DNA from: Panacibacter microcysteis
GTDB taxonomy: Bacteria > Bacteroidota > Bacteroidia > Chitinophagales > Chitinophagaceae
DNA length: 64,000 bases
Assembly (NCBI RefSeq): GCF_015831355.1
Contig: NZ_JADWYR010000001.1
Coordinates: 310,001-374,000, forward strand
Reading direction: 5' to 3'
Part shown: positions 1 to 64,000 of the stretch, piece by piece
Layout: every line of letters starts with the position of its first letter
Position numbering within the stretch: position 1 is the first letter of the stretch
Program-made: the position numbers and the translations under genes
The notes under the pieces: generated by a model
What the model was told of the DNA's origin: nothing
Seen by the model: only the letters and a program-made list of their open reading frames with translations
Database searches by the model: none

Positions 1-489
1 AGCCTGGTCTTTGCTGCCATAATATTTAACCAACACCATGCAGACAACAAAAAGTACAGGCAGCTTGCATAAACCATTTTGTACACGCAGCGTGCCCTGC
101 TGAAAATTGCTGATGCAGTACAAGAGTGCGACGCAACAGGTGCATCATACATGTACTGCTGCATGGTTACAAATAAAAAAAAGCACCATACTGCAACGGC
201 TACAGAAAGAAAAAAAGCGCCCGGTAAAATATTTAACATGCGCAATGATACCTGCACATGTTGTTACAGATTTGTTACTATGTATAAACTCCGGTGGAAT
301 GCCTACCATCGTTTGCTATTTAACGATGAAGACATGCAGCATACATACACACATGCTGAAATGCAATGCTGCAAAGGTTTTCGCGGTAGTAGACAAACGT
401 TGCCTGTTTGAAGTGAAAAAGCGTTTACATATCTGTTTTAACAAAATGAAGCAACGCACTGCAAATAATTTGGCGGCAAAACAAAATGC
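1..489. other. Left-edge region without a confident gene
   Basis: Two overlapping open frames exist here, but both are rich in Cys, His and Met, resemble no family and run through a dispersed repeat unit at 118-170, so I treat them as chance frames. On the minus strand a frame is open from about position 80 to the left edge (candidate ATGs near 80 and 20), which could be the start of a gene transcribed out of the window, but too little is visible to call it. The remainder presumably holds the promoter of the Kelch lipoprotein gene at 490; I see no clear TAnnTTTG box. Confidence 0.4.
118..170 (+). repeat. GTAC repeat unit, type B head
   Basis: The 20-bp head GTACAAGAGTGCGACGCAAC occupies 118-137 and the unit ends near ACTGCTGCATGGTTAC at 170. 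It matches the consensus of about 52 bp shared by all type B copies in the window. It is a single copy; no partner head is seen nearby. Confidence 0.8.
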
Positions 490-1503
490 ATGATGACAAA
501 AAGCAAGTACTGTTTAGCAGCATTACTGGTATTACTACAGGCTACAGGATGCACAAAAGATACATCTACTACAGATGATGAAGATGACGGTAACTGGATC
601 AAACGTTCAACATTTGAAGGTGTGGCAAGATCGGAAGCAGTTGCATTTGTAATAAACGATCTTGCATATGTTGGTACCGGCTATGATGGCGAAGAGCGGT
701 TACAGGACTTCTGGTCTTATAATGCCGCACTCAATTCCTGGGAGCAAAAAGCAACATTTCCCGGCGTTGCACGCAGTTCTGCAGCCGGCTTTTCAACAGG
801 CACCAACGGCTACATAGCTACAGGTTATGACGGAACCAATAAACTGAAAGATTGCTGGCAATATAATGCAACCTCCAACGAATGGGTACAAAAGGCCGAC
901 TTTGGCGGCAGTGCACGCTACGATGCAGTGGCAGCAGGCATTTCAGGGCAGGGATTCATCAGCAGCGGGTGGGATGGCAACTATCGGAAAGACCTTTGGC
1001 AATATGATCCTTCTGCTGATACATGGACACAAAAAGTGAGTCTGAGCGGTGATAAAAGACAGGCGGCGGTTTGCTTTGTACACGACAATAAATTATACGT
1101 TGGCCTGGGGCAAGACAATGGTACTACCGTAAACGACCTGCATGAATACGACCCTGCTACGGAAACATGGACAGAAAAAAGAAAACTTACCAGTATAAGC
1201 GATGAGAGTTATGATGATGATTACAGTGACATTGTGCGCTACAATGCTGTAGCGTTTGTTATTGGTGACAAAGCGTATGTAACAACCGGTACAAACGGAA
1301 GCCTTACAAATAAAACCTGGGAGTATGATTTTAGCACCGATACATGGTCGAGAAAAACAGCCTTTGAGCGAAGCAGCAGAACAGGTGCTGTAGCATTTAC
1401 CATACAAGACCGCGGCTTTGTTACCACAGGTAACTCAGGCAGCAGTTATTATGATGATCTGAATGAATTTAACCCTGCTCAAACATATGAGGAAAACGAT
1501 TAA
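490..1503 (+). CDS. Kelch-repeat outer lipoprotein
   Basis: A 337-aa lipoprotein. The N-terminus has a short basic region, a hydrophobic segment and the lipobox ATGC with Cys21, so it should be lipidated and exported; an acidic stretch (DDEDD) follows. The mature part is about six Kelch-type units of roughly 48 residues, each ending in a motif such as WQYNATSNEW or EYDPATETW, which predicts a beta-propeller. Kelch propellers bind proteins or glycans; the ligand cannot be read from sequence. The start could be either of two consecutive ATGs (490 or 493). Its 3' end overlaps the DUF4907 lipoprotein gene by 17 bp, implying translational coupling and a shared function at the envelope. Confidence 0.85.
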   Translation: MMTKSKYCLAALLVLLQATGCTKDTSTTDDEDDGNWIKRSTFEGVARSEAVAFVINDLAYVGTGYDGEERLQDFWSYNAALNSWEQKATFPGVARSSAAGFSTGTNGYIATGYDGTNKLKDCWQYNATSNEWVQKADFGGSARYDAVAAGISGQGFISSGWDGNYRKDLWQYDPSADTWTQKVSLSGDKRQAAVCFVHDNKLYVGLGQDNGTTVNDLHEYDPATETWTEKRKLTSISDESYDDDYSDIVRYNAVAFVIGDKAYVTTGTNGSLTNKTWEYDFSTDTWSRKTAFERSSRTGAVAFTIQDRGFVTTGNSGSSYYDDLNEFNPAQTYEEND

Positions 1504-1825
1504 AGGAGCGAAACTGCTCTTGCTTATTGCAGGCATAATACTAGCGTCATGTACAGCAAAAGATAAAACAAACATGGATGACAGGCTGCGCATAAATGCG
1601 ATTGCCGTGCCTGCTAAAAAAGGCTGGGGTTATGAAATATATGTTGATAACAAATTATTCATTAAACAGGACCATATACCTGCCATAAGCGGCAACCATT
1701 CTTTTGCTGGTAAGGCAGATGCCATAAAGACCGCAAACATGGTTATTGCAAAAATGAAGGAAGGCAAAAAGCCTGTTCTTACAACAGATGAGCTGACACG
1801 GGCCGGCATACACATGGCGAACTGA
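1487..1825 (+). CDS. DUF4907-like small lipoprotein
   Basis: A 112-aa protein starting at the ATG inside the tail of the Kelch gene; this start gives a clean lipoprotein signal (MRKTIKGAK, hydrophobic run, lipobox LASC with Cys22), whereas the longer frame from 1463 would add an implausible N-terminus. The mature domain, with its GWGYEIYVDNK and IPAISGNHSF segments followed by a lysine-rich helix, resembles the DUF4907 family of Bacteroidota. Function unknown. The 17-bp overlap with the Kelch gene suggests that the two act together. A strong hairpin terminator follows 20 bp after the stop. Confidence 0.75.
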   Translation: MRKTIKGAKLLLLIAGIILASCTAKDKTNMDDRLRINAIAVPAKKGWGYEIYVDNKLFIKQDHIPAISGNHSFAGKADAIKTANMVIAKMKEGKKPVLTTDELTRAGIHMAN

Positions 1826-1845
1826 TCATGTGGACCACCAATGAT

Positions 1846-1873
1846 AAACCCCGCAAATGCGGGGTTTATTTTT
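1846..1873. terminator. Intrinsic terminator between convergent genes
   Basis: A 9-bp perfect stem AAACCCCGC / GCGGGGTTT with an AAAT loop (1846-1867) is followed by a T-run on the plus strand. It ends the Kelch-DUF4907 transcript and sits against the 3' end of the convergent helicase gene, so it may work in both directions. Confidence 0.85.
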
Positions 1874-4796
1874 AACTAAAAAGGTAATCAATATCTTCTG
1901 TAGTAAGCGCCTTTACAAAGCCTGTATCTTCGCTTATGAGGTCTTCTGCAAGCGACTTTTTTCTTTGTTGCAATGCGAGAATTTTTTCTTCCACTGTATC
2001 TCTGCAGATCATTTTGTAAGCAAAAACTTTTTGCGTTTGTCCTATACGGTGTGTGCGGTCTATTGCCTGTTGCTCCGCCGCAGGGTTCCACCAGGGATCT
2101 ACAAGGTACACATAGTCGGCGGCAGTGAGTGTTAAACCAACACCGCCGGCCTTCAAACTTATCAAAAATACTTTTGCTTCATTGGTGGTTTGAAAATCCT
2201 GTACCAGTTGTTGTCTTTGTTCCGCTTTTGTACCGCCGTCGAGATAGTAATAAGAAACCTCGTGCTCTTTCAGTTTATTGGCAATAAGCTGCAGCATTCC
2301 CGTAAACTGTGAAAAAACCAGCACTTTGTGATCGCCTGTATTTTCCTGCAGTTCACTAACCAGTTCACTGAGTTTTACAGAGTCCGTAATTTCATTATAA
2401 CCGCTGATCAGCTGGGGTGCGTTGCAGGCCTGCCGCAGTTTCGTAAGACCCTCCAAAATATACACTGCACTGCTGCCTACACCCTGTTCTTCGATGCGTT
2501 TGAGCAGGCTTTGCCGGTAATAGTCTTTGATAGCATCGTATGCTTTACGCTGCTCCTCTCCCATTTCGCACCACAAAGTAATTTCTGTTTTAGCCGGCAG
2601 ATCTTTGGCAACCTGTTCTTTGGTTCGACGCAATAAGAATGGATAGATCAGTTTCTTTAGTTGCGCAGACTTTTCCTTATCGCCGTGTTTATCTATAGGC
2701 TGGGAAAACTCTGTTTTGAAAAATTCCCTGTTGCCCAGTAAGCCCGGGTTGATAAAATTCATTTGTGTATAAAGATCGAAGGTGTTGTTTTGTATGGGCG
2801 TACCACTTAATACGATTTTATTTCTTGACTGCAGCCTGTTTACAGCTTTGGATAACTGAGCGGCGGGATTTTTTATCACGTGGCTTTCATCGCAAACAAT
2901 ATAACCGAAACGAAAATGTTCGAGCAGGTCAATGTCATTTCTTACACGGCCATAGGTTGTAAGCACAACATTGTATTTTTTAAAGAGTTCATTATCCGGT
3001 GTCTTGTCTGCCTTATAATGAATGTAATAGCTAAGGCCGGGTGCAAACTTCTTCAACTCATTTTCCCAGTTATATAACAACGATGTAGGGCAAATAACAA
3101 GGTGCGTTTCTGTTTTATACCTGTCTGTTACATACTGTAAAAAGGTAATGGTCTGCAAAGTTTTACCAAGGCCCATATCATCTGCCAGGCAGCCACCCCA
3201 TTGCATTTCATCGAGCAGGCAAAGCCATTCGAAACCGGCACGCTGGTAATCCCGCAAAGCAGCATTGATGGTTGAAGGCACTTTAAAAAGATGTTCTTTT
3301 TGTTGTTGCAGTGCCTGCCATTTTTCTTTGTAGTCTGCTGTTATTACCTGTGCAATAATGGCATCTCCATCTTCGACTTTATCTAACAATGTGTAATGCA
3401 ACTTTGAAAGCCTGAGAGCATCTTTTTGCAGGTGGGCCATTTTAAAAACAGCGGCATATTGTTGTACCCATTCTTCCGGTATGGCGCCGATTGTTCCGTC
3501 TTTTAATAATAAAACTGATTGCTTGTTGATGATTGCCTTTTGCAGTTCTGCCAATGGCACCTGCTGGTCTCCAAAGCTAATTTCTACACGAAGATCGAAC
3601 CAGTCGATGCCCTTTCCATCTAAATGTATTTTAAGTATGGGTATATGCTGGTTGTAGCGAAAATGCTGCAGGTGCTCCATACCATATACCGGTATGTTCT
3701 TATCTACAAGCTTACGGTAAAATTTGATGAACCACTGACTTTTTTCAGCTTCAGCAAAAGAGAGGTAATAATAACCGTTTTTTTGTGAGTTAAATTTGGG
3801 ATGCAGGGCGCCGAGCCAGGTTTTGATCTCTTTTTCTGCCGGTACGTCTCTGTTGATTTTATAACGCACACCATCTTCAGCTAATTCTGAGTGCGTGTTA
3901 TTATCATCATCCACCTCAAAATTTCCGTAAAGAAATTTTGTAGTAATCATGAGAAAATTGCTGTTGAGTTCGCTCAGGTGAATTCTTGCATACACACTTT
4001 CCGTTACCTCTTCATGGCTCATCAATACATCCATATTGACCGGGTATTTTTCTGCCAGGGGCTTTACGATCTCTGCAATAAATTTTGCCTCATCTTTGGT
4101 TGCATTGAGGTAGCCGTCCGGGAAGGCATCGAGTGTTGCGGTATCCTGCAGGTCGAGCAGAAACAGTTCATTTCTGCTCCTGAGCAAAAAATGGTAACGT
4201 TTGAACTCTGCGTATGGAATGATCTCATTGTTTAGTTTGATCATTGGTACCAGGCGGAGCAAACCATTGTAGATGCGCAGCAGGTCAAACAGCACAACAG
4301 GTTTGTAGTTACTGAATGATGCAGGCTTTGTTACGGTTGTGGTGAGCAGCATTTCATCTACCACCTGGTAATACCATTTCAAAATAACATTAAACGGCTT
4401 TAGCAGTTGTAGTTGTTCATATATATGCAGCTCCATTTTTTTATTGATGAAATCATTTTGCGGTTCAGCGGTTGATGGTTGTGCGTTGTATTCCGCTGTA
4501 AGCGTTTCACGCATTGCTGCCAGCTTATCTTTCGTGAGCCGCAAAATTGTTCTGCTTGCTTCAGGAGGAAGGCTCCTGAAATCTTTTAGCACCAGTTCAC
4601 TGTTTAGCGGCAACATTTTGTAGGAACGGCTGCCATTGATCTCCATTACCATTAAGGCATTGAATGAAAACGGGTGCTCGGCTTTTGGTGTAAGATCGAT
4701 GAGTAGTGCCGGTATATTTTTTCCTTTATTCCTGCCTGCTTTTTCTGCGGGCATAATGATTGTTCTTGCAGATGCTTTCTTATTCGGTTCGCTCAT
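1872..4796 (-). CDS. SNF2-family DEAD/DEAH helicase
   Basis: A 974-aa SWI2/SNF2 ATPase of the bacterial HepA/RapA-like group. The first 500 residues are a family-specific N-terminal region. The ATPase core follows, with Walker A in DDMGLGKT (about residue 539) and the DEAH-box variant DESH (about 635). The C-terminal helicase lobe includes VFSQFTGML, LKAGGVGLTLT and the motif VI region DRTHRIGQT. Such proteins are ATP-driven DNA translocases that remodel protein-DNA complexes, for example stalled RNA polymerase; the exact role here is unknown. The longest frame begins with TTG at 4847. I prefer ATG 4796, preceded by AGGAAA; ATG 4829 is also possible. It is a single gene flanked by a terminator and a GTAC repeat. 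Confidence 0.88.
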   Translation of the reverse strand: MSEPNKKASARTIIMPAEKAGRNKGKNIPALLIDLTPKAEHPFSFNALMVMEINGSRSYKMLPLNSELVLKDFRSLPPEASRTILRLTKDKLAAMRETLTAEYNAQPSTAEPQNDFINKKMELHIYEQLQLLKPFNVILKWYYQVVDEMLLTTTVTKPASFSNYKPVVLFDLLRIYNGLLRLVPMIKLNNEIIPYAEFKRYHFLLRSRNELFLLDLQDTATLDAFPDGYLNATKDEAKFIAEIVKPLAEKYPVNMDVLMSHEEVTESVYARIHLSELNSNFLMITTKFLYGNFEVDDDNNTHSELAEDGVRYKINRDVPAEKEIKTWLGALHPKFNSQKNGYYYLSFAEAEKSQWFIKFYRKLVDKNIPVYGMEHLQHFRYNQHIPILKIHLDGKGIDWFDLRVEISFGDQQVPLAELQKAIINKQSVLLLKDGTIGAIPEEWVQQYAAVFKMAHLQKDALRLSKLHYTLLDKVEDGDAIIAQVITADYKEKWQALQQQKEHLFKVPSTINAALRDYQRAGFEWLCLLDEMQWGGCLADDMGLGKTLQTITFLQYVTDRYKTETHLVICPTSLLYNWENELKKFAPGLSYYIHYKADKTPDNELFKKYNVVLTTYGRVRNDIDLLEHFRFGYIVCDESHVIKNPAAQLSKAVNRLQSRNKIVLSGTPIQNNTFDLYTQMNFINPGLLGNREFFKTEFSQPIDKHGDKEKSAQLKKLIYPFLLRRTKEQVAKDLPAKTEITLWCEMGEEQRKAYDAIKDYYRQSLLKRIEEQGVGSSAVYILEGLTKLRQACNAPQLISGYNEITDSVKLSELVSELQENTGDHKVLVFSQFTGMLQLIANKLKEHEVSYYYLDGGTKAEQRQQLVQDFQTTNEAKVFLISLKAGGVGLTLTAADYVYLVDPWWNPAAEQQAIDRTHRIGQTQKVFAYKMICRDTVEEKILALQQRKKSLAEDLISEDTGFVKALTTEDIDYLFS

Positions 4797-4976
4797 TTTC
4801 CTGCTGTTAAAAACGGCAATATTAGGCATAATAAGGGGAACGGGCAATGTTGAAGCGCCAATAACCTCTCATGAAACGGGAATAGATGGAGTGCATATTA
4901 AAAGATAGCGGGCATTGCGTGTGTGCCTGTATATATGCAGTTAGGGAGTTAGCCAATGCCGAATAATGGATAAAGC

Positions 4977-5028
4977 GTACAAGTGAGTGACACAACCGCA
5001 GTTCAATAGTAGCAATACAGCCGGCTAC
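4977..5028 (+). repeat. GTAC repeat unit, type A head with B-like tail
   Basis: The head GTACAAGTGAGTGACACAAC is at 4977-4996. The tail (CAATAGTAGCAATACAGCC, ending CCGGCTAC) resembles type B tails rather than the usual GGCGATGCC of type A. A degenerate minus-oriented B-like head (TTGCGTGTGTGCCTGTAT) may lie just upstream near 4915. Confidence 0.8.
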
Positions 5029-5033
5029 ATTAT

Positions 5034-8000
5034 TTAAAATTTACCCGGCAATGTTTTTTCAATAAGCTGTTTATAACTGTCTACATCTTTTATTTCTTTC
5101 ATGAGTGCAAGGTTGCTTTCGCTGATGATGCTGTAGGTATATTTATCTGCAGTAAGCCATGGAATGATGCGGCTGCCGGTTACCGGTTTTACCTTATCTA
5201 CATACTCTACAGCTATAGCTGCATCTGTAAACGGACCAATGAGAACGAGGTTATAACGATCGTCTATCGGCGACGTGGTAATGGCAAGTTTCTGGTTATA
5301 AAAATTTACTTTGTTGTACTTGTCGAAAGCATTTTTTGCTTCATTGATAAAAACGGGTGCAACCTTGTCTAACAACACTACCACGTATTGCGGGTCTTTG
5401 GCATTGAACTCATATTTCTTTATTACAGGAGCCACAACTTTTGTGGTAGTATCGATATTGGGTTTTGCAACCTGGGTTATTGGTTTGGATACAACGGAAT
5501 CTGTTTTTGTACTTACTTCTTTTTGCTTTACGGTAGTGGAAGGTGAAAGGTCTATTACAGGGGCTTCATCTTCTTCATAGCGCTTTATATCGAGGTTGGT
5601 AAGGTATGTTTCAATTTCTTTTCTGCGGCTGAGTACATCAATCATGGTGGCGGCTTTTTCTGCCAGCGGTGTTTGTGCGTAAAGGTTTTGCAGATTGCTG
5701 AGCCTGTCTATAGCCACGCTATCCTGTTTTTTGGAAACGTAATAGACAGACTCTATGTACAATAATTGCGGCGTCCAGTAGCTGTTGCCATACAAACTGT
5801 CGGCTACCACCTTTGCCGCTTCGGCTTTTTCAAAATCGCCTGATAAGAACATGTCGTAAATTTCTTTGTACTGTTTTGTTGCAGGCTCTTCTTCCTTTGC
5901 AGGTTTTGCGGCGCCGATATTGTTCAGCTTTGCTGTAAAATCTCCTTCAGGAAAATTTTTGATGAGTGTATTTTTTATAGCAGCAGCGGCGGCTTTGTCG
6001 CCGGTTTTGTTGTAACAATAAAACAAACCGAATAAGGCCTGTTCTTTGTCTTTTGTGCCGGGGGATGAATCCAGCAGGTTGAGGTATGTTTTGATTGCCG
6101 CAGGGTAATCTTCAAGCTTATCCTGGAATGTAAGGGCGTTCTGGAATAATGCCTCTGCTTCCTTTGCTTTTGATGCCGCCAGTTTTTCTTCGGTAAGTGG
6201 TAACAACGCTGATAAGCTTTCAAAAGTAATTTCGCCCAATGAGTCTGTAAGTGATGTTGTACCGCCTGCAGCAAGGTTACTGCTGTCAGCATCATCGGCA
6301 CTTTCTTCATCACCTTCCCCGTCTTCCGGCTTGTTTAGTCTGATACCTGCAAGGCGGCGCCAGTTATCTGTATTGGGTCTTGTGCCCCAGGTGGCCTTAA
6401 ACTGGTTTGCGCCCTGGCTTTTTAGTTGAAGGTTATTAAAATACCAGTCTTTACTGTCTTTATTAGCGGCACCAAACAAATCTGCTGCAACAGTTTGCTG
6501 TACCGCAGGGTTGGTACTCAGTTCCGGTTCTTCAGATAAGCCCTGCTGCTTTCTGAGTGTTCTTACAGTTTTCCTGATGAGGGCATCACGCTTGTCTTTG
6601 GGCATTGCGGCTACCTGCTGCAAACTGTCTTCGTGATTGATATCGCGTATATTGGCGGCTATTACAGATAATGCAGCTTTCCTTTCATCAATGCGGTTCA
6701 ACTCGTTATCATCTGCGATAACAGCAGTTTCCACACTATCGTAATAGTTTTTTGCATCAACATACCTGCCAAGATTATAACTCAGGTCAGCCATTAAAAG
6801 AAATGACTTACTTTTTTGTTCGGGGTTTTCAGGTGTATTGAATTTTATACTCCGTTTAAGCATTTCCACGGCTGCAGAATCTTTACGCAGGTCTATCTCC
6901 ACCTGTGCAAGAGCATAATAGATAATATCGCGATAGCCGTAGTACTTATCGCGTCTCGCCATTTTCTGCAGGTTCTCCAGTTTTTCTTTTAATACGGCCT
7001 CATCTTTACTGCCCGATGCTCTTATACTGTTCAGGTTGGCATAGACCTCCATGATGGGATCGGTTGTGTGTGCGGCACTCCTGCCATACCAGTCAATGGC
7101 TTTTGTTGTACTATCAATGCGCTCGTACAGTTGCGCAATTAAAAACTCCATCCGGGCTTTTTCAAAACCGGCTGCAGCAGTCCCGAGTGCTTTTATAAGG
7201 TTGGCGGCAGTACTGTCTGATAAGCCCTGCCGGTAATTCCAATAAGCAACCAGTTCATGCAATTCAGGTTTTAATCTTTCCGGGAAAAGTGCATCCTGTT
7301 GCAAAATCTCCAGCAGGCTTCCGGCCTCGCCGTAATTTTCGGTTTCAATATAATTCCTGGCCAGCCACAGCAATGTTTCGTTACGGCTGCCCGGCGTTGA
7401 AAATGCTTTTTTTAAAATAGAATTATTTTCTTTGTTGGCAACGCTGAATACCCCGTTATTGGTAAGGTTGCTGCCTACGGGAATATCGTAATTACCTTCT
7501 TCTTTTGGAGCCCATGCATAATTGATAAAGCGAAACACCTGGCTGGCAGAATCGAAGTTTTTACGGTAGAAATAGGCTTTCCCGAGCGTAAGATAAAGGT
7601 TGTCTATCCAGTCATTCCGCAGGTCGTGCAGCAGTATGCCGGCATTGCATTTATAAATCACAGAATCAAGTTCACCACTGGCTGCTGTTACATCAAGGCT
7701 GTAATTGTAAAAAGGCAGCAATTTGGTGTAATCGTCCCTGAAAGATTGTTTTGCGCCGGCAACAATTTCATTCAGTTTATTAGCGGCATTAAAATAATAA
7801 TTGTAATGCGTTATGGTGTTTTGATAAAGCCTTTTGGGATATTTAAATTTCTTCTCGCCTGTTTTTTCAGAAGTAAGCTTTCTGTTCTCGTATTGTTTTG
7901 GCTTGTCCAGTTCAACAGTTGTTCCGGGTTGGGCAAAAACGGTTAGCGAAAAAATAGCAGGAATTACGGTTAAAAATATATTCAACAACGATTTACGCAT
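5034..8000 (-). CDS. sprE: SprE/PorW-like TPR protein of type IX secretion / gliding
   Basis: A 988-aa exported protein with a Sec signal peptide (cleavage predicted after VFA). The conserved N-terminal block (YPKRLYQNTITHYNYYFN, LLPFYNYSLD, LHDLRNDWIDNLY) and the C-terminal block (VVVLLDKVAPVF, DDRYNLVLIGPF, terminal LPGKF) match my knowledge of SprE of Flavobacterium and PorW of Porphyromonas, which are needed for type IX secretion and gliding. The middle is built of TPR-like helices, with a low-complexity acidic stretch near residue 560. Characterised PorW/SprE proteins are lipoproteins, but this one shows no lipobox cysteine, so it may be periplasmic and soluble. The gene stands alone between two GTAC repeats. 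Confidence 0.75.
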   Translation of the reverse strand: MRKSLLNIFLTVIPAIFSLTVFAQPGTTVELDKPKQYENRKLTSEKTGEKKFKYPKRLYQNTITHYNYYFNAANKLNEIVAGAKQSFRDDYTKLLPFYNYSLDVTAASGELDSVIYKCNAGILLHDLRNDWIDNLYLTLGKAYFYRKNFDSASQVFRFINYAWAPKEEGNYDIPVGSNLTNNGVFSVANKENNSILKKAFSTPGSRNETLLWLARNYIETENYGEAGSLLEILQQDALFPERLKPELHELVAYWNYRQGLSDSTAANLIKALGTAAAGFEKARMEFLIAQLYERIDSTTKAIDWYGRSAAHTTDPIMEVYANLNSIRASGSKDEAVLKEKLENLQKMARRDKYYGYRDIIYYALAQVEIDLRKDSAAVEMLKRSIKFNTPENPEQKSKSFLLMADLSYNLGRYVDAKNYYDSVETAVIADDNELNRIDERKAALSVIAANIRDINHEDSLQQVAAMPKDKRDALIRKTVRTLRKQQGLSEEPELSTNPAVQQTVAADLFGAANKDSKDWYFNNLQLKSQGANQFKATWGTRPNTDNWRRLAGIRLNKPEDGEGDEESADDADSSNLAAGGTTSLTDSLGEITFESLSALLPLTEEKLAASKAKEAEALFQNALTFQDKLEDYPAAIKTYLNLLDSSPGTKDKEQALFGLFYCYNKTGDKAAAAAIKNTLIKNFPEGDFTAKLNNIGAAKPAKEEEPATKQYKEIYDMFLSGDFEKAEAAKVVADSLYGNSYWTPQLLYIESVYYVSKKQDSVAIDRLSNLQNLYAQTPLAEKAATMIDVLSRRKEIETYLTNLDIKRYEEDEAPVIDLSPSTTVKQKEVSTKTDSVVSKPITQVAKPNIDTTTKVVAPVIKKYEFNAKDPQYVVVLLDKVAPVFINEAKNAFDKYNKVNFYNQKLAITTSPIDDRYNLVLIGPFTDAAIAVEYVDKVKPVTGSRIIPWLTADKYTYSIISESNLALMKEIKDVDSYKQLIEKTLPGKF

Positions 8001-8110
8001 GCAGTGAAATTCATTTTGTAATAACTTAAAAACAGCTTGAAATATTTTTTAAAAGTACAGTTATTTTTCTTTTATCAAAACCGGGCAAATGAAGTAAGCA
8101 TTATATTTTG

Positions 8111-8162
8111 GTACCGGGCTTTTGTGGTACTATATAGCTTCCGTTGCGTCGCACACTTGTGC
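8111..8162 (-). repeat. GTAC repeat unit, type B head (inverted)
   Basis: On the minus strand the head is GCACAAGTGTGCGACGCAAC (8143-8162), with two differences from the B consensus. The tail reaches GTACCGGGC at 8111. It lies between the sprE-like gene and the lipoprotein gene at 8248. Confidence 0.75.
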
Positions 8163-8247
8163 AGCAGAATATATGTGAGCTTTGGAAATGCGGTCTCATT
8201 CCGGTTTAACTGCCAGGTTTACCCGCTTAATCATTAAACCCGTTAAA

Positions 8248-9003
8248 CTACCGGTAGCTTACAAGGTTAAGCCTGATGCCATAGCTGTCATTGTCAAAGG
8301 CTGCAGGTGGTGGAGTTACCTGCCAGGTCCAATGCAGGAATTCTTTGTAAATAAGGCCCACGCCACTCGCATATACTTCAATTGCATAATTGCGCTGCTG
8401 GTAATTATTAGGGTCAAAATCACCCGGTGGCGAGGTCTCGTCTTCCTGTATAACTGTAACTGTATTGGGGAAAGTACCGCTGAGTGTAGTGTAAGCTGCA
8501 CCTGTATTTTGGTACAGGTAAGACCAGCCATCCATAAACTGGTATGGAGAGTTCGCGCTGCGCGTATCTATATAACTATTGCCCGGCCAGCTTATATCAT
8601 TTCTCAGTGGCTGTACCAGTTTTATGAAACGGAGGTTATTTTCATCCATTACCTCTATATTGTTACCTGCAGGTGTTATATAATAAGAACCAATATTTTC
8701 CCAGCCGCTTGTTTCCAACGTATCAGACAGGGAGCGGTATACACGGTAAGACAAACGGTTTAAGTTATCCCTGATGGTATCAGCAATACTATCCCGCAGG
8801 TGGTAGCTTTTAGGTTCAAGCTGGCTGGCACCTGAAACCGGTATCAAAAAAGAATCAAGCCGGTATATAAAAACCTTTCCTGCTTGCAGCGGATAATAGT
8901 CAGTAAGTACCGGCAGGTTGGGTGTTTCCGTTTCCCTGGCACAGGATGTTAACAAAATGGTAGTGATAAAAACAACAAACATCACCCACGATATTCGTTT
9001 CAT
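8248..9003 (-). CDS. Hypothetical lipoprotein
   Basis: A 251-aa protein of unknown function. The start at 9003 (MKRISWVMF) gives a lipoprotein signal with the lipobox LTSC and Cys21; longer frames to 9054 add an unlikely prefix. The mature protein begins with the pattern TDYYPLQAGKVFIYRLDSF, typical of Bacteroidota lipoproteins that read 'PLxxGxxWVY' after a proline-rich linker. The rest is predicted mostly beta strand, without recognisable catalytic residues. The small lipoprotein gene lies upstream on the same strand, separated by a terminator, so the two are probably transcribed separately. Confidence 0.65.
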   Translation of the reverse strand: MKRISWVMFVVFITTILLTSCARETETPNLPVLTDYYPLQAGKVFIYRLDSFLIPVSGASQLEPKSYHLRDSIADTIRDNLNRLSYRVYRSLSDTLETSGWENIGSYYITPAGNNIEVMDENNLRFIKLVQPLRNDISWPGNSYIDTRSANSPYQFMDGWSYLYQNTGAAYTTLSGTFPNTVTVIQEDETSPPGDFDPNNYQQRNYAIEVYASGVGLIYKEFLHWTWQVTPPPAAFDNDSYGIRLNLVSYR

Positions 9004-9080
9004 ACGCCGCAAGATAATGTTTATAAACATACGCCCTATAACGCAGGAAGGCAATCAAAATGTATACACTTCCAGGCAAT

Positions 9081-9129
9081 AAAAAAGTTCTCACCGATAC
9101 GTAATACAGTTATCATCGATGAGAACTTT
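9081..9129 (-). terminator. Long-stem terminator after the small lipoprotein gene
   Basis: An inverted repeat AAAGTTCTCA (9084-9093) / TGAGAACTTT (9120-9129), extended by inner CGAT/ATCG pairing, is followed on the minus strand by TTTTTTATTG. It lies 20 bp past the stop of the 77-aa lipoprotein gene. Confidence 0.7.
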
Positions 9130-9148
9130 GAAGCATTACCGATTGTGG

Positions 9149-9382
9149 CTAGTAGCCAGAGCTACCTGTACCACTACCACTACTGCCACCATAACCATTT
9201 CCGCCACAGGTGTGTTGTGTTGTACCCTGGTTAGTGGTGCCTCCGGTGTTTGTACCCGTCTTTGCAGACGCTGCACTTTTATCGGTTTGCTTAGGTGGAA
9301 CAACGGCCTTTTTGGAACATCCTGTCAGCACAGAAATGGACATTACTGAAAGGGCCAGCAGGAACAAAATATTCTTTCTCAT
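9149..9382 (-). CDS. Small Gly/Thr-rich lipoprotein
   Basis: A 77-aa protein with a clear lipoprotein signal (MRKNILFLLALSV, lipobox LTGC, Cys22). The mature part is only about 55 residues, of low complexity, rich in Thr, Ser, Gly and Asn, with a single further cysteine in HTCGGNGYGG. No domain is recognisable. The signal peptide, its own terminator and an ATG start support a real gene, but its function cannot be inferred. Confidence 0.6.
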   Translation of the reverse strand: MRKNILFLLALSVMSISVLTGCSKKAVVPPKQTDKSAASAKTGTNTGGTTNQGTTQHTCGGNGYGGSSGSGTGSSGY

Positions 9383-9585
9383 AAGAAATATTTATGTGTA
9401 ATAAATTTAACGAAACTTTTACCCGGGTGCGAATCTTGTGGAATTAAAAAGAGCGGAACCAGTAAAAAGAAACTACAAACGGGCAATTGTAATAGTTAAA
9501 AAAATTTACATTTCCTGTCCGGATTCCTTTTTATTGAACGTCGTAGTTGCGATAATCTAATTTAACCACGTAAAACAAACACATC

Positions 9586-9930
9586 ATGAAAGACTTCATG
9601 TTTATTTTCCGCAATGGAATTGAAAGCCGCAGAAACGCTGCACCCGAAGAAATGCAAAACAATATGCAACTATGGTTTGCATGGGTAGAAAAACTCAAAA
9701 GCCAGGGCGTATATGCCGGCGGCGAAGCACTAATGCCCGGCGGAAAAACAATAACCGGCGAAAAACAGGTTATCACAGACGGCCCCTTTGCCGAAAGCAA
9801 GGAACTGGTTGGCGGCTATTTTATTGTAAAAGCCGAAGACCTGGATAGCGCGGTGGCTTACACCAAAGATTATCCCGATTTTTCTATCGGCGGGTCAGTT
9901 GAAGTACGGGAAGTCGTAATATTTGAATAA
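9586..9930 (+). CDS. YCII-related (DGPF) family protein
   Basis: A 114-aa protein of the YCII/DGPF superfamily, small ferredoxin-fold-like alpha+beta proteins of uncertain biochemistry. The family signature TDGPFAESKE is near residue 65, followed by the conserved LVGGYFIV strand. Its stop codon shares one base with the ATG of the sigma-factor gene (TAATG at 9928-9932), so the pair is translationally coupled. This linkage is characteristic of ECF sigma factors with a long C-terminal extension (ECF42-type), in which DGPF proteins are the conserved neighbour and probable part of the signalling unit. Confidence 0.88.
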   Translation: MKDFMFIFRNGIESRRNAAPEEMQNNMQLWFAWVEKLKSQGVYAGGEALMPGGKTITGEKQVITDGPFAESKELVGGYFIVKAEDLDSAVAYTKDYPDFSIGGSVEVREVVIFE

Positions 9931-11207
9931 TGAGCTATCCGGCTTCTGAAATGCTTGTAGATCATCTTTTCCGCCACGAGGCGGGAAAGATGATTGCTGT
10001 GCTTACACGTTTGTTTGGCATGCACAACCTCTCTGTGGCAGAAGATGTGGTGCAGGAGGCTTTTCTCAAAGCAACACTTACCTGGAAACTGAAAGGTGTG
10101 CCAGCCAACCCGGCAGCATGGCTGATGCAGGTGGCAAAAAACAAAGCGCTGGATGTCTTGCGCCATAAAAATATTGCCGATCATTATTCTAAAGAGCTAC
10201 TGCATGAACTGCAGGAAACCACAGACCATTTTGTAGACCAGGTATTTCTTGATACTGAGATTGAAGACAGTCAGCTGCAACTGATGTTTGCATGTTGCCA
10301 TCCATTGCTTAACGAAGAAGATAAAGTTGCGCTCACCTTAAAAACGATTTCCGGGTTTGGCGTAAAAGAAATTGCAAAAGCCCTACTTACCAATGAAGAA
10401 ACAATTCAGAAAAGATTATACCGCGCCAAAAAATTTATACAGCAACACCACATTACACTCGAAGTACCTTATGGCCGGGCACTGCAACAAAGAACAGATA
10501 CGGTGCACACTATTTTGTACCTCCTTTTCAATGAAGGCTACAACGCAGCCAGGGCAGATGAACTGATACGACATGATCTTTGTGCAGAAGCAATGCGCTT
10601 AACACTTCTTTTGACCGAACATAAAACATTTGGTACTGCTGCTGCCTCTGCACTCCTCTCTTTAATGTGTTTTCATGCATCTCGCTTTGAGAGCAGGCTT
10701 GGCAAAGACAATACGATTATTTTGCTTGAACAGCAGGACCGTAGTTTGTGGAACCAGGCACTCATTGAACGAGGCTACCATTACCTTAACCAGTCCTGTT
10801 TTGGAGAAAATATTACGGTTTACCATCTTGAATCTGCCATAGCTGCTGAGCATTGCCTTGCAACAACATTTGCCGCAACCAATTTTCAGCGGCTGCTGCA
10901 ACTGTACAATATGCTGGCCGCGCTTAAACCTACGCCTGTTGTGCAGATGAACCGTTCTATCGTACTTTCATACACCGGAAAAACAGCCGAAGCAATTGAG
11001 CTGCTGTGCTCGGTAGAGAATATTGCCCACCTGCTAAAAACGCAATACCTTTTCAACGCTGTGCTGGCCGAGCTTTGCATGCGAAACGGTGAACCCCACA
11101 AAGCCAAATTGCATCTCGAAAAAGCACTTACTTTAACACAAAGTGAAGCAGAGAAAAAATTACTGCACGCAAAACTAAGGCACATACGCACTATAGAATT
11201 ATCGTAA
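9930..11207 (+). CDS. ECF-type RNA polymerase sigma factor with C-terminal extension (ECF42-like)
   Basis: A 425-aa sigma-70-family protein. Region sigma2 lies at about residues 10-90 (EDVVQEAFLKA, PAAWLMQVAKNKALDVLR). Region sigma4 is at about 125-180 (GVKEIAKALLTNEETIQKRLYRAK). The following 230 residues are an all-helical extension (DUF6596/TPR-like) including LLFNEGYNA and LCAEAMRLT. This architecture and the coupled DGPF gene place it in the ECF42-like group, where the extension rather than a membrane anti-sigma factor is thought to control activity. No anti-sigma gene is adjacent, which agrees. A GTAC repeat unit follows 10 bp after the stop. Confidence 0.88.
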   Translation: MSYPASEMLVDHLFRHEAGKMIAVLTRLFGMHNLSVAEDVVQEAFLKATLTWKLKGVPANPAAWLMQVAKNKALDVLRHKNIADHYSKELLHELQETTDHFVDQVFLDTEIEDSQLQLMFACCHPLLNEEDKVALTLKTISGFGVKEIAKALLTNEETIQKRLYRAKKFIQQHHITLEVPYGRALQQRTDTVHTILYLLFNEGYNAARADELIRHDLCAEAMRLTLLLTEHKTFGTAAASALLSLMCFHASRFESRLGKDNTIILLEQQDRSLWNQALIERGYHYLNQSCFGENITVYHLESAIAAEHCLATTFAATNFQRLLQLYNMLAALKPTPVVQMNRSIVLSYTGKTAEAIELLCSVENIAHLLKTQYLFNAVLAELCMRNGEPHKAKLHLEKALTLTQSEAEKKLLHAKLRHIRTIELS

Positions 11208-11217
11208 ATAATGTTTG

Positions 11218-11268
11218 GTACCCGGCAGCTGTTTTTCAATAAAGCATCGTTGCGTCGCACTCTTGTAC
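11218..11268 (-). repeat. GTAC repeat unit, type B head (inverted)
   Basis: A perfect B head in inverse orientation (11249-11268) with a tail starting GTACCCGGCAGC at 11218. It lies between the convergent sigma-factor and coaD genes. With the A unit at 11946 it brackets coaD head-to-head. Confidence 0.85.
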
Positions 11269-11356
11269 TGCACAAAAGGTGGCGGCAATGATATTGCATA
11301 CCTGCCGTTGCTTTTATGCAATCTGCATGCATACAAACATTAAAAGCTGGTGGTTA

Positions 11357-11827
11357 TTATTGCTTAAGCGATCGTATTACTTCTGCCGGAAGAAAAGAAG
11401 AAACATCTCCATGATGCCTTAAAATATCTCTTACAATAGTGGAAGCTACAGATGTAAACCTGGGCTCTACAGTAAGAAAAACAGTCTCTATAGATTTATC
11501 AAGGGTACGGTTGGCGTCTGCAATAGTTTTTTCATATTCAAAATCGCTTACAAAACGAATACCACGCAAAATAAAATTTGCACCAATGGTTTTGCAGAAG
11601 TTTACCGTAAGACCATCGTAAGCATGTACTTCAATCTTTGATTCGTTTTTGTAGATTTCCCTGAACCACTCCATACGCTGCTCTACAGAGAACATTGGGG
11701 CTTTTGCCGGGTTTAAACCTATGCCAACAATGATCTTGTCGAACAATGGTAATGCACGGTTAATGATATCTGTATGACCGAGTGTTACAGGATCGAAAGT
11801 GCCGGGAAATAAACAAACGCGACTCAT
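11357..11827 (-). CDS. coaD: Phosphopantetheine adenylyltransferase
   Basis: A 156-aa cytoplasmic enzyme that transfers AMP from ATP to 4'-phosphopantetheine, the penultimate step of coenzyme A synthesis. The nucleotidyltransferase signature is at the N-terminus (GTFDPVTLGHTDII, with the T-x-G-H motif), RGIR lies near residue 90 and the C-terminal SSTxVR-like segment appears as VASTIVRD. The length matches the family (about 160 aa). The start is an ATG giving the canonical short N-terminus. It is monocistronic and bracketed by two GTAC repeat units. Confidence 0.95.
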   Translation of the reverse strand: MSRVCLFPGTFDPVTLGHTDIINRALPLFDKIIVGIGLNPAKAPMFSVEQRMEWFREIYKNESKIEVHAYDGLTVNFCKTIGANFILRGIRFVSDFEYEKTIADANRTLDKSIETVFLTVEPRFTSVASTIVRDILRHHGDVSSFLPAEVIRSLKQ

Positions 11828-11945
11828 GGTTGTACATTTTGGATGCCTGGTATAAAAAATGACTGTTGCCTGTATTGTAACCTAACGCTTAAGAACTTGC
11901 GCTGCTATAGAAAAAGGAACGCTGCAGACGCCATAAAAAAGGAAC

Positions 11946-11997
11946 GTTGAAGTGAGTGACACAACAGGCGATGCCATGGAATACCGCAGCTGACAAA
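11946..11997 (+). repeat. GTAC repeat unit, type A head
   Basis: Reads GTTGAAGTGAGTGACACAAC (11946-11965, two changes in the GTAC end) followed by the type A tail AGGCGATGCC. It lies between coaD and pyrB. Confidence 0.75.
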
Positions 11998-12053
11998 TAA
12001 AATAAACTTATAACATTAAACGCAGCTGATAATAAAACGCCTGTTTGGCAATA

Positions 12054-12980
12054 CTAATTCTCCCTGTTGGCCAACAGGTATAAAACAGCCATACGCACTG
12101 CTACGCCATTCTCTACCTGGTTTAATATAATGCTATGTGGCCCGTCTGCAACATCGCTGTCTAACTCAACCCCACGGTTTATAGGACCCGGATGCATGAT
12201 AACAATTTCTTTCTGAAGTTTTTCCAGCATGCTGCGTTTTATACCGTATGCAAGATTGTATTCCCGCAGAGAGGAGAACAGCGGCTGGTTCTGTCGCTCC
12301 AGTTGTATCCTCAGCACATTGGCCACATCGCACCATTGCAATGCTTCCATTACATTGTAAGTAACGTTTACGCCATACGCTTCTTTGATGTATTTTGGAA
12401 TAAGCGTTGGCGGCCCTGCTATTAAAATTTCTGCGCCCATTTTACGAAGCAGGTAAATATTGCTTTGCGCTACGCGGCTGTGCATTATATCGCCGATGAT
12501 CGCTACTTTCAAACCCTGTAAAGTGCCTTTTTTTTCAATCATGGAAAATGCATCGAGCAGGCCTTGTGTAGGGTGCTCGTTAATACCGTCTCCTGCGTTT
12601 ACAATGGCGGCCGGTATATGTTTGGCAAGGAAATGCGGCGCACCACTTGCGCTGTGGCGCATGACCACCATATCTACTTTCATACTGAGAATATTATTCA
12701 CCGTATCGAGCAGCGTTTCACCTTTTGCAGCAGATGATGTACTTGCAGCAAAGTTGAGTGTATCTGCAGAAAGCCTTCGTTCCGCCAGTTCAAAACTCAT
12801 GCGTGTACGCGTAGAGTTTTCGTAAAAGAGGTTGACAATGGTTACATCTCTGAGTGAGGGAACTTTTTTTACCGGTCTTTGTAGTACTTCTTTGAACTGC
12901 TGCGCTGTGGAAAGAATGAGTTCTATATCTTCCCTGGTGAGGTCTTTGATACCGAGCAGATGTCGTGTAGAAAGTTTCAT
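12054..12980 (-). CDS. pyrB: Aspartate carbamoyltransferase catalytic subunit
   Basis: A 308-aa enzyme that forms N-carbamoyl-L-aspartate from carbamoyl phosphate and aspartate in pyrimidine synthesis. The carbamoyl-phosphate loop is seen as FYENSTRTRMSFE near residue 53, the HPTQ motif as NEHPTQGLLD and the C-terminal signature as MHPGPINRGVE. I chose ATG 12980 (MKLSTRHLLG), since the longer frame to 13013 adds residues absent from the family. A TATCTTCG sequence just upstream (12988-12995) is a near match to the -7 box. pyrR lies about 200 bp upstream on the same strand. No regulatory subunit gene (pyrI) is adjacent. Confidence 0.95.
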   Translation of the reverse strand: MKLSTRHLLGIKDLTREDIELILSTAQQFKEVLQRPVKKVPSLRDVTIVNLFYENSTRTRMSFELAERRLSADTLNFAASTSSAAKGETLLDTVNNILSMKVDMVVMRHSASGAPHFLAKHIPAAIVNAGDGINEHPTQGLLDAFSMIEKKGTLQGLKVAIIGDIMHSRVAQSNIYLLRKMGAEILIAGPPTLIPKYIKEAYGVNVTYNVMEALQWCDVANVLRIQLERQNQPLFSSLREYNLAYGIKRSMLEKLQKEIVIMHPGPINRGVELDSDVADGPHSIILNQVENGVAVRMAVLYLLANREN

Positions 12981-13184
12981 TAAAGAGCGAAGATAAAGGG
13001 AAAGCAAATACAAGAATGAAGAAAAAGTTGTAAGAACTGAGATTGCGGTTGCAGGTTAAAAACAGTATTCCCGTACAGGTACCATTACAGGAAAACACAG
13101 GAACATCAAACACCCGGCTGCGTTTGAGAAAATTATAGAGTGAATGTTGTTTTAGCTGCGGCGGCGCATTCAATTGCTTATTTA

Positions 13185-13706
13185 TTACACGAGAACCACA
13201 TCATCCTTACCGTCTTTTTCTTTCCAGTGTACAAAAACTTTTTGAGATGGAAATGTGTCTATTGTGCGGCCAACATAATCTGCATGTATGGGCAATTCAC
13301 GGTTAAAGCGCCGGTCGATGAGTACGCAAAGTTCTACTTTGGCCGGCCGGCCAAAATCAAGCAAGGCATCAAGGGCTGCACGTATGGTGCGACCGGTCCA
13401 TAAAACATCATCGATGATAACAACGCTCTTGTTTTCTATGCTGAAATTGATATCCGTTTTGTTGGCAATTTTAAGTTCCTTGCGCACATCATCGCGGTAA
13501 AAAGTAATATCCAGTTTGCCGTATTGAATTTTGTCCGGTGCAATCAGCATTTTCAATTCATCCACTATTCGGTCACTCACATATATACCTCTTGGCTGAA
13601 TGCCTATGATTACTGTATCGTTAAGTTCGAGATGGTGTTCAAGAATATTATGCGCCAGTCTTTTTATACTCAATGCAACCTGCTGCTCAGATAAAATAGA
13701 TTTCAA
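13185..13706 (-). CDS. pyrR: Bifunctional pyrimidine regulator / uracil phosphoribosyltransferase PyrR
   Basis: A 173-aa type I phosphoribosyltransferase-fold protein. The PRPP loop is VVIIDDVLWTGRT near residue 93; IQPRGIYV and the basic ELPIHADYVG segment also match PyrR. In Gram-positives PyrR binds pyr mRNA to cause attenuation and has weak uracil phosphoribosyltransferase activity; in Bacteroidota only the family membership is clear. The start appears to be TTG at 13706: an in-frame TGA lies three codons upstream and the next ATG would remove about 50 conserved residues. It precedes pyrB on the same strand, supporting a pyrimidine role. I see no obvious attenuator between them. Confidence 0.88.
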   Translation of the reverse strand: MKSILSEQQVALSIKRLAHNILEHHLELNDTVIIGIQPRGIYVSDRIVDELKMLIAPDKIQYGKLDITFYRDDVRKELKIANKTDINFSIENKSVVIIDDVLWTGRTIRAALDALLDFGRPAKVELCVLIDRRFNRELPIHADYVGRTIDTFPSQKVFVHWKEKDGKDDVVLV

Positions 13707-13766
13707 TGCAGTTCAATTTTGCACTAAAATAAAACATTCGGTTGCACCGGCAAAGAAGAAGATTTT

Positions 13767-13817
13767 GAACCCGGCAGCAGTACTACTATCGGGCTTCGTT
13801 GCGTCGCACTCTTGTAC
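13767..13817 (-). repeat. GTAC repeat unit, type B head (inverted)
   Basis: A perfect inverted B head (13798-13817) with the tail starting GAACCCGGCAGCAG at 13767. It lies upstream of pyrR, and faces away from the A unit at 15572 across the reductase/DinB operon. Confidence 0.85.
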
Positions 13818-13880
13818 TGCATTACTGCAGGCAGCAACGATACTGCATGTCTTACTTTCAAGTAATGGACAAACATAAAA

Positions 13881-14402
13881 TCATTTTTCTTTCGAATAAG
13901 CAGTTAATGCATTTACCGTAACCAGTAGCTGGCCCGTATGCCGCATAGTATGTTCTGCGGCATGAACCAGTAAACCAATTACGGTAGAGGGCACATGTTT
14001 ACGGCCTACCGCCCTTACCGCTGTAAGGGTTGAAGCATCTGTGTGTTTCAGTTGCTCCAGCGCAAGGTTTACCTGCATGTTGAAGTTTGCCAGCAGCGTA
14101 TTACTTACAATGTTTTTATCCGGGTTAGTTTCCGCATTAAGGTAGTCGAGTTGTTTTTCGGTTAGCTGCTCTCCTCTTGCATAAGTAAACAGCCGGTCTA
14201 AAACACCCGCCAGGTGCAGCAGGTGAAAAGCAGGAGATGCCATACCTGCAATGCTGCTGAAAAGTAAGCCTGCATCAAATCCTGTCATCATTTCATTTAC
14301 TTCTGCACGGGCCTGCAACAAAGCGTGCGCTACCGGCTGAAGTAATGCCGGAATATCTGCCACAGGGCCACGCAGCCAATACTCGGTTGATTTTTCTGCC
14401 AT
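13881..14402 (-). CDS. DinB-superfamily protein
   Basis: A 173-aa four-helix-bundle protein of the DinB/YfiT type. The putative metal-binding histidines are in the HLLHLAGVLDR helix (about residue 60) and the HAAEHTMRHTGQLL helix near the C-terminus. Members are metal-dependent, often thiol-transferase-like, with mostly unknown substrates. The gene starts 10 bp after the stop of the ferredoxin-type reductase gene, so the two form an operon, suggesting a redox or detoxification context (inference). Confidence 0.75.
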   Translation of the reverse strand: MAEKSTEYWLRGPVADIPALLQPVAHALLQARAEVNEMMTGFDAGLLFSSIAGMASPAFHLLHLAGVLDRLFTYARGEQLTEKQLDYLNAETNPDKNIVSNTLLANFNMQVNLALEQLKHTDASTLTAVRAVGRKHVPSTVIGLLVHAAEHTMRHTGQLLVTVNALTAYSKEK

Positions 14403-14411
14403 ATTTTACGT

Positions 14412-15449
14412 TTAAAAGTTTATTTTAACGTCTCCGCCAACCGGGTAAGCCTGGCAGGTAAGAATAAGTCCTTTCTCTACTTCATCATCCATCAATACTT
14501 CATTATAGGCCATCCAGACTTTACCGGATGTACACAGTGCAGCACAACTGCCGCAACGCCCGGCCTCACAACTGTATGGCAGGGTAATACCATTGGCTTT
14601 GGCTGCGGCAAGTATGGTAGACGGGTACTGCACTGCTATCTTAAATGACTGATTGTTGACTTGTATAACTGCGGTGTGTTTGCCTGTATCCGGCGGAACA
14701 GGTTTTGTTATTCTTGGCAATGTGCTGAATTGCTCTTTAAATATGTTGTTTGACGGCACGCCATAGGTACGTAGTGTTATTTGTATCATCAGCATATAGT
14801 CAAACGGGCCGCACATAAAATAAAGGTCTTGTGTACCAGCTTTGTAATTATCAAGCAGGTTGTTAAGCAGGTAATTGCTTAACCTGGCCTGCCGAAAATG
14901 ATGGTGATCGCTGTAGAACCAAACAATATGAAACCGGCCTTCAAACTGTTGTTGCAGCGCCATTAACTGCGCAAAAAATATTACTTCTTTTTTACTGCTG
15001 TTGCTGTAAACCAGCACAACAGTTACATCTTTCCACATTTGCAGCCCGGCTCTGATAAGTGCATAAACGGGTGTAATACCGCTGCCGGCCGCAAAAAAGA
15101 AAAGTTGTTTTGTTTCTTGCGGTAATACCGGTGGCAGGGTAAAAAAACCGTTGACCCCTGTTGTTAAGAATTCATCACCCACCAGGACATGATCTAACAT
15201 ATATCTTGAATATTCTCCGTTGGCCACACGCTTGATCGTGATACACATCTGATCTTCCCCGGGAACAGCAGTAATGGAAAAAGATCTTCTTTTTTCTATA
15301 CCGGTATTCGTGAAAATGAGTGTAATAAACTGCCCGGGTTTATACACCGGTTTCCAGTTATTGAGCGGTTGCAATACAAATGTTTTTGCTGATGGCGTTT
15401 CAGCAATAATGCCTGCTATTTTTACTTTATGAAGAATAGTAGTGTCCAT
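14412..15449 (-). CDS. Ferredoxin-type oxidoreductase (FNR-like FAD/NAD domain plus 2Fe-2S)
   Basis: A 345-aa protein with the arrangement of PaaE/Hcr-type reductases. An FAD-binding barrel contains RRSFSIT near residue 55. An NAD(P)-binding domain contains GSGITPVYALI and FMCGPFDYM. A C-terminal plant-type [2Fe-2S] domain has the cysteine pattern CEAGRCGSCAALC plus a later TCQAYP cysteine. It should pass electrons from NAD(P)H through FAD to the iron-sulphur centre and then to an oxygenase or other acceptor, which is not encoded nearby. The frame to 15476 begins with TTG; ATG 15449 fits the family N-terminus. It is in an operon with the DinB gene. Confidence 0.88.
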   Translation of the reverse strand: MDTTILHKVKIAGIIAETPSAKTFVLQPLNNWKPVYKPGQFITLIFTNTGIEKRRSFSITAVPGEDQMCITIKRVANGEYSRYMLDHVLVGDEFLTTGVNGFFTLPPVLPQETKQLFFFAAGSGITPVYALIRAGLQMWKDVTVVLVYSNSSKKEVIFFAQLMALQQQFEGRFHIVWFYSDHHHFRQARLSNYLLNNLLDNYKAGTQDLYFMCGPFDYMLMIQITLRTYGVPSNNIFKEQFSTLPRITKPVPPDTGKHTAVIQVNNQSFKIAVQYPSTILAAAKANGITLPYSCEAGRCGSCAALCTSGKVWMAYNEVLMDDEVEKGLILTCQAYPVGGDVKINF

Positions 15450-15571
15450 CTTTCCAAAAGTAAATGATGAAAACAAAAAAGCGCGACATATGCCACGCTA
15501 TATCCCTATACGCTTTGAAGTATGCCCGAAGAGGTAGAGCGTGCCCGGCTATGCCCAAAAAAGTTTCTGCA

Positions 15572-15623
15572 GCTGAAGTGAGTGACACAACCGGGGCTTC
15601 ATAGTAGTAATGCAGCCAGGACA
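15572..15623 (+). repeat. GTAC repeat unit, type A head with B-like tail
   Basis: The core AAGTGAGTGACACAAC (15576-15591) is intact while the GTAC end is degraded to GCTG. The tail GGGGCTTCATAGTAGTAATGCAGCC matches type B tails, so the unit is a mosaic. Confidence 0.75.
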
Positions 15624-15629
15624 TCAAAC

Positions 15630-15655
15630 AAAAAAATCCCGCTACATGGCGGGAT
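15630..15655 (-). terminator. Intrinsic terminator of the DsbA-like gene
   Basis: Stem ATCCCGC / GCGGGAT (15636-15642 / 15649-15655) with a 6-nt loop, followed on the minus strand by TTTTTTTG, directly after the stop at 15662. Confidence 0.85.
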
Positions 15656-15661
15656 AATTTT

Positions 15662-16234
15662 TTATGCAACCTGCTTTTTGGCAGTAGTTTTCTTTTTTGA
15701 TTTTTTCAGGGCTTCTTCTATAGCTGCACTGATGTTTGCGTAAGTAGGCTTGCCCTGCAATGGTTCGTCATTTATAAAAAATGCGGGCAGCTCTTTTACA
15801 CCGCGGTCCAGTCCTTCTTTAAGATCGTCCTGCACCTGCCAGCCAAAAGTACCGTCGACAAGATTGGTAAGAAAGTTCTTATTTTTTATTCCTACTTCTT
15901 TTGAATATAACTTAAGGCTAACGGTACCAAGGTTGCGCCTGTTGTTGAACATTTCATTGTGCATTTCCCAGAATTTGCCTTCCTGGATGGCTGCAACGGC
16001 TGCTTCTGCTGCCTTCATGCTGCGCTGGTGTATGCGTGTTTGTGGAAAATGACGAAAATTGAACCGCACCTGGCCTTCATAATCATTCAACACCTGCTTT
16101 ACTACCTCATTGGCTTTGGCGCAATCTTCATTTTCATATTCGAGGAATTCCATGATGGTAACCGGCGCATCGGTTTTGCCTACAAATACATCTTTCGGCT
16201 CTATTATCTCCATCACCTCTTTTTTGAACGCCAT
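15662..16234 (-). CDS. DsbA-like thioredoxin-fold protein with a single active-site cysteine
   Basis: A 190-aa protein of the DsbA/Thioredoxin_4 type: strand VTIMEFLEYEN, then NEDC where CxxC is expected, NFRHFPQTRIHQRS, and a cis-proline loop LPAFFIND. The first active-site cysteine is replaced by Asn35 and only Cys38 remains, so it cannot be a normal disulphide oxidase; it may be a monothiol reductase or bind substrates by mixed disulphide. No signal peptide is visible, and a lysine-rich tail ends the protein. The ATG at 16234 is preceded by AAAGGAGTCAATT, a rare strong Shine-Dalgarno sequence for this phylum, which decides the start. Its terminator follows at once. Confidence 0.8.
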   Translation of the reverse strand: MAFKKEVMEIIEPKDVFVGKTDAPVTIMEFLEYENEDCAKANEVVKQVLNDYEGQVRFNFRHFPQTRIHQRSMKAAEAAVAAIQEGKFWEMHNEMFNNRRNLGTVSLKLYSKEVGIKNKNFLTNLVDGTFGWQVQDDLKEGLDRGVKELPAFFINDEPLQGKPTYANISAAIEEALKKSKKKTTAKKQVA

Positions 16235-16250
16235 AATTGACTCCTTTCTT
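16226..16250 (-). promoter_or_regulatory. Strong Shine-Dalgarno sequence
   Basis: On the minus strand AAAGGAG lies 7 bases before ATG 16234. Nearly all other genes here lack any such sequence, so this site is unusual and may mean high translation or a transferred expression signal. Confidence 0.6.
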
Positions 16251-16265
16251 TTTGTTTTGATATGT

Positions 16266-16297
16266 AAAAACAAGTGCCACCGCTTGGCGATGGCACT
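16266..16297 (-). terminator. clpB terminator
   Basis: Stem AGTGCCA / TGGCACT (16273-16279 / 16291-16297) with a further inner CGC/GCG pairing; on the minus strand TGTTTTT follows. It lies 5 bp past the clpB stop. Confidence 0.85.
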
Positions 16298-16301
16298 GTA
16301 T

Positions 16302-18929
16302 TTATTTTCTTTTTACTTCTGTCTTTTCCAGTTCAGGTGTTTCATTTCTAAAAACAACCGTTCCGTCGAACACATCCACCAGTACTGGTTTTGATTTATC
16401 AATATCCCCGGCCAAAATTCGCTTACTTAACTGATTAACAATCTCTTTCTGAATTAAACGTTTTAGAGGCCTAGCACCAAACTGCGGATCATACCCATTT
16501 TCTGCAAGAAAATCTACCAGGTAATCGCTGAACGCCAAATGTATATTATTTTCAGCTACCAATTGCTGCAATTGTTTCAATTGTATGTTAATGATGCTTC
16601 TTATTTCTTTCCTGAGCAACGGGTGGAACATGATAATTTCGTCTACCCTGTTGAGAAACTCGGGACGTATAGTTTGGCGTAACAGGTTCATTACCTCTAC
16701 TTTAGCCCTTCCGGTAGCTTCTTCTACATTGTTTTCATCCACGTTATCGAAAGCATCCTGTATAAGGTGGCTGCCGATGTTGCTGGTCATAATAATAATG
16801 GTATTTTTAAAATTTACCACCCTGCCTTTGTTATCTGTAAGGCGGCCATCATCCAGCACCTGCAGCAGAACGTTCCATACATCAGGGTGTGCTTTTTCAA
16901 TCTCATCCAGCAGCACCACGCTGTAAGGTTTGCGGCGTACTGCTTCTGTAAGCTGCCCGCCTTCATCGTAACCCACATAACCCGGAGGCGCTCCCACAAG
17001 TCTTGATACTGTGTGTTTTTCCTGGTATTCACTCATATCTATGCGGGTCATCATGCCTTCATCATCAAAAAGGTATTCTGCCAGCGCTTTTGCCAGCTCT
17101 GTTTTACCTACGCCGGTAGTGCCAAGAAATATAAATGAGCCGATAGGCTTTTTAGGGTCCTGCAAACCTGCGCGGCTTCTGCGTATGGCATCTGCCACGG
17201 CTGTAATCGCTTCGTCCTGGCCTACCACACGCTCATGCAGATGATCCTCCAGTTTCAACAGTTTTTCCCTTTCGCTCTGCAGCATTTTTGAAACCGGGAT
17301 ACCTGTGGCTTTGGCAATACTTTCAGCAATGTCTTCTGCATCTACTTCCTCTTTCATAATGCGCTTGTCGCTCAGCGTATCTAGTTCTTTAGAGAGTGTA
17401 CCTATAATCTGCTCTTTATCCTTTATTTTACCGTAGCGGATCTCTGCTACCTTACCATAATCACCGTTTCGCTCTGCCTGTTCTGCTTCCAGCTTTAGTT
17501 GCTCTATCTCTGCTTTTGCATTCTGCACCTTTTCTACCAATTCTTTCTCTTCTTTCCATTTGGCCTTAAATGTGTCGCGCTGTACGGAGAGGTTGGCAAT
17601 TTCGGTATTCAGTTCTTTAAGCGTTGTTTCGTCATTTTCCCTTTTGATCGCTTCGCGTTCGATCTCCAATTGCCGTATTTGTCGTTCCAGTTTATCCAGT
17701 TCCTCGGGCATGGAATTCATTTCCAGGCGAAGTTTGGCTGCGCTTTCATCAATCAGGTCTATGGCCTTGTCTGGCAGAAAACGATCGGTAATATAGCGGT
17801 GCGATAATTCAACCGCGGCTATAATTGCTTCATCTTTGATACGCACATGGTGGTGTGTTTCGTAACGGTCTTTTAAACCGCGCAAGATGGAAATAGCGTC
17901 TTCCACGTTTGGCTCTTCGATCATAACCTTTTGAAAACGGCGCTCCAGGGCTTTATCTTTTTCAAAGAACTTCTGGTATTCATTAAGCGTTGTAGCACCA
18001 ATAGCCCGCAGTTCTCCACGTGACAGTGCTGGTTTAAGAATGTTGGCAGCATCCATGGCACCTTCGCCCCCACCTGCACCTACAAGCGTATGAATTTCAT
18101 CTATGAATAACACAATTTCCCCTTCACTTGTTGAAACTTCTTTTACAACGCCCTTTAAGCGCTCTTCAAATTCGCCCTTATATTTTGCCCCGGCAATAAG
18201 CTGGCCCATATCGAGCGCATAAATCACCTTACTTTTCAGGTTTTCGGGTACATCGCCATTTACAATACGCATAGCCAACCCTTCTGCTATGGCGGTTTTA
18301 CCAACACCAGGTTCGCCAACTAAAATGGGGTTATTTTTCGAGCGGCGGCTAAGGATATGCAGAGTTCTGCGGATCTCTTCATCACGGCCGATAACAGGAT
18401 CCAGCTTACCCTGCCTTGCCATTTCGTTCAGGTTTTTTGCATATTTATTCAGCGCATTAAACTGTGTTTCCTGCGTTTGAGACTTCACAGTTTCACCTTT
18501 GCGTAAATCGTTGATGGCGGTGATCAATCCTTTTTCTGTAACGCCTGCATCTTTCAGCAGTTTGGCAGTAGCATCGTTTCCCTGTACTATTGCGAGCAAT
18601 AAATGCTCGGGTGTTACAAATTCATCATTGAACTTCTTTAAAGCTGCACCCGCCCGTAGTACAACACTGTTCGCTTCGCGGCCAATCATCTGCGCCGGCT
18701 CTGTGCTTGTTTTAGGAAGTTTTGCCAAAAGCTCGGCCAACTTGTTTTCAACAAGGTTAACGGTTACGTTGTTCTTTTTAAGTAAATAGTCAACAGGCGA
18801 ATCTTCCATATCGAGCAGGGCTTTTAAAATATGCTCTGTTTCAATATTCGGATTTTGGTTATTAAACGCCAGCTGCTGCGCCTGTTGTACAGCTTCTGCC
18901 GCTTTAATGGTGAAATTCCCTAAGTTCAT
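16302..18929 (-). CDS. clpB: ATP-dependent chaperone ClpB
   Basis: An 875-aa AAA+ disaggregase of full family length. It comprises the Clp_N repeat domain (1-145), the first AAA domain with Walker A GEPGVGKT near residue 206, the coiled-coil M-domain at about 400-530 (rich in Glu and Lys heptads), the second AAA domain with GTTGVGKT near 607 and the C-terminal D2-small domain. It threads aggregated proteins through its hexamer pore, working with DnaK. The start at 18929 gives the canonical [10 protein letters not shown]. No HrcA-like CIRCE palindrome is visible upstream; instead a GTAC repeat pair fills the divergent region. Confidence 0.97.
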
Positions 18930-18972
18930 ATGTAGTTATAAGTTGTGTTTGTAAAATATTGTTGATCAGTAT

Positions 18973-19130
18973 GTTTCCGGCTTTTGTCTTTCATGGCATC
19001 GCCTGTTGTGTCACTCACTTGTACTGTTGGAACCATGGGCATCTGCCGATCTTCGCACATGCCCCGTATTGCTTCAATTGTACAAGAGTGCGACGCAACG
19101 GAAGCTTAATAGTTATTCATTGCCCGGCTC
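18973..19130. repeat. Head-to-head GTAC repeat pair (A inverted, B direct)
   Basis: An inverted A head occupies 19005-19024 and a direct B head 19080-19099, separated by 55 bp; tails end in CCGG at both outer edges. The two heads pair over 20 bp with four mismatches, so either strand can form a large hairpin. It lies in the divergent clpB / serine hydrolase intergenic region (18930-19263); apart from it only AT-rich putative promoter sequence is seen there. Confidence 0.85.
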
Positions 19131-19263
19131 ATCATTTTTCTTCAACTTTGTTGCTCAACCGGTTATATGTTTACAATGAACCCATTACTATCTTCGTTAA
19201 CATACATTCAAATAGCTTTATAACTTTCAGCAAATCATAATCCAACACAAGTAACAAGAAATT

Positions 19264-20313
19264 ATGGCGCAAAAAAATGTAGCAAACTGCATGAAAGTCA
19301 GCCCGGTATTGATTTTCATGCTATTATTTCAGGTTGCCGGGGCACAATACAATTTTGCTGAGCTGGACAAAAAACTGGAAAGTTACCAGAAGCAACTGGG
19401 TGGTAACGTTGTTGCCATAGTTTACAAAGACAGCCAGGTAGTGTATAAAAAGGAAATGGGTGAGTTTAAGGCCAACACGGTGGCACCCATTGCCAGTTGC
19501 AGTAAATGGCTGACTGCTGCACTGGTAATGACCTTTGTGGATGAAGGCAAACTCTCGCTGGATGATAAGGTGAGTAAGTACATACCGGAGTTTACCAACT
19601 ATGGCAAAGGCTATATAACCATACGGCAATGTCTTTCTCATACCACCGGTATAGAAAACGGGCGCCCGGGCCTTGGCGTACTGCTTGAAAACAGCAAATA
19701 TGAATCGCTTGAAAAAGAGGTAAATGAGTTTATGGGCAAGCGCGACATTTTTGCGCAGCCGGGGCAGCAGTTTGCCTACAGTACTGTGGGCTTGAATATT
19801 GCAGGCAGGGTACTGGAGGTGATTAGCAAAAGGCAATTCGACCAGTTGATGATGCAACGTATTTTCCGGCCACTAAATATGAAGATGAGCACTTTTTACA
19901 GCGAACGCGCTGTAAACCCGAGCGGCGGTGCTAAATCTACGGCTGCTGATTACATGAACTTTCTTGTAATGCTGTTAAACAAAGGCAACTTTAATGGCAA
20001 ACGCATACTGAGCGAACAGTCTATAGCCGAAATGCAAAAGGCGCAAACCACGCAAAATATGATCAGGTACTCACCAGACAATGCAAAAGGATTGGACTAT
20101 GCGCTGGGAGAATGGGTATTAGAAAAAGACAGTAACGGAAACAGTACCTCTGTAACCAGCCCGGGCTTATTTGGTACGTGGCCCTGGGTTGATAACTGCC
20201 GGGGCTATGCCTGCATTATTTTTGTAAGAAACCTGAAAGCAGAGGACAGGAGAGATATGTATACAGACATTAAAAAAGTAATAGACGCACAGCTAAGCAA
20301 TAAGTGTAAATAA
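19264..20313 (+). CDS. Serine hydrolase of the class C beta-lactamase family
   Basis: A 349-aa exported protein; the signal peptide ends near VAGAQ (residue 28). It has the beta-lactamase/PBP4-like fold with SxxK as SCSK (Ser78, Lys81), the conserved LSHTTGI and the second motif YSTVGLN, in which the usual YxN third residue is Thr. The KTG-type third motif is not obvious. Most family members are D-aminopeptidases, esterases or cell-wall enzymes rather than true beta-lactamases. Either ATG 19264 or the internal ATG at 19291 (MKVSPVLIF) could start it; the second leaves a neater signal peptide. A 15-bp-stem terminator follows. Confidence 0.85.
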   Translation: MAQKNVANCMKVSPVLIFMLLFQVAGAQYNFAELDKKLESYQKQLGGNVVAIVYKDSQVVYKKEMGEFKANTVAPIASCSKWLTAALVMTFVDEGKLSLDDKVSKYIPEFTNYGKGYITIRQCLSHTTGIENGRPGLGVLLENSKYESLEKEVNEFMGKRDIFAQPGQQFAYSTVGLNIAGRVLEVISKRQFDQLMMQRIFRPLNMKMSTFYSERAVNPSGGAKSTAADYMNFLVMLLNKGNFNGKRILSEQSIAEMQKAQTTQNMIRYSPDNAKGLDYALGEWVLEKDSNGNSTSVTSPGLFGTWPWVDNCRGYACIIFVRNLKAEDRRDMYTDIKKVIDAQLSNKCK

Positions 20314-20334
20314 TAATAAAGCGGTTAATAAAAC

Positions 20335-20367
20335 AATATGGCGCCGGCCTTTGGCCGGCGCCATATT
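20335..20367. terminator. Bidirectional terminator
   Basis: A perfect 15-bp stem (AATATGGCGCCGGCC / GGCCGGCGCCATATT) with a TTT loop between the convergent serine-hydrolase and adenosyltransferase genes; it abuts the stop codon of the latter. Confidence 0.92.
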
Positions 20368-20937
20368 TTATACCTTGACAGCCCTTGGGTTCCAGATTAC
20401 TTCATTGATGTTATTCTGGTGGCCAATAAAACGTGCCAAAACAAAAAGATAATCACTAAGGCGGTTTAGATATTTGATGATCAGTGGCTCGACAAACAGC
20501 TCGTTTTCTTTCATGTTTACACATAACCTTTCTGCACGACGGCATACGCAGCGCACAACATGCGCGGTAGAAACAGCAACATGGCCGCCCGGCAAAATAA
20601 AATGTTTCATTTCGGGCAGCACTTCATTCATGTGATCAATTGCATGTTCCAGCATAACGATGTCTTCTTCTTTCAGATCCGGAATTTTCATGGCTGGCTC
20701 TTTATCGGGGTCAACAGCCAATGAGGCGCCAATTGTAAATAAACGGTCCTGTATCTCTTTCAACATATGCTTACTGTTTACATCTGTTATATGATCGTTG
20801 AGTAAGCCGATATATGAATTCAATTCATCTACAGTGCCATAAGTTTCGATGCGTATATGGCTTTTCAGCACTTTTGTTCCGCCAATAAGACTTGTCTTTC
20901 CTTTATCTCCTGTTTTGGTATATATCTTAAGTGCCAT
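20368..20937 (-). CDS. PduO-type cob(I)alamin adenosyltransferase
   Basis: A 189-aa enzyme that adenosylates cob(I)alamin with ATP to form coenzyme B12. The ATP-binding N-terminus (YTKTGDKGKTSLIGG), the ETYGTVDELNS motif and the C-terminal CRRAERL helix are all present. ATG 20937 is chosen over the longer frame because MALKIYTK is the family N-terminus. A good Bacteroidota promoter (TTG, 18 bp, TAATTTTG at 20965-20972) lies upstream with a leader of about 22-25 nt. No cobalamin riboswitch is visible. Confidence 0.93.
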   Translation of the reverse strand: MALKIYTKTGDKGKTSLIGGTKVLKSHIRIETYGTVDELNSYIGLLNDHITDVNSKHMLKEIQDRLFTIGASLAVDPDKEPAMKIPDLKEEDIVMLEHAIDHMNEVLPEMKHFILPGGHVAVSTAHVVRCVCRRAERLCVNMKENELFVEPLIIKYLNRLSDYLFVLARFIGHQNNINEVIWNPRAVKV

Positions 20938-20964
20938 AGCTGATCTGTTTAAAAAAATAAACAA

Positions 20965-20972
20965 CAAAATTA
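20965..20972 (-). promoter_or_regulatory. -7 box of the adenosyltransferase gene
   Basis: TAATTTTG on the minus strand fits TAnnTTTG, with ATTG 18 bp upstream as a -33 element. This is the best-formed promoter in the window. Confidence 0.55.
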
Positions 20973-20993
20973 AACATTCACAGTTCGGTGCAA

Positions 20994-21018
20994 TAAAAAA
21001 GGAGAGTCTAAACTCTCC
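20994..21018 (-). terminator. Terminator of the ABC ATPase gene
   Basis: Stem GGAGAGT / ACTCTCC (21001-21007 / 21012-21018) followed on the minus strand by TTTTTTATTG, 45 bp past the stop. Confidence 0.85.
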
Positions 21019-21062
21019 CCATATTTTCCACGAATATATTATTATGTTTAATTATTTCTTAC

Positions 21063-21770
21063 TTAAGCCATTACGTTGTGCGTGCTATCTTTTGTAACGT
21101 CTGTTTCTACCAGCCCGTCTCTAAGCCTTATTACGCGTTTGGCAAACGCAGCAATATCTTCTTCGTGTGTTACCAGTACCACAGTATTACCAGCTGCCTG
21201 TATTTGCCCGAATATTTCCATTACCTCAACGGATGTTTTGGAATCCAGGTTACCGGTTGGTTCATCGGCCAGTAAGATAGACGGGTTATTTACAAGGGCC
21301 CGTGCTATAGCAACACGCTGAATCTGGCCACCGCTCATTTCATTGGGCTTGTGCTGGCTTCGCTCTGCAAGCCCAACTTTCCTCAATGCCTCCAGCGCTC
21401 TTTCCATCCGTTCTTTTTTGCCAATACCACCATAAATAAGCGGCAGCGCTACATTTTCTGCCGCGGTAAGCCTTGGCAACAGGTTAAACTGCTGAAACAC
21501 AAAACCAATTTCCTTATTACGCACATCTGCCAGGTCGTCGTCAGCCATCTTACTTACATCGCTCCCGTTGAGTATGTATTTGCCGGAAGTTGGCGTATCA
21601 AGGCAACCAAGGATGTTCATAAGCGTACTCTTACCACTGCCGCTTGGCCCCATCAGCGCTACATATTCGTTCTTAAAAATATCAAGCGAAACACCTTTAA
21701 GCACTTCCAGGGAGTGGCTACCCATGTAATATGTTTTCCTGATCTCTTCCAGGTGAATGATCGACTGCAT
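21063..21770 (-). CDS. ABC transporter ATP-binding protein, LolD/MacB type
   Basis: A 235-aa ATPase. Walker A is GPSGSGKST (about residue 41), the Q-loop is in [12 protein letters not shown], the signature is [15 protein letters not shown] and Walker B is ILLADEPTG. The family energises lipoprotein release (LolCDE) or macrolide/peptide efflux and FtsX-like mechanotransmission (MacB type); the matching permease is not in the window, so the substrate is unknown. It lies 6 bp after the gatC stop, in one transcript with gatC, and ends at its own terminator. Confidence 0.88.
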
Positions 21771-21776
21771 AATATT

Positions 21777-22067
21777 TTATTTCTTGATAACCTTTGGAAC
21801 TTTAAAAAATGCACCATCTGTAACCGGGGCATTTAGCAATGCCTCCTCCCTTGTTACAGACCCTTTTATTTCATCTTCGCGCAGCACATTGATGGATGCG
21901 CCCATGTGTTGCAATGGCTGAACGCCGGTGGTATCTATTTCCTGCAATTTTTCTACAAAAGAAATCATACGCTGCAGGTCAGCTTCTATTTCTTTCTTTT
22001 CCTCATCTGTAAAATAAAGACGCGATAAGTGAGCCAGGTTTTCTACCAGTGCACTATTGATTTCCAT
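21777..22067 (-). CDS. gatC: Asp-tRNA(Asn)/Glu-tRNA(Gln) amidotransferase subunit C
   Basis: A 96-aa subunit of the GatCAB complex that converts Glu-tRNA(Gln) and Asp-tRNA(Asn) to the amidated forms. The family pattern is clear: VENLAHLSRLYFTDEE, then a helix, then the EDE and FFKVPKVIKK C-terminus. Subunits A and B are not linked here, as is common in Bacteroidota. A TACTTTTG box lies 5 bp before the ATG, with a TTTG 22 bp further upstream. Confidence 0.93.
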   Translation of the reverse strand: MEINSALVENLAHLSRLYFTDEEKKEIEADLQRMISFVEKLQEIDTTGVQPLQHMGASINVLREDEIKGSVTREEALLNAPVTDGAFFKVPKVIKK

Positions 22068-22072
22068 AATAA

Positions 22073-22080
22073 CAAAAGTA
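22073..22080 (-). promoter_or_regulatory. -7 box immediately upstream of gatC
   Basis: TACTTTTG (TAnnTTTG) on the minus strand ends 5 bp before the gatC ATG, predicting a start of transcription at or near the A of the ATG (leaderless mRNA). Confidence 0.45.
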
Positions 22081-22180
22081 AAAGTAATGGCTTATTGAAG
22101 CGCAAAAAATATAACAGCGGCAAATATGTTGCGCGTTCTTTCTGTTATGCGTGATAAACAAAACGGGTAATGCATTTTTG

Positions 22181-22378
22181 GTACGGGCAGCAGCACTTTG
22201 TGGCATCGCCGGTTGTGTCACTCACTGCACCGTTCGGAACGATGATGTGGCATGTGCGAATCAAAGTTCTTTTTGAAACACACACACGCTGCCTGATACG
22301 GAACCAAAGCTCAGCTTTATTATACAGTACAAGAGTGCGACGCAACGAAAGCTTCATAGATTTACTGCAGCCGGGAAC
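22181..22378. repeat. Head-to-head GTAC repeat pair (A inverted, B direct)
   Basis: The inverted A head at 22212-22231 has lost the TTGTAC end (reads ACTGCACC). A perfect B head lies at 22327-22346, with its tail reaching CCGGGAAC at 22378. The heads are 95 bp apart. The pair fills most of the divergent 412-bp gatC / response-regulator region, in which I see no gene. Confidence 0.82.
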
Positions 22379-22462
22379 ACAAATAAATAACGCGTAATAA
22401 CCGGACCGGGCAATAATGACTAAATTTTCCCGTTTTGGGAGAAGGAAAACCGATTTTTTGCT

Positions 22463-22470
22463 TAGGTTTG
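22463..22470 (+). promoter_or_regulatory. -7 box upstream of the response regulator gene
   Basis: TAGGTTTG matches TAnnTTTG and ends 9 bp before ATG 22480. No well-spaced -33 TTTG is present. Confidence 0.35.
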
Positions 22471-22479
22471 AATTACAAA

Positions 22480-23865
22480 ATGAAGCAAGACCCAATATCT
22501 ATTTTTATCGTAGAAGATGATGCTGTTTACAGCGCCGTATTAGGTCATTTTCTCTCACTGAATCCTGACTTCCAGGTTAAGAAGTTTACATCTGCAAAAG
22601 CTATACTCGGGGCTATTCATGAAAAGCCCGATATTGTTACACTTGACTATTCTTTGCCGGATATGACCGGTGATATTTTGCTGGAAAAAGTAAAGACCGC
22701 CAGCCCGGAGACAAGGGTAATTATTATCTCTGGCCAGGAAGACATAAAAGTGGCGATTGAATTATTTAAAAAAGGCGCCAACGATTATATCGTTAAGGAT
22801 AACGATACACAGGAACGGTTATGGATGAGTATCCAAAACCTGCGGGAAAACATTTCTTTAAAGAAAGAAATTGCTACCCTTCAGCAGGAGGTGCAGAAGA
22901 AATACAACTTTCAAAAAGCTATTATAGGTAACAGCCCGGCCATAAAACAGGTTTTTGCGTTGATGGAAAAGGCTGCGTCTGCAAACATTACCTGTTCTGT
23001 GTACGGCGAAACGGGTACCGGTAAAGACCTTGTTGCCAAAAGTATTCATTTCAATTCTGAGCGCAAGAAGTTTCCCTTTGTTCCTGTAAACGTTGCTGCT
23101 ATACCCCGCGAATTATTGGAAAGTGAGCTTTTTGGCCACGAAAAAGGTTCCTTTACGGGGGCTGTCAACAGGCGCATCGGCAAATTTGAAGAAGCGCACA
23201 AAGGCACATTGTTCCTGGATGAAATAGGTGAGATGGATATAAACATGCAGGCTAAACTGCTGCGTGTACTACAGGAGCAGGAGTTAACGAGGGTGGGTAG
23301 TAATGAGATTATCAAGATCAATGTAAGAATTATTGTTGCCACTCACCGTAACCTGCAGGAGTTGGTTAAAAAAGGAAAATTCAGGGAAGACCTGTATTAT
23401 CGCCTGCTCGGTTTGCCCATTCATTTGCCGCCACTGAGAGATAGGGGTAACGACATTATACTTATTGCCAATCTTTTCATTGATCATTTTTGTACGGAGA
23501 ATCATTTGCCTAAAAAGCATTTAAGTGTTGAAGCTAAAAAAACGCTTATGCTGTATTCATTCCCGGGTAATATAAGAGAGCTTAAATCCATTATAGAGCT
23601 TGCCTGTGTAATGAGCAATGACGAGTTGATTGATACAGAGCATATACAAATACACACCAACAACAATAACAAGAGCTTTAATAACAATACTGAAAACCTT
23701 ACATTGAAGCAGTTTACCACTCAATTGCTGCAGCACTACCTTGACACATATGAGTACGATGTTTTAAAGGTGGCAGAAAAGCTGGATGTTGGTAAATCTA
23801 CCATTTACAGGATGATCAGTAACAATGAACTGAAACTTTACAGACACCCTGAAGAACAAAACTAA
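22480..23865 (+). CDS. Sigma-54-dependent response regulator (NtrC family)
   Basis: A 461-aa regulator. The receiver domain (1-125) has phosphoacceptor Asp56 in VTLDYSLPD. The AAA+ sigma-54 interaction domain has Walker A GETGTGKD (176-183), the L1 loop as GSFTGA (223-228, the common variant of GAFTGA) and Walker B LFLDE (244-248). A C-terminal helix-turn-helix is in VAEKLDVGKSTIYRMI. It should activate sigma-54 promoters when phosphorylated. ATG 22480 is preferred: residues added by the longer frame are not part of a receiver fold. Its TAA overlaps the ATG of the Hpt gene by one base. No histidine kinase is adjacent. Confidence 0.92.
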   Translation: MKQDPISIFIVEDDAVYSAVLGHFLSLNPDFQVKKFTSAKAILGAIHEKPDIVTLDYSLPDMTGDILLEKVKTASPETRVIIISGQEDIKVAIELFKKGANDYIVKDNDTQERLWMSIQNLRENISLKKEIATLQQEVQKKYNFQKAIIGNSPAIKQVFALMEKAASANITCSVYGETGTGKDLVAKSIHFNSERKKFPFVPVNVAAIPRELLESELFGHEKGSFTGAVNRRIGKFEEAHKGTLFLDEIGEMDINMQAKLLRVLQEQELTRVGSNEIIKINVRIIVATHRNLQELVKKGKFREDLYYRLLGLPIHLPPLRDRGNDIILIANLFIDHFCTENHLPKKHLSVEAKKTLMLYSFPGNIRELKSIIELACVMSNDELIDTEHIQIHTNNNNKSFNNNTENLTLKQFTTQLLQHYLDTYEYDVLKVAEKLDVGKSTIYRMISNNELKLYRHPEEQN

Positions 23866-24209
23866 TGTCAGAAAAACCACTATACTCTCTTCATAAACTA
23901 AAAGAAATTGATGATTCTGAAGATTTCATCTCGCAGGTAATACAGATCTTTTTAGAGACTGTGCCTGCGAATACCGAAGCTATGAAAAAAGCCTGCGATG
24001 CGCAGGATTGGGACCAGGTGTATTTCTACGCGCATAAAATAAAGGCAAATGTAAATTTACTGGACATTACGAGTATTATAGACGATGTGAAGGAGGTGGA
24101 GATAAACGCCCGGGGGCGGATGGCACTGGAATCAATTAAAGATAAAGTATTTGGGATTTCGGTTGTAATACAAAAGGTGGCTGATGTACTAAAAGATTCT
24201 TTTACTTAA
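23865..24209 (+). CDS. Hpt-domain phosphotransfer protein
   Basis: A 114-aa helical protein with the phosphotransfer signature AHKIKANVNLL and candidate phospho-histidine His57. Stand-alone Hpt proteins shuttle phosphate between a hybrid kinase and a response regulator. Coupling by TAATG to the sigma-54 regulator makes that regulator the likely partner (inference). The lysine-rich residues after His57 replace the commoner KSS pattern, but the helix is otherwise typical. Confidence 0.82.
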   Translation: MSEKPLYSLHKLKEIDDSEDFISQVIQIFLETVPANTEAMKKACDAQDWDQVYFYAHKIKANVNLLDITSIIDDVKEVEINARGRMALESIKDKVFGISVVIQKVADVLKDSFT

Positions 24210-24219
24210 AGCGCAAAAA

Positions 24220-24927
24220 TTACTTGTTTAGAACCTGAAATATATCGATCAATGATTTGTCAAGATCGTATGAGAAATCTGAACTTTCTAATATTGCACT
24301 CAAATCGAACTGTTTAAATTCTTTTTTTAAGAACCCAGTATTGGTTTTCATTTTTTTAAAAAGATTGGATAAACTGTCGTGATAATAATATTCTGTTTGC
24401 AAATCGAATTGCCGAAGATCTGATTGTACATAATTCGTACTGACAATGACAAGTTGAGACTTATATTTTTTGTATAAGGAAAATCGACTACCGGATAACA
24501 TTCTTTGATAAAACGAGGAATCTTGAGCTGAAACGAAAGAACCTTTTATAAAAATAAGCTCTCTTGTAATACCCAGATCTTTATTCGCAGAGATGGCAAA
24601 CGAATCCAAAAGCCCCGAAGGCTGAAAGAGTGTTGATGATATTGATCCGGAATTACTAAACTCTATAATTTGATCGTAAGTGTTATAACTGATAAAAGAA
24701 GTGTTCGCTGCTTGACCATGAAGAAATAATTGACCTTGCTTGCGTCCACCAAACAGGTATGGAGATCCTTTAACTTTAAAGTTTCCAACTTGGACTACGC
24801 TATTCTCATTTTCAAGTAACAATCTATTGTACATTTGAGCGGCGTCAAAATACGAGCGCGCCTGGGAGTACCCGGCAAAAAATAAAAATGTCAGGATTAC
24901 AGTTACTAGCAGTTTAGAGTTCATCAT
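24220..24927 (-). CDS. Secreted protein of unknown function
   Basis: A 235-aa protein with a Sec signal peptide (hydrophobic run ending FFAGYSQA) and no lipobox. The mature part is polar and mostly beta in the first half, helical near the end. No family recognised. Its base composition is more AT-rich than the housekeeping genes to the left and resembles the SusC/SusD block to the right, but a terminator at 24966-25000 separates it from that operon. Its own 3' end lies 10 bp from the convergent Hpt gene without a visible terminator. It may be a recent acquisition (inference). Confidence 0.6.
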   Translation of the reverse strand: MMNSKLLVTVILTFLFFAGYSQARSYFDAAQMYNRLLLENENSVVQVGNFKVKGSPYLFGGRKQGQLFLHGQAANTSFISYNTYDQIIEFSNSGSISSTLFQPSGLLDSFAISANKDLGITRELIFIKGSFVSAQDSSFYQRMLSGSRFSLYKKYKSQLVIVSTNYVQSDLRQFDLQTEYYYHDSLSNLFKKMKTNTGFLKKEFKQFDLSAILESSDFSYDLDKSLIDIFQVLNK

Positions 24928-24965
24928 TTTTATTTAGCATTTTAAATACAACTTATCATCAATAA

Positions 24966-25000
24966 TAAAAAAAACTGCCAGTATTTAACTGGCAGTTTTT
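24966..25000 (-). terminator. Terminator of the SusC-SusD-DUF1735 operon
   Basis: Stem AAACTGCCAGT / ACTGGCAGTTT (24972-24982 / 24988-24998), loop ATTTA, followed on the minus strand by a long T-run. Confidence 0.9.
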
Positions 25001-25013
25001 ATGAACTAAAAAA

Positions 25014-25946
25014 CTATTCTTTAGTCAATATTTCTTCTGTTACACGCCACCCTGTAGAACCCATGTAACCATATCTTAGATAAAAGGTCCCTGTCGCCGG
25101 ATCATATGTGTTATTGCATTGTGATGATCCATCCCATTGTGGTACATAGCCCGGATTTGTTGTTGGCAAACCGTTGTCAAACTGTGTGTATGGGGCACCC
25201 GCCGCGCCTGGTGCTGCAGTTATTGTTACATGATTTGTTTCAGGATCAACTGTTAACCATGATATATAACCGGAAGTGCCCAAATCACCGAGAAAACATT
25301 CCACTGTACGCGCGTCAACCGTTGGAAGAACTTTTTCTTCATCAACAGCACGAGGTACAGATGGGTGATACACATAACCAGTTGAATGATAATTACCGTC
25401 ATAAATATTTTTGATTGCGATCCCAAACACAAAGTCCTTTGAATTGGATGCAATGGTATAATCACTACCAGATACTTCAGTAATAGTGAAACCCAGTCCG
25501 TAAACGACACTTGGATCAATTACCGCTGCATCTGGGATCGTTACAACAAATTCAGCATATTTCTCACCAGCAGGTATTAAAACTTTACCACTTGGCAGAG
25601 TATAATAACTGGCATCAAGCTCGGTTAAACCCGTACCATCCAGTAAAGCATTGTTTAAGGTAACTGTAACTTCTAAATCTTTACTTACAGCCTGATCAGC
25701 TGCGATTTTTACGAGCGTTTGGATCGTTTGAGGCGTACTTATGCCAGAAATACCAGCCACTACGGGCACCTGAATTCCAGTTGCATTTACTTTAGATTGT
25801 TGGAAAAGAACCCCTTTCTGAGAACCAGGATTGTTTATACCATAAACGCCGTCCTCGAAATCATTATCCTTCAAACACCCGGTTAGAAACATCGCCCCCA
25901 GCGCAAATAAAAAGAGCGAATTCAATCTTATGAATTTCAATTTCAT
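25014..25946 (-). CDS. DUF1735 (BT_3987-like) surface lipoprotein
   Basis: A 310-aa lipoprotein (hydrophobic signal, lipobox LTGC, Cys24). The N-terminal half is the beta-sandwich DUF1735 domain often found in proteins encoded after SusC/SusD, with the usual pattern YYTLPSGKVLIPAGEKYAEF. The C-terminal half contains YDGNYHSTGYVYHP and resembles glycan-contacting modules of such lipoproteins. It starts 11 bp after the SusD stop and is the last gene of the operon, so it probably acts at the cell surface with that transporter, in ligand capture. The ligand is unknown; no glycoside hydrolase or peptidase lies in the operon. Confidence 0.82.
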   Translation of the reverse strand: MKLKFIRLNSLFLFALGAMFLTGCLKDNDFEDGVYGINNPGSQKGVLFQQSKVNATGIQVPVVAGISGISTPQTIQTLVKIAADQAVSKDLEVTVTLNNALLDGTGLTELDASYYTLPSGKVLIPAGEKYAEFVVTIPDAAVIDPSVVYGLGFTITEVSGSDYTIASNSKDFVFGIAIKNIYDGNYHSTGYVYHPSVPRAVDEEKVLPTVDARTVECFLGDLGTSGYISWLTVDPETNHVTITAAPGAAGAPYTQFDNGLPTTNPGYVPQWDGSSQCNNTYDPATGTFYLRYGYMGSTGWRVTEEILTKE

Positions 25947-25957
25947 ATAAATTTATT

Positions 25958-27532
25958 TTAATTATTGTCCCAGAATATTTTACTGCTGAATTGATCTATT
26001 GTACCTTCTCCTTTAACATTAGCAGCGTTGTAATTGTATTCGTTTTGTGGATAGAGTAGCCTTATAGGTATTTCTGTTGCAGTATTTTGCGGAGCAACAG
26101 ATAGAGGCGGGCCTGCTGTATAACCACCTGGGGCTCCGTAAACAAAATGCGTACTACCATCATAAGGTACGCGTCTGTAATCGGACCATATTTCAAAAGG
26201 AGCAAGCGCATTTAACGCAAACCATTTTTGACAAATAATAGTATTTAAGCCCCCGCCTTCTGCATAATAATCAACATCTGGATAAGTTGCGTTTCCTTCG
26301 AGATATGCCTCGGCAGAAGCAGCATCCAAACCTAACCATATAAATGATTCAGTAACAGCAGCGACTGTTAATTGACCAGCATCGCCTGCAATAATTCCCC
26401 TTTCAGCAGCCTCAGCCTGTAAAAACATGCTTTCTACGCTGGTTAACAGCCACGCATCTGAAGCTGCGCCCTCAGGAAGCAAACCCGGTCCGCTTATTGA
26501 AGATAACGTTGCAGCTGCATTTTCTGTCACTGGTGGTAAGCCATAAGCTACCCCACGCATACCTTGGTTACCAGCTACATAAAAACGATTAATACGAGGA
26601 TCGCCATCCCATCTGTACCATCCATAGGTTTCAAGTGCACCAGTTGCGTCTCCTACTGCATAAGAGTTACCTTTGTAGTAAACAGATGAACCCGTTGCAG
26701 TGGCTGTTTCGTCCCGCACATAGGTTCTGTAGAATGGATTAGGTTTAGTGGATCCGAAACCCGGGTTAATCATAGCTGATTCTCCGGTTCCAAGATAACC
26801 TAGGCCATTTTCTTCAATTTTTGCAACTTCTCCAGCGATATCAAAATCCGATACGCCATACACGTGAACCAGCATTCTTAATTTAAGTGTGTTAGCTAAT
26901 TTAATCCACAAATTAACGTCTCCGCCGTAAACAAGATCATTTGTTTCATAATCTACGTTAACGTCAGGATTTGTTTCGTTTAATAATGTTATCGCAGTAT
27001 CCAATTGACGGAACAGGTCTTTGTAAATGTCAATACCCTTATCATATTTCGGCGTGGGATTAGCATTTCCTTTTAGCGCATCAAAATATGGTACGTTATT
27101 ATAGACATCTACTAAAATTTGAAAATTGTGGGCTTTCATAATTCTAGCAACACCTTCGTAAAAAGTTGCTCCTGCCTGATGCGCCTTATTCTGCATAATA
27201 TCATAGTTGAAGGCGTTTGAGTACAAATCATCCCAAACATTCGTTTGAAAGTTAGTAGTGATTTGATATGTCTCTTCAGTTACATTGGGAGCATAAGTAC
27301 CAGATCTAGCCCAATAGCCAAGCCAGTTCTGCAACCAACCCCAATCTGTTGCTACAATATATGAGGTAGACTGTAAAGCAGCAGGAAGTAACACATTATA
27401 AGTTACCGTACTGTCTGTAGGCTGATTGGGGTTTTTATTTACATTAAAACTTTCCTTCTTACAACTCTGTATGCCGGTCGTAAGAACAACCAGTAGTACA
27501 AAAATTATGGAATATGACTTTTTAAGTTTCAT
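25958..27532 (-). CDS. SusD/RagB-like nutrient-binding lipoprotein
   Basis: A 524-aa outer-membrane lipoprotein (signal ending IQSCKKES; lipid on the Cys of QSC). It belongs to the SusD-like_2 group: NVNKNPNQPTDS after the signal, TPR-type helices in the first half (IMKAHNFQILVDVYNNVPY) and a C-terminal loop region that includes FEIWSDYRRVPYDG and RLLYPQNEYNYN. It forms the lid of the SusC channel and binds the nutrient. It lies 22 bp after susC and 11 bp before the DUF1735 gene. Confidence 0.93.
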   Translation of the reverse strand: MKLKKSYSIIFVLLVVLTTGIQSCKKESFNVNKNPNQPTDSTVTYNVLLPAALQSTSYIVATDWGWLQNWLGYWARSGTYAPNVTEETYQITTNFQTNVWDDLYSNAFNYDIMQNKAHQAGATFYEGVARIMKAHNFQILVDVYNNVPYFDALKGNANPTPKYDKGIDIYKDLFRQLDTAITLLNETNPDVNVDYETNDLVYGGDVNLWIKLANTLKLRMLVHVYGVSDFDIAGEVAKIEENGLGYLGTGESAMINPGFGSTKPNPFYRTYVRDETATATGSSVYYKGNSYAVGDATGALETYGWYRWDGDPRINRFYVAGNQGMRGVAYGLPPVTENAAATLSSISGPGLLPEGAASDAWLLTSVESMFLQAEAAERGIIAGDAGQLTVAAVTESFIWLGLDAASAEAYLEGNATYPDVDYYAEGGGLNTIICQKWFALNALAPFEIWSDYRRVPYDGSTHFVYGAPGGYTAGPPLSVAPQNTATEIPIRLLYPQNEYNYNAANVKGEGTIDQFSSKIFWDNN

Positions 27533-27554
27533 ATTAAATATTTATCTTATTATT

Positions 27555-30500
27555 TTAGAATTGGACAGTAACGCTTGCACCAAAGATCCTTGTTGGAACT
27601 GTATTATAAATACTACTTACACCCTGTCCATTTGATGAGGTTGAAGCTGAAAATTCTGGATCAGTCCATTGATTACTTTTTGGAAGCCAAGTTTTCAGAT
27701 TTCTACCGTTAACAGCTATAGTCAATCCTTTTACCGCATTATGTAAAAATCCCGATAATGCTTTACTAGGAAGAGAATATGCAATAGAAACTTCTCTAAG
27801 TTTCCAGAAAGCCCCACTAGATATGTAGTTTGACTGTACACCGGTATTTATATCCTGTGACCAAAAATTATAACCGTAGGACTTGGTGTATATGCTCGTA
27901 TTTTCAACATACTTGGAACCATCATAATATACAGAATTAGGGAACACAAACGCCTGACGATCATTCTGACCACTTCTATATGAAATGCCAGAAAAGTCAA
28001 GTGCGGATCCAATATTACCGCTATAGATTTGATTGCCACCACGATAATCGGCAACCGCATTTAACGAAAAGCCTTTCCAATTTACACCAAGATTTAAACC
28101 TATGATGTTCTTAGGCAATGTTCTACCAAAAACGCTCGTATTTGGATTTTTCTGGGGCATACCGGTTGTTCCATCAACAATTACACGACCCTGATCGTCA
28201 CGTAAATAATCCGTAAGCTTAAATACGAAAGCAGGCATACCAACGATTGCATAGTTTGCATTACCAACCGCCAATTCGTCAACGCCATCAATCAAACTGG
28301 TTACCTTACTATCCTGCAAAGTATAGTTGACTTTAAAATCAATTGTAACATCCCTCAATTTAATTAATGGAGTAAGCTTTAAATCAATTTCCAAACCTTT
28401 ATTATCAAAAGACGCGGCATTTAATACAGAACGTGGGAATCCTGTTGAAGATGAATAAGCAACAGATATAATCTGGTCAGTATTATTTTGAGTATAGGCG
28501 TTTGCTTCTATATTTATACGGTTCTTCAAAAACCCTAATTCAATACCAACTTCTTTATTGTTAACAAATTCTGGCTTGTACTGAGACTGTACCAGTGTTC
28601 CGGTAGATCCAAAACCCTGAATATCACCATACGGGAAGAATGTGGACAACCCATAAGTATTCTCAAGTGAATAAGCACCAAGATTAACATTACCAGTTTT
28701 AGAAATAGCACCCCTAACTTTAAAGTAGGAAAGGAAGTTGTTATTTTTCAGACCTGGAATCAATTCATTAACAAGGACTGATAGACTTGCCCCTGGGTAA
28801 AAGAAAGCGATTTTTGAATAATCAACAGGCTGATAAGGATTTGAAAGCCTGCTATCTATATCGTAACTCCCTGTAAATTCTGCAAATAACCAGTCGTTAT
28901 AACCAACAGCGAATTTGCCGAAAAATCTTTCTAGCTTTTGTCTTGAGTCAGCTTCTGCAACACTCGGTTCACCCTTTCTCACGATAACGTTATAAAGTGT
29001 TGACTGACCTAAATTGCTACTTGAAATATTTGTTGTTTTTGAACTTATATCACGAAAAGATTGTCCAACTAACAGATCTAGGTTAACACCACCAAATTTC
29101 TTATTGAAAGTGGCAAAAATCTCTGAAGTTATCCTGCTTGAAAAAGATGTAGCATCTCCAACTGCAGCAACTATGTCACCACTTTGCGCGATAGATTTTC
29201 CACTTTCTTTAGTAAACTGAGAATAAGTAAAAGGAGCCGTTGTATTTTTGGCGGTTGAATTATTTATTGAAGCTCCAATACGATAAGTAAGATTCATCCA
29301 GGAAGCAACTTTAAAATTCAATTCAACATTTCCAAAAAGATCATCAGACCTTCCTGTTGTCCTATAATTATCAATAATGAAATATGGGTTAGAATAATAA
29401 TCATTATAATAACCATCAGGGCTTGACCAATAATCATTTCTCCAATCTTTGAAAGCAGTTATAGGGATCTGCATTGGCGTGTTGATCAAATTCCAATATA
29501 CAGATTCATCCCTACCAGGTTGGGTAGTTATGTCGTATTTACCCTGTGTATAACTAAGGTTAAAAGCAGCTTTAAACCTGTTGTATTCTTTTTCAGCCCT
29601 CATACGAACATTGCGCCTGTGGTTTTCATCTTTAGGAACAACGCCCTGTATATCTACGTTTTGAGCACTTAAATAAAAGTCGCCTGTAGCAAAAGAAATA
29701 TCAGTTTGATTAGTTATACCTGTGTTCCAAAACTTTTTCTTTTCTTCCGGACGGGCAACATAGGTAACTTCATATTTACTCCCGTCAGGAGCATCACGAC
29801 CAATCTGACGAAGCGATCCATCGAAAGCATCACCATATCCCTGGTTCTCAATAGGGTCGTAAACCCCATATCCGTTAGCATCTATAGAAGAGCCTCCACC
29901 AAAGCGGGTTTGCAGTTTAGGTAAGTATGAAACAGTTTCAAACTGCGTGGTATTACTCACGGAAATTTGAGGCTTGCCTTTCACACCTTTTTTGGTTGTA
30001 ATCACAATCGCGCCATTTACACCATCAGGACCGTAAATTGCAGTTGAAGATGATGATTTGAGCACGGTCACATCAGCAACGTCATTTGGGTTGATTGAAG
30101 AAATGTAAGATAATGCAAGAGGTACACCATCCAAGATTAACATTGGCTGATTGTTGCCAGTTAAAGAGCGGATACCACGTAAGGTAATACGTGTATCAGC
30201 AAATACGCCGTTGTTAGCTGTCTGAATGTTAAGACCGGAAACTTTACCAGTGAGGCCATTCTGAAGGTTTACCACCCTAGCCTGGGTTAATTCTTTTGTG
30301 CCAACCTTTGCAGTAGCATACCCAAGAGATTTAGCCTGTCGTTGAACTCCTAATGCAGTTGTAACTACGACATCTGTAAGGGAATTTGACACTCGTGTGA
30401 GAGAAACAGTTAAGTTCGATTCTGAACCCACCGTTACTTCTTTTGTTTCAAAATTGACCGCGGTAACAACAAGCACATCACCATCTTTTGCCTGAATACG

Positions 30501-30677
30501 AAAAGAGCCGTCGGGATCAGCAGCAACAGTAGTCTTGGCACCCTTAACAGCGATAGTTGCGAAACCAATCGCTTCGCCAGTTGTTTCAGTAACCTTTCCC
30601 GTAATGGTTCGGGTTTGCGCTATGGCCATCGAGGTAGATAGCAATAGCATGAGTAAGAAACTTACAATTTTTCTCAT
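27555..30677 (-). CDS. SusC/RagA-type TonB-linked outer membrane transporter
   Basis: A 1040-aa outer-membrane transporter. The start at 30677 (MRKIVSFLLM) gives a standard signal peptide cut after AIAQ; the longer frame to 30731 is rejected. It has a carboxypeptidase-regulatory-like domain (about 25-105), a TonB-box-like TDVVVTTALGV, a plug domain with the SusC signature (SSTAIYGPDGVNGAIVITT; more often YGxRAxNG) and a 22-strand barrel ending in aromatic VTVQF. It imports a ligand delivered by SusD using TonB energy. A TACATTTG box lies about 32 bp upstream of the ATG. First gene of the operon. Confidence 0.93.
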   Translation of the reverse strand: MRKIVSFLLMLLLSTSMAIAQTRTITGKVTETTGEAIGFATIAVKGAKTTVAADPDGSFRIQAKDGDVLVVTAVNFETKEVTVGSESNLTVSLTRVSNSLTDVVVTTALGVQRQAKSLGYATAKVGTKELTQARVVNLQNGLTGKVSGLNIQTANNGVFADTRITLRGIRSLTGNNQPMLILDGVPLALSYISSINPNDVADVTVLKSSSSTAIYGPDGVNGAIVITTKKGVKGKPQISVSNTTQFETVSYLPKLQTRFGGGSSIDANGYGVYDPIENQGYGDAFDGSLRQIGRDAPDGSKYEVTYVARPEEKKKFWNTGITNQTDISFATGDFYLSAQNVDIQGVVPKDENHRRNVRMRAEKEYNRFKAAFNLSYTQGKYDITTQPGRDESVYWNLINTPMQIPITAFKDWRNDYWSSPDGYYNDYYSNPYFIIDNYRTTGRSDDLFGNVELNFKVASWMNLTYRIGASINNSTAKNTTAPFTYSQFTKESGKSIAQSGDIVAAVGDATSFSSRITSEIFATFNKKFGGVNLDLLVGQSFRDISSKTTNISSSNLGQSTLYNVIVRKGEPSVAEADSRQKLERFFGKFAVGYNDWLFAEFTGSYDIDSRLSNPYQPVDYSKIAFFYPGASLSVLVNELIPGLKNNNFLSYFKVRGAISKTGNVNLGAYSLENTYGLSTFFPYGDIQGFGSTGTLVQSQYKPEFVNNKEVGIELGFLKNRINIEANAYTQNNTDQIISVAYSSSTGFPRSVLNAASFDNKGLEIDLKLTPLIKLRDVTIDFKVNYTLQDSKVTSLIDGVDELAVGNANYAIVGMPAFVFKLTDYLRDDQGRVIVDGTTGMPQKNPNTSVFGRTLPKNIIGLNLGVNWKGFSLNAVADYRGGNQIYSGNIGSALDFSGISYRSGQNDRQAFVFPNSVYYDGSKYVENTSIYTKSYGYNFWSQDINTGVQSNYISSGAFWKLREVSIAYSLPSKALSGFLHNAVKGLTIAVNGRNLKTWLPKSNQWTDPEFSASTSSNGQGVSSIYNTVPTRIFGASVTVQF

Positions 30678-30708
30678 GTGACTATAGGTTTTAAAAAAAT
30701 TTTGCGCC

Positions 30709-30716
30709 CAAATGTA
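30709..30716 (-). promoter_or_regulatory. -7 box of the susC operon
   Basis: TACATTTG (TAnnTTTG) on the minus strand, 31 bp before ATG 30677. The only TTTG upstream is about 13 bp away, closer than the consensus. Confidence 0.4.
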
Positions 30717-31002
30717 TGGGATTAATAACAAATGGTTAAATAAATTTAAACGGCTTGTTAAATTGTATAAACCAGCGAAAAAGACAATGAACGGCAGGCA
30801 GACGCTGCTTACATCCGTGAGTTTATTGTATATTATTTTTCATACTATGTATCATCTAACAATACAATTTGTTGCATATCTCTATCTGCATCCAAAAGAA
30901 CGTGGTATTTTTGAATTTTCACATATGATATTATAGAAAATATGTTGGTATTTCGAGCCGTGATATGTCTTAAATATCCCCTCAAATTGAATACATAAAC
31001 TA

Positions 31003-31010
31003 TACTTTTG
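31003..31010 (+). promoter_or_regulatory. -7 box immediately upstream of folD
   Basis: TACTTTTG ends 4 bp before the folD ATG, predicting a leaderless transcript. Confidence 0.45.
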
Positions 31011-31014
31011 CAGC

Positions 31015-31893
31015 ATGATAGTTTTAGACGGTAAGGTTGCCGCAGCAGCCACAAAAGATCAGCTTAAAGAAGAGGTTGATGCAATCATCAGGGCCGGGCG
31101 GCCGGCACCACACCTGGCAGCCATTTTGGTAGGGAATAACGGTGCCAGCGAAACCTACGTTGCCAGTAAAGTGAAACAATGTGCTGAAATAGGCTTTCAA
31201 TCTACACTTATTCGTTTGGACGCTGACGTGTCTGAGGAACATTTGCTTGAAAAGATAGAGTCGCTCAATAATGACCCATCTGTAGATGGTATTCTGGTAC
31301 AACTGCCTTTACCCAAACAGGTAAATGAACAAAAAGTAATCGAAGCAATAGACCCCGCAAAAGATGTGGATGGCTTTCATCCTGCCAGTGCAGGTAAACT
31401 TGTGCAGGGCTTACCAACCTTTATACCAGCCACACCCTATGGTATAATGTTGATGTTGGAACATTTCAATCTCGAGACCAAAGGCAAACATGCGGTGGTA
31501 ATAGGCAGAAGCAACATTGTTGGCAGACCTATGAGCATTTTACTTAGCAGTAATAATAGATTCGGAAACTGTACGGTTACCATTTGCCATTCGCATACGC
31601 ATAACCTGAAAGAGATATGCCTGCAGGCAGATATATTGGTTGCAGCACTTGGCAAACCAGAATTTGTAAAGGCAGACATGGTAAAAGAAGGAGCAATTGT
31701 CATTGACGTGGGAATTACAAGAGTAGAAGACAATACCGCAAAAAAAGGCTTTCGCATAAAAGGAGATGTTGCCTACAATGAGGTAGCTCCTAAAACTGCA
31801 GCCATTACACCGGTTCCGGGCGGTGTTGGTTTAATGACAATTGCCGGCTTGCTGAAAAATACATTACAGGCCTATAAGCAAAGACGCGGCTAA
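31015..31893 (+). CDS. folD: Methylenetetrahydrofolate dehydrogenase / cyclohydrolase
   Basis: A 292-aa bifunctional enzyme that interconverts 5,10-methylene-THF, methenyl-THF and 10-formyl-THF in one-carbon metabolism. The N-terminal catalytic domain has SETYVASK (with the catalytic Lys) and [10 protein letters not shown]. The Rossmann domain has [12 protein letters not shown], and the C-terminal signature is [11 protein letters not shown]. Length and N-terminus are canonical. It is monocistronic and followed by a GTAC repeat pair. Confidence 0.96.
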
Positions 31894-31900
31894 TTTTTTT

Positions 31901-32101
31901 GAGCCCTGCTGCATTACTACTATCGGGCTTTTGTTGCGTCGCACTCTTGTACGGCTAAAGCATTATTCGGCAACTGCGGGTGCCGCAGCTAATAGCAGTT
32001 TTCCGGTAGTTGTAACAGCAGTGCGCCGCCTGCTGATCAACGTTTCTTCAGTACAAGTGAGTGACACAACAGGCGATGCCCAAAGATATTCAGCCGGCTA
32101 C
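31901..32101. repeat. Head-to-head GTAC repeat pair (B inverted, A direct)
   Basis: Perfect inverted B head at 31933-31952 and perfect A head at 32051-32070, 98 bp apart; outer tails end GAGCCC (31901) and GCCGGCTAC (32101). It fills the gap between folD and queE. The order of types is the reverse of the 19.0- and 22.2-kb pairs. Confidence 0.88.
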
Positions 32102-32130
32102 ATGATTATTTATAACACCTTTCATCTTTC

Positions 32131-32760
32131 ATGAATTTAGCAGATACAGCAGAAAATACCATCACTTCAGTACCTGTAATGGAAGCGTTTTACACGCTGC
32201 AGGGCGAAGGCTTTCACCAGGGCCGTGCCGCGTACTTTATAAGGTTGGGCGGCTGCGATGTGGGCTGTTTTTGGTGCGATGTAAAAGAAAGCTGGGATGC
32301 AAGCGCACATCCTGTACAAAACATAGCACAGATTGTAGAAGAAGCAAAAAAACATGCCGGCAGACTGGCGGTAATAACCGGCGGCGAGCCTTTGATGCAT
32401 AACCTTACCGGCTTGACGCAACAACTGCAAGACGCTGGTTTCGAAACGAATATTGAAACATCTGGCTCATCTGCTTTAACAGGCAACTGGAACTGGATAT
32501 GCCTTTCGCCTAAAAAATTTAAAGCTCCACTTACAGAGGTGTTTGAAAAAGCAAACGAGTTAAAAGTTGTGGTATATAATAAGTCAGATTTTAGCTGGGC
32601 AGAGCAAAATGCTTCTAAAGTAAATGCCAACTGTAAACTTTACCTTCAACCCGAATGGAGCAGGTGTAACGAAATGCTACCGTTGATCATCGATTACATC
32701 AAAGAAAATCCGCAATGGGAACTAAGTATGCAACTGCATAAATACATCAATGTGCCTTAA
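32131..32760 (+). CDS. queE: 7-carboxy-7-deazaguanine synthase (radical SAM)
   Basis: A 209-aa radical-SAM enzyme that makes 7-carboxy-7-deazaguanine, a precursor of queuosine and preQ0. The cluster motif is CDVGCFWC (Cx3Cx2C). TGGEPLMH gives the GGE motif that binds SAM, and YTLQGEGFHQGR is the conserved substrate-binding N-terminus. No other queuosine genes are in the window, and no preQ1 riboswitch is seen upstream, where a GTAC repeat pair lies instead. Confidence 0.92.
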   Translation: MNLADTAENTITSVPVMEAFYTLQGEGFHQGRAAYFIRLGGCDVGCFWCDVKESWDASAHPVQNIAQIVEEAKKHAGRLAVITGGEPLMHNLTGLTQQLQDAGFETNIETSGSSALTGNWNWICLSPKKFKAPLTEVFEKANELKVVVYNKSDFSWAEQNASKVNANCKLYLQPEWSRCNEMLPLIIDYIKENPQWELSMQLHKYINVP

Positions 32761-32767
32761 CAAAACA

Positions 32768-34669
32768 CTAAAGGCCGGTAACAATAAATTCTGTGCGCCT
32801 GTTCATAGAACGCCCTTCTTCAGTTGCATTATCTGCCAATGGTTTAGACGCGCCAAATCCTTTAACAGTAAGCCTTTTGGCCTCTATGCCTTTGCCTGTT
32901 AAAAAGGCTACAACGGCCTGCGCACGCTCCAGCGATAGCTGGTTATTTCTATCTGCAGTACCTGTGTTGTCTGTATGCCCGTTTATCTGCACTTTAAGCG
33001 TAGTGTTTTCCTGCAAGAGCTGCAGTAGTTTGTCTAACTCAATTAAACTTACAGGTTGCAATTTGGCCGTATTGGTTTCAAACTGAATATTATTTAGTAC
33101 ACCAACAGCATTCACCTGCAAAGGCTGCAGTTGAATGTCTTTTACATAGATACTATCAGATGCTTTGTTGCCTAATTCAAAGAGGCTGCTGTAAAATAAA
33201 TATCCTTTACGGTTAACAGCAAAGGTGTAGTCGTTACCTACAGGTAGCGTTACAAAGTAAAAGCCGGTCTCATCGGTTTGCACTTTTGATATGACCTTTT
33301 GTGTACTGTTTTCAATTAACTCAACAGCGCACGGTATAGTATGTTTTGTAACTGCATCAACAACTGATCCCTGTATGTACAATGTTTTCACCGGCTTAAT
33401 ATCTGCACGAAGATTGAATCTGTACAGATCAAGCCCCCCACGCGAATCTGACCTGCTGCTGGCATAGTAGGCAACATCCCCTTTAGATGATACAAAAATG
33501 CTTTCTTCATCTTCAATGGTATTGATGGGGTAACCCAGATTTTCCGGTATTTGCCAGTTATTGCCGGCATCTTTCCGGGAAAGAAATATGTCAAGGCCAC
33601 CATATCCCTGCAAACCATTGCTGGTAAAATAAAGCGAGCGGTTATCCGCATGAATAAAAGGTTCAATTTCATCTCCTTTGGTATTTACTGCAGGCCCTAG
33701 ATTTTGTGCAGGTTGCCATCGGCCATTTGCAGAACGGTAACTTACATAAAGATCTTTTCCACCGGAGCCTCCCGGCCTGTTACTGCTAAAATAAAGTGCG
33801 TTCTTATCCGGACTCAAACTTGGTGAGCTTTCCCAAAACTCTGTATTGATGTTAGCCCCCAGGTTGACTGGTGTGCTCCAGCCCTGTGGTGTATTATATG
33901 ATATGTAGATATCAAAATTCCCAAAACCTTCCTGGCCGAAATTGCCGGCAAACACGAGCCATTCCCCATCCTGGGATATATTGATGGCACCTTTTGAAGG
34001 TTGCTCGTTCAATTGCCCGTTTATAGGCGCTGCTTTGCCGTAACCATTTTGCAATAAGTTACTCATCATAAAATTTTCGCGTATGCCTTCAACGTGCCTT
34101 GTAAATACGAGAGTGCTATCATCAATAGTAAAAGAGGGATAATATTCCGACTGCTTTGAATTGATACTGTCGCCAAGATTCTCAGGGGTGAAAATATAAG
34201 TTGAAGCAGCATGTTTTTTTTGGTAGTCTACAGCAAACTCATAACACTGTTTCCTGTATGTGGCACTTTTGATACTCTTGTCATTAAGATTAGGAATAAG
34301 CAGAAAATCTTGAACCGCGCCAAGGGCATCAGTAAACCTTCCAAGCCCTGCAAGATTGATAGAATATGGCAGATTATAAAACCTGAAATAAGCGGTATCA
34401 ATTGCTTTGGCTTTCTTATAATGTTCAATTGCTTTCTGGTAATCTTTAAGTTCGCCATAAACCCCGGCCAGCGATAGCCAGGCATCAACAAACCTGGGTT
34501 CATATTCAATAGCCTTACCCAGCAAAGGCAACGCATCTCTAATAAAACCATCTCTTAACTGCAGCATTGCATCTTCATAAGCTTTGGCTGCCTTCGGATG
34601 TATCTTCGGCTCCTGGGCAAAAACAGCGACAGATAGAATAGCAAGAATTGCAGTAAGAAAAGTTTTCAT
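32768..34669 (-). CDS. PorE-like TPR / PD40 propeller / OmpA-domain envelope protein
   Basis: A 633-aa exported protein. The order is signal peptide (VFA then Q), TPR helices (about 25-135), a PD40/WD40-like propeller (about 185-415; DNRSLYFTSNGLQGYGGLD, ALYFSSNRPGGSGGKDLY), a carboxypeptidase-regulatory-like sandwich (about 430-505) and a C-terminal OmpA domain (about 525-630; NGHTDNTGTADRN, LTVKGFGASKP, MNRRTEF) that binds peptidoglycan. This is the domain order of PorE, a type IX secretion component of Porphyromonas. PorE is a lipoprotein; this protein lacks a lipobox. ATG 34669 is chosen for the signal peptide. Many Bacteroidota carry several paralogues, so an exact role is not assured. 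Confidence 0.8.
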   Translation of the reverse strand: MKTFLTAILAILSVAVFAQEPKIHPKAAKAYEDAMLQLRDGFIRDALPLLGKAIEYEPRFVDAWLSLAGVYGELKDYQKAIEHYKKAKAIDTAYFRFYNLPYSINLAGLGRFTDALGAVQDFLLIPNLNDKSIKSATYRKQCYEFAVDYQKKHAASTYIFTPENLGDSINSKQSEYYPSFTIDDSTLVFTRHVEGIRENFMMSNLLQNGYGKAAPINGQLNEQPSKGAINISQDGEWLVFAGNFGQEGFGNFDIYISYNTPQGWSTPVNLGANINTEFWESSPSLSPDKNALYFSSNRPGGSGGKDLYVSYRSANGRWQPAQNLGPAVNTKGDEIEPFIHADNRSLYFTSNGLQGYGGLDIFLSRKDAGNNWQIPENLGYPINTIEDEESIFVSSKGDVAYYASSRSDSRGGLDLYRFNLRADIKPVKTLYIQGSVVDAVTKHTIPCAVELIENSTQKVISKVQTDETGFYFVTLPVGNDYTFAVNRKGYLFYSSLFELGNKASDSIYVKDIQLQPLQVNAVGVLNNIQFETNTAKLQPVSLIELDKLLQLLQENTTLKVQINGHTDNTGTADRNNQLSLERAQAVVAFLTGKGIEAKRLTVKGFGASKPLADNATEEGRSMNRRTEFIVTGL

Positions 34670-34800
34670 TTTGCGAATGTGGTGAAAACATGTAAACATC
34701 GCGTGTTAAACTGCCGAATGTCTCTAATTATTGTGTGGAATTTATTCTGGCATATTTTCTGAAAAAGAAGTAATATTATTCATCATAAAAACTTACCACT

Positions 34801-34962
34801 ATGTTACGCTGGACAGTCATTTTTCTTATAGTAGCAATTATAGCTGCTGTATTTGGTTTTTCAGGAATAGCTGCAAGTGCAGCGGGAATAGCTAAGGTGT
34901 TATTCTTTATTTTCATCGTCCTTTTCCTTCTGTCATTGATTCTTGGCAGGAAATCCGTGTAA
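34801..34962 (+). CDS. DUF1328 small membrane protein (YtjA-like)
   Basis: A 53-aa membrane protein beginning [20 protein letters not shown] and ending ILGRKSV. It has two hydrophobic helices joined by a small-residue turn ([11 protein letters not shown]), matching the DUF1328/YtjA family of short inner-membrane proteins of unknown function, often stress-induced. ATG start; TAA at 34960. It converges on the protease gene at a bidirectional terminator. Confidence 0.88.
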
Positions 34963-35025
34963 ATTGAACCAGTACATAACGAGGCAGTTTTTACCCACTT
35001 CAAGTATTAAAAACTGCAATAAAAT

Positions 35026-35057
35026 AAAAAAGCTTTCCGGAAACGGAAAGCTTTTTT
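35026..35057. terminator. Bidirectional terminator
   Basis: A perfect 14-bp stem (AAAAAAGCTTTCCG / CGGAAAGCTTTTTT) with a GAAA tetraloop, A-run on one side and T-run on the other, between the DUF1328 gene and the convergent protease gene. Confidence 0.92.
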
Positions 35058-35074
35058 ATTGATTCGAATTTATT

Positions 35075-37249
35075 TTATTGCTTTACGGTCACCTGGCTTT
35101 TAGCTGCTATTACATCTCGAACAATATTAACCGTTTCGTCAATATATAAGTCACGTTGAACACTTTTCAGCCACTGCTGATAACGCTCGCCTTTCGCTTT
35201 ATCAGCATTATTAAAAAATTTATCTTTATCAACTTCCACAGGTTTCATATCCATAGGCGCCTGCAATTTGGAAAGCGTATCATCCTGCTTTACCGTATTA
35301 CGCAAAGTGGCCTGTTGCTTTTTGTAAGCTTCAAGATTTAACTCATATGCCCGTTCTGTATTCTTGCTTAACCAGTCAGTGTTTTTCTTTATCCCGGCAA
35401 AGGCAGTATTTGCAGAAACTCTTTCATCTGCCTTCTTCTGAATCTCAGCCCAGTTTATATCCATACTCTGCTTATAATCAGCCTGTGGAATCTGATCCCA
35501 TGCAAGTGCAGAAGGATTATCCTTTTCGCGAAATTTGATGTATTCATACACATCAGGCAGCACTACATCGGGCGTTACGCCTTTTAACTGTGTTGAGCCA
35601 CCGTTAACACGATAGAATTTCTCGAAAGTCAGTTTCAGTGCCCCGTATTCAGTCTGGCCAGTGGTCATATCCTGCCTTCCGAGCGGTAAATTTTTCTGTA
35701 CCGTGCCTTTACCATACGTAGATGTACTACCTACTACGATACCTCTTTTGTAGTCCTGAATGGCTGCAGCAAATATTTCAGATGCCGAAGCACTCAATTC
35801 ATTTACCATCACCGCCAGTGGACCCTCGTACAAAACACCGGGATCGGTATCGCTTAGTGTTATAGGCTTGCCATCCCTGTCTTTTACCTGCACAACCGGT
35901 CCGCTTTTAATAAACAACCCTACCATTTGTACCACCTCGTACAATGAACCACCACCATTATTTCTAAGATCCAATATTATTCCCTCAACATTTTCGGCTT
36001 TTAATTTCTTTACTTCATTGGCAACATCCTGTGAACAACGGTTACCTTCAGGCCTGTCGAAATCTGCATAAAACTCAGGCAGGTAGATGTAGCCGATTTT
36101 CTTACCGTCATCTGTGATCACAGAACTTCTTGCAAAAGTTTCATCCTGTACTATTTCGTCTCTTACAAGAGACACTATCTGTAATGTACCATCATTCTTT
36201 TTGAAAGTAATCCTTACTTCTGTTCCTTTCGTTCCGCGAATCAATTTAACTACATCAGTTACAGCATAGCCGGCCACATCAACCGGTGGCTCTGCACCTT
36301 GCGCTACTTTCAATATCTCGTCATTCACCTGTACCTGTCCGCTTTTCCACGCGGGGCTGCCGGTTACAAGGCTTGCTATTTTAATCGAGCCATTTTCTTC
36401 CGTTAACTGCGCCCCAATACCATAAAAACGACCACTCATTTCTTCATCAAACCCGCGCTTGTCTACAGGCGCAAAATACTCTGTGTGAGGATCCATGAGA
36501 TCGGTGATGGTATTAACAAAAGAACTGAACTGCTGGTCAGCGTTAAACACCAGTTTGAGCCTGTTATAATTTCTGTCAAGTGCACCCAAAACTCTCGTCC
36601 TCGCTTCTTTCTCCAATTGCGCATCGGTTTTGGAGGCCATTGAATCTTTCTTATCGGCCTTTTCACGCTGTTGCTGCAGATCTACAAAACGCTCGAGCGT
36701 CATAAACTTTAAACGTTTGCGCCACGCTTCTTTCCTGGCTTCTTCATTTGCAGCGTAATCAATCTTTTCACCATCGAGTTGTACATTTTCATTGGCACTA
36801 AAATCAAATGGCTTTGAAAGAAGGTCTTTATAGATAGTCATTACCTCTCCAATACGCTTTTCATAAATCTGCCCTGCCGCAGGGTAAAACTCCATTGTAG
36901 TTTTACCAAGAATCTCTTCATCTATAGCAGCCTGGTATTTAGACAAAGCCTTGATATCTGACTGAAGAAAAAGATTTTTTTCAGGATCCAGGTTTTCGAG
37001 GTATTTCTTAAATACAGACCTGGAAAAGTTATCGTCTATGGCTTTAGGGCTGTAATGGCGCTGCTCCAGGATGGAACCTATTGCTGTTAGTAGTTTTTGT
37101 TGTTTTGCATATTTGTCTTCGTTGCTTTTTTCACCTTCCACATTATCTCTTCCCGTAAATGCCCACAATACGCCACTTACCAGCAAAACCAATAGCAATA
37201 AAGGCCAAACTTTTCTGTTCATCATAATTTTAAAAATTTTATTAGCCAT
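35075..37249 (-). CDS. Carboxy-terminal (tail-specific) processing protease, S41 family
   Basis: A 724-aa periplasmic protease of the Prc/Tsp type. ATG 37249 is followed by a membrane-spanning signal (VWPLLLLVLLVSGVLWAF). A large N-terminal helical domain comes first, then a PDZ domain near residue 240-320 (GIGAQLTEENGSIKI) and the S41 core. The catalytic serine is in ELSASASEIFA and the lysine in YGKGTVQ, with DLRNNGGGSLYE before them. A C-terminal DUF3340-like region follows. It cleaves proteins from non-polar C-termini, typically in envelope quality control or cell-wall hydrolase turnover. A TAATTTTG box lies 5 bp before the ATG. Confidence 0.93.
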   Translation of the reverse strand: MANKIFKIMMNRKVWPLLLLVLLVSGVLWAFTGRDNVEGEKSNEDKYAKQQKLLTAIGSILEQRHYSPKAIDDNFSRSVFKKYLENLDPEKNLFLQSDIKALSKYQAAIDEEILGKTTMEFYPAAGQIYEKRIGEVMTIYKDLLSKPFDFSANENVQLDGEKIDYAANEEARKEAWRKRLKFMTLERFVDLQQQREKADKKDSMASKTDAQLEKEARTRVLGALDRNYNRLKLVFNADQQFSSFVNTITDLMDPHTEYFAPVDKRGFDEEMSGRFYGIGAQLTEENGSIKIASLVTGSPAWKSGQVQVNDEILKVAQGAEPPVDVAGYAVTDVVKLIRGTKGTEVRITFKKNDGTLQIVSLVRDEIVQDETFARSSVITDDGKKIGYIYLPEFYADFDRPEGNRCSQDVANEVKKLKAENVEGIILDLRNNGGGSLYEVVQMVGLFIKSGPVVQVKDRDGKPITLSDTDPGVLYEGPLAVMVNELSASASEIFAAAIQDYKRGIVVGSTSTYGKGTVQKNLPLGRQDMTTGQTEYGALKLTFEKFYRVNGGSTQLKGVTPDVVLPDVYEYIKFREKDNPSALAWDQIPQADYKQSMDINWAEIQKKADERVSANTAFAGIKKNTDWLSKNTERAYELNLEAYKKQQATLRNTVKQDDTLSKLQAPMDMKPVEVDKDKFFNNADKAKGERYQQWLKSVQRDLYIDETVNIVRDVIAAKSQVTVKQ

Positions 37250-37254
37250 CGAAC

Positions 37255-37262
37255 CAAAATTA
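37255..37262 (-). promoter_or_regulatory. -7 box immediately upstream of the S41 protease gene
   Basis: TAATTTTG on the minus strand ends 5 bp before ATG 37249, again predicting a leaderless or nearly leaderless transcript. This also supports the trimmed start over the longer frame from 37294. Confidence 0.45.
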
Positions 37263-37465
37263 GGCGAAAAATAAAAGCAGCTTATACCCGCCAAAACTAA
37301 TTAACAAGGATTTTTTAGCGCTTTCTGAAAGTAAATTACCCCATTTGGTATGTAAAGGGTAAACAAAATACATTAACGGTATTTCTGCCTTTTATGTTTT
37401 CTACAATTTCTAATTCTGTGCCGCATTTGATAACCGCCACCTGCAGTTGCCATTTGCATTACAGT

Positions 37466-37590
37466 TGAACGGATTGCGACGCAAGGGACGATGCCCAAAG
37501 ATCCTTTGCTGGTATTTTAAATAAAAAAAGAAATTATTATGAGCCCGGCTGCAGAATACATGGCGTCTTCGTTGCGTCGCACTCTTGTAC
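37466..37590. repeat. Tail-to-tail GTAC repeat composite
   Basis: Left unit (direct): head TGAACGGATTGCGACGCAAG with a B-type GCGACGC core but the A-type tail GGGACGATGCCCAAAGAT. Right unit (inverted): perfect B head at 37571-37590 with its tail starting GAGCCCGGCTGCAG at 37541. The rest of the 37250-37716 gap holds no gene that I can support. Confidence 0.75.
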
Positions 37591-37716
37591 TTTTTATCGT
37601 GAGGCAGCAGTGCGAAGCAGATGGACAGTGGAATACACAAAAGAAATTACAAATGTTATTTTGGCTGCTAACGCTATTTGATTATTTTTGCTGCCCGAAA
37701 TGTAAAACGGGATTAC

Positions 37717-37791
37717 GGAGGCTGTAGCTCAGTTGGTTAGAGCGTCAGTTTGTGGCACTGAAGGCCGTGGGTTCGAGACCCATCAGCCTCC
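37717..37791 (+). tRNA. tRNA-His (GTG)
   Basis: A 75-nt cloverleaf beginning with the extra G-1 typical of tRNA-His, pairing with C73. The acceptor is GAGGCTG / CAGCCTC, the D-arm GCTCAGTTGGTTAGAGC, the anticodon stem TCAGT / ACTGA with loop TTGTGGC (anticodon GTG at 37752-37754), and the T-arm GTGGG-TTCGAGA-CCCAT. The 3' CCA is not fully encoded. A terminator follows directly. Confidence 0.95.
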
Positions 37792-37798
37792 CAAAAGC

Positions 37799-37836
37799 AA
37801 AACCTTGTAAATACTGATGTTTACAAGGTTTTTTAT
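37799..37836 (+). terminator. Terminator after tRNA-His
   Basis: A 13-bp stem AAAACCTTGTAAA / TTTACAAGGTTTT with an 8-nt loop, followed by a T-run. Confidence 0.9.
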
Positions 37837-37850
37837 TTTAAACTGCTTCT

Positions 37851-38426
37851 ATGAATAATGCCCTTTTCCTCGTTCCGCTTATTGCTGCCCTGGCTTCCTG
37901 GCTGATGATCAGGATTAGCATTCGCAGCATTTTCTGGAAGAATGGACTGCTTGCAAGGGTTAAAGGCCCGTTGGCTGCAAGTATTGCCAGTGCTTTAAAT
38001 AAAGAAATACTCAACTCTTCTTTGCTTACGCAACAGCTTACAAGTGAAAAAACGCTTGAAAACGCAATGCCGGTTATAGAAACGCACACCGATCATTTTC
38101 TTAATCATAAACTAAAGGAGGCAATTCCTGTTATCTCCATGTTTGTAGGCGAAAAAATTATCAGCCAGTTAAAAGAATTGTTTCTGCAGGAGTTAAAAGA
38201 ACTCTTTCCATCTGTTATGTCGCAGTTTATCGGCAACTTGTCGCAAAGCGGCTCTCTTGAGCAAGAGATTGTGTTAAAATTGCATACGATATCTATTTCA
38301 GCAAGCAGGCAACTCTTTTACCGGAGGTTTGGCCAAAGCATCAGGAACATTGAATTCATTTTCGCCGCTGCCGGCCTCGTTGCAGGTTTTATACAATTGG
38401 CTATTACATTGCTTATACTGGCATAG
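37851..38426 (+). CDS. DUF445-like membrane protein
   Basis: A 191-aa protein with an N-terminal hydrophobic helix (LFLVPLIAALASWLMIRISI), an amphipathic helical middle and a C-terminal membrane helix (AAAGLVAGFIQLAITLLIL). The N-terminal pattern with a membrane segment followed by 'FWKNGLLARVKGPLA' resembles the short DUF445/YheB-type proteins, whose function is unknown. It begins 15 bp after the tRNA terminator. The ATG start is plausible; no alternative start upstream. Confidence 0.6.
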   Translation: MNNALFLVPLIAALASWLMIRISIRSIFWKNGLLARVKGPLAASIASALNKEILNSSLLTQQLTSEKTLENAMPVIETHTDHFLNHKLKEAIPVISMFVGEKIISQLKELFLQELKELFPSVMSQFIGNLSQSGSLEQEIVLKLHTISISASRQLFYRRFGQSIRNIEFIFAAAGLVAGFIQLAITLLILA

Positions 38427-38519
38427 AACAATACTGGTAATCCACTAATCTTATAAAAAACATTTCTATAAACCACCCTGCGTGTAGCATTTAAGACCTT
38501 GAAAAAAACAGCAATTTAA

Positions 38520-41177
38520 ATGAAACTATTACTTACCATTATTAGTTGTACACTTATTACAGCAATCTACGCGCAGCCTCCGGGCGGCGGTTTTAACAGG
38601 CAGGGTGCAGGTGGCCAGAATATGAATATGGGCCACATTTTTGGAAAAATCATTGACGATAAAACCAACAAAGGAATCGAGGGTGCCACTATTCAGCTAC
38701 TCGGAAAAAAATTTGATACGGCAACCCGTGCCATGAGAGATTATAACGCTGCCACATTACTTACGGAAAAGAATGGTGATTTCAATATTGAAAACCTTTC
38801 TTTATTTGGCAATTACACCATTCGCATTTCCGCCATTGGGTACGTTGATTATTCTGATACTGTATCCTTCGGTTTTAAACGACCACAACCAGGCGCAGCA
38901 CAACAGGGCAACCAGCAGGAGCGTATGCAGCAAATGATGAATGCCACTGATAAAGATCTCGGCAACATTAAACTTACAGCATCGGAAGCAAACCTTGGGA
39001 ATGTTACGGTTACCGCAGCCGCCAAGCCATTTTTTGAGATGGGTGTTGACAGGAAAGTCTTTAACGTAGATAAAAACATTGTGAGCTCCGGCCAGTCTGC
39101 TACTGAATTAATGAAGCAGATACCATCTTTAAATGTAGACATAGACGGTAACGTAACCATGCGCAATGCCAGCCCTACGTTGTTTGTAGATGGCAGGCCA
39201 ACAACGTTAACGCTGGACCAGATACCTGCCGACATTATAGACAAAGTGGAACTGGTAACAAACCCTTCTGCTAAATATGATGCATCGGGAGGCAATGCAG
39301 GCATTCTCAATATTGTACTGAAGAAAAATAAGAAAACAGGCTATAATGGCGGTATTCGCGGAGGTATAGACTCCCGCGGTAAAGTAAATACCGGGATAGA
39401 TATAAATGTGAGACAGAACAAACTCAACTTCTTTCTCAGTGGAAGTTATAACCAGCGCAAATCAAAATCCACCTCCTACATTAACAGGGATAACTTTTTT
39501 GATCCGCCAAGTAATATCTTACAAAATAGCAACTCAGTAAACGAAGGCTATTTTGCCTTTATACGTGGTGGCTTTGATTACCTGATAGACAACAGGAACA
39601 CGCTTTCTGTTTCCGGCAATTTTAACCGTGGCCAGTTTAACAGCGATGAAGACCAGGTTATAGATTCTACCATTGGTGGTTTGCTTGCCACGCACAGCAT
39701 GCGTACGGCATTTTCTGAACGTAATTTTAAAAACTATGGCGCACAGCTAAGCTTCAGGCACAACTTCAGAGAGAACGGTCATAATATTACTGCAGATGTT
39801 AACTATAACTCTAGCACAAACGATAACATAGGCGATTATAAAACGAACTATTACCTGCCCAACACCATTGCTTTTAAATATCCGTCTTTACTGCAACAAA
39901 CACTGGGTTCGGGTTTCAACAAATTTATTACCGTGCAGAGCGATTACGAAAATCAGCTGAATGAAAACATGAAAATTGAAGCTGGCGTACGAGGTGCACT
40001 AAGAAACTTCGAAAACCTGAACGAACAGTATGTGTATGATTATACCAACAGCAAATATGAATTACTGCCATCCATCAGCAGCAAATATAAATTCACTGAC
40101 CAGGTATATGCAGTATATACCACTTATAGCCTTAAAGCAAAAAAATGGACTTACCAGTTAGGGTTGCGTCTCGAAAGTTCCAACTATGATGGAACCCTCC
40201 TGGGTAAAGACTCTTCTTTCTCGGTTAAATATCCTGTAAGCCTTTTCCCGAGTGCATTTATTACATACAGGCTTGCTGAAAAACAGGATATACAAATCAA
40301 CTATTCAAGACGTATCAACAGGCCCAATTTCTTCCAGTTGATGCCGTTTATTGACAACAGTGATCCGCTGAATATCAGCATTGGTAATCCCGGGTTAAAT
40401 CCTGAGTTTACCAACTCTTTCGAGTTCAATTACAATTATGCTTATATCAAAGGAGCAAATCTCCTGATCTCTGCTTACTACAAAAGAACAAGCAACCTCA
40501 TCACCAATTACATTTACAGGGATGTTAACCCCGATACCTCTATCAATAAGAATGACAGTGTGTATTATACAACCTATGTAAACGCAGATAACAGCCGTTC
40601 ATTCGGTCTTGAATTTACCAACAGGATCACCATTGCCAAATTCTGGGATTTTACAACCAACCTCAATTTGTTCAATTCAAAAATCAATGGCGGCTCTGCA
40701 CAAAGTAATATCAGTACAGAAAGATGGAGCTGGTTCTTTAAAGTGAACAACAACTTTAAATTACCCAAAGGATTTTCTATACAGCTTTCCGGAGATTACC
40801 AGGCAAGAACCGTGCTGCCGGCTAATTCCGGTGGTGGCAGAGGACCTGGCGGTGGTGGATTCTTTGGTGGTGCCATTACCACGGCCCAAGGTTATATTGA
40901 CCCACGCTACAGCTTTGACGCAGCCATTAAAAAAGACTGGAGCTGGAAGAGTGGCGAAAGTCTTTCCATCACACTTAGCATGAACGATTTCATGCGTACA
41001 CAGTTATTCAAAACTTATTCAGAGTCTGATTATTTTAAACAGTATTCAGAGCGGAGAAGAGACCCGCAGGTACTACGCCTGAATGTTAATTATCGCTTTG
41101 GCAAGTTTGATGCAAACATCTTTAAACGCCGCAACAACAAAGCCGATTCCGGTGGTGGCGGTGAGATGATGCAGTAA
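38520..41177 (+). CDS. TonB-dependent receptor-like outer membrane beta-barrel protein
   Basis: An 885-aa outer-membrane protein with a signal peptide cut after IYAQ, a Gly/Gln/Asn-rich linker and a carboxypeptidase-regulatory-like domain (about 40-125; GKIIDDKTNKGIEGATIQL). The plug follows (about 180-265; ELMKQIPSLNVDIDGNVTMR, SAKYDASGGNAGILNIVLKK), then an outer-membrane beta-barrel of the OMP_b-brl_3 type. The final strand region (LNVNYRFGKFD) is followed by a polar, Gly-rich tail. Unlike SusC proteins it has no SusD partner. The substrate is unknown. A hairpin terminator lies 25 bp after the stop. Confidence 0.88.
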   Translation: MKLLLTIISCTLITAIYAQPPGGGFNRQGAGGQNMNMGHIFGKIIDDKTNKGIEGATIQLLGKKFDTATRAMRDYNAATLLTEKNGDFNIENLSLFGNYTIRISAIGYVDYSDTVSFGFKRPQPGAAQQGNQQERMQQMMNATDKDLGNIKLTASEANLGNVTVTAAAKPFFEMGVDRKVFNVDKNIVSSGQSATELMKQIPSLNVDIDGNVTMRNASPTLFVDGRPTTLTLDQIPADIIDKVELVTNPSAKYDASGGNAGILNIVLKKNKKTGYNGGIRGGIDSRGKVNTGIDINVRQNKLNFFLSGSYNQRKSKSTSYINRDNFFDPPSNILQNSNSVNEGYFAFIRGGFDYLIDNRNTLSVSGNFNRGQFNSDEDQVIDSTIGGLLATHSMRTAFSERNFKNYGAQLSFRHNFRENGHNITADVNYNSSTNDNIGDYKTNYYLPNTIAFKYPSLLQQTLGSGFNKFITVQSDYENQLNENMKIEAGVRGALRNFENLNEQYVYDYTNSKYELLPSISSKYKFTDQVYAVYTTYSLKAKKWTYQLGLRLESSNYDGTLLGKDSSFSVKYPVSLFPSAFITYRLAEKQDIQINYSRRINRPNFFQLMPFIDNSDPLNISIGNPGLNPEFTNSFEFNYNYAYIKGANLLISAYYKRTSNLITNYIYRDVNPDTSINKNDSVYYTTYVNADNSRSFGLEFTNRITIAKFWDFTTNLNLFNSKINGGSAQSNISTERWSWFFKVNNNFKLPKGFSIQLSGDYQARTVLPANSGGGRGPGGGGFFGGAITTAQGYIDPRYSFDAAIKKDWSWKSGESLSITLSMNDFMRTQLFKTYSESDYFKQYSERRRDPQVLRLNVNYRFGKFDANIFKRRNNKADSGGGGEMMQ

Positions 41178-41202
41178 TTTTCATAATGCACATGGGTAAT
41201 AA

Positions 41203-41236
41203 AAAAGAGGCTGCAATTGCAGTCTCTTTTCTTTTA
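41203..41236 (+). terminator. Terminator of the beta-barrel receptor gene
   Basis: Stem AAAAGAGGCTGCA / TGCAGTCTCTTTT around an AATT centre, with one G-T pair, followed by CTTTTAAATTT. Confidence 0.75.
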
Positions 41237-41247
41237 AATTTATTTAT

Positions 41248-41299
41248 GTACCCGGCATTAGTACTGCTATTAAGCGCCTGTTGCGTCGCACTCTTCAAC
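41248..41299 (-). repeat. GTAC repeat unit, type B head (inverted)
   Basis: Inverted head 41280-41299 (GTTGCGTCGCACTCTTCAAC; GTAC changed to CAAC) with the tail starting GTACCCGGC at 41248. With the A unit at 41927 it brackets the DUF4293 gene head-to-head. Confidence 0.8.
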
Positions 41300-41345
41300 T
41301 GCAGGAACAGGCTTGAACAAATGCGAAGATCGAAGCGGAAAAAAT

Positions 41346-41762
41346 TTACCGCAACCGGTCAACACTCTTTACCAGTTTTTCATCTTTATAAATTCCCCTG
41401 ATGGCGAGTAGTATAAACACAGGAGGAAGAAACACCAGCGGAGAACTCCAGTCATGTTTACCTTCTACAAATTTTGCTGTAGCACTAAAAAATAAAACAA
41501 TGTTTACGATGGCTAATACCAGCACTGCAAAAGATACTTTCATTTGCATTTTGCGGTCTTTGTAGAGAAAAATAGTCACCAGCGCAGCAATTGCCACGGC
41601 TACGGTAAGCACCATGAGCAACATATTATCCTGCGCGGTTAAAGACTGGAAGGTTTTAATGTTATTCTCCAGTTTATTACCACTGAAAAATGAAAGCTTC
41701 AGCGTAAGAAAAGAACAAACAGAAGCAAGTAACAACCAAATGGACTGAATTCTCTGTATCAT
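41346..41762 (-). CDS. DUF4293 family membrane protein
   Basis: A 138-aa inner-membrane protein with four predicted transmembrane helices. The N-terminus MIQRIQSIWLLLAS and the ILLAIRGIYKDEKLVKSVDRLR C-terminus are characteristic of DUF4293, a Bacteroidota family of unknown function. It is monocistronic and bracketed by GTAC repeat units. The C-terminal DRLR end is the usual one for the family, so the gene is complete. Confidence 0.85.
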   Translation of the reverse strand: MIQRIQSIWLLLASVCSFLTLKLSFFSGNKLENNIKTFQSLTAQDNMLLMVLTVAVAIAALVTIFLYKDRKMQMKVSFAVLVLAIVNIVLFFSATAKFVEGKHDWSSPLVFLPPVFILLAIRGIYKDEKLVKSVDRLR

Positions 41763-41926
41763 CAGAAAGGTTTTTGATTAGCAATTTTAGTAAAAATAAA
41801 CAACCGGTTCTATACTGCGGGAAATATAAAAGTCAAAATCTACGCCACTAAATTTTTAGAGATGGGCTTATGCAGAGTTGCGCACATGATGTCTTTAGCG
41901 CCCTGCCGCCGCCAAAAGTGCAGAAC

Positions 41927-41977
41927 GTACAAGTGAGTGACACAACCGGCGATGCCACAAAGAACCAATGCCGGTAA
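41927..41977 (+). repeat. GTAC repeat unit, type A head
   Basis: Perfect A head 41927-41946 with the type A tail CGGCGATGCCACAAAG ending GCCGGTAAC. It lies in the 318-bp divergent gap between the DUF4293 and ffh genes, which otherwise shows only the ffh promoter. Confidence 0.88.
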
Positions 41978-42050
41978 CCACAATAAATATTACACCAGCC
42001 ACCGGTTTTAAACAGCGCAAAACGCCCCTCACTTTACTCAAAACTTACTT

Positions 42051-42058
42051 TATATTTG
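42051..42058 (+). promoter_or_regulatory. -7 box of ffh
   Basis: TATATTTG (TAnnTTTG) 22 bp before the ATG, predicting a leader of about 18 nt. No clear -33 TTTG. Confidence 0.45.
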
Positions 42059-42080
42059 CAGCCCGTTTAACAGAAAAAAT

Positions 42081-43400
42081 ATGTTTAACAATCTTACCGA
42101 GCGTTTAGAATCTGCGTTTAAGAACCTGAAAGGTGAAGCGAGGATCAATGACCTTAATATTGCCAATACCGTTAAAGATATACGCCGTGCACTGATTGAT
42201 GCAGACGTAAACTATAAAATTGCCAAAGAGTTTACAGACAGGGTAAAAGACAAAGCTGTTGGCAGTAAGGTAATCAATGCTATTAGTCCGGGCCAGTTAA
42301 TGGTAAAGATCGTTAAAGACGAACTGGTAGAACTTATGGGCGGTGAAGAAGCCGAGTTTAATACTACCGGCAACCCCGCAGTAGTGTTGATTGCAGGTTT
42401 GCAAGGTAGTGGTAAAACAACTTTTAGCGGAAAGCTGGCCAGCTACCTGAAAAACCAAAAAGGCAAATCTCCCTTGCTCGTAGCTGCAGATATTTACAGG
42501 CCGGCAGCGATTGACCAACTGATGGTTCTTGGTGAGCAGATTGGTGTGGATGTATATAGCGAGCGTGAAAACAAAGATGCGGTAAGCATCGCGCAGAATG
42601 CCATTAAAGAAGCCAAAAGCAAAAATAAGAACATTGTTATTATAGATACCGCCGGTCGCCTTGCCATTGACGAAGCCATGATGGCCGAAGTGGCAAATGT
42701 AAAAGAAGCGGTAAAGCCAAATGAAATCTTGTTTGTTGTAGACAGTATGACCGGCCAGGACGCAGTTAATACAGCCAAAGCATTCAATGAACGTTTGGAT
42801 TTTACAGGTGTAGTACTTACCAAACTTGATGGTGATACAAGAGGTGGTGCTGCATTGTCGATCAAATACACGGTGCAGAAACCGATCAAATTTGTAAGCA
42901 GCGGTGAAAAGCTGGATACGCTGGATGTTTTCTACCCCGAGCGTATGGCGCAGCGTATTTTAGGCATGGGTGACATAACAACCCTTGTAGAAAAAGCACA
43001 GGCACAGTTTGACGAAGAACAGGCAAAAAAACTGGAAAAGAAAATCCGCAAAAACCAGTTCGACTTTCAGGACTTTCTTGATCAGCTACAGCAGATAAAA
43101 AAAATGGGAAACATCAAAGACCTGATGGGTATGATACCGGGAATGGGCAAGGCTATAAAAGACGTTGATATAAGTGATGATGCATTTAAAGGCGTGGAAG
43201 CAATCATTAATTCGATGACGCCGTATGAAAGAGCCAACCCTGATAGTATTACACCAGGGCGCAGGAACAGGATTGCAAAAGGTGCTGGTAAGCAGCTTGC
43301 AGATGTAAACGCGTTCATGAAACAATTTGAGCAAATGCGCCAGATGATGAAAATGATGAACAAAATGCCAATGGGTAAAATGCCGGGCATGAGAAAATAA
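42081..43400 (+). CDS. ffh: Signal recognition particle protein
   Basis: A 439-aa SRP GTPase that binds signal peptides and 4.5S RNA and docks with FtsY. The N domain comes first; the G domain has GLQGSGKTTFSGKLA (about residue 105), DTAGRLAID and TKLDGDTRGG; the methionine-rich M domain is at the C-terminus, ending in MMKMMNKMPMGKMPGMRK. Full family length. Neither ftsY nor the 4.5S RNA gene is nearby. A strong terminator follows. Confidence 0.97.
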   Translation: MFNNLTERLESAFKNLKGEARINDLNIANTVKDIRRALIDADVNYKIAKEFTDRVKDKAVGSKVINAISPGQLMVKIVKDELVELMGGEEAEFNTTGNPAVVLIAGLQGSGKTTFSGKLASYLKNQKGKSPLLVAADIYRPAAIDQLMVLGEQIGVDVYSERENKDAVSIAQNAIKEAKSKNKNIVIIDTAGRLAIDEAMMAEVANVKEAVKPNEILFVVDSMTGQDAVNTAKAFNERLDFTGVVLTKLDGDTRGGAALSIKYTVQKPIKFVSSGEKLDTLDVFYPERMAQRILGMGDITTLVEKAQAQFDEEQAKKLEKKIRKNQFDFQDFLDQLQQIKKMGNIKDLMGMIPGMGKAIKDVDISDDAFKGVEAIINSMTPYERANPDSITPGRRNRIAKGAGKQLADVNAFMKQFEQMRQMMKMMNKMPMGKMPGMRK

Positions 43401-43420
43401 CCGCAACATAAGCGTAAATG

Positions 43421-43453
43421 AAGCCGGCAATAAATTTTGTTGCCGGCTTTTTT
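43421..43453 (+). terminator. ffh terminator
   Basis: A 10-bp stem AAGCCGGCAA / TTGCCGGCTT with a 9-nt loop, followed by TTTT. Confidence 0.92.
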
Positions 43454-43596
43454 ATTGATATTACCTGCCGCGTACAGGCACATGCCTTCATAAGCATTTT
43501 CAAACGTCTTTTTTTGTTAAACTTCTGCACAAATAATTCAAATAACTTACTTGAATATTTTAATTTATAAGTCACAGTACAGATATTTGCCAATGA

Positions 43597-44796
43597 ATGA
43601 ATGTTAGTATGGATCTATCCTTCGATAACACCGAAACTGCATTTGCATACAAGAGTGATAAAGAGTTGAAAAACGGGCGTTGGTTGCTAAAAACCATGCA
43701 CTACCCTATGTTCGTAGCCGTAGGAACAAGGATCACTCCCTTCCTGATGAAAACAGGATTGCCAATTCACGGAATCATACGCAAAACAATATTTAAACAG
43801 TTTGTTGGTGGAGAAACATTGGAAGATACCCAACCTGTATGCGATATGCTGGCGAAGTATAACGTAAAGGTTATACTTGACTACGGCGTAGAGGGTAAGG
43901 AAAGTGAAGAAAGTTTTGACCATGCTACAGAAGAGTTCATTAAGGTAATCAATTACGCAGCCACGCAGGATAACATTCCGTTCATCAGCATAAAAGTTAC
44001 CGGTATTGCACGTTTTGGCTTATTGCAAACATTGAATGAAGCACCACGCTTAAGAAGCGGTGTACATGATCATGAAGAAGAAATTGCAGAGAGAGACCGT
44101 GTGTATGACCGGATGTACCGCATATGTGAAGCTGCTGCTGAAAAAGGTGTTGGCGTGCTTGTAGATGCAGAAGAAAGCTGGATACAGGATCCCGTGGACA
44201 GGCTTGTAATAGACATGATGTCTATTTTCAACAAAGAAAGACCGATTGTTTATAATACTATTCAACTTTATCGACACGACAGGTTGCAATTTCTGAAAAT
44301 GAGTCACCGTATTGCCAGGCAAAAGCAGTTTAAACTGGCTGTTAAGCTGGTGCGCGGGGCCTACATGGAAAAAGAAAGAGCAAGAGCTGACGAACATGGA
44401 TACCCTTCTCCTATTCAGCCGGATAAAGAAAGTACTGACAGGGATTACAACGAAGCGGTGCGTTTTTGCCTTGAGAATATTGCCGATACGGCTGTTATTG
44501 TGGCATCTCACAATGAAGAAAGTAACCTGCTTGCGGCACAACTGCTGGATGAAAAAGGTTTACAGCACAATCACCCGAACGTACATTTTTCCCAATTGTA
44601 CGGCATGAGCGACAATATCACTTTCAATCTTGGTAAGGCTGGCTACTCAGTAAGCAAATATTTACCCTTTGGCCCCATACGCGATGTTATTCCGTATCTT
44701 ATGCGCAGGGCGCAGGAAAATACCAGTGTAAGCGGGCAAACAGGCAGGGAATTATCTCTGATCAACAAAGAGTTGGAAAGGCGCAAAGCCGGGTAA
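43597..44796 (+). CDS. Proline dehydrogenase
   Basis: A 399-aa monofunctional flavoenzyme that oxidises proline to pyrroline-5-carboxylate, feeding electrons to the quinone pool. The TIM-barrel domain shows KVILDYGVEG, FISIKVTGIARFG, VDAEESWIQDP, LAVKLVRGAYMEKER and VIVASHNEES, matching Bacteroidota proline dehydrogenases. The P5C dehydrogenase is encoded elsewhere. Several ATGs cluster at the start (43593-43609); MDLSFDN from 43609 is an equally good beginning. It is monocistronic by spacing. Confidence 0.93.
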   Translation: MNVSMDLSFDNTETAFAYKSDKELKNGRWLLKTMHYPMFVAVGTRITPFLMKTGLPIHGIIRKTIFKQFVGGETLEDTQPVCDMLAKYNVKVILDYGVEGKESEESFDHATEEFIKVINYAATQDNIPFISIKVTGIARFGLLQTLNEAPRLRSGVHDHEEEIAERDRVYDRMYRICEAAAEKGVGVLVDAEESWIQDPVDRLVIDMMSIFNKERPIVYNTIQLYRHDRLQFLKMSHRIARQKQFKLAVKLVRGAYMEKERARADEHGYPSPIQPDKESTDRDYNEAVRFCLENIADTAVIVASHNEESNLLAAQLLDEKGLQHNHPNVHFSQLYGMSDNITFNLGKAGYSVSKYLPFGPIRDVIPYLMRRAQENTSVSGQTGRELSLINKELERRKAG

Positions 44797-44970
44797 CACC
44801 AACACCCCCATTATTTTTTGCTTTCTTTTTTACCGGGGAAAAAAATTCACATGCCTCAAAAACAAGCCACGGCACACTTTTGGCTTTCCTCCTGTTTATA
44901 GCTTGGCAGTTTTAATGGCCATAATCTTAAACCTCGCAAGCTTTTACAAGTCAATAAAAAAATCAAGGTT

Positions 44971-45957
44971 ATGAAGACGGGCAGCATATTTATAATCCTC
45001 ATTACGGACTTATTGTTATCCTCATGCTCTAAAGACAATGCGTACAGGAATACCAACACTCCACCAGATAACCCATCGGGCACCGCATTTAAAGATGTAA
45101 CATACGCAACAAATACCAACTGGCTTGGCCAGCAGGAAGACCTTAAACTGGATGTTTACCAGCCGGCAAACATGGTTGATGGTGTTAAATATCCGCTACT
45201 CGTATGGATCCACGGCGGAGGTCTCGTGGGTGGCGACAAATCAAGTTCAGACAAATTTTGTACGGCCATTGCCAACAAAGGGTTTATCGTTTCATCCATC
45301 AATTACCGCCTCGGCTGGACACAGGACGAAAACAATACCTGTAATGGCGATACCACGCAGGCAAAAGAAGCGTCTTACCGTGCGGTACAGGATGCAAGAG
45401 CAGCACTGCGGTTTCTCGTGGCTAATGCAACCACATACGATATAGATACAAGCTGGGTGTTTATTGGAGGTGCCAGTGCAGGAGGTATTATCACCCTTAA
45501 CACATCTTACTATACCCAACAGCTGGCAGACGATTTTATGCCTGCTATCACCGCGAAGCTCGGTTCCCTGGACCAGGGTAACACGCTGAAAAACACCTAC
45601 CAGATAAAAGGTATTCTTTCTATGTGGGGCGGCATGTCGAGGCCGGAGATCATTACCGCAGCCAATGCAAAACCAACCATTTTTTACCACGGTACGGCAG
45701 ACCAGGTAGTTCCTTTTGATATTTCACATTATTATACCTGCGATAATTTTCCTGCGAGTTACGGCACAAAGCCTTTGTATGAAAGACTTACTACACTGGG
45801 CATTCCGGCGGTGGCCCACATAGAACCCGGTGGCGGCCATGGGGTATTTAACGACGATTTCCTCGTTTCCAACAGTGTATGTTTTCTTAACAGCCTGATG
45901 TCTAAAACCCCGGAAAAAGGATATTATGTAGGCGATAATGCCATGAGTTGCAAGTAG
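44971..45957 (+). CDS. Lipoprotein carboxylesterase (alpha/beta hydrolase)
   Basis: A 328-aa lipoprotein (lipobox LSSC, Cys19) of the alpha/beta-hydrolase esterase type. The oxyanion HGGG is in VWIHGGGLVGGDK, the nucleophile is the Ser of GGASAGG, and the acid and base are probably Asp of GTADQVVP and His of GGGHGVF. It should hydrolyse carboxylic esters or acylated sugars outside the cytoplasm; the substrate is unknown. Several cysteines late in the chain could form disulphides. It ends at a hairpin terminator 25 bp past the stop. Confidence 0.88.
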   Translation: MKTGSIFIILITDLLLSSCSKDNAYRNTNTPPDNPSGTAFKDVTYATNTNWLGQQEDLKLDVYQPANMVDGVKYPLLVWIHGGGLVGGDKSSSDKFCTAIANKGFIVSSINYRLGWTQDENNTCNGDTTQAKEASYRAVQDARAALRFLVANATTYDIDTSWVFIGGASAGGIITLNTSYYTQQLADDFMPAITAKLGSLDQGNTLKNTYQIKGILSMWGGMSRPEIITAANAKPTIFYHGTADQVVPFDISHYYTCDNFPASYGTKPLYERLTTLGIPAVAHIEPGGGHGVFNDDFLVSNSVCFLNSLMSKTPEKGYYVGDNAMSCK

Positions 45958-45982
45958 CATAAACTTTAATGTATATATCTCG

Positions 45983-46010
45983 AAACCGGTTCAGCGCAAC
46001 CGGTTTTTTT
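45983..46010 (+). terminator. Terminator of the esterase gene
   Basis: Stem AAACCGGTT / AACCGGTTT with loop CAGCGC, followed by TTTTT. Confidence 0.9.
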
Positions 46011-46012
46011 CT

Positions 46013-46223
46013 GTAGCCGGCACAAGCTTTTCATGGCATCGCCTGTTGCCACGCTCGGTTCGGGGTTCCGTTTTTATGGCGGCTGAGGCGATCTGTTTAC
46101 TCAACCATCTTGCTGGTACGGCTTTCTTTGCTGGTTAATATTTGCTATCGCCTGCTCCACAAAGCTCCAACAGTATAAGTGAGTGACACAACAGGCGATG
46201 CCACCTTCACTACAGCCCGTTAC
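46013..46223. repeat. GTAC repeat pair, one arm degenerate (A inverted, A direct)
   Basis: Left: an inverted A tail (TGGCATCGCCTGTTG) whose head then diverges (CCACGCTCGG, up to 46064). Right: direct A head GTATAAGTGAGTGACACAAC (46173-46192) with the tail AGGCGATGCC ending near CCCGTTAC at 46223. It is the only close pair with two A-type arms. The 311-bp gap between the esterase and rlmN genes holds this, the preceding terminator and the rlmN promoter. Confidence 0.7.
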
Positions 46224-46256
46224 CAAATCCTTCACTAAAAAGAAAGCACCGTGCGC

Positions 46257-46264
46257 TATCTTTG
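46257..46264 (+). promoter_or_regulatory. -7 box immediately upstream of rlmN
   Basis: TATCTTTG ends 4 bp before ATG 46269. It falls inside the longer GTG-initiated frame, which argues for the trimmed start and a leaderless mRNA. Confidence 0.45.
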
Positions 46265-46268
46265 CGGC

Positions 46269-47312
46269 ATGAAAGAAGCGCAGAACATACGCCATTTGAG
46301 TCTTCGGGAACTGGAAACCTTTTTTGAAAAAATGGGCGAAAAGAAATTTCGCACTAAACAGGTGTATGAATGGCTATGGCAAAAACATGCACACAGCTTT
46401 GATGATATGACGAACCTGAGCAAAGAGCTGCGTGCAAAACTGGGAGATGAATTTACTTTACCGGCACTAAAGGTTGATGCTACGCAATACAGTGCAGACG
46501 GCACTATTAAAAGCCGCTTCAAAACACACGACGGCCATTTGGTTGAAGGCGTGCTTATACCTACAGACGAGCGTAAGACCGCATGCGTATCGTCGCAGAT
46601 TGGCTGCAGTCTGAGCTGCAAATTTTGTGCAACGGGTTATATGGAACGCAAAAGAAACCTTTCATTCGATGAAATTTACGACCAGGTGGTGCTGATCAAC
46701 CAGCAAAGCGAAAGAGTGTACGATAAAAAACTGAGCAACATTGTTTTTATGGGTATGGGCGAACCGTTGCTCAATTACAACAATGTAATGAAGGCGATTG
46801 AACGCATTTCTGCAGAAGATGGTTTATTCATGAGCCCAAAACGCATTACAGTATCAACCGCCGGTGTGGCCAAACAAATAAAGAAACTGGGAGATGATAA
46901 AGTACGCTTCAAACTTGCTTTGTCATTGCATGCTGCCAACGATGTAAAGCGCAACGAAATAATGCCTATCAATGAAACCAACAATATACGCGTTCTGATT
47001 GATGCATTGAATTATTTTTACAAGCACACAAAGAACGAAATAACGTTTGAATACATCCTCTTCCAGAACTTCAATGATTCGCAAAAAGATGCGGATGAGT
47101 TAATCAGGATTTACAGGCAGGTACCGGCAGACCTTATTAACATTATTGAGTACAACCCTATTGATGCTTTCAGGTTTACCAAACCCGATGAAGATACCAT
47201 TGAAAACTTTATGAAATACCTCGAAGCCAACCGCGTAAATGCAAGACTCAGAAGAAGCCGTGGCAAAGATATTGATGCGGCCTGCGGTCAGCTTGCCAAT
47301 AAAGACAGGTAA
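46269..47312 (+). CDS. rlmN: 23S rRNA (adenine-2503-C2)-methyltransferase RlmN
   Basis: A 347-aa dual-specificity radical-SAM methylase that methylates A2503 of 23S rRNA and A37 of some tRNAs. The cluster motif is CSLSCKFC (Cx3Cx2C), with VFMGMGEPLLN following, the KLALSLHA strand and the catalytic C-terminal cysteine in DIDAACGQL. The start at 46269 (MKEAQNIRHL) replaces the GTG frame from 46251. It runs to within 4 bp of the convergent PAS gene. Confidence 0.95.
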   Translation: MKEAQNIRHLSLRELETFFEKMGEKKFRTKQVYEWLWQKHAHSFDDMTNLSKELRAKLGDEFTLPALKVDATQYSADGTIKSRFKTHDGHLVEGVLIPTDERKTACVSSQIGCSLSCKFCATGYMERKRNLSFDEIYDQVVLINQQSERVYDKKLSNIVFMGMGEPLLNYNNVMKAIERISAEDGLFMSPKRITVSTAGVAKQIKKLGDDKVRFKLALSLHAANDVKRNEIMPINETNNIRVLIDALNYFYKHTKNEITFEYILFQNFNDSQKDADELIRIYRQVPADLINIIEYNPIDAFRFTKPDEDTIENFMKYLEANRVNARLRRSRGKDIDAACGQLANKDR

Positions 47313-47315
47313 TTT

Positions 47316-49106
47316 TTATTGTTCCGGCAGGTAGGTTTTTTCAACAATGTGTTTCACGGCGTTGTCAAGATTATTGGCAGAAACCTGTAACAGTTCTACA
47401 ATGATCCTGTTTTCTTCGGTAAGTTGCTTTTTATCGAGCAGGCTGATCAGGTGTTGTATATTGGCCAGTGGCGAACGCACTACATGAGACTGCAGAAATG
47501 CTATTTCCTTTAAGCCTTTATTCTGTTCTTCCAGGAGGTTTTCTGTGCGCTTTATATTGGTGATATCGACAGCATTCAGCAAAACCGCATAGATCTCACC
47601 CCGCGAATTACGAACCGGGTTAAACCCTGTTCTCAGCCAGTATGTGGCGCCATTTACGTCTATACTTGTCTCCCAGCGCAAGGGCACTTTATCAATAAAT
47701 ACCTGTTGCACTTTTTCAAGCCAGTCTGCGGCAGTTGTGGAGTGCAGTAAACTGCCCATCTTTTTACCCGCAATAGCTTCGGCCGGCATGCGGAGAAAAT
47801 TTGCAGCCATTTGGTTGGCGAACAGGTAATTCATATCCCGGTCTACCATCATAATAAGATTGTCAACATTCTCCACCAGGCCTTTGTATTTTTCCTCGCT
47901 CTCTTTCAAAGCAAACTGAGATTGTTTCCAGTTGGTAATATCTCTCGATGCACTTAAAAACCGATGTGCATTACCGTCTTTATCCCTGATAACCCTGGTA
48001 GTTGTTTGAAAATATACATAATGCCCTTCCTTATGCCGTATGCGAAATTCTTCTTTAAATGAATCTATACCCTGCGAAACCCGAAGGTTATTTTTTTCAA
48101 ACAACCCTGCTGCATCTTCAGGGTGAATAAGATCAAAAGCGTTGTTGCCTGCAAGTTCAGCAGGCCCATAACCAAGCACTGTATGTGCGGAAGGTGAAAC
48201 ATATTCAAATACGCCGTTTACATCGTGCAATGCAACGAGGTCCAGTATGTTATCGGCCAGTAATTTGTAGTGGGCTTCGCTTTTTTTGAGTGCAGCATCG
48301 TATTTTACCCGGTGTGTTATATCCCTGCAGCATGCAAGTACATGTACTACTTCGTTATTTTCATTTCTTATAAACCTGCGCGTGGTGTGAAAATGCAGCC
48401 ATTTGCCGTCAGCATTTCGTAACCGGTACTCAAACACAAACTTTGCATCTCCGGGGAATAGTTCCGGTTTAAAATGTTTTTCTATGTACGCCTTATCGTC
48501 TTCGTGCAGTAAAAAGGCAGGATTAATGCCGGTAAGGCTTTCTGCAGTAAAACCCAGCAAATGGTCAACCGCCGGCGAAATATAGGCTATCCTACCATCG
48601 GTATTGTATAACACAACAAGATCTGTGGTATTTTCCGCAAGCAGCTGGTATTTTTTTTCATTTTCCTGGAAATGAAAAATGAGATTTTTCCACTTTGTAA
48701 TGTCTCTCACCACCACAGTAAAACCCGTATTTGGCATTACAGAAATTCTTGCGTTGTACCATTTTCCTGTTTTATTATGTTCCAGTTTATATTCGATCGA
48801 CTGTGTCGCTACCTCGGCTTCAGCCTTATCAAATGCAGCCTGCATTAGTGCAAGTACATCAGCAGGAAAAGAAACTTCAGTGATATTTTTGTTCAGGAAC
48901 AAAGCAGGTGGCAGTAAAAGGTCTGTTGATTGATGTTGAAAACAACGTTTAAAATTTCGCTGTTTATCCATCAGGAAAACAAGATCATCCATCGATGCCA
49001 GTATCTCGGCCATTTCTTCGGCAGAAATAAAATCCTGGCCGGTTTTCTTATATTGATTACGATATACACCAGGCAGTAATTGCCCGTTCATTTGCCCGTC
49101 CCTCAT
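47316..49106 (-). CDS. Multi-PAS protein with a DHp-like C-terminus but no kinase ATPase domain
   Basis: A 596-aa cytoplasmic protein. Four PAS domains follow each other at about 30-140, 150-262, 272-385 and 392-505; the last three begin with KYQLLAEN, HYKLLADN and KYKGLVEN. A short coiled coil and a DHp/HisKA-like helix pair then carry QSHVVRSPLANIQHL with His541. The chain ends at 596, so the HATPase_c domain of a histidine kinase is missing. Its stop lies 3 bp from the rlmN stop, leaving no room for lost sequence. It may pass signals by dimerising with, or being phosphorylated by, another kinase. The redox or ligand sensed is unknown. Confidence 0.85.
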   Translation of the reverse strand: MRDGQMNGQLLPGVYRNQYKKTGQDFISAEEMAEILASMDDLVFLMDKQRNFKRCFQHQSTDLLLPPALFLNKNITEVSFPADVLALMQAAFDKAEAEVATQSIEYKLEHNKTGKWYNARISVMPNTGFTVVVRDITKWKNLIFHFQENEKKYQLLAENTTDLVVLYNTDGRIAYISPAVDHLLGFTAESLTGINPAFLLHEDDKAYIEKHFKPELFPGDAKFVFEYRLRNADGKWLHFHTTRRFIRNENNEVVHVLACCRDITHRVKYDAALKKSEAHYKLLADNILDLVALHDVNGVFEYVSPSAHTVLGYGPAELAGNNAFDLIHPEDAAGLFEKNNLRVSQGIDSFKEEFRIRHKEGHYVYFQTTTRVIRDKDGNAHRFLSASRDITNWKQSQFALKESEEKYKGLVENVDNLIMMVDRDMNYLFANQMAANFLRMPAEAIAGKKMGSLLHSTTAADWLEKVQQVFIDKVPLRWETSIDVNGATYWLRTGFNPVRNSRGEIYAVLLNAVDITNIKRTENLLEEQNKGLKEIAFLQSHVVRSPLANIQHLISLLDKKQLTEENRIIVELLQVSANNLDNAVKHIVEKTYLPEQ

Positions 49107-49307
49107 TAGCAGTTATTTCTTGAAAGAGAATGTTCAGTTGTAAGATATAACGAAAATACAACCGGTTTTTATATACATTCTATGATTACTGTCATATATC
49201 TCCGGGCTTGTAGAATTCTAAATTGGCTTTTTTGCTGCTGCTAACCGCATAAGAAAACAATACAATACCTTTACCGCTCCTGTTGAAAAACAGCAAAACT
49301 GTATATT

Positions 49308-50390
49308 ATGGCAAAACATGCATTCGACAAGTTCATGAACAAAGAGTCCGGCGCAAAAAAGAAAGAAGCAATACGCCAGGAGAAAAGAAAGATAAAAAAG
49401 GAAATCCGTAAGAAGATCGAAGAATCCAAACTGCAAAAAGCTGCCGCTACCAATGGTTTTCTTAAAAAGAGGCTTGAAGCTGAAAAGACTGCCAAAAACA
49501 ATGACAAACCAAACAGCACTACGCCGCAAAGACCAGTAAACAGGCCTTCCAATACAACGGCTCCGCGTTACAAACAAGGCAAACCCGTAAAACAAACCTA
49601 CCAGCAGATAACACAAAAACCACAGCAGCAAAAAGAATCAGAAGCTGAACAAATGCCGCTGAATAAATATATTGCCCATGCCGGCATTTGCGGCAGACGG
49701 GAAGCTGCAGACCTTGTGAAAGAAGGAAAGGTGAAAGTAAATGGTTCTATCGTTTACGAGCCCGGTTATAAAGTAGGCGCCGCAGATAAAGTTGTTTTCA
49801 AGGGTAAACAACTTTATGCCCAAAAGAACCCCGTTTATATATTATTAAATAAACCCAAAGACTATATCACTACCGCAAAAGACCCGGAAGGCAGAAAAAC
49901 AGTACTTGATCTTTTAAAGGGCGCAACCGACGAACGCATTTACCCTGTTGGCCGGCTTGACAGGAACACCACCGGTGTACTCGTTTTAACAAACGATGGA
50001 GAACTGGCACAAAAACTCACCCATCCCTCGTTTGAAATAAAAAAAATCTACGAAGTAAGACTTGATAAGCCGGTAGCTAAAAAAGACCTCGAAGCCATTC
50101 TCGCAGGCGTTACGCTCGAAGATGGTTTCATCAATGCAGATGCGGTTTCTTATGCAGATGCAAAAGACAAAAGCGTGATTGGTATAGAGATACACAGTGG
50201 CCGCAACAGGATCGTTCGCCGCATTTTTGAACACCTTGGTTACGATGTAAAAAACCTCGACCGTGTTATGTTTGCCAACCTCACCAAGAAGAATGTTGAT
50301 CGTGGCAAATGGCGTTTTCTCACAGAAAAAGAAGTACGCCTGCTCAAATACATGAACAAATCGTTTGTAAGAAATAAGAAAGAAGAATAA
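49308..50390 (+). CDS. 16S/23S rRNA pseudouridine synthase, RsuA/RluB family
   Basis: A 360-aa enzyme with an unusual lysine-rich N-terminal extension of about 115 residues (EAIRQEKRKIKKEIRKKIEE and a Pro/Gln-rich linker). An S4 RNA-binding domain follows (MPLNKYIAHAGICGRREAAD), then the pseudouridine synthase domain with catalytic Asp in VGRLDRNTTGVL and RIVRRIFEHLGYDV. It isomerises uridines in rRNA, most likely 23S as RluB, though RsuA/RluE specificity cannot be excluded. The extension probably adds RNA affinity. The ATG at 49308 opens the basic extension. Confidence 0.9.
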   Translation: MAKHAFDKFMNKESGAKKKEAIRQEKRKIKKEIRKKIEESKLQKAAATNGFLKKRLEAEKTAKNNDKPNSTTPQRPVNRPSNTTAPRYKQGKPVKQTYQQITQKPQQQKESEAEQMPLNKYIAHAGICGRREAADLVKEGKVKVNGSIVYEPGYKVGAADKVVFKGKQLYAQKNPVYILLNKPKDYITTAKDPEGRKTVLDLLKGATDERIYPVGRLDRNTTGVLVLTNDGELAQKLTHPSFEIKKIYEVRLDKPVAKKDLEAILAGVTLEDGFINADAVSYADAKDKSVIGIEIHSGRNRIVRRIFEHLGYDVKNLDRVMFANLTKKNVDRGKWRFLTEKEVRLLKYMNKSFVRNKKEE

Positions 50391-50400
50391 AAACCATTTT

Positions 50401-50452
50401 GTACCAGGCTGCAGCATTGCTATGATGCTTTGGTTGCGTCGCACACTTGTAC
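50401..50452 (-). repeat. GTAC repeat unit, type B head (inverted)
   Basis: Inverted head GTTGCGTCGCACACTTGTAC at 50433-50452 (one difference). The unit begins GTACCAGGCTGCAGC at 50401, so it is exactly 52 bp from GTAC to GTAC. It lies between the two pseudouridine synthase genes. Confidence 0.88.
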
Positions 50453-50527
50453 GACATTGCATGTTTCACCATCTTCGGGTGCCACTACGCAATTTATTTG
50501 CAGCATCTTCCTGTTTATACATCAGTT

Positions 50528-51247
50528 ATGAGTAAACACAACAAACCACAGGTAATTTTTGAGAATCATCAATTTGTTGTAATCAATAAACCGTCCGGCT
50601 TACTCAGTGTGCCAGACCGTATGCAGTCAGAGCCATCGCTGAAAGATATACTGTTGCAGCAATACGGCAGCATTTACACCGTACACAGGCTCGACAGGGA
50701 TACGAGTGGTGTAATTGTATTCGCGAAAGATGATGTAACCCACAAAGAATTATCTCAGTTATTTGAAAGCCGGGATGTAGCAAAATATTATCTCGGCCTG
50801 GTTCACGGCAACCCTGCACATGAAACCGGCATCATAGACGCGCCAATGATGGAGCACCCTGCAAAAAATGGCAAAATGGTTACCCATCAAAAAGGGAAGC
50901 CTTCTTTAACTGAGTATGAAGTGCAGGAGCATTTCAAATTGTATGCATGGGTTAAGTTTCGTATTCATACCGGCCGCACACACCAGATAAGGGTACACAT
51001 GCAGCACATTGGTAACAGTATCGTATGCGATGAACTATATGGTTCGCCTGAACCTATATTGTTATCATCGCTAAAGAAAAAGTTCAATCTTTCCAAAAGT
51101 GAAGATATTGAACGGCCCCTGCTTTCACGGCTTGCATTACATTCTGCCAGCCTGCAGTTTATACACAAAGACACCAACTACAACTTCGAAGCAGAATTAC
51201 CCAAAGACCTGAAAGCAACTTTACAGCAGTTAAGAAAACTGTCGTAA
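50528..51247 (+). CDS. RluA-family pseudouridine synthase
   Basis: A 239-aa enzyme with the RluA catalytic motif HRLDRDTSGVIVF (Asp in LDRD), the INKPSGLLSVPD N-terminus and the C-terminal GRTHQIRVHMQHIGNSI. No S4 domain. It modifies uridines in 23S rRNA or tRNA; the exact site cannot be told. ATG 50528 gives the canonical start, since the longer frame runs back through a GTAC repeat. A single-gene unit by spacing. Confidence 0.92.
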   Translation: MSKHNKPQVIFENHQFVVINKPSGLLSVPDRMQSEPSLKDILLQQYGSIYTVHRLDRDTSGVIVFAKDDVTHKELSQLFESRDVAKYYLGLVHGNPAHETGIIDAPMMEHPAKNGKMVTHQKGKPSLTEYEVQEHFKLYAWVKFRIHTGRTHQIRVHMQHIGNSIVCDELYGSPEPILLSSLKKKFNLSKSEDIERPLLSRLALHSASLQFIHKDTNYNFEAELPKDLKATLQQLRKLS

Positions 51248-51420
51248 ATTTTTTTGGCGTAAAACACATAAATACAGCGCAGTTTCCGCGGCTGCAATAA
51301 GAAAATTTTACTAAAAAATGGCAATTTTCAGCCAGCAGTGTAAACGTTTGCACAATACTTTTACAATTGAATTGTACAACTCATTATAAACGATTTGCCT
51401 ACGGGCAATTTATGGTTGAC

Positions 51421-51451
51421 GGAGGTAATGTCTATTACCTCCTCTTTTTTA
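51421..51451 (+). terminator. Plus-strand terminator
   Basis: A 9-bp stem GGAGGTAAT / ATTACCTCC with loop GTCT followed by TCTTTTTT. It lies 174 bp past the RluA stop, and could end that transcript or a separate small RNA (a second hairpin TTGCC-TACG-GGCAA is just upstream). Confidence 0.8.
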
Positions 51452-51460
51452 TACAAGACC

Positions 51461-52777
51461 CTACAAAACCGGCTTTACCCCTGCAGCCTTTAACTGCGCC
51501 ACAATAAAATTACCTACGCCCCGGCCTTCTGCCTGGCCTTGTTCAATGGCATCACGATAATGAATACCACCATATAAACGGGATATTGCAGCTTCTTCTG
51601 CAGCCTGGCGGAAAGAGGAAAACGTTCGTGGCTGTAATTCAAACATGACCTCGGTATTATCTGTAAAAGCAAACGCATCACCAAAAAGATAACTCAGCAC
51701 TTCGGCCGATGCAGTCGAGATTACACTGTGACCGCTCGTATACTCAGGAAATGGCGGCGTTTGCAGCAATGGCTGCCACCTTACATCAATATAGTGGTTG
51801 ATATATGTTTCAGGTCTTATACGGTTACTCCGGAATTTTTCATCCCAGCAACTTATAAACGCATCCATGAGTGTAATGCCTGTAAGCGTATTCACTTGTA
51901 TCGTCCTGTCAAAATCTAACGAGGCCTTTTCAGCTGCAATTGCAGCAATATTCATCCAGTGGCCACCCGGGCTTATTTTTTTAAAACCCAGCGACATGTG
52001 CCCGGAACTGGCCACTACGAAAGGATTGCAATCCCAAAAACCGGCAATATTCAATTGCTCCTGCGTAGGCGCCAGCGAAACGTTGTACACTTCTTTGGCA
52101 AGCGCATAAAACGCACTTGTCGTGTCTTTGCTAAATGCAACAGGCGGCAAAGGCAAAAACTGGTTGCAGGAATCTATAACCAACGGCTTCACGGTACGCC
52201 AGTTTGGCTCCACAGCTTCCATGTAAGCCGGTGGTGTGGGAAACCAGTAACCTTCTCCTTTTACAGGCGTGTAACGCAACTTTGCGCTCAGCTTTCCATA
52301 GTCGTCTGTTTTTGACCACAACGCTATCTGCGCAGCAACAGACTTTGCAAGGCTTACCGAACTGTCTATAATGCTTTGTTTTACTTTTTGCTTTTTCAAT
52401 GCCGCAATAAACTTTTGCTGGTTTTCTTCCAGCATATAACCGGAAGGCAGCAACAACCTTCCCGACTCATAAATGGCGTATAACGATGCAATGCGGTAGT
52501 CATAATCTGTTTGCTGCATTGCAATGGAAACGGGTTGGTAACGCTTTACAAAACTTTGGAGCGGCACAATGCTGTTATTATGGTTCGCTATAATGTTATA
52601 GGCACCGAGCATGCAATACGCATAGTAGCGGCTGGCCGCGGGTGGGTTTACTACATCATGCATCATTACCATAGACAGGGAAAAAACTGCAGGCTGCACC
52701 ATTTTTTCGTAGGCAGCATTCTTCTGCCCCCTGGCTATAAGCGAGCAAAAAAGTAACAGTATAGTTAAGCGTTTCAT
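51461..52777 (-). CDS. Vanadium-dependent haloperoxidase / PAP2-like secreted protein
   Basis: A 438-aa exported protein (signal ending LIARGQ). The acid-phosphatase/haloperoxidase motifs are all present: KFRSNRIRP (Kx6RP), PEYTSGHS and SRLYGGIHYRD, whose last part has HxxD rather than the usual HxxxD. The family binds vanadate for halide oxidation or works as a phosphatase; the sequence does not separate these. ATG 52777 is chosen because the longer frame's N-terminus is translated from a GTAC repeat. It lies downstream of the FG-GAP protein and SusC/D genes on the same strand, a neighbourhood I recall for this family in Bacteroidota. Confidence 0.85.
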   Translation of the reverse strand: MKRLTILLLFCSLIARGQKNAAYEKMVQPAVFSLSMVMMHDVVNPPAASRYYAYCMLGAYNIIANHNNSIVPLQSFVKRYQPVSIAMQQTDYDYRIASLYAIYESGRLLLPSGYMLEENQQKFIAALKKQKVKQSIIDSSVSLAKSVAAQIALWSKTDDYGKLSAKLRYTPVKGEGYWFPTPPAYMEAVEPNWRTVKPLVIDSCNQFLPLPPVAFSKDTTSAFYALAKEVYNVSLAPTQEQLNIAGFWDCNPFVVASSGHMSLGFKKISPGGHWMNIAAIAAEKASLDFDRTIQVNTLTGITLMDAFISCWDEKFRSNRIRPETYINHYIDVRWQPLLQTPPFPEYTSGHSVISTASAEVLSYLFGDAFAFTDNTEVMFELQPRTFSSFRQAAEEAAISRLYGGIHYRDAIEQGQAEGRGVGNFIVAQLKAAGVKPVL

Positions 52778-52795
52778 TAAAGCGGTAATTTTTAT

Positions 52796-52987
52796 GTTAC
52801 AGGCTATGTTGCTACCATCAGCACCTGTTGTGTCACTCACTTGTACGTTTGGTTCGCTACTGAACGTGTGGCAGCCTTCCTGCTGCTACACCATCTTCGC
52901 TACAATCTTCGCGGTTGGTCAATAAAGATTCAACAGTACAAGAGTGCGACGCAACAGGAGTTTCATGTTTATTCAAATGCCGGGTAC
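52796..52987. repeat. Head-to-head GTAC repeat pair (A inverted, B direct)
   Basis: Perfect inverted A head at 52827-52846 and perfect B head at 52936-52955, 89 bp apart. The B unit runs exactly to GTAC at 52987 and the A unit begins GTTACAGGC at 52796. It fills the gap between the haloperoxidase-like gene and the FG-GAP gene. Confidence 0.9.
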
Positions 52988-52994
52988 CAAATAG

Positions 52995-55900
52995 TTAATT
53001 CATTGTATAAAACTGCATTGGACCATCTGCAACACCTATGCATAAAACTTTTGCGTTGTTTATGATGATGAACCCCGCAGATTTTACATCGCCTTTCACT
53101 GACAAACCGGAGACTGTTTGAGCGAGATACTTAAAAGTGCCTGCGCCGTCTCCTTTCAGAACACAACCAAAATTTGCATCCACAGCGCCGATCTTTAGAC
53201 GGTTGTCTGAGCGGTTGCCCAGCAATAAAATATCTTCTTTGCCATCTTTGTCAAAATCTTCGGTAATTATTTTTGTAACCACAGAAAACTGCGCCTGCAC
53301 CGGCAGCACTACTTTCCGGAATTTTCCATCGACATTCAGATAACAAACACTGTTGCATTCGGTAGCACTAAGCTTTCCGGCTTTTGCCATTTCATCCTGT
53401 GTAAAAATATTGTTCATGCCGGCCTCAGCATAATCTTTGTAAGAAGTAAATCTTTTGCGCATACTATAAATCTGTTCATTCAGTTCATCACGGCTTACAA
53501 AGGGGTAGCTTTTGCCCTGCACATAACAATTAAGAAAAGGGTCTATTGAACCATTGCCATCAAAATCTGCAAAAAATAATTCAGCGGGCTCTTTAGCAGA
53601 AAAATGTATTTGTGTATTGCGGCCCGTGTTGCCTGCAATTATATCAGGCTTACCATCTGCATTTACATCTGCCACATTTAATGAAAACCACAGGCCATTA
53701 TCCGGCGAGGCAAAATAAGTGTTGGTGCTGTCAGCAAAACCGTTAGCGTTATTAATAAAAACACTTACGGGCATAAATTCGCCACACATTACAAGATCCT
53801 GCCTGCCATCATTATTCAGATCGTGCCATTGTGCATCGGTTATCATACCGATATCGCTGAAGGCAGTATTTACAATTGAAAAATTTCCTTTGCCATCATT
53901 GTTGAGCAGGAAGCTCAAAGGCGTCATAGGATAGCGGCCCGGAACAATGCGGCCGCCTACAAAAAGATCAATGTCTCCATCATTATCATAATCGCAGGCA
54001 CGCACACAACTCTTTGAGCTGGCACTTACATCGGGCAAAGCGTTTGCTGCCAGCTTAAAGTTGCCTTTGCCGTCGTTGATATACAATTCGTCCTGCAATG
54101 CCGGTGTATTTGGCTGAAACAACGAAAAGCCGCCTTTGGCAATATAAAGGTCTGCAAACCCATCTGCGTTTACATCAGCAAAAGCAGCAGCACTTGTTGC
54201 ATTAACGTTTTCATCGCCGATTGCAAGGTCTTTTACCGGCATAAAACTGCCATCTTTTTGTTGCAGGTAAACAGTTCCCGGCTTACTGCGATCGCCGCTG
54301 ATGAACATATCTTCCATGCCGTCTTTGTTAACATCAGCAACAGCTGTAACGGGACCGGTTTTAGAATACATAAACATCATCAGCAACTGGCGCTTAAAAT
54401 CATTCTCATCGAAAGATTCGTTGCGGTATGTAATAACGTCTTTGGCTTTACTAAACAATGTTTTTAAATCATTGGCTGCGTAGTTGGCCGGCAAAGTATT
54501 TTGATACGCAACAGGCATTAGCTGGTTGGCTTTAACATGCAGTAAAATTTGCGCTGTATTGTCGGGCCAGATTATTTTAACTGAATCAACATAATCCTGG
54601 TTTGCTAAACCAACATGTGCAGTAACCGGCATGCAGGACAGGTAGCCACGGTTGGGGTTTATCTCCAGATACTGCACGCCTGTATTGGTATATACGTAAA
54701 GTTTGGAGCCAACAGCGTTTTTATTGGCTCCCTTATAAGTAAGTTTTATCGTGAGGTAAGAAGTCTTTTTTTGCTCCTGCTGCATATTACGGTATATGGC
54801 CACATTGCTGTTAATATGGTTTACAACAAGATCTAAATCTCCGTCATTGTCCAGGTCTGCGTATACAGCGCCATTGGAGATCGCAGCATCGGTCATACCC
54901 CACTCATTTTTCATATTTGAGAAAGTAAGATCGTGATTGTTGCGAAAAATATAGTTGTTTAAAGCGGTTGAAGGCATGGCCGTAACGAGGTCCATCAGTT
55001 TGGTTGGCTCACGGTCCATTGCTTTTTTTACTTTGTAATCTCCCCAGTAGCGCAGAAAATCTTTGTTGGTATAATCTCTCAAATAACCATTTGTAATAAA
55101 CAGGTCTTTGTACCCGTCGTTATCAAAATCGGCAAACAAAGGACTCCAGCTCCAGTCTGTATTGGAAACGCCTGACGCCTGTGCTATTTCGCTGAATGTG
55201 CCATCGCCATTGTTTAAATGAAGCATGTTGCGCATGTATTGCTTATACAATTCCTGCGATTGCATCAGTTGAAAAGACTCATAGTTTTCCTGTAGCTGCA
55301 GTAATTTCTGGCGGCGGTTATCTTCGGGCAGCATATCGAGGGTCATAATATCCGGCAGTGCATCGTTATTAAAATCTGCAATATCTACACCCATCGAAAA
55401 TTGCGACAGGTGTGTAAGCAACTGCCGGGATGTTTCTTTGAATGTGCCATCGTGGTTATTGATGTAGAGATAATCCGGTTCATTATAATCATTGGTTACA
55501 TAAACATCCTGCCAGCCATCTTTGTTAATATCTGCCACAGCTATGCCAAGGCCGAAGGTCAGCGGGTTGCGCCTTATGCCAGATTGGGCAGAAACATCGG
55601 TAAAATGATTATTGTTATTCTGGTACAGCTTATTTCCTGAAAGAGAATCTACATCGTTGCGGTAGCGCGCCAGTTCTATGTTGTCTATTTTCTTTGTGCT
55701 GTGGTTTAGCAGGAACATGTCGAGATCGCCATCGTTATCGTAGTCGAAAAAAGCGGCCTGTGTGCTATAGCTTCTATCGTCGAGGCCATATTGTTTTGCT
55801 TCTTCGCTGAATTTTGTGTTGCCTTTATTGATAAAAAGCTGGTTGCGCCTTACATCATCACTTACTTTGCCGGAATAACAAACATATATATCCATCAACC

Positions 55901-56270
55901 CATCTCCATTTACGTCAGCCATGGTGATACCGGTTTTCCATGCGTTGCTTCTTCCTTCTATACCGGCTTCTTTGCTGATATCTTTAAACTTCATTCCGCC
56001 AAGATTGAGGAAAAGTTTATTGGGCTTCATGTTGGCGGTAAAAAAAATATCTTCCAGCCCGTCGTTGTTAATATCTCCTACAGCAACGCCTGCACCGTTA
56101 TAAAAATATTCATATGCCAGTACATTGAGGTTTTCGTTCTCACTTATTTCATTGATAAATTTTACATTGGTTTCTTTTGGCGGCAGCAGCTGAAAAAGAG
56201 GTTGTGCATTTGTATTGGTTACAATGCACAGGATGGCAGCAAGTAAACCCATATAATACAAACACTTCAT
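52995..56270 (-). CDS. FG-GAP / VCBS repeat secreted protein
   Basis: A 1091-aa exported protein (signal peptide ending TNTNAQ). It contains many FG-GAP/integrin-like repeats with calcium-type loops (DINNDGLEDIF, DVNGDGLMDIY, DYDNDGDLDMF and others), arranged in two clusters around a middle ASPIC/UnbV-like segment (YLEINPNRGYLSC, DSVKIIWPDN). Such proteins form beta-propellers that bind Ca2+ and surface ligands. No type IX C-terminal domain is visible. It lies between the SusC/SusD pair and the haloperoxidase-like gene on the same strand, pointing to a shared extracellular function (inference). Confidence 0.85.
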   Translation of the reverse strand: MKCLYYMGLLAAILCIVTNTNAQPLFQLLPPKETNVKFINEISENENLNVLAYEYFYNGAGVAVGDINNDGLEDIFFTANMKPNKLFLNLGGMKFKDISKEAGIEGRSNAWKTGITMADVNGDGLMDIYVCYSGKVSDDVRRNQLFINKGNTKFSEEAKQYGLDDRSYSTQAAFFDYDNDGDLDMFLLNHSTKKIDNIELARYRNDVDSLSGNKLYQNNNNHFTDVSAQSGIRRNPLTFGLGIAVADINKDGWQDVYVTNDYNEPDYLYINNHDGTFKETSRQLLTHLSQFSMGVDIADFNNDALPDIMTLDMLPEDNRRQKLLQLQENYESFQLMQSQELYKQYMRNMLHLNNGDGTFSEIAQASGVSNTDWSWSPLFADFDNDGYKDLFITNGYLRDYTNKDFLRYWGDYKVKKAMDREPTKLMDLVTAMPSTALNNYIFRNNHDLTFSNMKNEWGMTDAAISNGAVYADLDNDGDLDLVVNHINSNVAIYRNMQQEQKKTSYLTIKLTYKGANKNAVGSKLYVYTNTGVQYLEINPNRGYLSCMPVTAHVGLANQDYVDSVKIIWPDNTAQILLHVKANQLMPVAYQNTLPANYAANDLKTLFSKAKDVITYRNESFDENDFKRQLLMMFMYSKTGPVTAVADVNKDGMEDMFISGDRSKPGTVYLQQKDGSFMPVKDLAIGDENVNATSAAAFADVNADGFADLYIAKGGFSLFQPNTPALQDELYINDGKGNFKLAANALPDVSASSKSCVRACDYDNDGDIDLFVGGRIVPGRYPMTPLSFLLNNDGKGNFSIVNTAFSDIGMITDAQWHDLNNDGRQDLVMCGEFMPVSVFINNANGFADSTNTYFASPDNGLWFSLNVADVNADGKPDIIAGNTGRNTQIHFSAKEPAELFFADFDGNGSIDPFLNCYVQGKSYPFVSRDELNEQIYSMRKRFTSYKDYAEAGMNNIFTQDEMAKAGKLSATECNSVCYLNVDGKFRKVVLPVQAQFSVVTKIITEDFDKDGKEDILLLGNRSDNRLKIGAVDANFGCVLKGDGAGTFKYLAQTVSGLSVKGDVKSAGFIIINNAKVLCIGVADGPMQFYTMN

Positions 56271-56380
56271 GCGACAGAATTTAAAAGCACGTAAACAATT
56301 GTTATGGTGGTTGCAAGTTAGCAGATAAAACTTATTCTATTGTGCGGGGATCGCATCGCACTGCCCAATAAAGTTATACC

Positions 56381-56502
56381 GTACAAGTGAGTGACACAAG
56401 GGACGATGCCACCCGTTCCAATGCCCGTTCAATACCCGGTATTTTTTTTGGGGTTACCGGCTGCAGCAGGCGTGTCATCTTTGTTGCGTCGCACACTTCA
56501 GC
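56381..56502. repeat. Tail-to-tail GTAC repeat composite (A direct, B inverted)
   Basis: A head at 56381-56400 (last base changed) with the tail GGGACGATGCC, then an inverted B head GTTGCGTCGCACACTTCAGC at 56483-56502. The spacing (82 bp between heads) is close to that of the 37.5-kb composite (85 bp). A degenerate B-like inverted head (GGATCGCATCGCACTGCC) may lie just upstream near 56348. The 56271-56642 gap otherwise holds a terminator only. Confidence 0.8.
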
Positions 56503-56565
56503 GCTTTATTATGAATGAAACTGAAGCGATCCGGAGCAAGCCCGCTTATACAAATGCAGGTTGTG

Positions 56566-56603
56566 CTAAAAAGAAGAGACAAGGCTGAAAACAGCCCTGT
56601 CTC
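56566..56603 (-). terminator. Terminator of the second SusC-SusD operon
   Basis: Stem GAGACAAGGCTG / CAGCCCTGTCTC (one mismatch) with an AAAA loop at 56576-56603, followed on the minus strand by TTCTTTTT. Confidence 0.8.
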
Positions 56604-56642
56604 ATGTCCATACTAAGGAAACACTGCTTGTGAAACTAAAAA

Positions 56643-58271
56643 TTATTTATCCCACCATACACGTGATGTCCATTTATCGCCACCATCGAGGTTACCTACC
56701 GCAGCCTGGTAATTATCGCTATTTGTCGTAGACTCAGATGTTGGGTATATATGTCTTCTTGGAATTGTTGCGTTGGCAAACTGTCCTGGATAAGTTACTG
56801 GCGTTAACTCAGGATAGCCTGAGCGTCTCCAGTTTGTCCAAGCTTCCGTAAAGTTTAAAAATGAACCTTCAGATAACCATAATTGTGTATTGATCAGTTC
56901 AAGTTCTTTTCCTGCAGTTAATGTTTGAGATGAGGCATAAGCCGTAATGGCTGCTGCATCTATTGCACCTGCGGAAGCGCTAAAGGTAGAATAAGTACCT
57001 AGTGCTGCTGCAATACCCTGCTGGTAATAATCCTGCGCAGAAAGCGAACCTACATTCCATCCCCTGAATTTAGCTTCGGCCAATAATAATGAGGTTTCAG
57101 TATACGATAAGAAAAAGATAGGTCCGTTAAGATCGTAGTATAATGCTCTTCTTGGACGTGAATATTTACCAAGAATTTCTGCAACAGATGTACCTGCACC
57201 AACAGCGCCGGGATAATCTGGCTCAGTTGCTATATAGTAAGGACTGGTATTGTTTGTAACATAACCATTTGGTACACCAAACTGATCTGCAGGAGTGGTG
57301 TTTGAAACTGTTGGTGTTACCGCAATATCAACTGCAGCTGCAATATCTACCACTTCAGATATAACAGGCAACCTGGGGTCGCTGGTTGACTTTAGATAAT
57401 TGATGAACTCTTTACCCCAGCGTATGTATTCGATATCTCCTGCCAGGGTTAGCACACGGGGATTTTCGCTACCATGCCCGGTTGCATTCTCGCCTTTGAG
57501 CAATGCGTTATCATCATTAGAGGTAAACACACCACCGGCATACGCTTTTTCAGCATATGACTGGGCTGTAGCTGCATCAACCTTTGTCAAACGCATTGCC
57601 ATGCGCAGCATTAAGGAATAGCCAAACTTTTTCCATTTTGTAATATCCCCATGGTACATAAGGTCTGCTGTAGGGCCAGGTTCACCAGTATTAAAATTTG
57701 TAAGGGCTACATCAAGCTCAGACAACATAGACATATAAATGGTCTGTTGATTATCATAAGGCGGAAAAATAGTACCAAGTGATGTACCGTCAAAACCTTT
57801 TAATGCTTCTGTATACGGTATGTCGCCATACATATCGGTAATATACTGGAGCGATAATACCTTCATTACTGTGGCAGCGCTCACAAGATTTGTTTTAGCT
57901 GCATCATCTTTATGCTTCTGAATAATAGCATCTGCATAACCTGCAGCACGGTAACAGTCGTTCCATGCCCTGCTTGCATAGTCGTTGGTATTTGATGATT
58001 CAACATATTTGTCCATATTAGACAAATACCCAGTAGAAGGCGCACCTAATATTTGTGCCCATCCCGATTCGAAAATGAAACCGCTTTCGTAGCCAGTTAT
58101 AGCACCCTTGTACTCGTTCTGGCTGCTTGCAAGAAAATATTCTGCATTGAACGTTGCAGGCGATTGCTGATTTGGATCAGTATTTATACTTCCAAAATCC
58201 TTGGTGCACCGTGAGCAAAGCAAGCTTATAGCTAATACACCAGTTAAAGTTTTTATACGCATGAATTGCAT
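56643..58271 (-). CDS. SusD/RagB-like nutrient-binding lipoprotein
   Basis: A 542-aa SusD-like_2 protein. After the signal come CTKDFGSINTDPNQQSP, TPR-type helices (VMKVLSLQYITDMYGDIPY, SYTETSLLLAEAKFRGW) and a C-terminal region with NFTEAWTNWRRSGYPEL and IPRRHIYPTSES. The lipobox is atypical (LLCSRC): if the second cysteine is lipidated, Arg is at -1; the first cysteine has Leu at -1. It starts 22 bp after its SusC partner. The locus lies beside ROK and AraC regulators, suggesting a sugar ligand (inference). Confidence 0.92.
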   Translation of the reverse strand: MQFMRIKTLTGVLAISLLCSRCTKDFGSINTDPNQQSPATFNAEYFLASSQNEYKGAITGYESGFIFESGWAQILGAPSTGYLSNMDKYVESSNTNDYASRAWNDCYRAAGYADAIIQKHKDDAAKTNLVSAATVMKVLSLQYITDMYGDIPYTEALKGFDGTSLGTIFPPYDNQQTIYMSMLSELDVALTNFNTGEPGPTADLMYHGDITKWKKFGYSLMLRMAMRLTKVDAATAQSYAEKAYAGGVFTSNDDNALLKGENATGHGSENPRVLTLAGDIEYIRWGKEFINYLKSTSDPRLPVISEVVDIAAAVDIAVTPTVSNTTPADQFGVPNGYVTNNTSPYYIATEPDYPGAVGAGTSVAEILGKYSRPRRALYYDLNGPIFFLSYTETSLLLAEAKFRGWNVGSLSAQDYYQQGIAAALGTYSTFSASAGAIDAAAITAYASSQTLTAGKELELINTQLWLSEGSFLNFTEAWTNWRRSGYPELTPVTYPGQFANATIPRRHIYPTSESTTNSDNYQAAVGNLDGGDKWTSRVWWDK

Positions 58272-58293
58272 TTTTAAAATAAGATGATCAAAG

Positions 58294-61200
58294 TTAGAAA
58301 GTCACTTTCAGGTTGACACCGATTGAGCGTGCAGATGGAAGATTACGACCTTCAATTCCATAATAATTTATGCTTGAACCGAAAGACTCTTCAGGATCTA
58401 TATTTTCCGCTTTCTTATACAATATGAACAGGTTTCTGGCAGTAAAAGAAAGCTGTGCGCCTTTGAACACTTTTGTTCTTTGTATAGTTTTTGCCGGGAA
58501 ATTGTATGTTAACGCAACCTGGCGCAGTTTTACAAAATCTCCATCTTTCACATGCAGTGCAGTAATGCGGGATGCAAGAGCCGTATAATAAGACTGTGCA
58601 GACACGTTTGTGGTATTCTTTTCTCCGCTTTCGGTAACGCCATCTACGACTAAACCACCTTCACGACCAACAAGTGTTTCTTTTAGCAAACCAGCACTCA
58701 TGGCAGATCTGCTGGTCATTGAGATAACTTTGTTACCAAAATTGTAATCAACTAGGAAGGAGAAACTGATATCCCTGGTTAATGTGAATTCGTTATTAAA
58801 ACCACCATAGAAAGTAGGTAACACACTACCGAGTGGCGTAACAGTTGCAGCAGCTAAAGGAATGCCTGAGCCATCAACAACAATATTGCCGGCAGCGTCT
58901 CTTCGGTAGTCGTAACCCAGAATCTGCGGGCCACGTAAACCAACTACATAAGCAGTAATCAGGTTGCCAAGTGTTTCTCTCGCCTGGCCCAGGTTGATGT
59001 TGCTGTTATCTTCTGTAGTGCTGAGAATTTTGTTTTGTACTTTTGTAATATTAAGAGAGGGCTTCCATGAGAAGTTTCCTGACTTTACAACTGTACCGCT
59101 GATAAGAATTTCGATACCACTGTTTTTTGTAGAACCGGTGCTAACGTATCCACTTCCGTAACCGCTTGATCTGCTAATTGTTGCACCCATAATCTCATTC
59201 TTCGTTTTCTTTGTAAACCACGCAACATCGAGGTTTAATTTTCCTTTGAAGAAATGAAGCTCCGTACCAAGCTCTATTTCATTTACAACAAATGGTTTTA
59301 AAAGACCGTTTGGAAGAGAAAGGTCATAAGTACCCAAAGGAATTCCGTTATAATTGTTCGTTTGCAAAGAGTAATAAATCTGCGTTCTATAGGCTTCAGA
59401 CAATTCATTACTTGTAGAAGCATAAGAAGCACGGAGCTTACCAAACTGAAGAATGCCCGGATTTTTTAGCAGTTCAGAGAAAATAAATCCACCTGTTACT
59501 GCAGGAACAAAAACTGTGTTATTGTTTACAGGTAAAGTAGAATATGCATCATAACGACCTGTAGTTCCTAAAGTAAGGAAATTGTTATAGGTAGCGTCTA
59601 TGCTATAATAAGCAGAATGAACTTCTGTAGCCCAGTTATCGTATTCAGAAAACTTATTGTATAGATTGTTATAGCTATAAAAATCTTTCTGTATAAACGG
59701 ACCACCGTACAGATGGCTCATTGAGTATTGGTTTTTCCTGAGGTTTGCACCAACGAGTGCATTTACTTCAATACTGTTAAACTTCTTGCTCGCACCAACA
59801 ATGCCATCCACATTTAGCTCAAACCTTTCTGATTTATCAAGATTTTGCAGATAACCGCTGGCGAAAACATTGTTTACAGTGGTGTTCCTGTAAGCTGTAC
59901 CCCAAGGCTCTATTTTGAAAGCATTATCGTGAATAAGGTCATATCCTACCCTTGCCTGTGCATACAACCAATCAGTAAAATTATATTTCAATGCAACTGA
60001 TGAGATCATTCTTTTCCGTCCGATATTGTTCTGGCTTTTATTTACCACGAACCATGGATTTTGGGAATAGATTCCACCCACAACAGTTTCAAGACCGGTT
60101 GTCAGGTCGTAACCGGGTGCCAGTGTTGCCTGGTCAATATTTGGCGCAAGAAACCTTACATTATTTACGTTCATCGGGGCATCACTTAATGCAGCGATGT
60201 TTTCGCTTTCCTGGTTGATGAAGTTAATATATGCCTGTACTGATAGCTTTTCTGTAATGTTCTGATCTGCATTCAGGCTGATACTGTAACGTTTTAAACC
60301 GCTGTTTCTAACAATACCTGTATTGTTTAAGTAAGTTAATCCAATACGGAATGAACCGGTTTCAGAGCTTTTTGATAGTGCTATAGAATTTGTCAGAGAG
60401 TTGCCAGTCTGGTAAAAGTTCTGAATGTTATCTTTTACTGCGCTGTAAGTGTAGTTTTTGCCATCGTATCCGAGGATTTGGCTACCATCCAACTTAGGAC
60501 CCCACGCAGAATACGCCGTGTTGATCGCATCAGTTTGGGTTGCAGGCTTTGCCCCCTGATCGCCCTGACCATATACATACTGAAAATCGGTAAGGTTCAT
60601 TGCCATGTCGGCCATGTAATTAAGGTTATACTCAACAGAAAAGTCTTTTCTGCCTTTTTTACCACCTTTTGTAGTGATCATAATAACACCATTTGTAGCT
60701 CTTGAACCGTATAAAGCTGATGCAGCCTGGCCTTTTAAAACAGTGATTGATTCTACATCATCAGGGTTGATGTTATTAATACCATCTCCATTATCAGAAC
60801 CGCCCCACTCACCAGCACTACCTCGCTGACTATTGTCCATAGGTATGCCGTTGATTACGAACAGCGGAGAACCTGACCCTGTCATACTTGGTAAACCTCT
60901 TAAAAGGAGTTTGGAAGTACCACCCGGTCCACTGTTAGTACCTCTTACACTAAGACCAGCTACCTGGCCGCCTAATGAATTGGCAATATTTGTCTCCCTG
61001 GCTTTGTTCATAGCGTCTCCGCTAACTGAAGTAACTGCGTAACCTAGTTTACGGGCCTGCTTTGATACCCCAAGCGCTGTAACAACAACTGTATTTAATT
61101 CATTTTGAGATTCAGACAAAGTAACATTTATTGTACTTTGTCCATCGATTGCAATTTCACGCTGGGCATAACCCACGCCGGAAAATACGAGTGTTCCATT

Positions 61201-61392
61201 TGATGGAGCAGAAAGATTGAAGGATCCATCCGCTTTGGTAATTGTTCCTTTGCTGGAACCTTTCACCAAAACATTAATACCTTCAATGCCGGAACCAGCA
61301 CTGTTTGACACTTTGCCGGTAACCGCAACATTCTGGGCCGTAGAGACAAGTGTGGCCGCGATGAATGCAAAAAGAAGGAGCAGTTTTTTCAT
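58294..61392 (-). CDS. SusC/RagA-type TonB-linked outer membrane transporter
   Basis: A 1032-aa protein with a signal peptide (LVSTAQ), a carboxypeptidase-regulatory-like domain (about 22-100), the TonB-box-like NTVVVTALGV, a plug with the SusC signature GQAASALYGSRATNGVIMITT, and a barrel ending RSIGVNLKVTF. It imports the ligand captured by the downstream SusD. ATG 61392 gives a standard signal peptide. The divergent gap of 159 bp to the ROK regulator contains a perfect 8-bp inverted repeat at 61433-61453, a possible operator. Confidence 0.95.
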   Translation of the reverse strand: MKKLLLLFAFIAATLVSTAQNVAVTGKVSNSAGSGIEGINVLVKGSSKGTITKADGSFNLSAPSNGTLVFSGVGYAQREIAIDGQSTINVTLSESQNELNTVVVTALGVSKQARKLGYAVTSVSGDAMNKARETNIANSLGGQVAGLSVRGTNSGPGGTSKLLLRGLPSMTGSGSPLFVINGIPMDNSQRGSAGEWGGSDNGDGINNINPDDVESITVLKGQAASALYGSRATNGVIMITTKGGKKGRKDFSVEYNLNYMADMAMNLTDFQYVYGQGDQGAKPATQTDAINTAYSAWGPKLDGSQILGYDGKNYTYSAVKDNIQNFYQTGNSLTNSIALSKSSETGSFRIGLTYLNNTGIVRNSGLKRYSISLNADQNITEKLSVQAYINFINQESENIAALSDAPMNVNNVRFLAPNIDQATLAPGYDLTTGLETVVGGIYSQNPWFVVNKSQNNIGRKRMISSVALKYNFTDWLYAQARVGYDLIHDNAFKIEPWGTAYRNTTVNNVFASGYLQNLDKSERFELNVDGIVGASKKFNSIEVNALVGANLRKNQYSMSHLYGGPFIQKDFYSYNNLYNKFSEYDNWATEVHSAYYSIDATYNNFLTLGTTGRYDAYSTLPVNNNTVFVPAVTGGFIFSELLKNPGILQFGKLRASYASTSNELSEAYRTQIYYSLQTNNYNGIPLGTYDLSLPNGLLKPFVVNEIELGTELHFFKGKLNLDVAWFTKKTKNEIMGATISRSSGYGSGYVSTGSTKNSGIEILISGTVVKSGNFSWKPSLNITKVQNKILSTTEDNSNINLGQARETLGNLITAYVVGLRGPQILGYDYRRDAAGNIVVDGSGIPLAAATVTPLGSVLPTFYGGFNNEFTLTRDISFSFLVDYNFGNKVISMTSRSAMSAGLLKETLVGREGGLVVDGVTESGEKNTTNVSAQSYYTALASRITALHVKDGDFVKLRQVALTYNFPAKTIQRTKVFKGAQLSFTARNLFILYKKAENIDPEESFGSSINYYGIEGRNLPSARSIGVNLKVTF

Positions 61393-61432
61393 CGTTTCTT
61401 AGCAGTTTAATTTAAAGAAATGGTTTTTGTTA

Positions 61433-61453
61433 AAAGATTTTAAACAAATCTTT
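61433..61453. promoter_or_regulatory. Candidate operator between susC and the ROK regulator
   Basis: AAAGATTT-TAAAC-AAATCTTT, a perfect 8-bp inverted repeat with a 5-bp centre, in the AT-rich divergent region. Its size fits a dimeric helix-turn-helix protein such as the adjacent ROK regulator. AT-richness raises the chance of coincidence. Confidence 0.4.
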
Positions 61454-61551
61454 ATCAAAATAAAATATTTTTACAATCAGTAATGTATTTAGTAAAATAA
61501 TTGCTAATTAATTCCCATTATTAGAATATTTTTAACCATCCTTCTTAATCA

Positions 61552-62781
61552 ATGAATTATTCAGTTTTTGGACACCTTAGCGGTGCCGAATTATCAGGAG
61601 TTGCTTTTAAAGAGCATTTGCATAAGAAGAAAATCATTGCGCAGTTAAGCATGCAGAAGGAATCTACTATCTCCGAACTGGCAGATCTTTTAAATATAAG
61701 CGTACCCAAAGCAAATGATGTAACAATGAGCCTGGTAGACGAAGGTCTTGTAAAAGAAGCCGGCCATAAAACAGAAGGTGTCGGGCGCAAAGCAACGATC
61801 TATACCCTTAATCAACATAGCTGTTACTTTTTGGGGGTGGAAATCAAGAAGTATAGCCTTAACCTTGCCCTGATGGGTTTCGATAAAAGTATTGCAGAGT
61901 CCAGACTGAATATTCCATTCCCGTTTAGCACGCCACATGATTCGCTTGATGCCATCGTAAAAACGATTACTGATTTTTTGGAACACTCTTTAATTCCAAA
62001 AGAAAAGATAGTAGGAATGGGGTTAAGTGTTGCCGGCCGTATAAATGTAAAAAACGGCGAAATACTAACGATTTACCATTTTGAAGATGCACCGGTAAAA
62101 AAAATACTGGAAGATGCAACAGGTTTACCGGTCTATATAGATAACGACAGCCGTACCATTGCCTATGGCGAATATTATTTTGGCCGAAAAAAATACCCTG
62201 AAAATGTAATTGTCATTAACCTGGACTATGGCCTTGGCACAGGAATTTTTGTTGAAGGCAAGCCTTTATACGGGGCGTCTGGCTATGCAGGTGAACTGGG
62301 TCATATACCTTTATTCAACAACGAAAAGATTTGCCTTTGCGGCAAAAAAGGCTGTATGCAAACAGAAGCTTCCGGTATGGCACTCATTGAACTGATAACC
62401 GGTAAAATGCAGGAGGGCAGTAACAGCCGCCTTAAACATATTCTGCAAAAAAAGGGCTTTATTGAACTGGAGGATGTAGTGGAAGCCGTGCATCTTGGCG
62501 ACAACCTGGCAATTGAAGGTGTAACGCGTATCGGTACTAATCTGGGTAAAGGTCTTGCCGTAGCCATCAATCTTTTTAACCCAAATGTTATAGTTATTGG
62601 CGGGAAATTGTCTGCATTGGGAGACTCTTTACTTTTACCTGTAATTCAATCATCAATTTTTCAATATTCTCTAAGTCTTGTAAATACGGATACAGAGATC
62701 ATTGTTTCCAGGATAAATGAAAAAGCCGGCCTGCTGGGTTGTTGCCTGCTCGTAAGGGACAAAACGCTTGGCCTTGTGTAA
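61552..62781 (+). CDS. ROK-family transcriptional regulator
   Basis: A 409-aa NagC/XylR-like regulator. An N-terminal winged helix-turn-helix (about 25-80; STISELADLLNISVPKANDV) is followed by a ROK sugar-kinase-like domain. The latter contains the zinc-site signature with GELGHIPL and the CLCGKKGC cysteines, and NLDYGLGTGIFV. It probably binds a sugar or sugar derivative and controls the divergent SusC/SusD operon (inference). It precedes the AraC-type gene by 34 bp, so both are likely cotranscribed. Confidence 0.9.
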   Translation: MNYSVFGHLSGAELSGVAFKEHLHKKKIIAQLSMQKESTISELADLLNISVPKANDVTMSLVDEGLVKEAGHKTEGVGRKATIYTLNQHSCYFLGVEIKKYSLNLALMGFDKSIAESRLNIPFPFSTPHDSLDAIVKTITDFLEHSLIPKEKIVGMGLSVAGRINVKNGEILTIYHFEDAPVKKILEDATGLPVYIDNDSRTIAYGEYYFGRKKYPENVIVINLDYGLGTGIFVEGKPLYGASGYAGELGHIPLFNNEKICLCGKKGCMQTEASGMALIELITGKMQEGSNSRLKHILQKKGFIELEDVVEAVHLGDNLAIEGVTRIGTNLGKGLAVAINLFNPNVIVIGGKLSALGDSLLLPVIQSSIFQYSLSLVNTDTEIIVSRINEKAGLLGCCLLVRDKTLGLV

Positions 62782-62815
62782 TTGCATTTAAAACCAAATT
62801 TATTCTATTGCAAAC

Positions 62816-63685
62816 ATGAAAGCACTCCAAACCGAAATTTCCAGCCTGCTGCATAGTTATATTGGTGTTATTGAAAGAAACGAGCCTTATTTTAAATCAC
62901 CCTTTCACTATCACCCGGAGTATGAACTGGTTTATGTAAAAGAAAGTACAGGTAAGCGCATTATTGGCGATAAACTCGATACATTTTCTGGTGGCGATAT
63001 GGTATTTATTGGCGCAAACCTGCCCCACGTATGGCTAAATGATGAGATCTACCACAAAGAACAGTCTACACTCCAGGCACGGTCGATTGTTCTTTACTTT
63101 AATAAAGAATTGTTCTCTAAAAATTTTTACGAACTGCGTGAAAGTGCTAAAATTACAGACCTTTTCAACCGTGCATCAAGAGGCATAAAAATAAACGGCA
63201 ATACACAAAAACAAATTGCCGAGAAAATGGAAGAGATTACGAGGTTGTATGACTTTGACAGGATCATATGCCTGATGCAATTACTGAATATACTGGCCAC
63301 TTCAAAAGATATAGAATATATTACCAACGAAGGTTATACCGGCACAACACTGCAAACCAAGCCAGACAGGCTTTCTGATGTGTACAAGTATATTACCACC
63401 AATTATTTCAACGATATATCGCTGGAAGAAATATCTAAGATTGCCAACCTCTCTCCTACCGCGTTTTGCAGGTTATTTAAACAAAGAACCAACAGGCATT
63501 TCGTGGAGTACCTGAATGAGGTTCGCATTTCCAATGCCTGTAAATTTTTACTGGAAACAAACCTGAATATTTCAGAGATCGCTTTTCAATGCGGGTATAA
63601 GACATTGTCGAATTTTAATAAGATCTTCAAAAAAACAACCGCACTCTCGCCTAAAGAATACAGGCAGAAAGCAGAAATGATTTAA
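62816..63685 (+). CDS. AraC-family transcriptional regulator
   Basis: A 289-aa regulator. An N-terminal cupin-like domain (FHYHPEYELVYVKES, GDMVFIGANLPHVW) probably binds a ligand, and two helix-turn-helices at the C-terminus match the AraC pattern (ISLEEISKIANLSPTAFCRLFK and NISEIAFQCGYKTLSNFNKIFK). Such pairs of ROK and AraC regulators suggest carbohydrate control of the neighbouring transporter. Short spacing to the ROK gene supports one transcript; no terminator is evident after the stop. Confidence 0.92.
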   Translation: MKALQTEISSLLHSYIGVIERNEPYFKSPFHYHPEYELVYVKESTGKRIIGDKLDTFSGGDMVFIGANLPHVWLNDEIYHKEQSTLQARSIVLYFNKELFSKNFYELRESAKITDLFNRASRGIKINGNTQKQIAEKMEEITRLYDFDRIICLMQLLNILATSKDIEYITNEGYTGTTLQTKPDRLSDVYKYITTNYFNDISLEEISKIANLSPTAFCRLFKQRTNRHFVEYLNEVRISNACKFLLETNLNISEIAFQCGYKTLSNFNKIFKKTTALSPKEYRQKAEMI

Positions 63686-63798
63686 GAACAGGCAAAGAAG
63701 CAATAGGCAGGGAGGCAACAAGGCACTAAAGCATTAAAATAATGAAGCTAAGCTGTTAAGGCCGGAATTTACTTTAATTGCCCAATATTGCTTCAACA

Positions 63799-63850
63799 GT
63801 ACAAGAGTGCGACGCAACAGCAGCTTAATGCTTTTACTGCTGCCTGGTAC
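63799..63850 (+). repeat. GTAC repeat unit, type B head
   Basis: Perfect B head 63799-63818, and the unit ends TGCCTGGTAC at 63850, exactly 52 bp. It lies between the AraC-type gene and the truncated gene at the right edge. Confidence 0.9.
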
Positions 63851-63862
63851 ATAATCTCTCTT

Positions 63863-64000
63863 TTACGCATTAAAACTTAAATGATGTATCAGTGAATCCG
63901 GAAGCACGGGCAGCCTGCTTCTTTCAATTAAAAAGCTTGTTAGCTGCGCTATCTCTTTGAATATGTAATGCTTATCCAGCGCGGCTTTCAGGTAATCTTT
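63863..64000 (-). CDS. C-terminal fragment of an unidentified gene (cut by window edge)
   Basis: The last 45 codons of a minus-strand frame, ending SLIHHLSFNA before TAA at 63863-63865. It reads KDYLKAALDKHYIFKEIAQ at the edge, a helical pattern with codon use like real genes here, and stays open to the end of the window. I do not recognise the family. It begins 13 bp beyond a GTAC repeat unit, as real genes in this window do, which supports it. Confidence 0.5.
   Translation of the reverse strand, partial: KDYLKAALDKHYIFKEIAQLTSFLIERSRLPVLPDSLIHHLSFNA

Follow-up and report, generated by a model that had tools for sequence, protein, structure and literature searches.

For bacterial vanadium iodoperoxidases a structure has been solved, but to our knowledge no physiological role is agreed. 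The enzyme of Zobellia galactanivorans, ZgVIPO1 (4cit/4usz), is matched in full length, in fold and in its vanadate-site residues by a protein, here called V, encoded in a gene cluster of Panacibacter microcysteis in which V follows a SusC/SusD pair and F, a large FG-GAP/ASPIC protein. A Zobellia-type genome encodes a V that shares 98.8% identity with the 4cit segment, and there too F, in three copies, immediately precedes V; its SusC/SusD, by contrast, stand further upstream, with five other genes separating SusD from the F copies. Two of these five genes resemble DNA polymerase genes by eye. Targeted searches of the literature outside the structure paper itself found no link between ZgVIPO1, FG-GAP/ASPIC proteins and SusC/D.

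Other known systems share parts of this arrangement. As in SusC/SusD polysaccharide utilisation loci, SusC and SusD stand in tandem with adjoining regulator genes and an exported enzyme downstream, but here a peroxidase-type enzyme replaces the glycosidase and a large CRTAC1-like protein follows SusD. Cartilage acidic protein 1 (CRTAC1), which combines FG-GAP and ASPIC, corresponds to residues 22-591 of F, whereas F adds a complete second propeller (602-1091) and, judged by eye, a bacterial export signal. The plant N-glycan loci of Bacteroides, as far as the available part of their description goes, join SusC/D to GH29, GH92, GH3 and GH2, as do relatives such as L132; the same part of that source makes no mention of V or F, and our cluster has no glycosidase (PMC9522356).

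The cluster occupies positions 51461-63685 of the window, the whole stretch of 64,000 nucleotides that was analysed. Open reading frames and Pfam matches above the family cut-offs place all six genes where a preliminary description of the sequence had put them and in the families it had named. On the minus strand lie a SusC/RagA TonB-dependent outer-membrane transporter of 1032 aa (58294..61392; Plug and CarbopepD_reg domains), which scores 549 bits against the curated TIGR04056 cut-off of 368, a SusD-like surface lipoprotein of 542 aa (56643..58271; PF12771, 3.3e-70; PF12741, 3.7e-64), F with 1091 aa (52995..56270; FG-GAP_3, FG-GAP and UnbV_ASPIC) and V with 438 aa (51461..52777). A TonB-dependent SusC beside a SusD lipoprotein constitutes a SusC/SusD uptake locus; a carbohydrate-active enzyme was sought in the ten genes scanned at 46251-63685 and none was found, so that the strict definition of a polysaccharide utilisation locus does not apply. 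The start codon of V is most likely ATG 52777 rather than GTG 52840, which falls inside a repeat copy, and with this start V and F are separated by 217 nt without overlap. On the plus strand follow a ROK-family regulator of 409 aa (61552..62781; PF00480, 1.7e-52) and an AraC-family regulator of 289 aa (62816..63685; HTH_18/AraC, PF12833, 2.9e-23). Both had been described as divergent; this holds for ROK, which is transcribed away from SusC, while AraC merely follows ROK on the same strand.

V had been introduced as a protein of the PAP2/haloperoxidase fold, and it does have the PAP2 core, but the designation can be narrowed to an iodoperoxidase-type enzyme. Its match to the solved Zobellia enzyme (4cit, E 1.5e-110) spans residues 29-432 of V, and its predicted model superimposes on 4usz with Z 54.0, rmsd 2.1 and 43% identity over 405 aligned residues, against Z 31 for the next-best family and Z 17.6-31 for other haloperoxidases. 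In the 4cit alignment V retains all seven of the residues that we take to form the vanadate site (K314, R321, S348, G349, H350, R400 and H406); among the F-adjacent V proteins (n = 49), the K, R, H, R and H positions are kept in 49/49, S in 48/49 and G in 47/49. By these seven residues and the full-length predicted fold, V is a vanadium haloperoxidase of the iodoperoxidase branch, and is putatively halide-oxidising.

F consists of a CRTAC1-like seven-motif propeller, an ASPIC/UnbV domain (residues 519-584, 54519..54716, minus strand; PF07593, 1.9e-16) and a second seven-motif propeller, with 14 calcium-binding motifs of the DxDxDGxxD type, seven on either side of ASPIC. In its predicted structure (pLDDT 90.1), residues 22-591 align with CRTAC1 (9etn) at Z 38.1 over 460 residues and residues 602-1091 with the LGI1 propeller at Z about 30; its N-terminus reads by eye as a signal peptide. 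An FG-GAP propeller joined to an ASPIC/UnbV domain makes F a member of the CRTAC1/ASPIC family.

ROK combines its ROK domain with an N-terminal helix-turn-helix, the latter indicated by TrmB/HTH_24 winged-helix matches at residues 26-70 that lie below the cut-offs (E 0.0006 and 0.0015), and in the NagC equivalog test it failed with 196 bits against a cut-off of 650; the N-terminal part of AraC gives a weak cupin match. Both accompany the cluster in its nearest relatives, ROK at 80% identity in the congener, 65% in Foetidibacter luteolus (L127) and 63% in locus L137, AraC at 86% in the congener and 74% in F. luteolus. The divergent SusC/ROK intergenic region (61393..61551) is a candidate operator by its position; comparison by eye of the ROK-SusC intergenic regions of the window, L127 and L137 revealed no evident shared operator.

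The preliminary description had stated that FG-GAP and haloperoxidase-like genes recur together near SusC/D in this phylum, and the neighbourhoods of relatives support this. Among named close relatives, the best 80 of at least 586 confirmed and hence a set biased to close relatives, F lies directly upstream of V on the same strand in 77/80, SusD, F and V are contiguous in 52/80, and a hand count found 33 of the 77 F-V pairs overlapping by 1 or 4 nt. A less biased survey of the phylum (296 genomes, 60 with V) yielded 103 loci, of which 102 were counted, L049 having no V ORF; the 99 stretches from outside the window's genome include several that end at contig ends. F is directly upstream of V on the same strand in 49/102 of these loci; 37 have no F at all and five have F only elsewhere in the locus. 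Of the 60 survey loci with F close upstream, 17 have no same-strand SusC/D upstream within the stretch examined. When 16 loci were extended upstream, SusD or its pair abutted the F genes or the adjoining stretch edge in 13, and in the remaining three (L207-L209) other genes intervened; in F. luteolus, F is not placed between SusD and V. The genes are also co-inherited, with SusC, SusD, F and V distances correlating at r 0.81-0.99 over 50 loci and the window (F-V, r 0.91), and in a quick V tree, computed without a mixture model, the window's V falls in a clade of 13 rows that are all F-linked. A search of the ORFs from the named set (80 loci) and from 110 further loci gave no natural fusion among V, F, SusC and SusD. 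The survey thus found a conserved neighbourhood, the opposite of what would have spoken against the earlier reading of these genes as one system, and that reading is supported.

It had also been proposed that a repeat pair and a terminator now separate the units. Both do lie between the units, but the implied recent break does not hold. The terminator-like hairpin after SusD (56576..56603, minus strand; a 12-pair stem and a T-run) has the most pairs of any in the hairpin scan. Relatives have terminator-like hairpins in 41/51 of their SusD-F gaps, where mononucleotide shuffles would give 5.2, and the congener has one as well; a hairpin of this kind is therefore an old feature. The repeat copies in the F-V gap (52825..52957, two inverted arms) and in the SusD-F gap (56381..56498) belong to a dispersed genomic repeat and are not a local feature. 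Exact matches to its motif GTGYGACRCAAC number 807 across the genome, compared with 3 to the reversed control. In the window, where ORFs take up about 85% of the sequence, every one of the 22 sites for either arm type (at most two mismatches) is intergenic. With many intergenic copies arranged as inverted pairs, the repeat is REP/BIME-like. A RAYT-type Y1 transposase with the repeat on both flanks was looked for and not seen: the genome contains two Y1_Tnp matches, and within the stretches examined the closest repeat sites lie at distances of about 2.1 kb and 0.9 kb and to a single side. We therefore reject a break-up of the cluster by repeats or terminator: the hairpin is common in relatives, and both types of repeat arm are also present at the F-V junction of the congener. 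Neither feature argues against one system.

All six genes recur in identical order in the congener (L229), where F, V, ROK and AraC are 73-86% identical to those of the window, against 55% for SusC and 48% for SusD. In quick trees, again without a mixture model, SusC/D instead fall with sequences from other genera (AU p < 0.001). By this grouping and the low identities, the pore pair was exchanged within a fixed F-V-ROK-AraC frame. A third genome has SusC/D of a distant type, no F and a broken V. Such an in-situ swap of SusC/SusD, with the rest of the frame unchanged, amounts to an experiment by nature that tells which components form a unit.

Neighbouring glycosidases bear on the cargo. Near V in the named set (best 80 of at least 586) we found GH29 in 16/80, GH92 in 11/80, GH3 in 9/80 and GH2 in 6/80, and L132 reads C-D-F-V-GH29-GH92-GH2-GH3; the available part of PMC9522356 describes these four families as those of plant N-glycan breakdown. 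They are rare in survey loci with F adjoining V (GH29 3/49, GH92 1/49, GH3 2/49, GH2 3/49) and each occurs in 0/53 survey loci without adjacent F, which represent other V lineages rather than a matched control. The sugar genes beside V vary with clade (kojibiose hydrolase, trehalase, sucrose-phosphorylase-like), and a single sugar cargo across the phylum was rejected on this account. With neighbours dependent on clade and a window cluster lacking glycosidases, the cargo is a guess, and our best guess for the window's clade is N-glycan-type glycopeptides.

Our best reading of the cluster is an operon for glycoconjugate uptake that includes an envelope enzyme oxidising halide. SusC and SusD would act as pore and lid in the outer membrane, binding a glycoconjugate and bringing it in; they would set specificity and can be swapped, and F and V would work beside them as a fixed pair, presumably outside the cytoplasm. 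There V may oxidise iodide or bromide using vanadate and hydrogen peroxide, with F as its dedicated partner or as a scaffold capturing the substrate, and the cluster would be controlled by AraC and by ROK, which would probably respond to a sugar freed from the cargo. A single exported system for nutrient acquisition made up of all six genes, with F-V fixed, SusC/D exchangeable and V oxidising halide, is in our view slightly favoured over the contrary.

Several other explanations were weighed against this reading. A chance or loose co-location of genes common in this genome, which has 12 full-length FG-GAP proteins and four long copies of V plus a weaker fifth, and in which terminator and repeats sit between the units, is contradicted by the recurrent order, the gene overlaps, the congruent distances, the recurrence of the terminator itself and the identical six-gene order of the congener; the neighbourhood survey led us to reject it as highly improbable. 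V could act in vivo as a phosphatase that strips phosphate from imported phospho-glycans or nucleotides, since vanadium haloperoxidases and PAP2 acid phosphatases have a common active site. The PAP2 core, the alignment of acid phosphatases with the V model (Z about 16 across about 200 residues) and the presence of 3bb0, a phosphate intermediate in apo-chloroperoxidase, among its structural matches are in keeping with such a role; yet the iodoperoxidase match covers the whole length of V, and the structural similarity to acid phosphatases is much weaker, which leaves this role unlikely.

A better, though still doubtful, alternative is that V serves defence or detoxification, handling surface peroxide and halide near algae, plants or fungi and merely sharing an operon with uptake. 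Zobellia vIPO3 is upregulated on Ascophyllum nodosum relative to alginate, according to the available part of PMC9296495, and iodine uptake by Arenibacter C-21, which encodes five or more homologues of V, requires glucose, oxygen and calcium and is ascribed to glucose oxidase and haloperoxidase in the portion available of PMC5064120. The tight F-V coupling and the co-inheritance with SusC/D nevertheless favour a role tied to uptake. That uptake might be of iodine itself, with V making hypoiodous acid and SusC/D taking up an iodinated product; the same portion of PMC5064120 reports that a Flavobacteriaceae strain carrying V homologues accumulates iodine and needs calcium to do so, and F has its calcium-type motifs. 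Sugar-pathway neighbours and sugar-type regulators, however, indicate a carbohydrate cargo, and we regard iodine import as improbable.

Pore, scaffold and peroxidase are joined in one cluster that many genera of the phylum have in common, and this suggests that such enzymes work in the context of nutrient uptake. Tentatively, and with somewhat less than even confidence, we propose a halide-oxidising uptake operon widespread in Bacteroidota, in which the fixed F-V pair, its genes overlapping in many members, would act at the envelope on whatever an exchangeable SusC/SusD imports. Iodoperoxidases such as ZgVIPO1 would then belong to nutrient acquisition instead of being halogen enzymes on their own, and the F-V/SusC-SusD cluster would link halogen chemistry to glycan uptake. 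The recurrent SusC/SusD cluster and its CRTAC1-like partner would thereby provide iodoperoxidases with a partner protein and with a role concrete enough to be tested.

The cluster comprises, in transcription order on the minus strand, SusC (58294-61392), SusD (56643-58271), a 1091-residue FG-GAP/ASPIC protein (F, 52995-56270) and a vanadium iodoperoxidase-type protein (V, 51461-52777). The ROK regulator gene (61552-62781), opposite in strand to SusC, starts divergently from it. The preliminary description was correct in both the coordinates and the family assignments of these genes and of the AraC gene (62816-63685); its statement that both regulators are divergent applies to ROK, while AraC simply follows downstream. 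For V, ATG 52777 is better placed as the start than GTG 52840, because a signal-peptide-like sequence begins there and the GTG sits inside a repeat copy. A second SusD-like_2 gene lies at 26162-27409 of the window, and a long ORF upstream of it (27555-30731) may be its SusC.

V had been described as a PAP2/haloperoxidase-fold protein; by sequence and predicted fold it is, more closely, of the iodoperoxidase type. In a search against all PDB sequences, the top match of residues 29-432 was the Zobellia galactanivorans iodoperoxidase ZgVIPO1 (4cit/4usz, E 1.5e-110), followed by a second-best match at E 0.0014. The structure model of V (35 sequences, mean pLDDT 89.7) aligned with 4usz over 405 residues at Z 54.0, versus 28.7-31 for chloroperoxidases and related bacterial haloperoxidases, 17.6-19.1 for bromoperoxidases and the A. 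marina enzyme, and ~16 for acid phosphatases. The vanadate ligands and site of the haloperoxidase family are K, R, S, G, H, R and H, present in the V sequence as K314, R321, S348, G349, H350, R400 and H406. In the survey, 49 V proteins have an F gene immediately upstream; all of them keep K, R, H, R and H, while 48 retain S and 47 retain G. By sequence and modelled fold, V is thus an iodoperoxidase-type enzyme, for which halide oxidation is predicted.

F carries FG-GAP repeats, an ASPIC domain (residues 519-584) and 14 DxDxDGxxD-type motifs, seven on either side of ASPIC; 75 V-adjacent F proteins have 10-14 such motifs each. Its structure model (44 sequences, mean pLDDT 90.1) indicates a two-propeller protein, in which residues 22-591 match murine CRTAC1 (Z 38.1) and residues 602-1091 match propellers such as LGI1 (Z ~30) and aldos-2-ulose dehydratase (Z 29). 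The same genome encodes 12 full-length FG-GAP/ASPIC paralogues, 10 of them with a SusC-family ORF within a ~20-kb stretch, and a second SusC-SusD-F-V-F locus around C2:1517400-1527000 (L018).

Conservation extends to the whole SusC/SusD-F-V neighbourhood. Of 296 genomes drawn from across the phylum, 60 have V (E <= 1e-20); 99 stretches from V-bearing genomes and those around the own-genome copies gave 102 V loci. The recurrence of F and V near SusC/D, proposed earlier, is borne out by F lying directly upstream of V on the same strand in 49/102 of these loci and directly upstream in 77/80 loci of close relatives from GTDB genomes (best 80 of at least 586), a set that is not a random sample because it holds the closest relatives. 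F was at most four genes upstream in 60 survey loci, 43 of which had SusC/D upstream on the same strand after 16 loci were extended; five loci had F only elsewhere and 37 had none. In the same best 80 of at least 586 relatives, SusC or SusD was in the stretch in 69, SusD-F-V was contiguous in 52, and F and V overlapped by 4 or 1 bases in 33 of the 77 adjacent pairs. Across 50 complete loci and the window, pairwise distances correlated at 0.99 for SusC-SusD, 0.91 for F-V, 0.84 for SusC-F and SusD-F, 0.82 for SusC-V and 0.81 for SusD-V (permutation p <= 0.001 each), values to which shared organismal history adds. On a tree of the 102 V proteins, F within four genes upstream takes 17 changes versus 32.5 when shuffled, and all members of the 13-member clade containing the window V have it.

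V without directly adjacent F occurs in a second context (L017 and its relatives L064, L067, L073, L075, L077 and L084), with a small protein before V in 6/7 loci and a second V-like gene in five; in several, V is followed by proteins that look by eye to be of outer-membrane type. Proteins resembling the cytochrome/copper-monooxygenase type (by eye) stand between SusD and F in L041 and L044 and adjoin V in L186; the one in L044, where a redoxin-like protein also occurs, had no Pfam match.

The repeat pair and terminator said to separate the units are both present, as members of wider patterns. Judged by a simple criterion of our own, terminator-like hairpins such as the one between SusD and F are present in 41 of the 51 SusD-F gaps that span 30 nt or more, versus 5.2 expected from mononucleotide shuffles. 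Since F-V gaps are mostly small or negative, SusCD, a hairpin and then F-V is the usual layout. A dispersed intergenic repeat family accounts for the arms found at both the SusD-F and the F-V junction. It has two types of arm, whose cores are GTGCGACGCAACA and TGAGTGACACAACAG, frequently forms inverted pairs and occupies 22 sites in the window; GTGYGACRCAAC has 807 exact copies in the 5.2 Mb genome, whereas its reversed control has 3. When 60 genomes of the order were compared, the repeat 13-mer was abundant in just two, this one (464) and G033 (57); G327 had a single copy. In a congener (G398), the F-V junction has arms of both types and the SusD-F gap one arm.

This congener (L229) has the same six-gene order, with identities to the window of 81% for F, 73% for V, 80% for ROK and 86% for AraC, versus 55% for SusC and 48% for SusD. 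Among the proteins compared, its SusC and SusD are nearest to those of Dyadobacter diqingensis (65 and 66%), and those of the window to other genera, the nearest relative being unsure because of long branches. In trees of 26 rows, window and congener grouped together with a support of 100 for F and 99 for V, and this grouping was rejected with a p-AU of 0.0007 for SusC and 0.0001 for SusD, although, as the tree program warns, such a topology test can share the model's pull. Another genome (G385, L230) retains ROK (71%) and AraC (78%) beside a distant SusC/SusD pair (30/27%); F was absent from the stretch examined, and V is broken, lacking residues ~55-201 with a stop codon at the joint. SusC/SusD have been exchanged within an otherwise conserved frame, and G385, though a single case, agrees with a dependence of F and V on a suitable SusC/D pair.

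The nearest relatives have orthologues of both regulators beside the cluster: ROK, divergent from SusC, in Foetidibacter luteolus (L127, 65%) and L137 (63%), and AraC in L127 (74%). Including lower identities, ROK-type regulators occur in 15 of the close-relative loci (best 80 of at least 586), and in five of them (L165, L184, L191, L196 and L197) the regulator gene immediately precedes F and V in the same orientation. The window ROK scored 196 bits against the NagC model, far below cut-off.

The characterised iodoperoxidase itself belongs to the conserved arrangement, with a reservation concerning intervening genes. The V of G182 is 98.8% identical to the 4cit segment, marking a Zobellia-type genome, and is directly preceded by three F genes on the same strand; SusD and SusC lie further upstream on that strand, beyond five other genes, two resembling DNA polymerase genes (by eye). 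In that genome the uptake pair therefore need not share an operon with F and V; three other genes likewise separate SusD from F in L208 and L209. Among the papers listed by literature searches aimed at this arrangement, we found no description of it; the original structure paper may mention the context.

Near V in the close-relative loci (best 80 of at least 586) were GH29 (16/80), GH92 (11/80), GH3 (9/80), GH2 (6/80), GH20 (2/80), BNR sialidase-like (4/80) and Asparaginase_2 (4/80) genes, with family assignments checked on representatives; at least one of these seven families occurs in 17 of the closest 29 loci (L127-L155). Each was found in 0/53 survey loci without directly adjacent F. Since they are rare even in the 49 with adjacent F (GH29 3, GH2 3, GH3 2, GH20 2, GH92 1, the last two families 0), the glycosidase link is a trait of the window's closer relatives. 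GH29, GH92, GH2 and GH3 each have other substrates besides plant N-glycans. In L132 the order is SusC-SusD-F-V-GH29-GH92-GH2-GH3, and together these families act on plant N-glycans (PMC9522356). Other clades have different neighbours. Kojibiose hydrolase (representative above the NCBIfam cut-off) is near V in 10/53 survey loci without directly adjacent F and 0/49 with it; in these 10, including L053, L055 and L062, this GH65 gene adjoins V, and L055 also has glycerol facilitator-like and glycerol kinase-like genes (by eye). Trehalase occurs in 5/49 and 4/53 loci with and without adjacent F, and a sucrose-phosphorylase-like protein, slightly below its cut-off, in 3/49 with it.

Most likely, the window cluster serves as an operon for glycoconjugate uptake; V would oxidise halide with peroxide outside the cytoplasm, and F would be its partner. 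V may instead act as a phosphatase, or may have a purely defensive role. A halide-oxidising uptake operon is compatible with Arenibacter C-21, whose iodine uptake is reported to require glucose, oxygen and calcium and was ascribed to a glucose oxidase and a haloperoxidase, its genome having at least five V homologues (PMC5064120). Sugar transporters are among the neighbours of V in other clades. Because the neighbouring sugar genes differ between clades, the cargo probably differs too, and it is F and V together that vary less.
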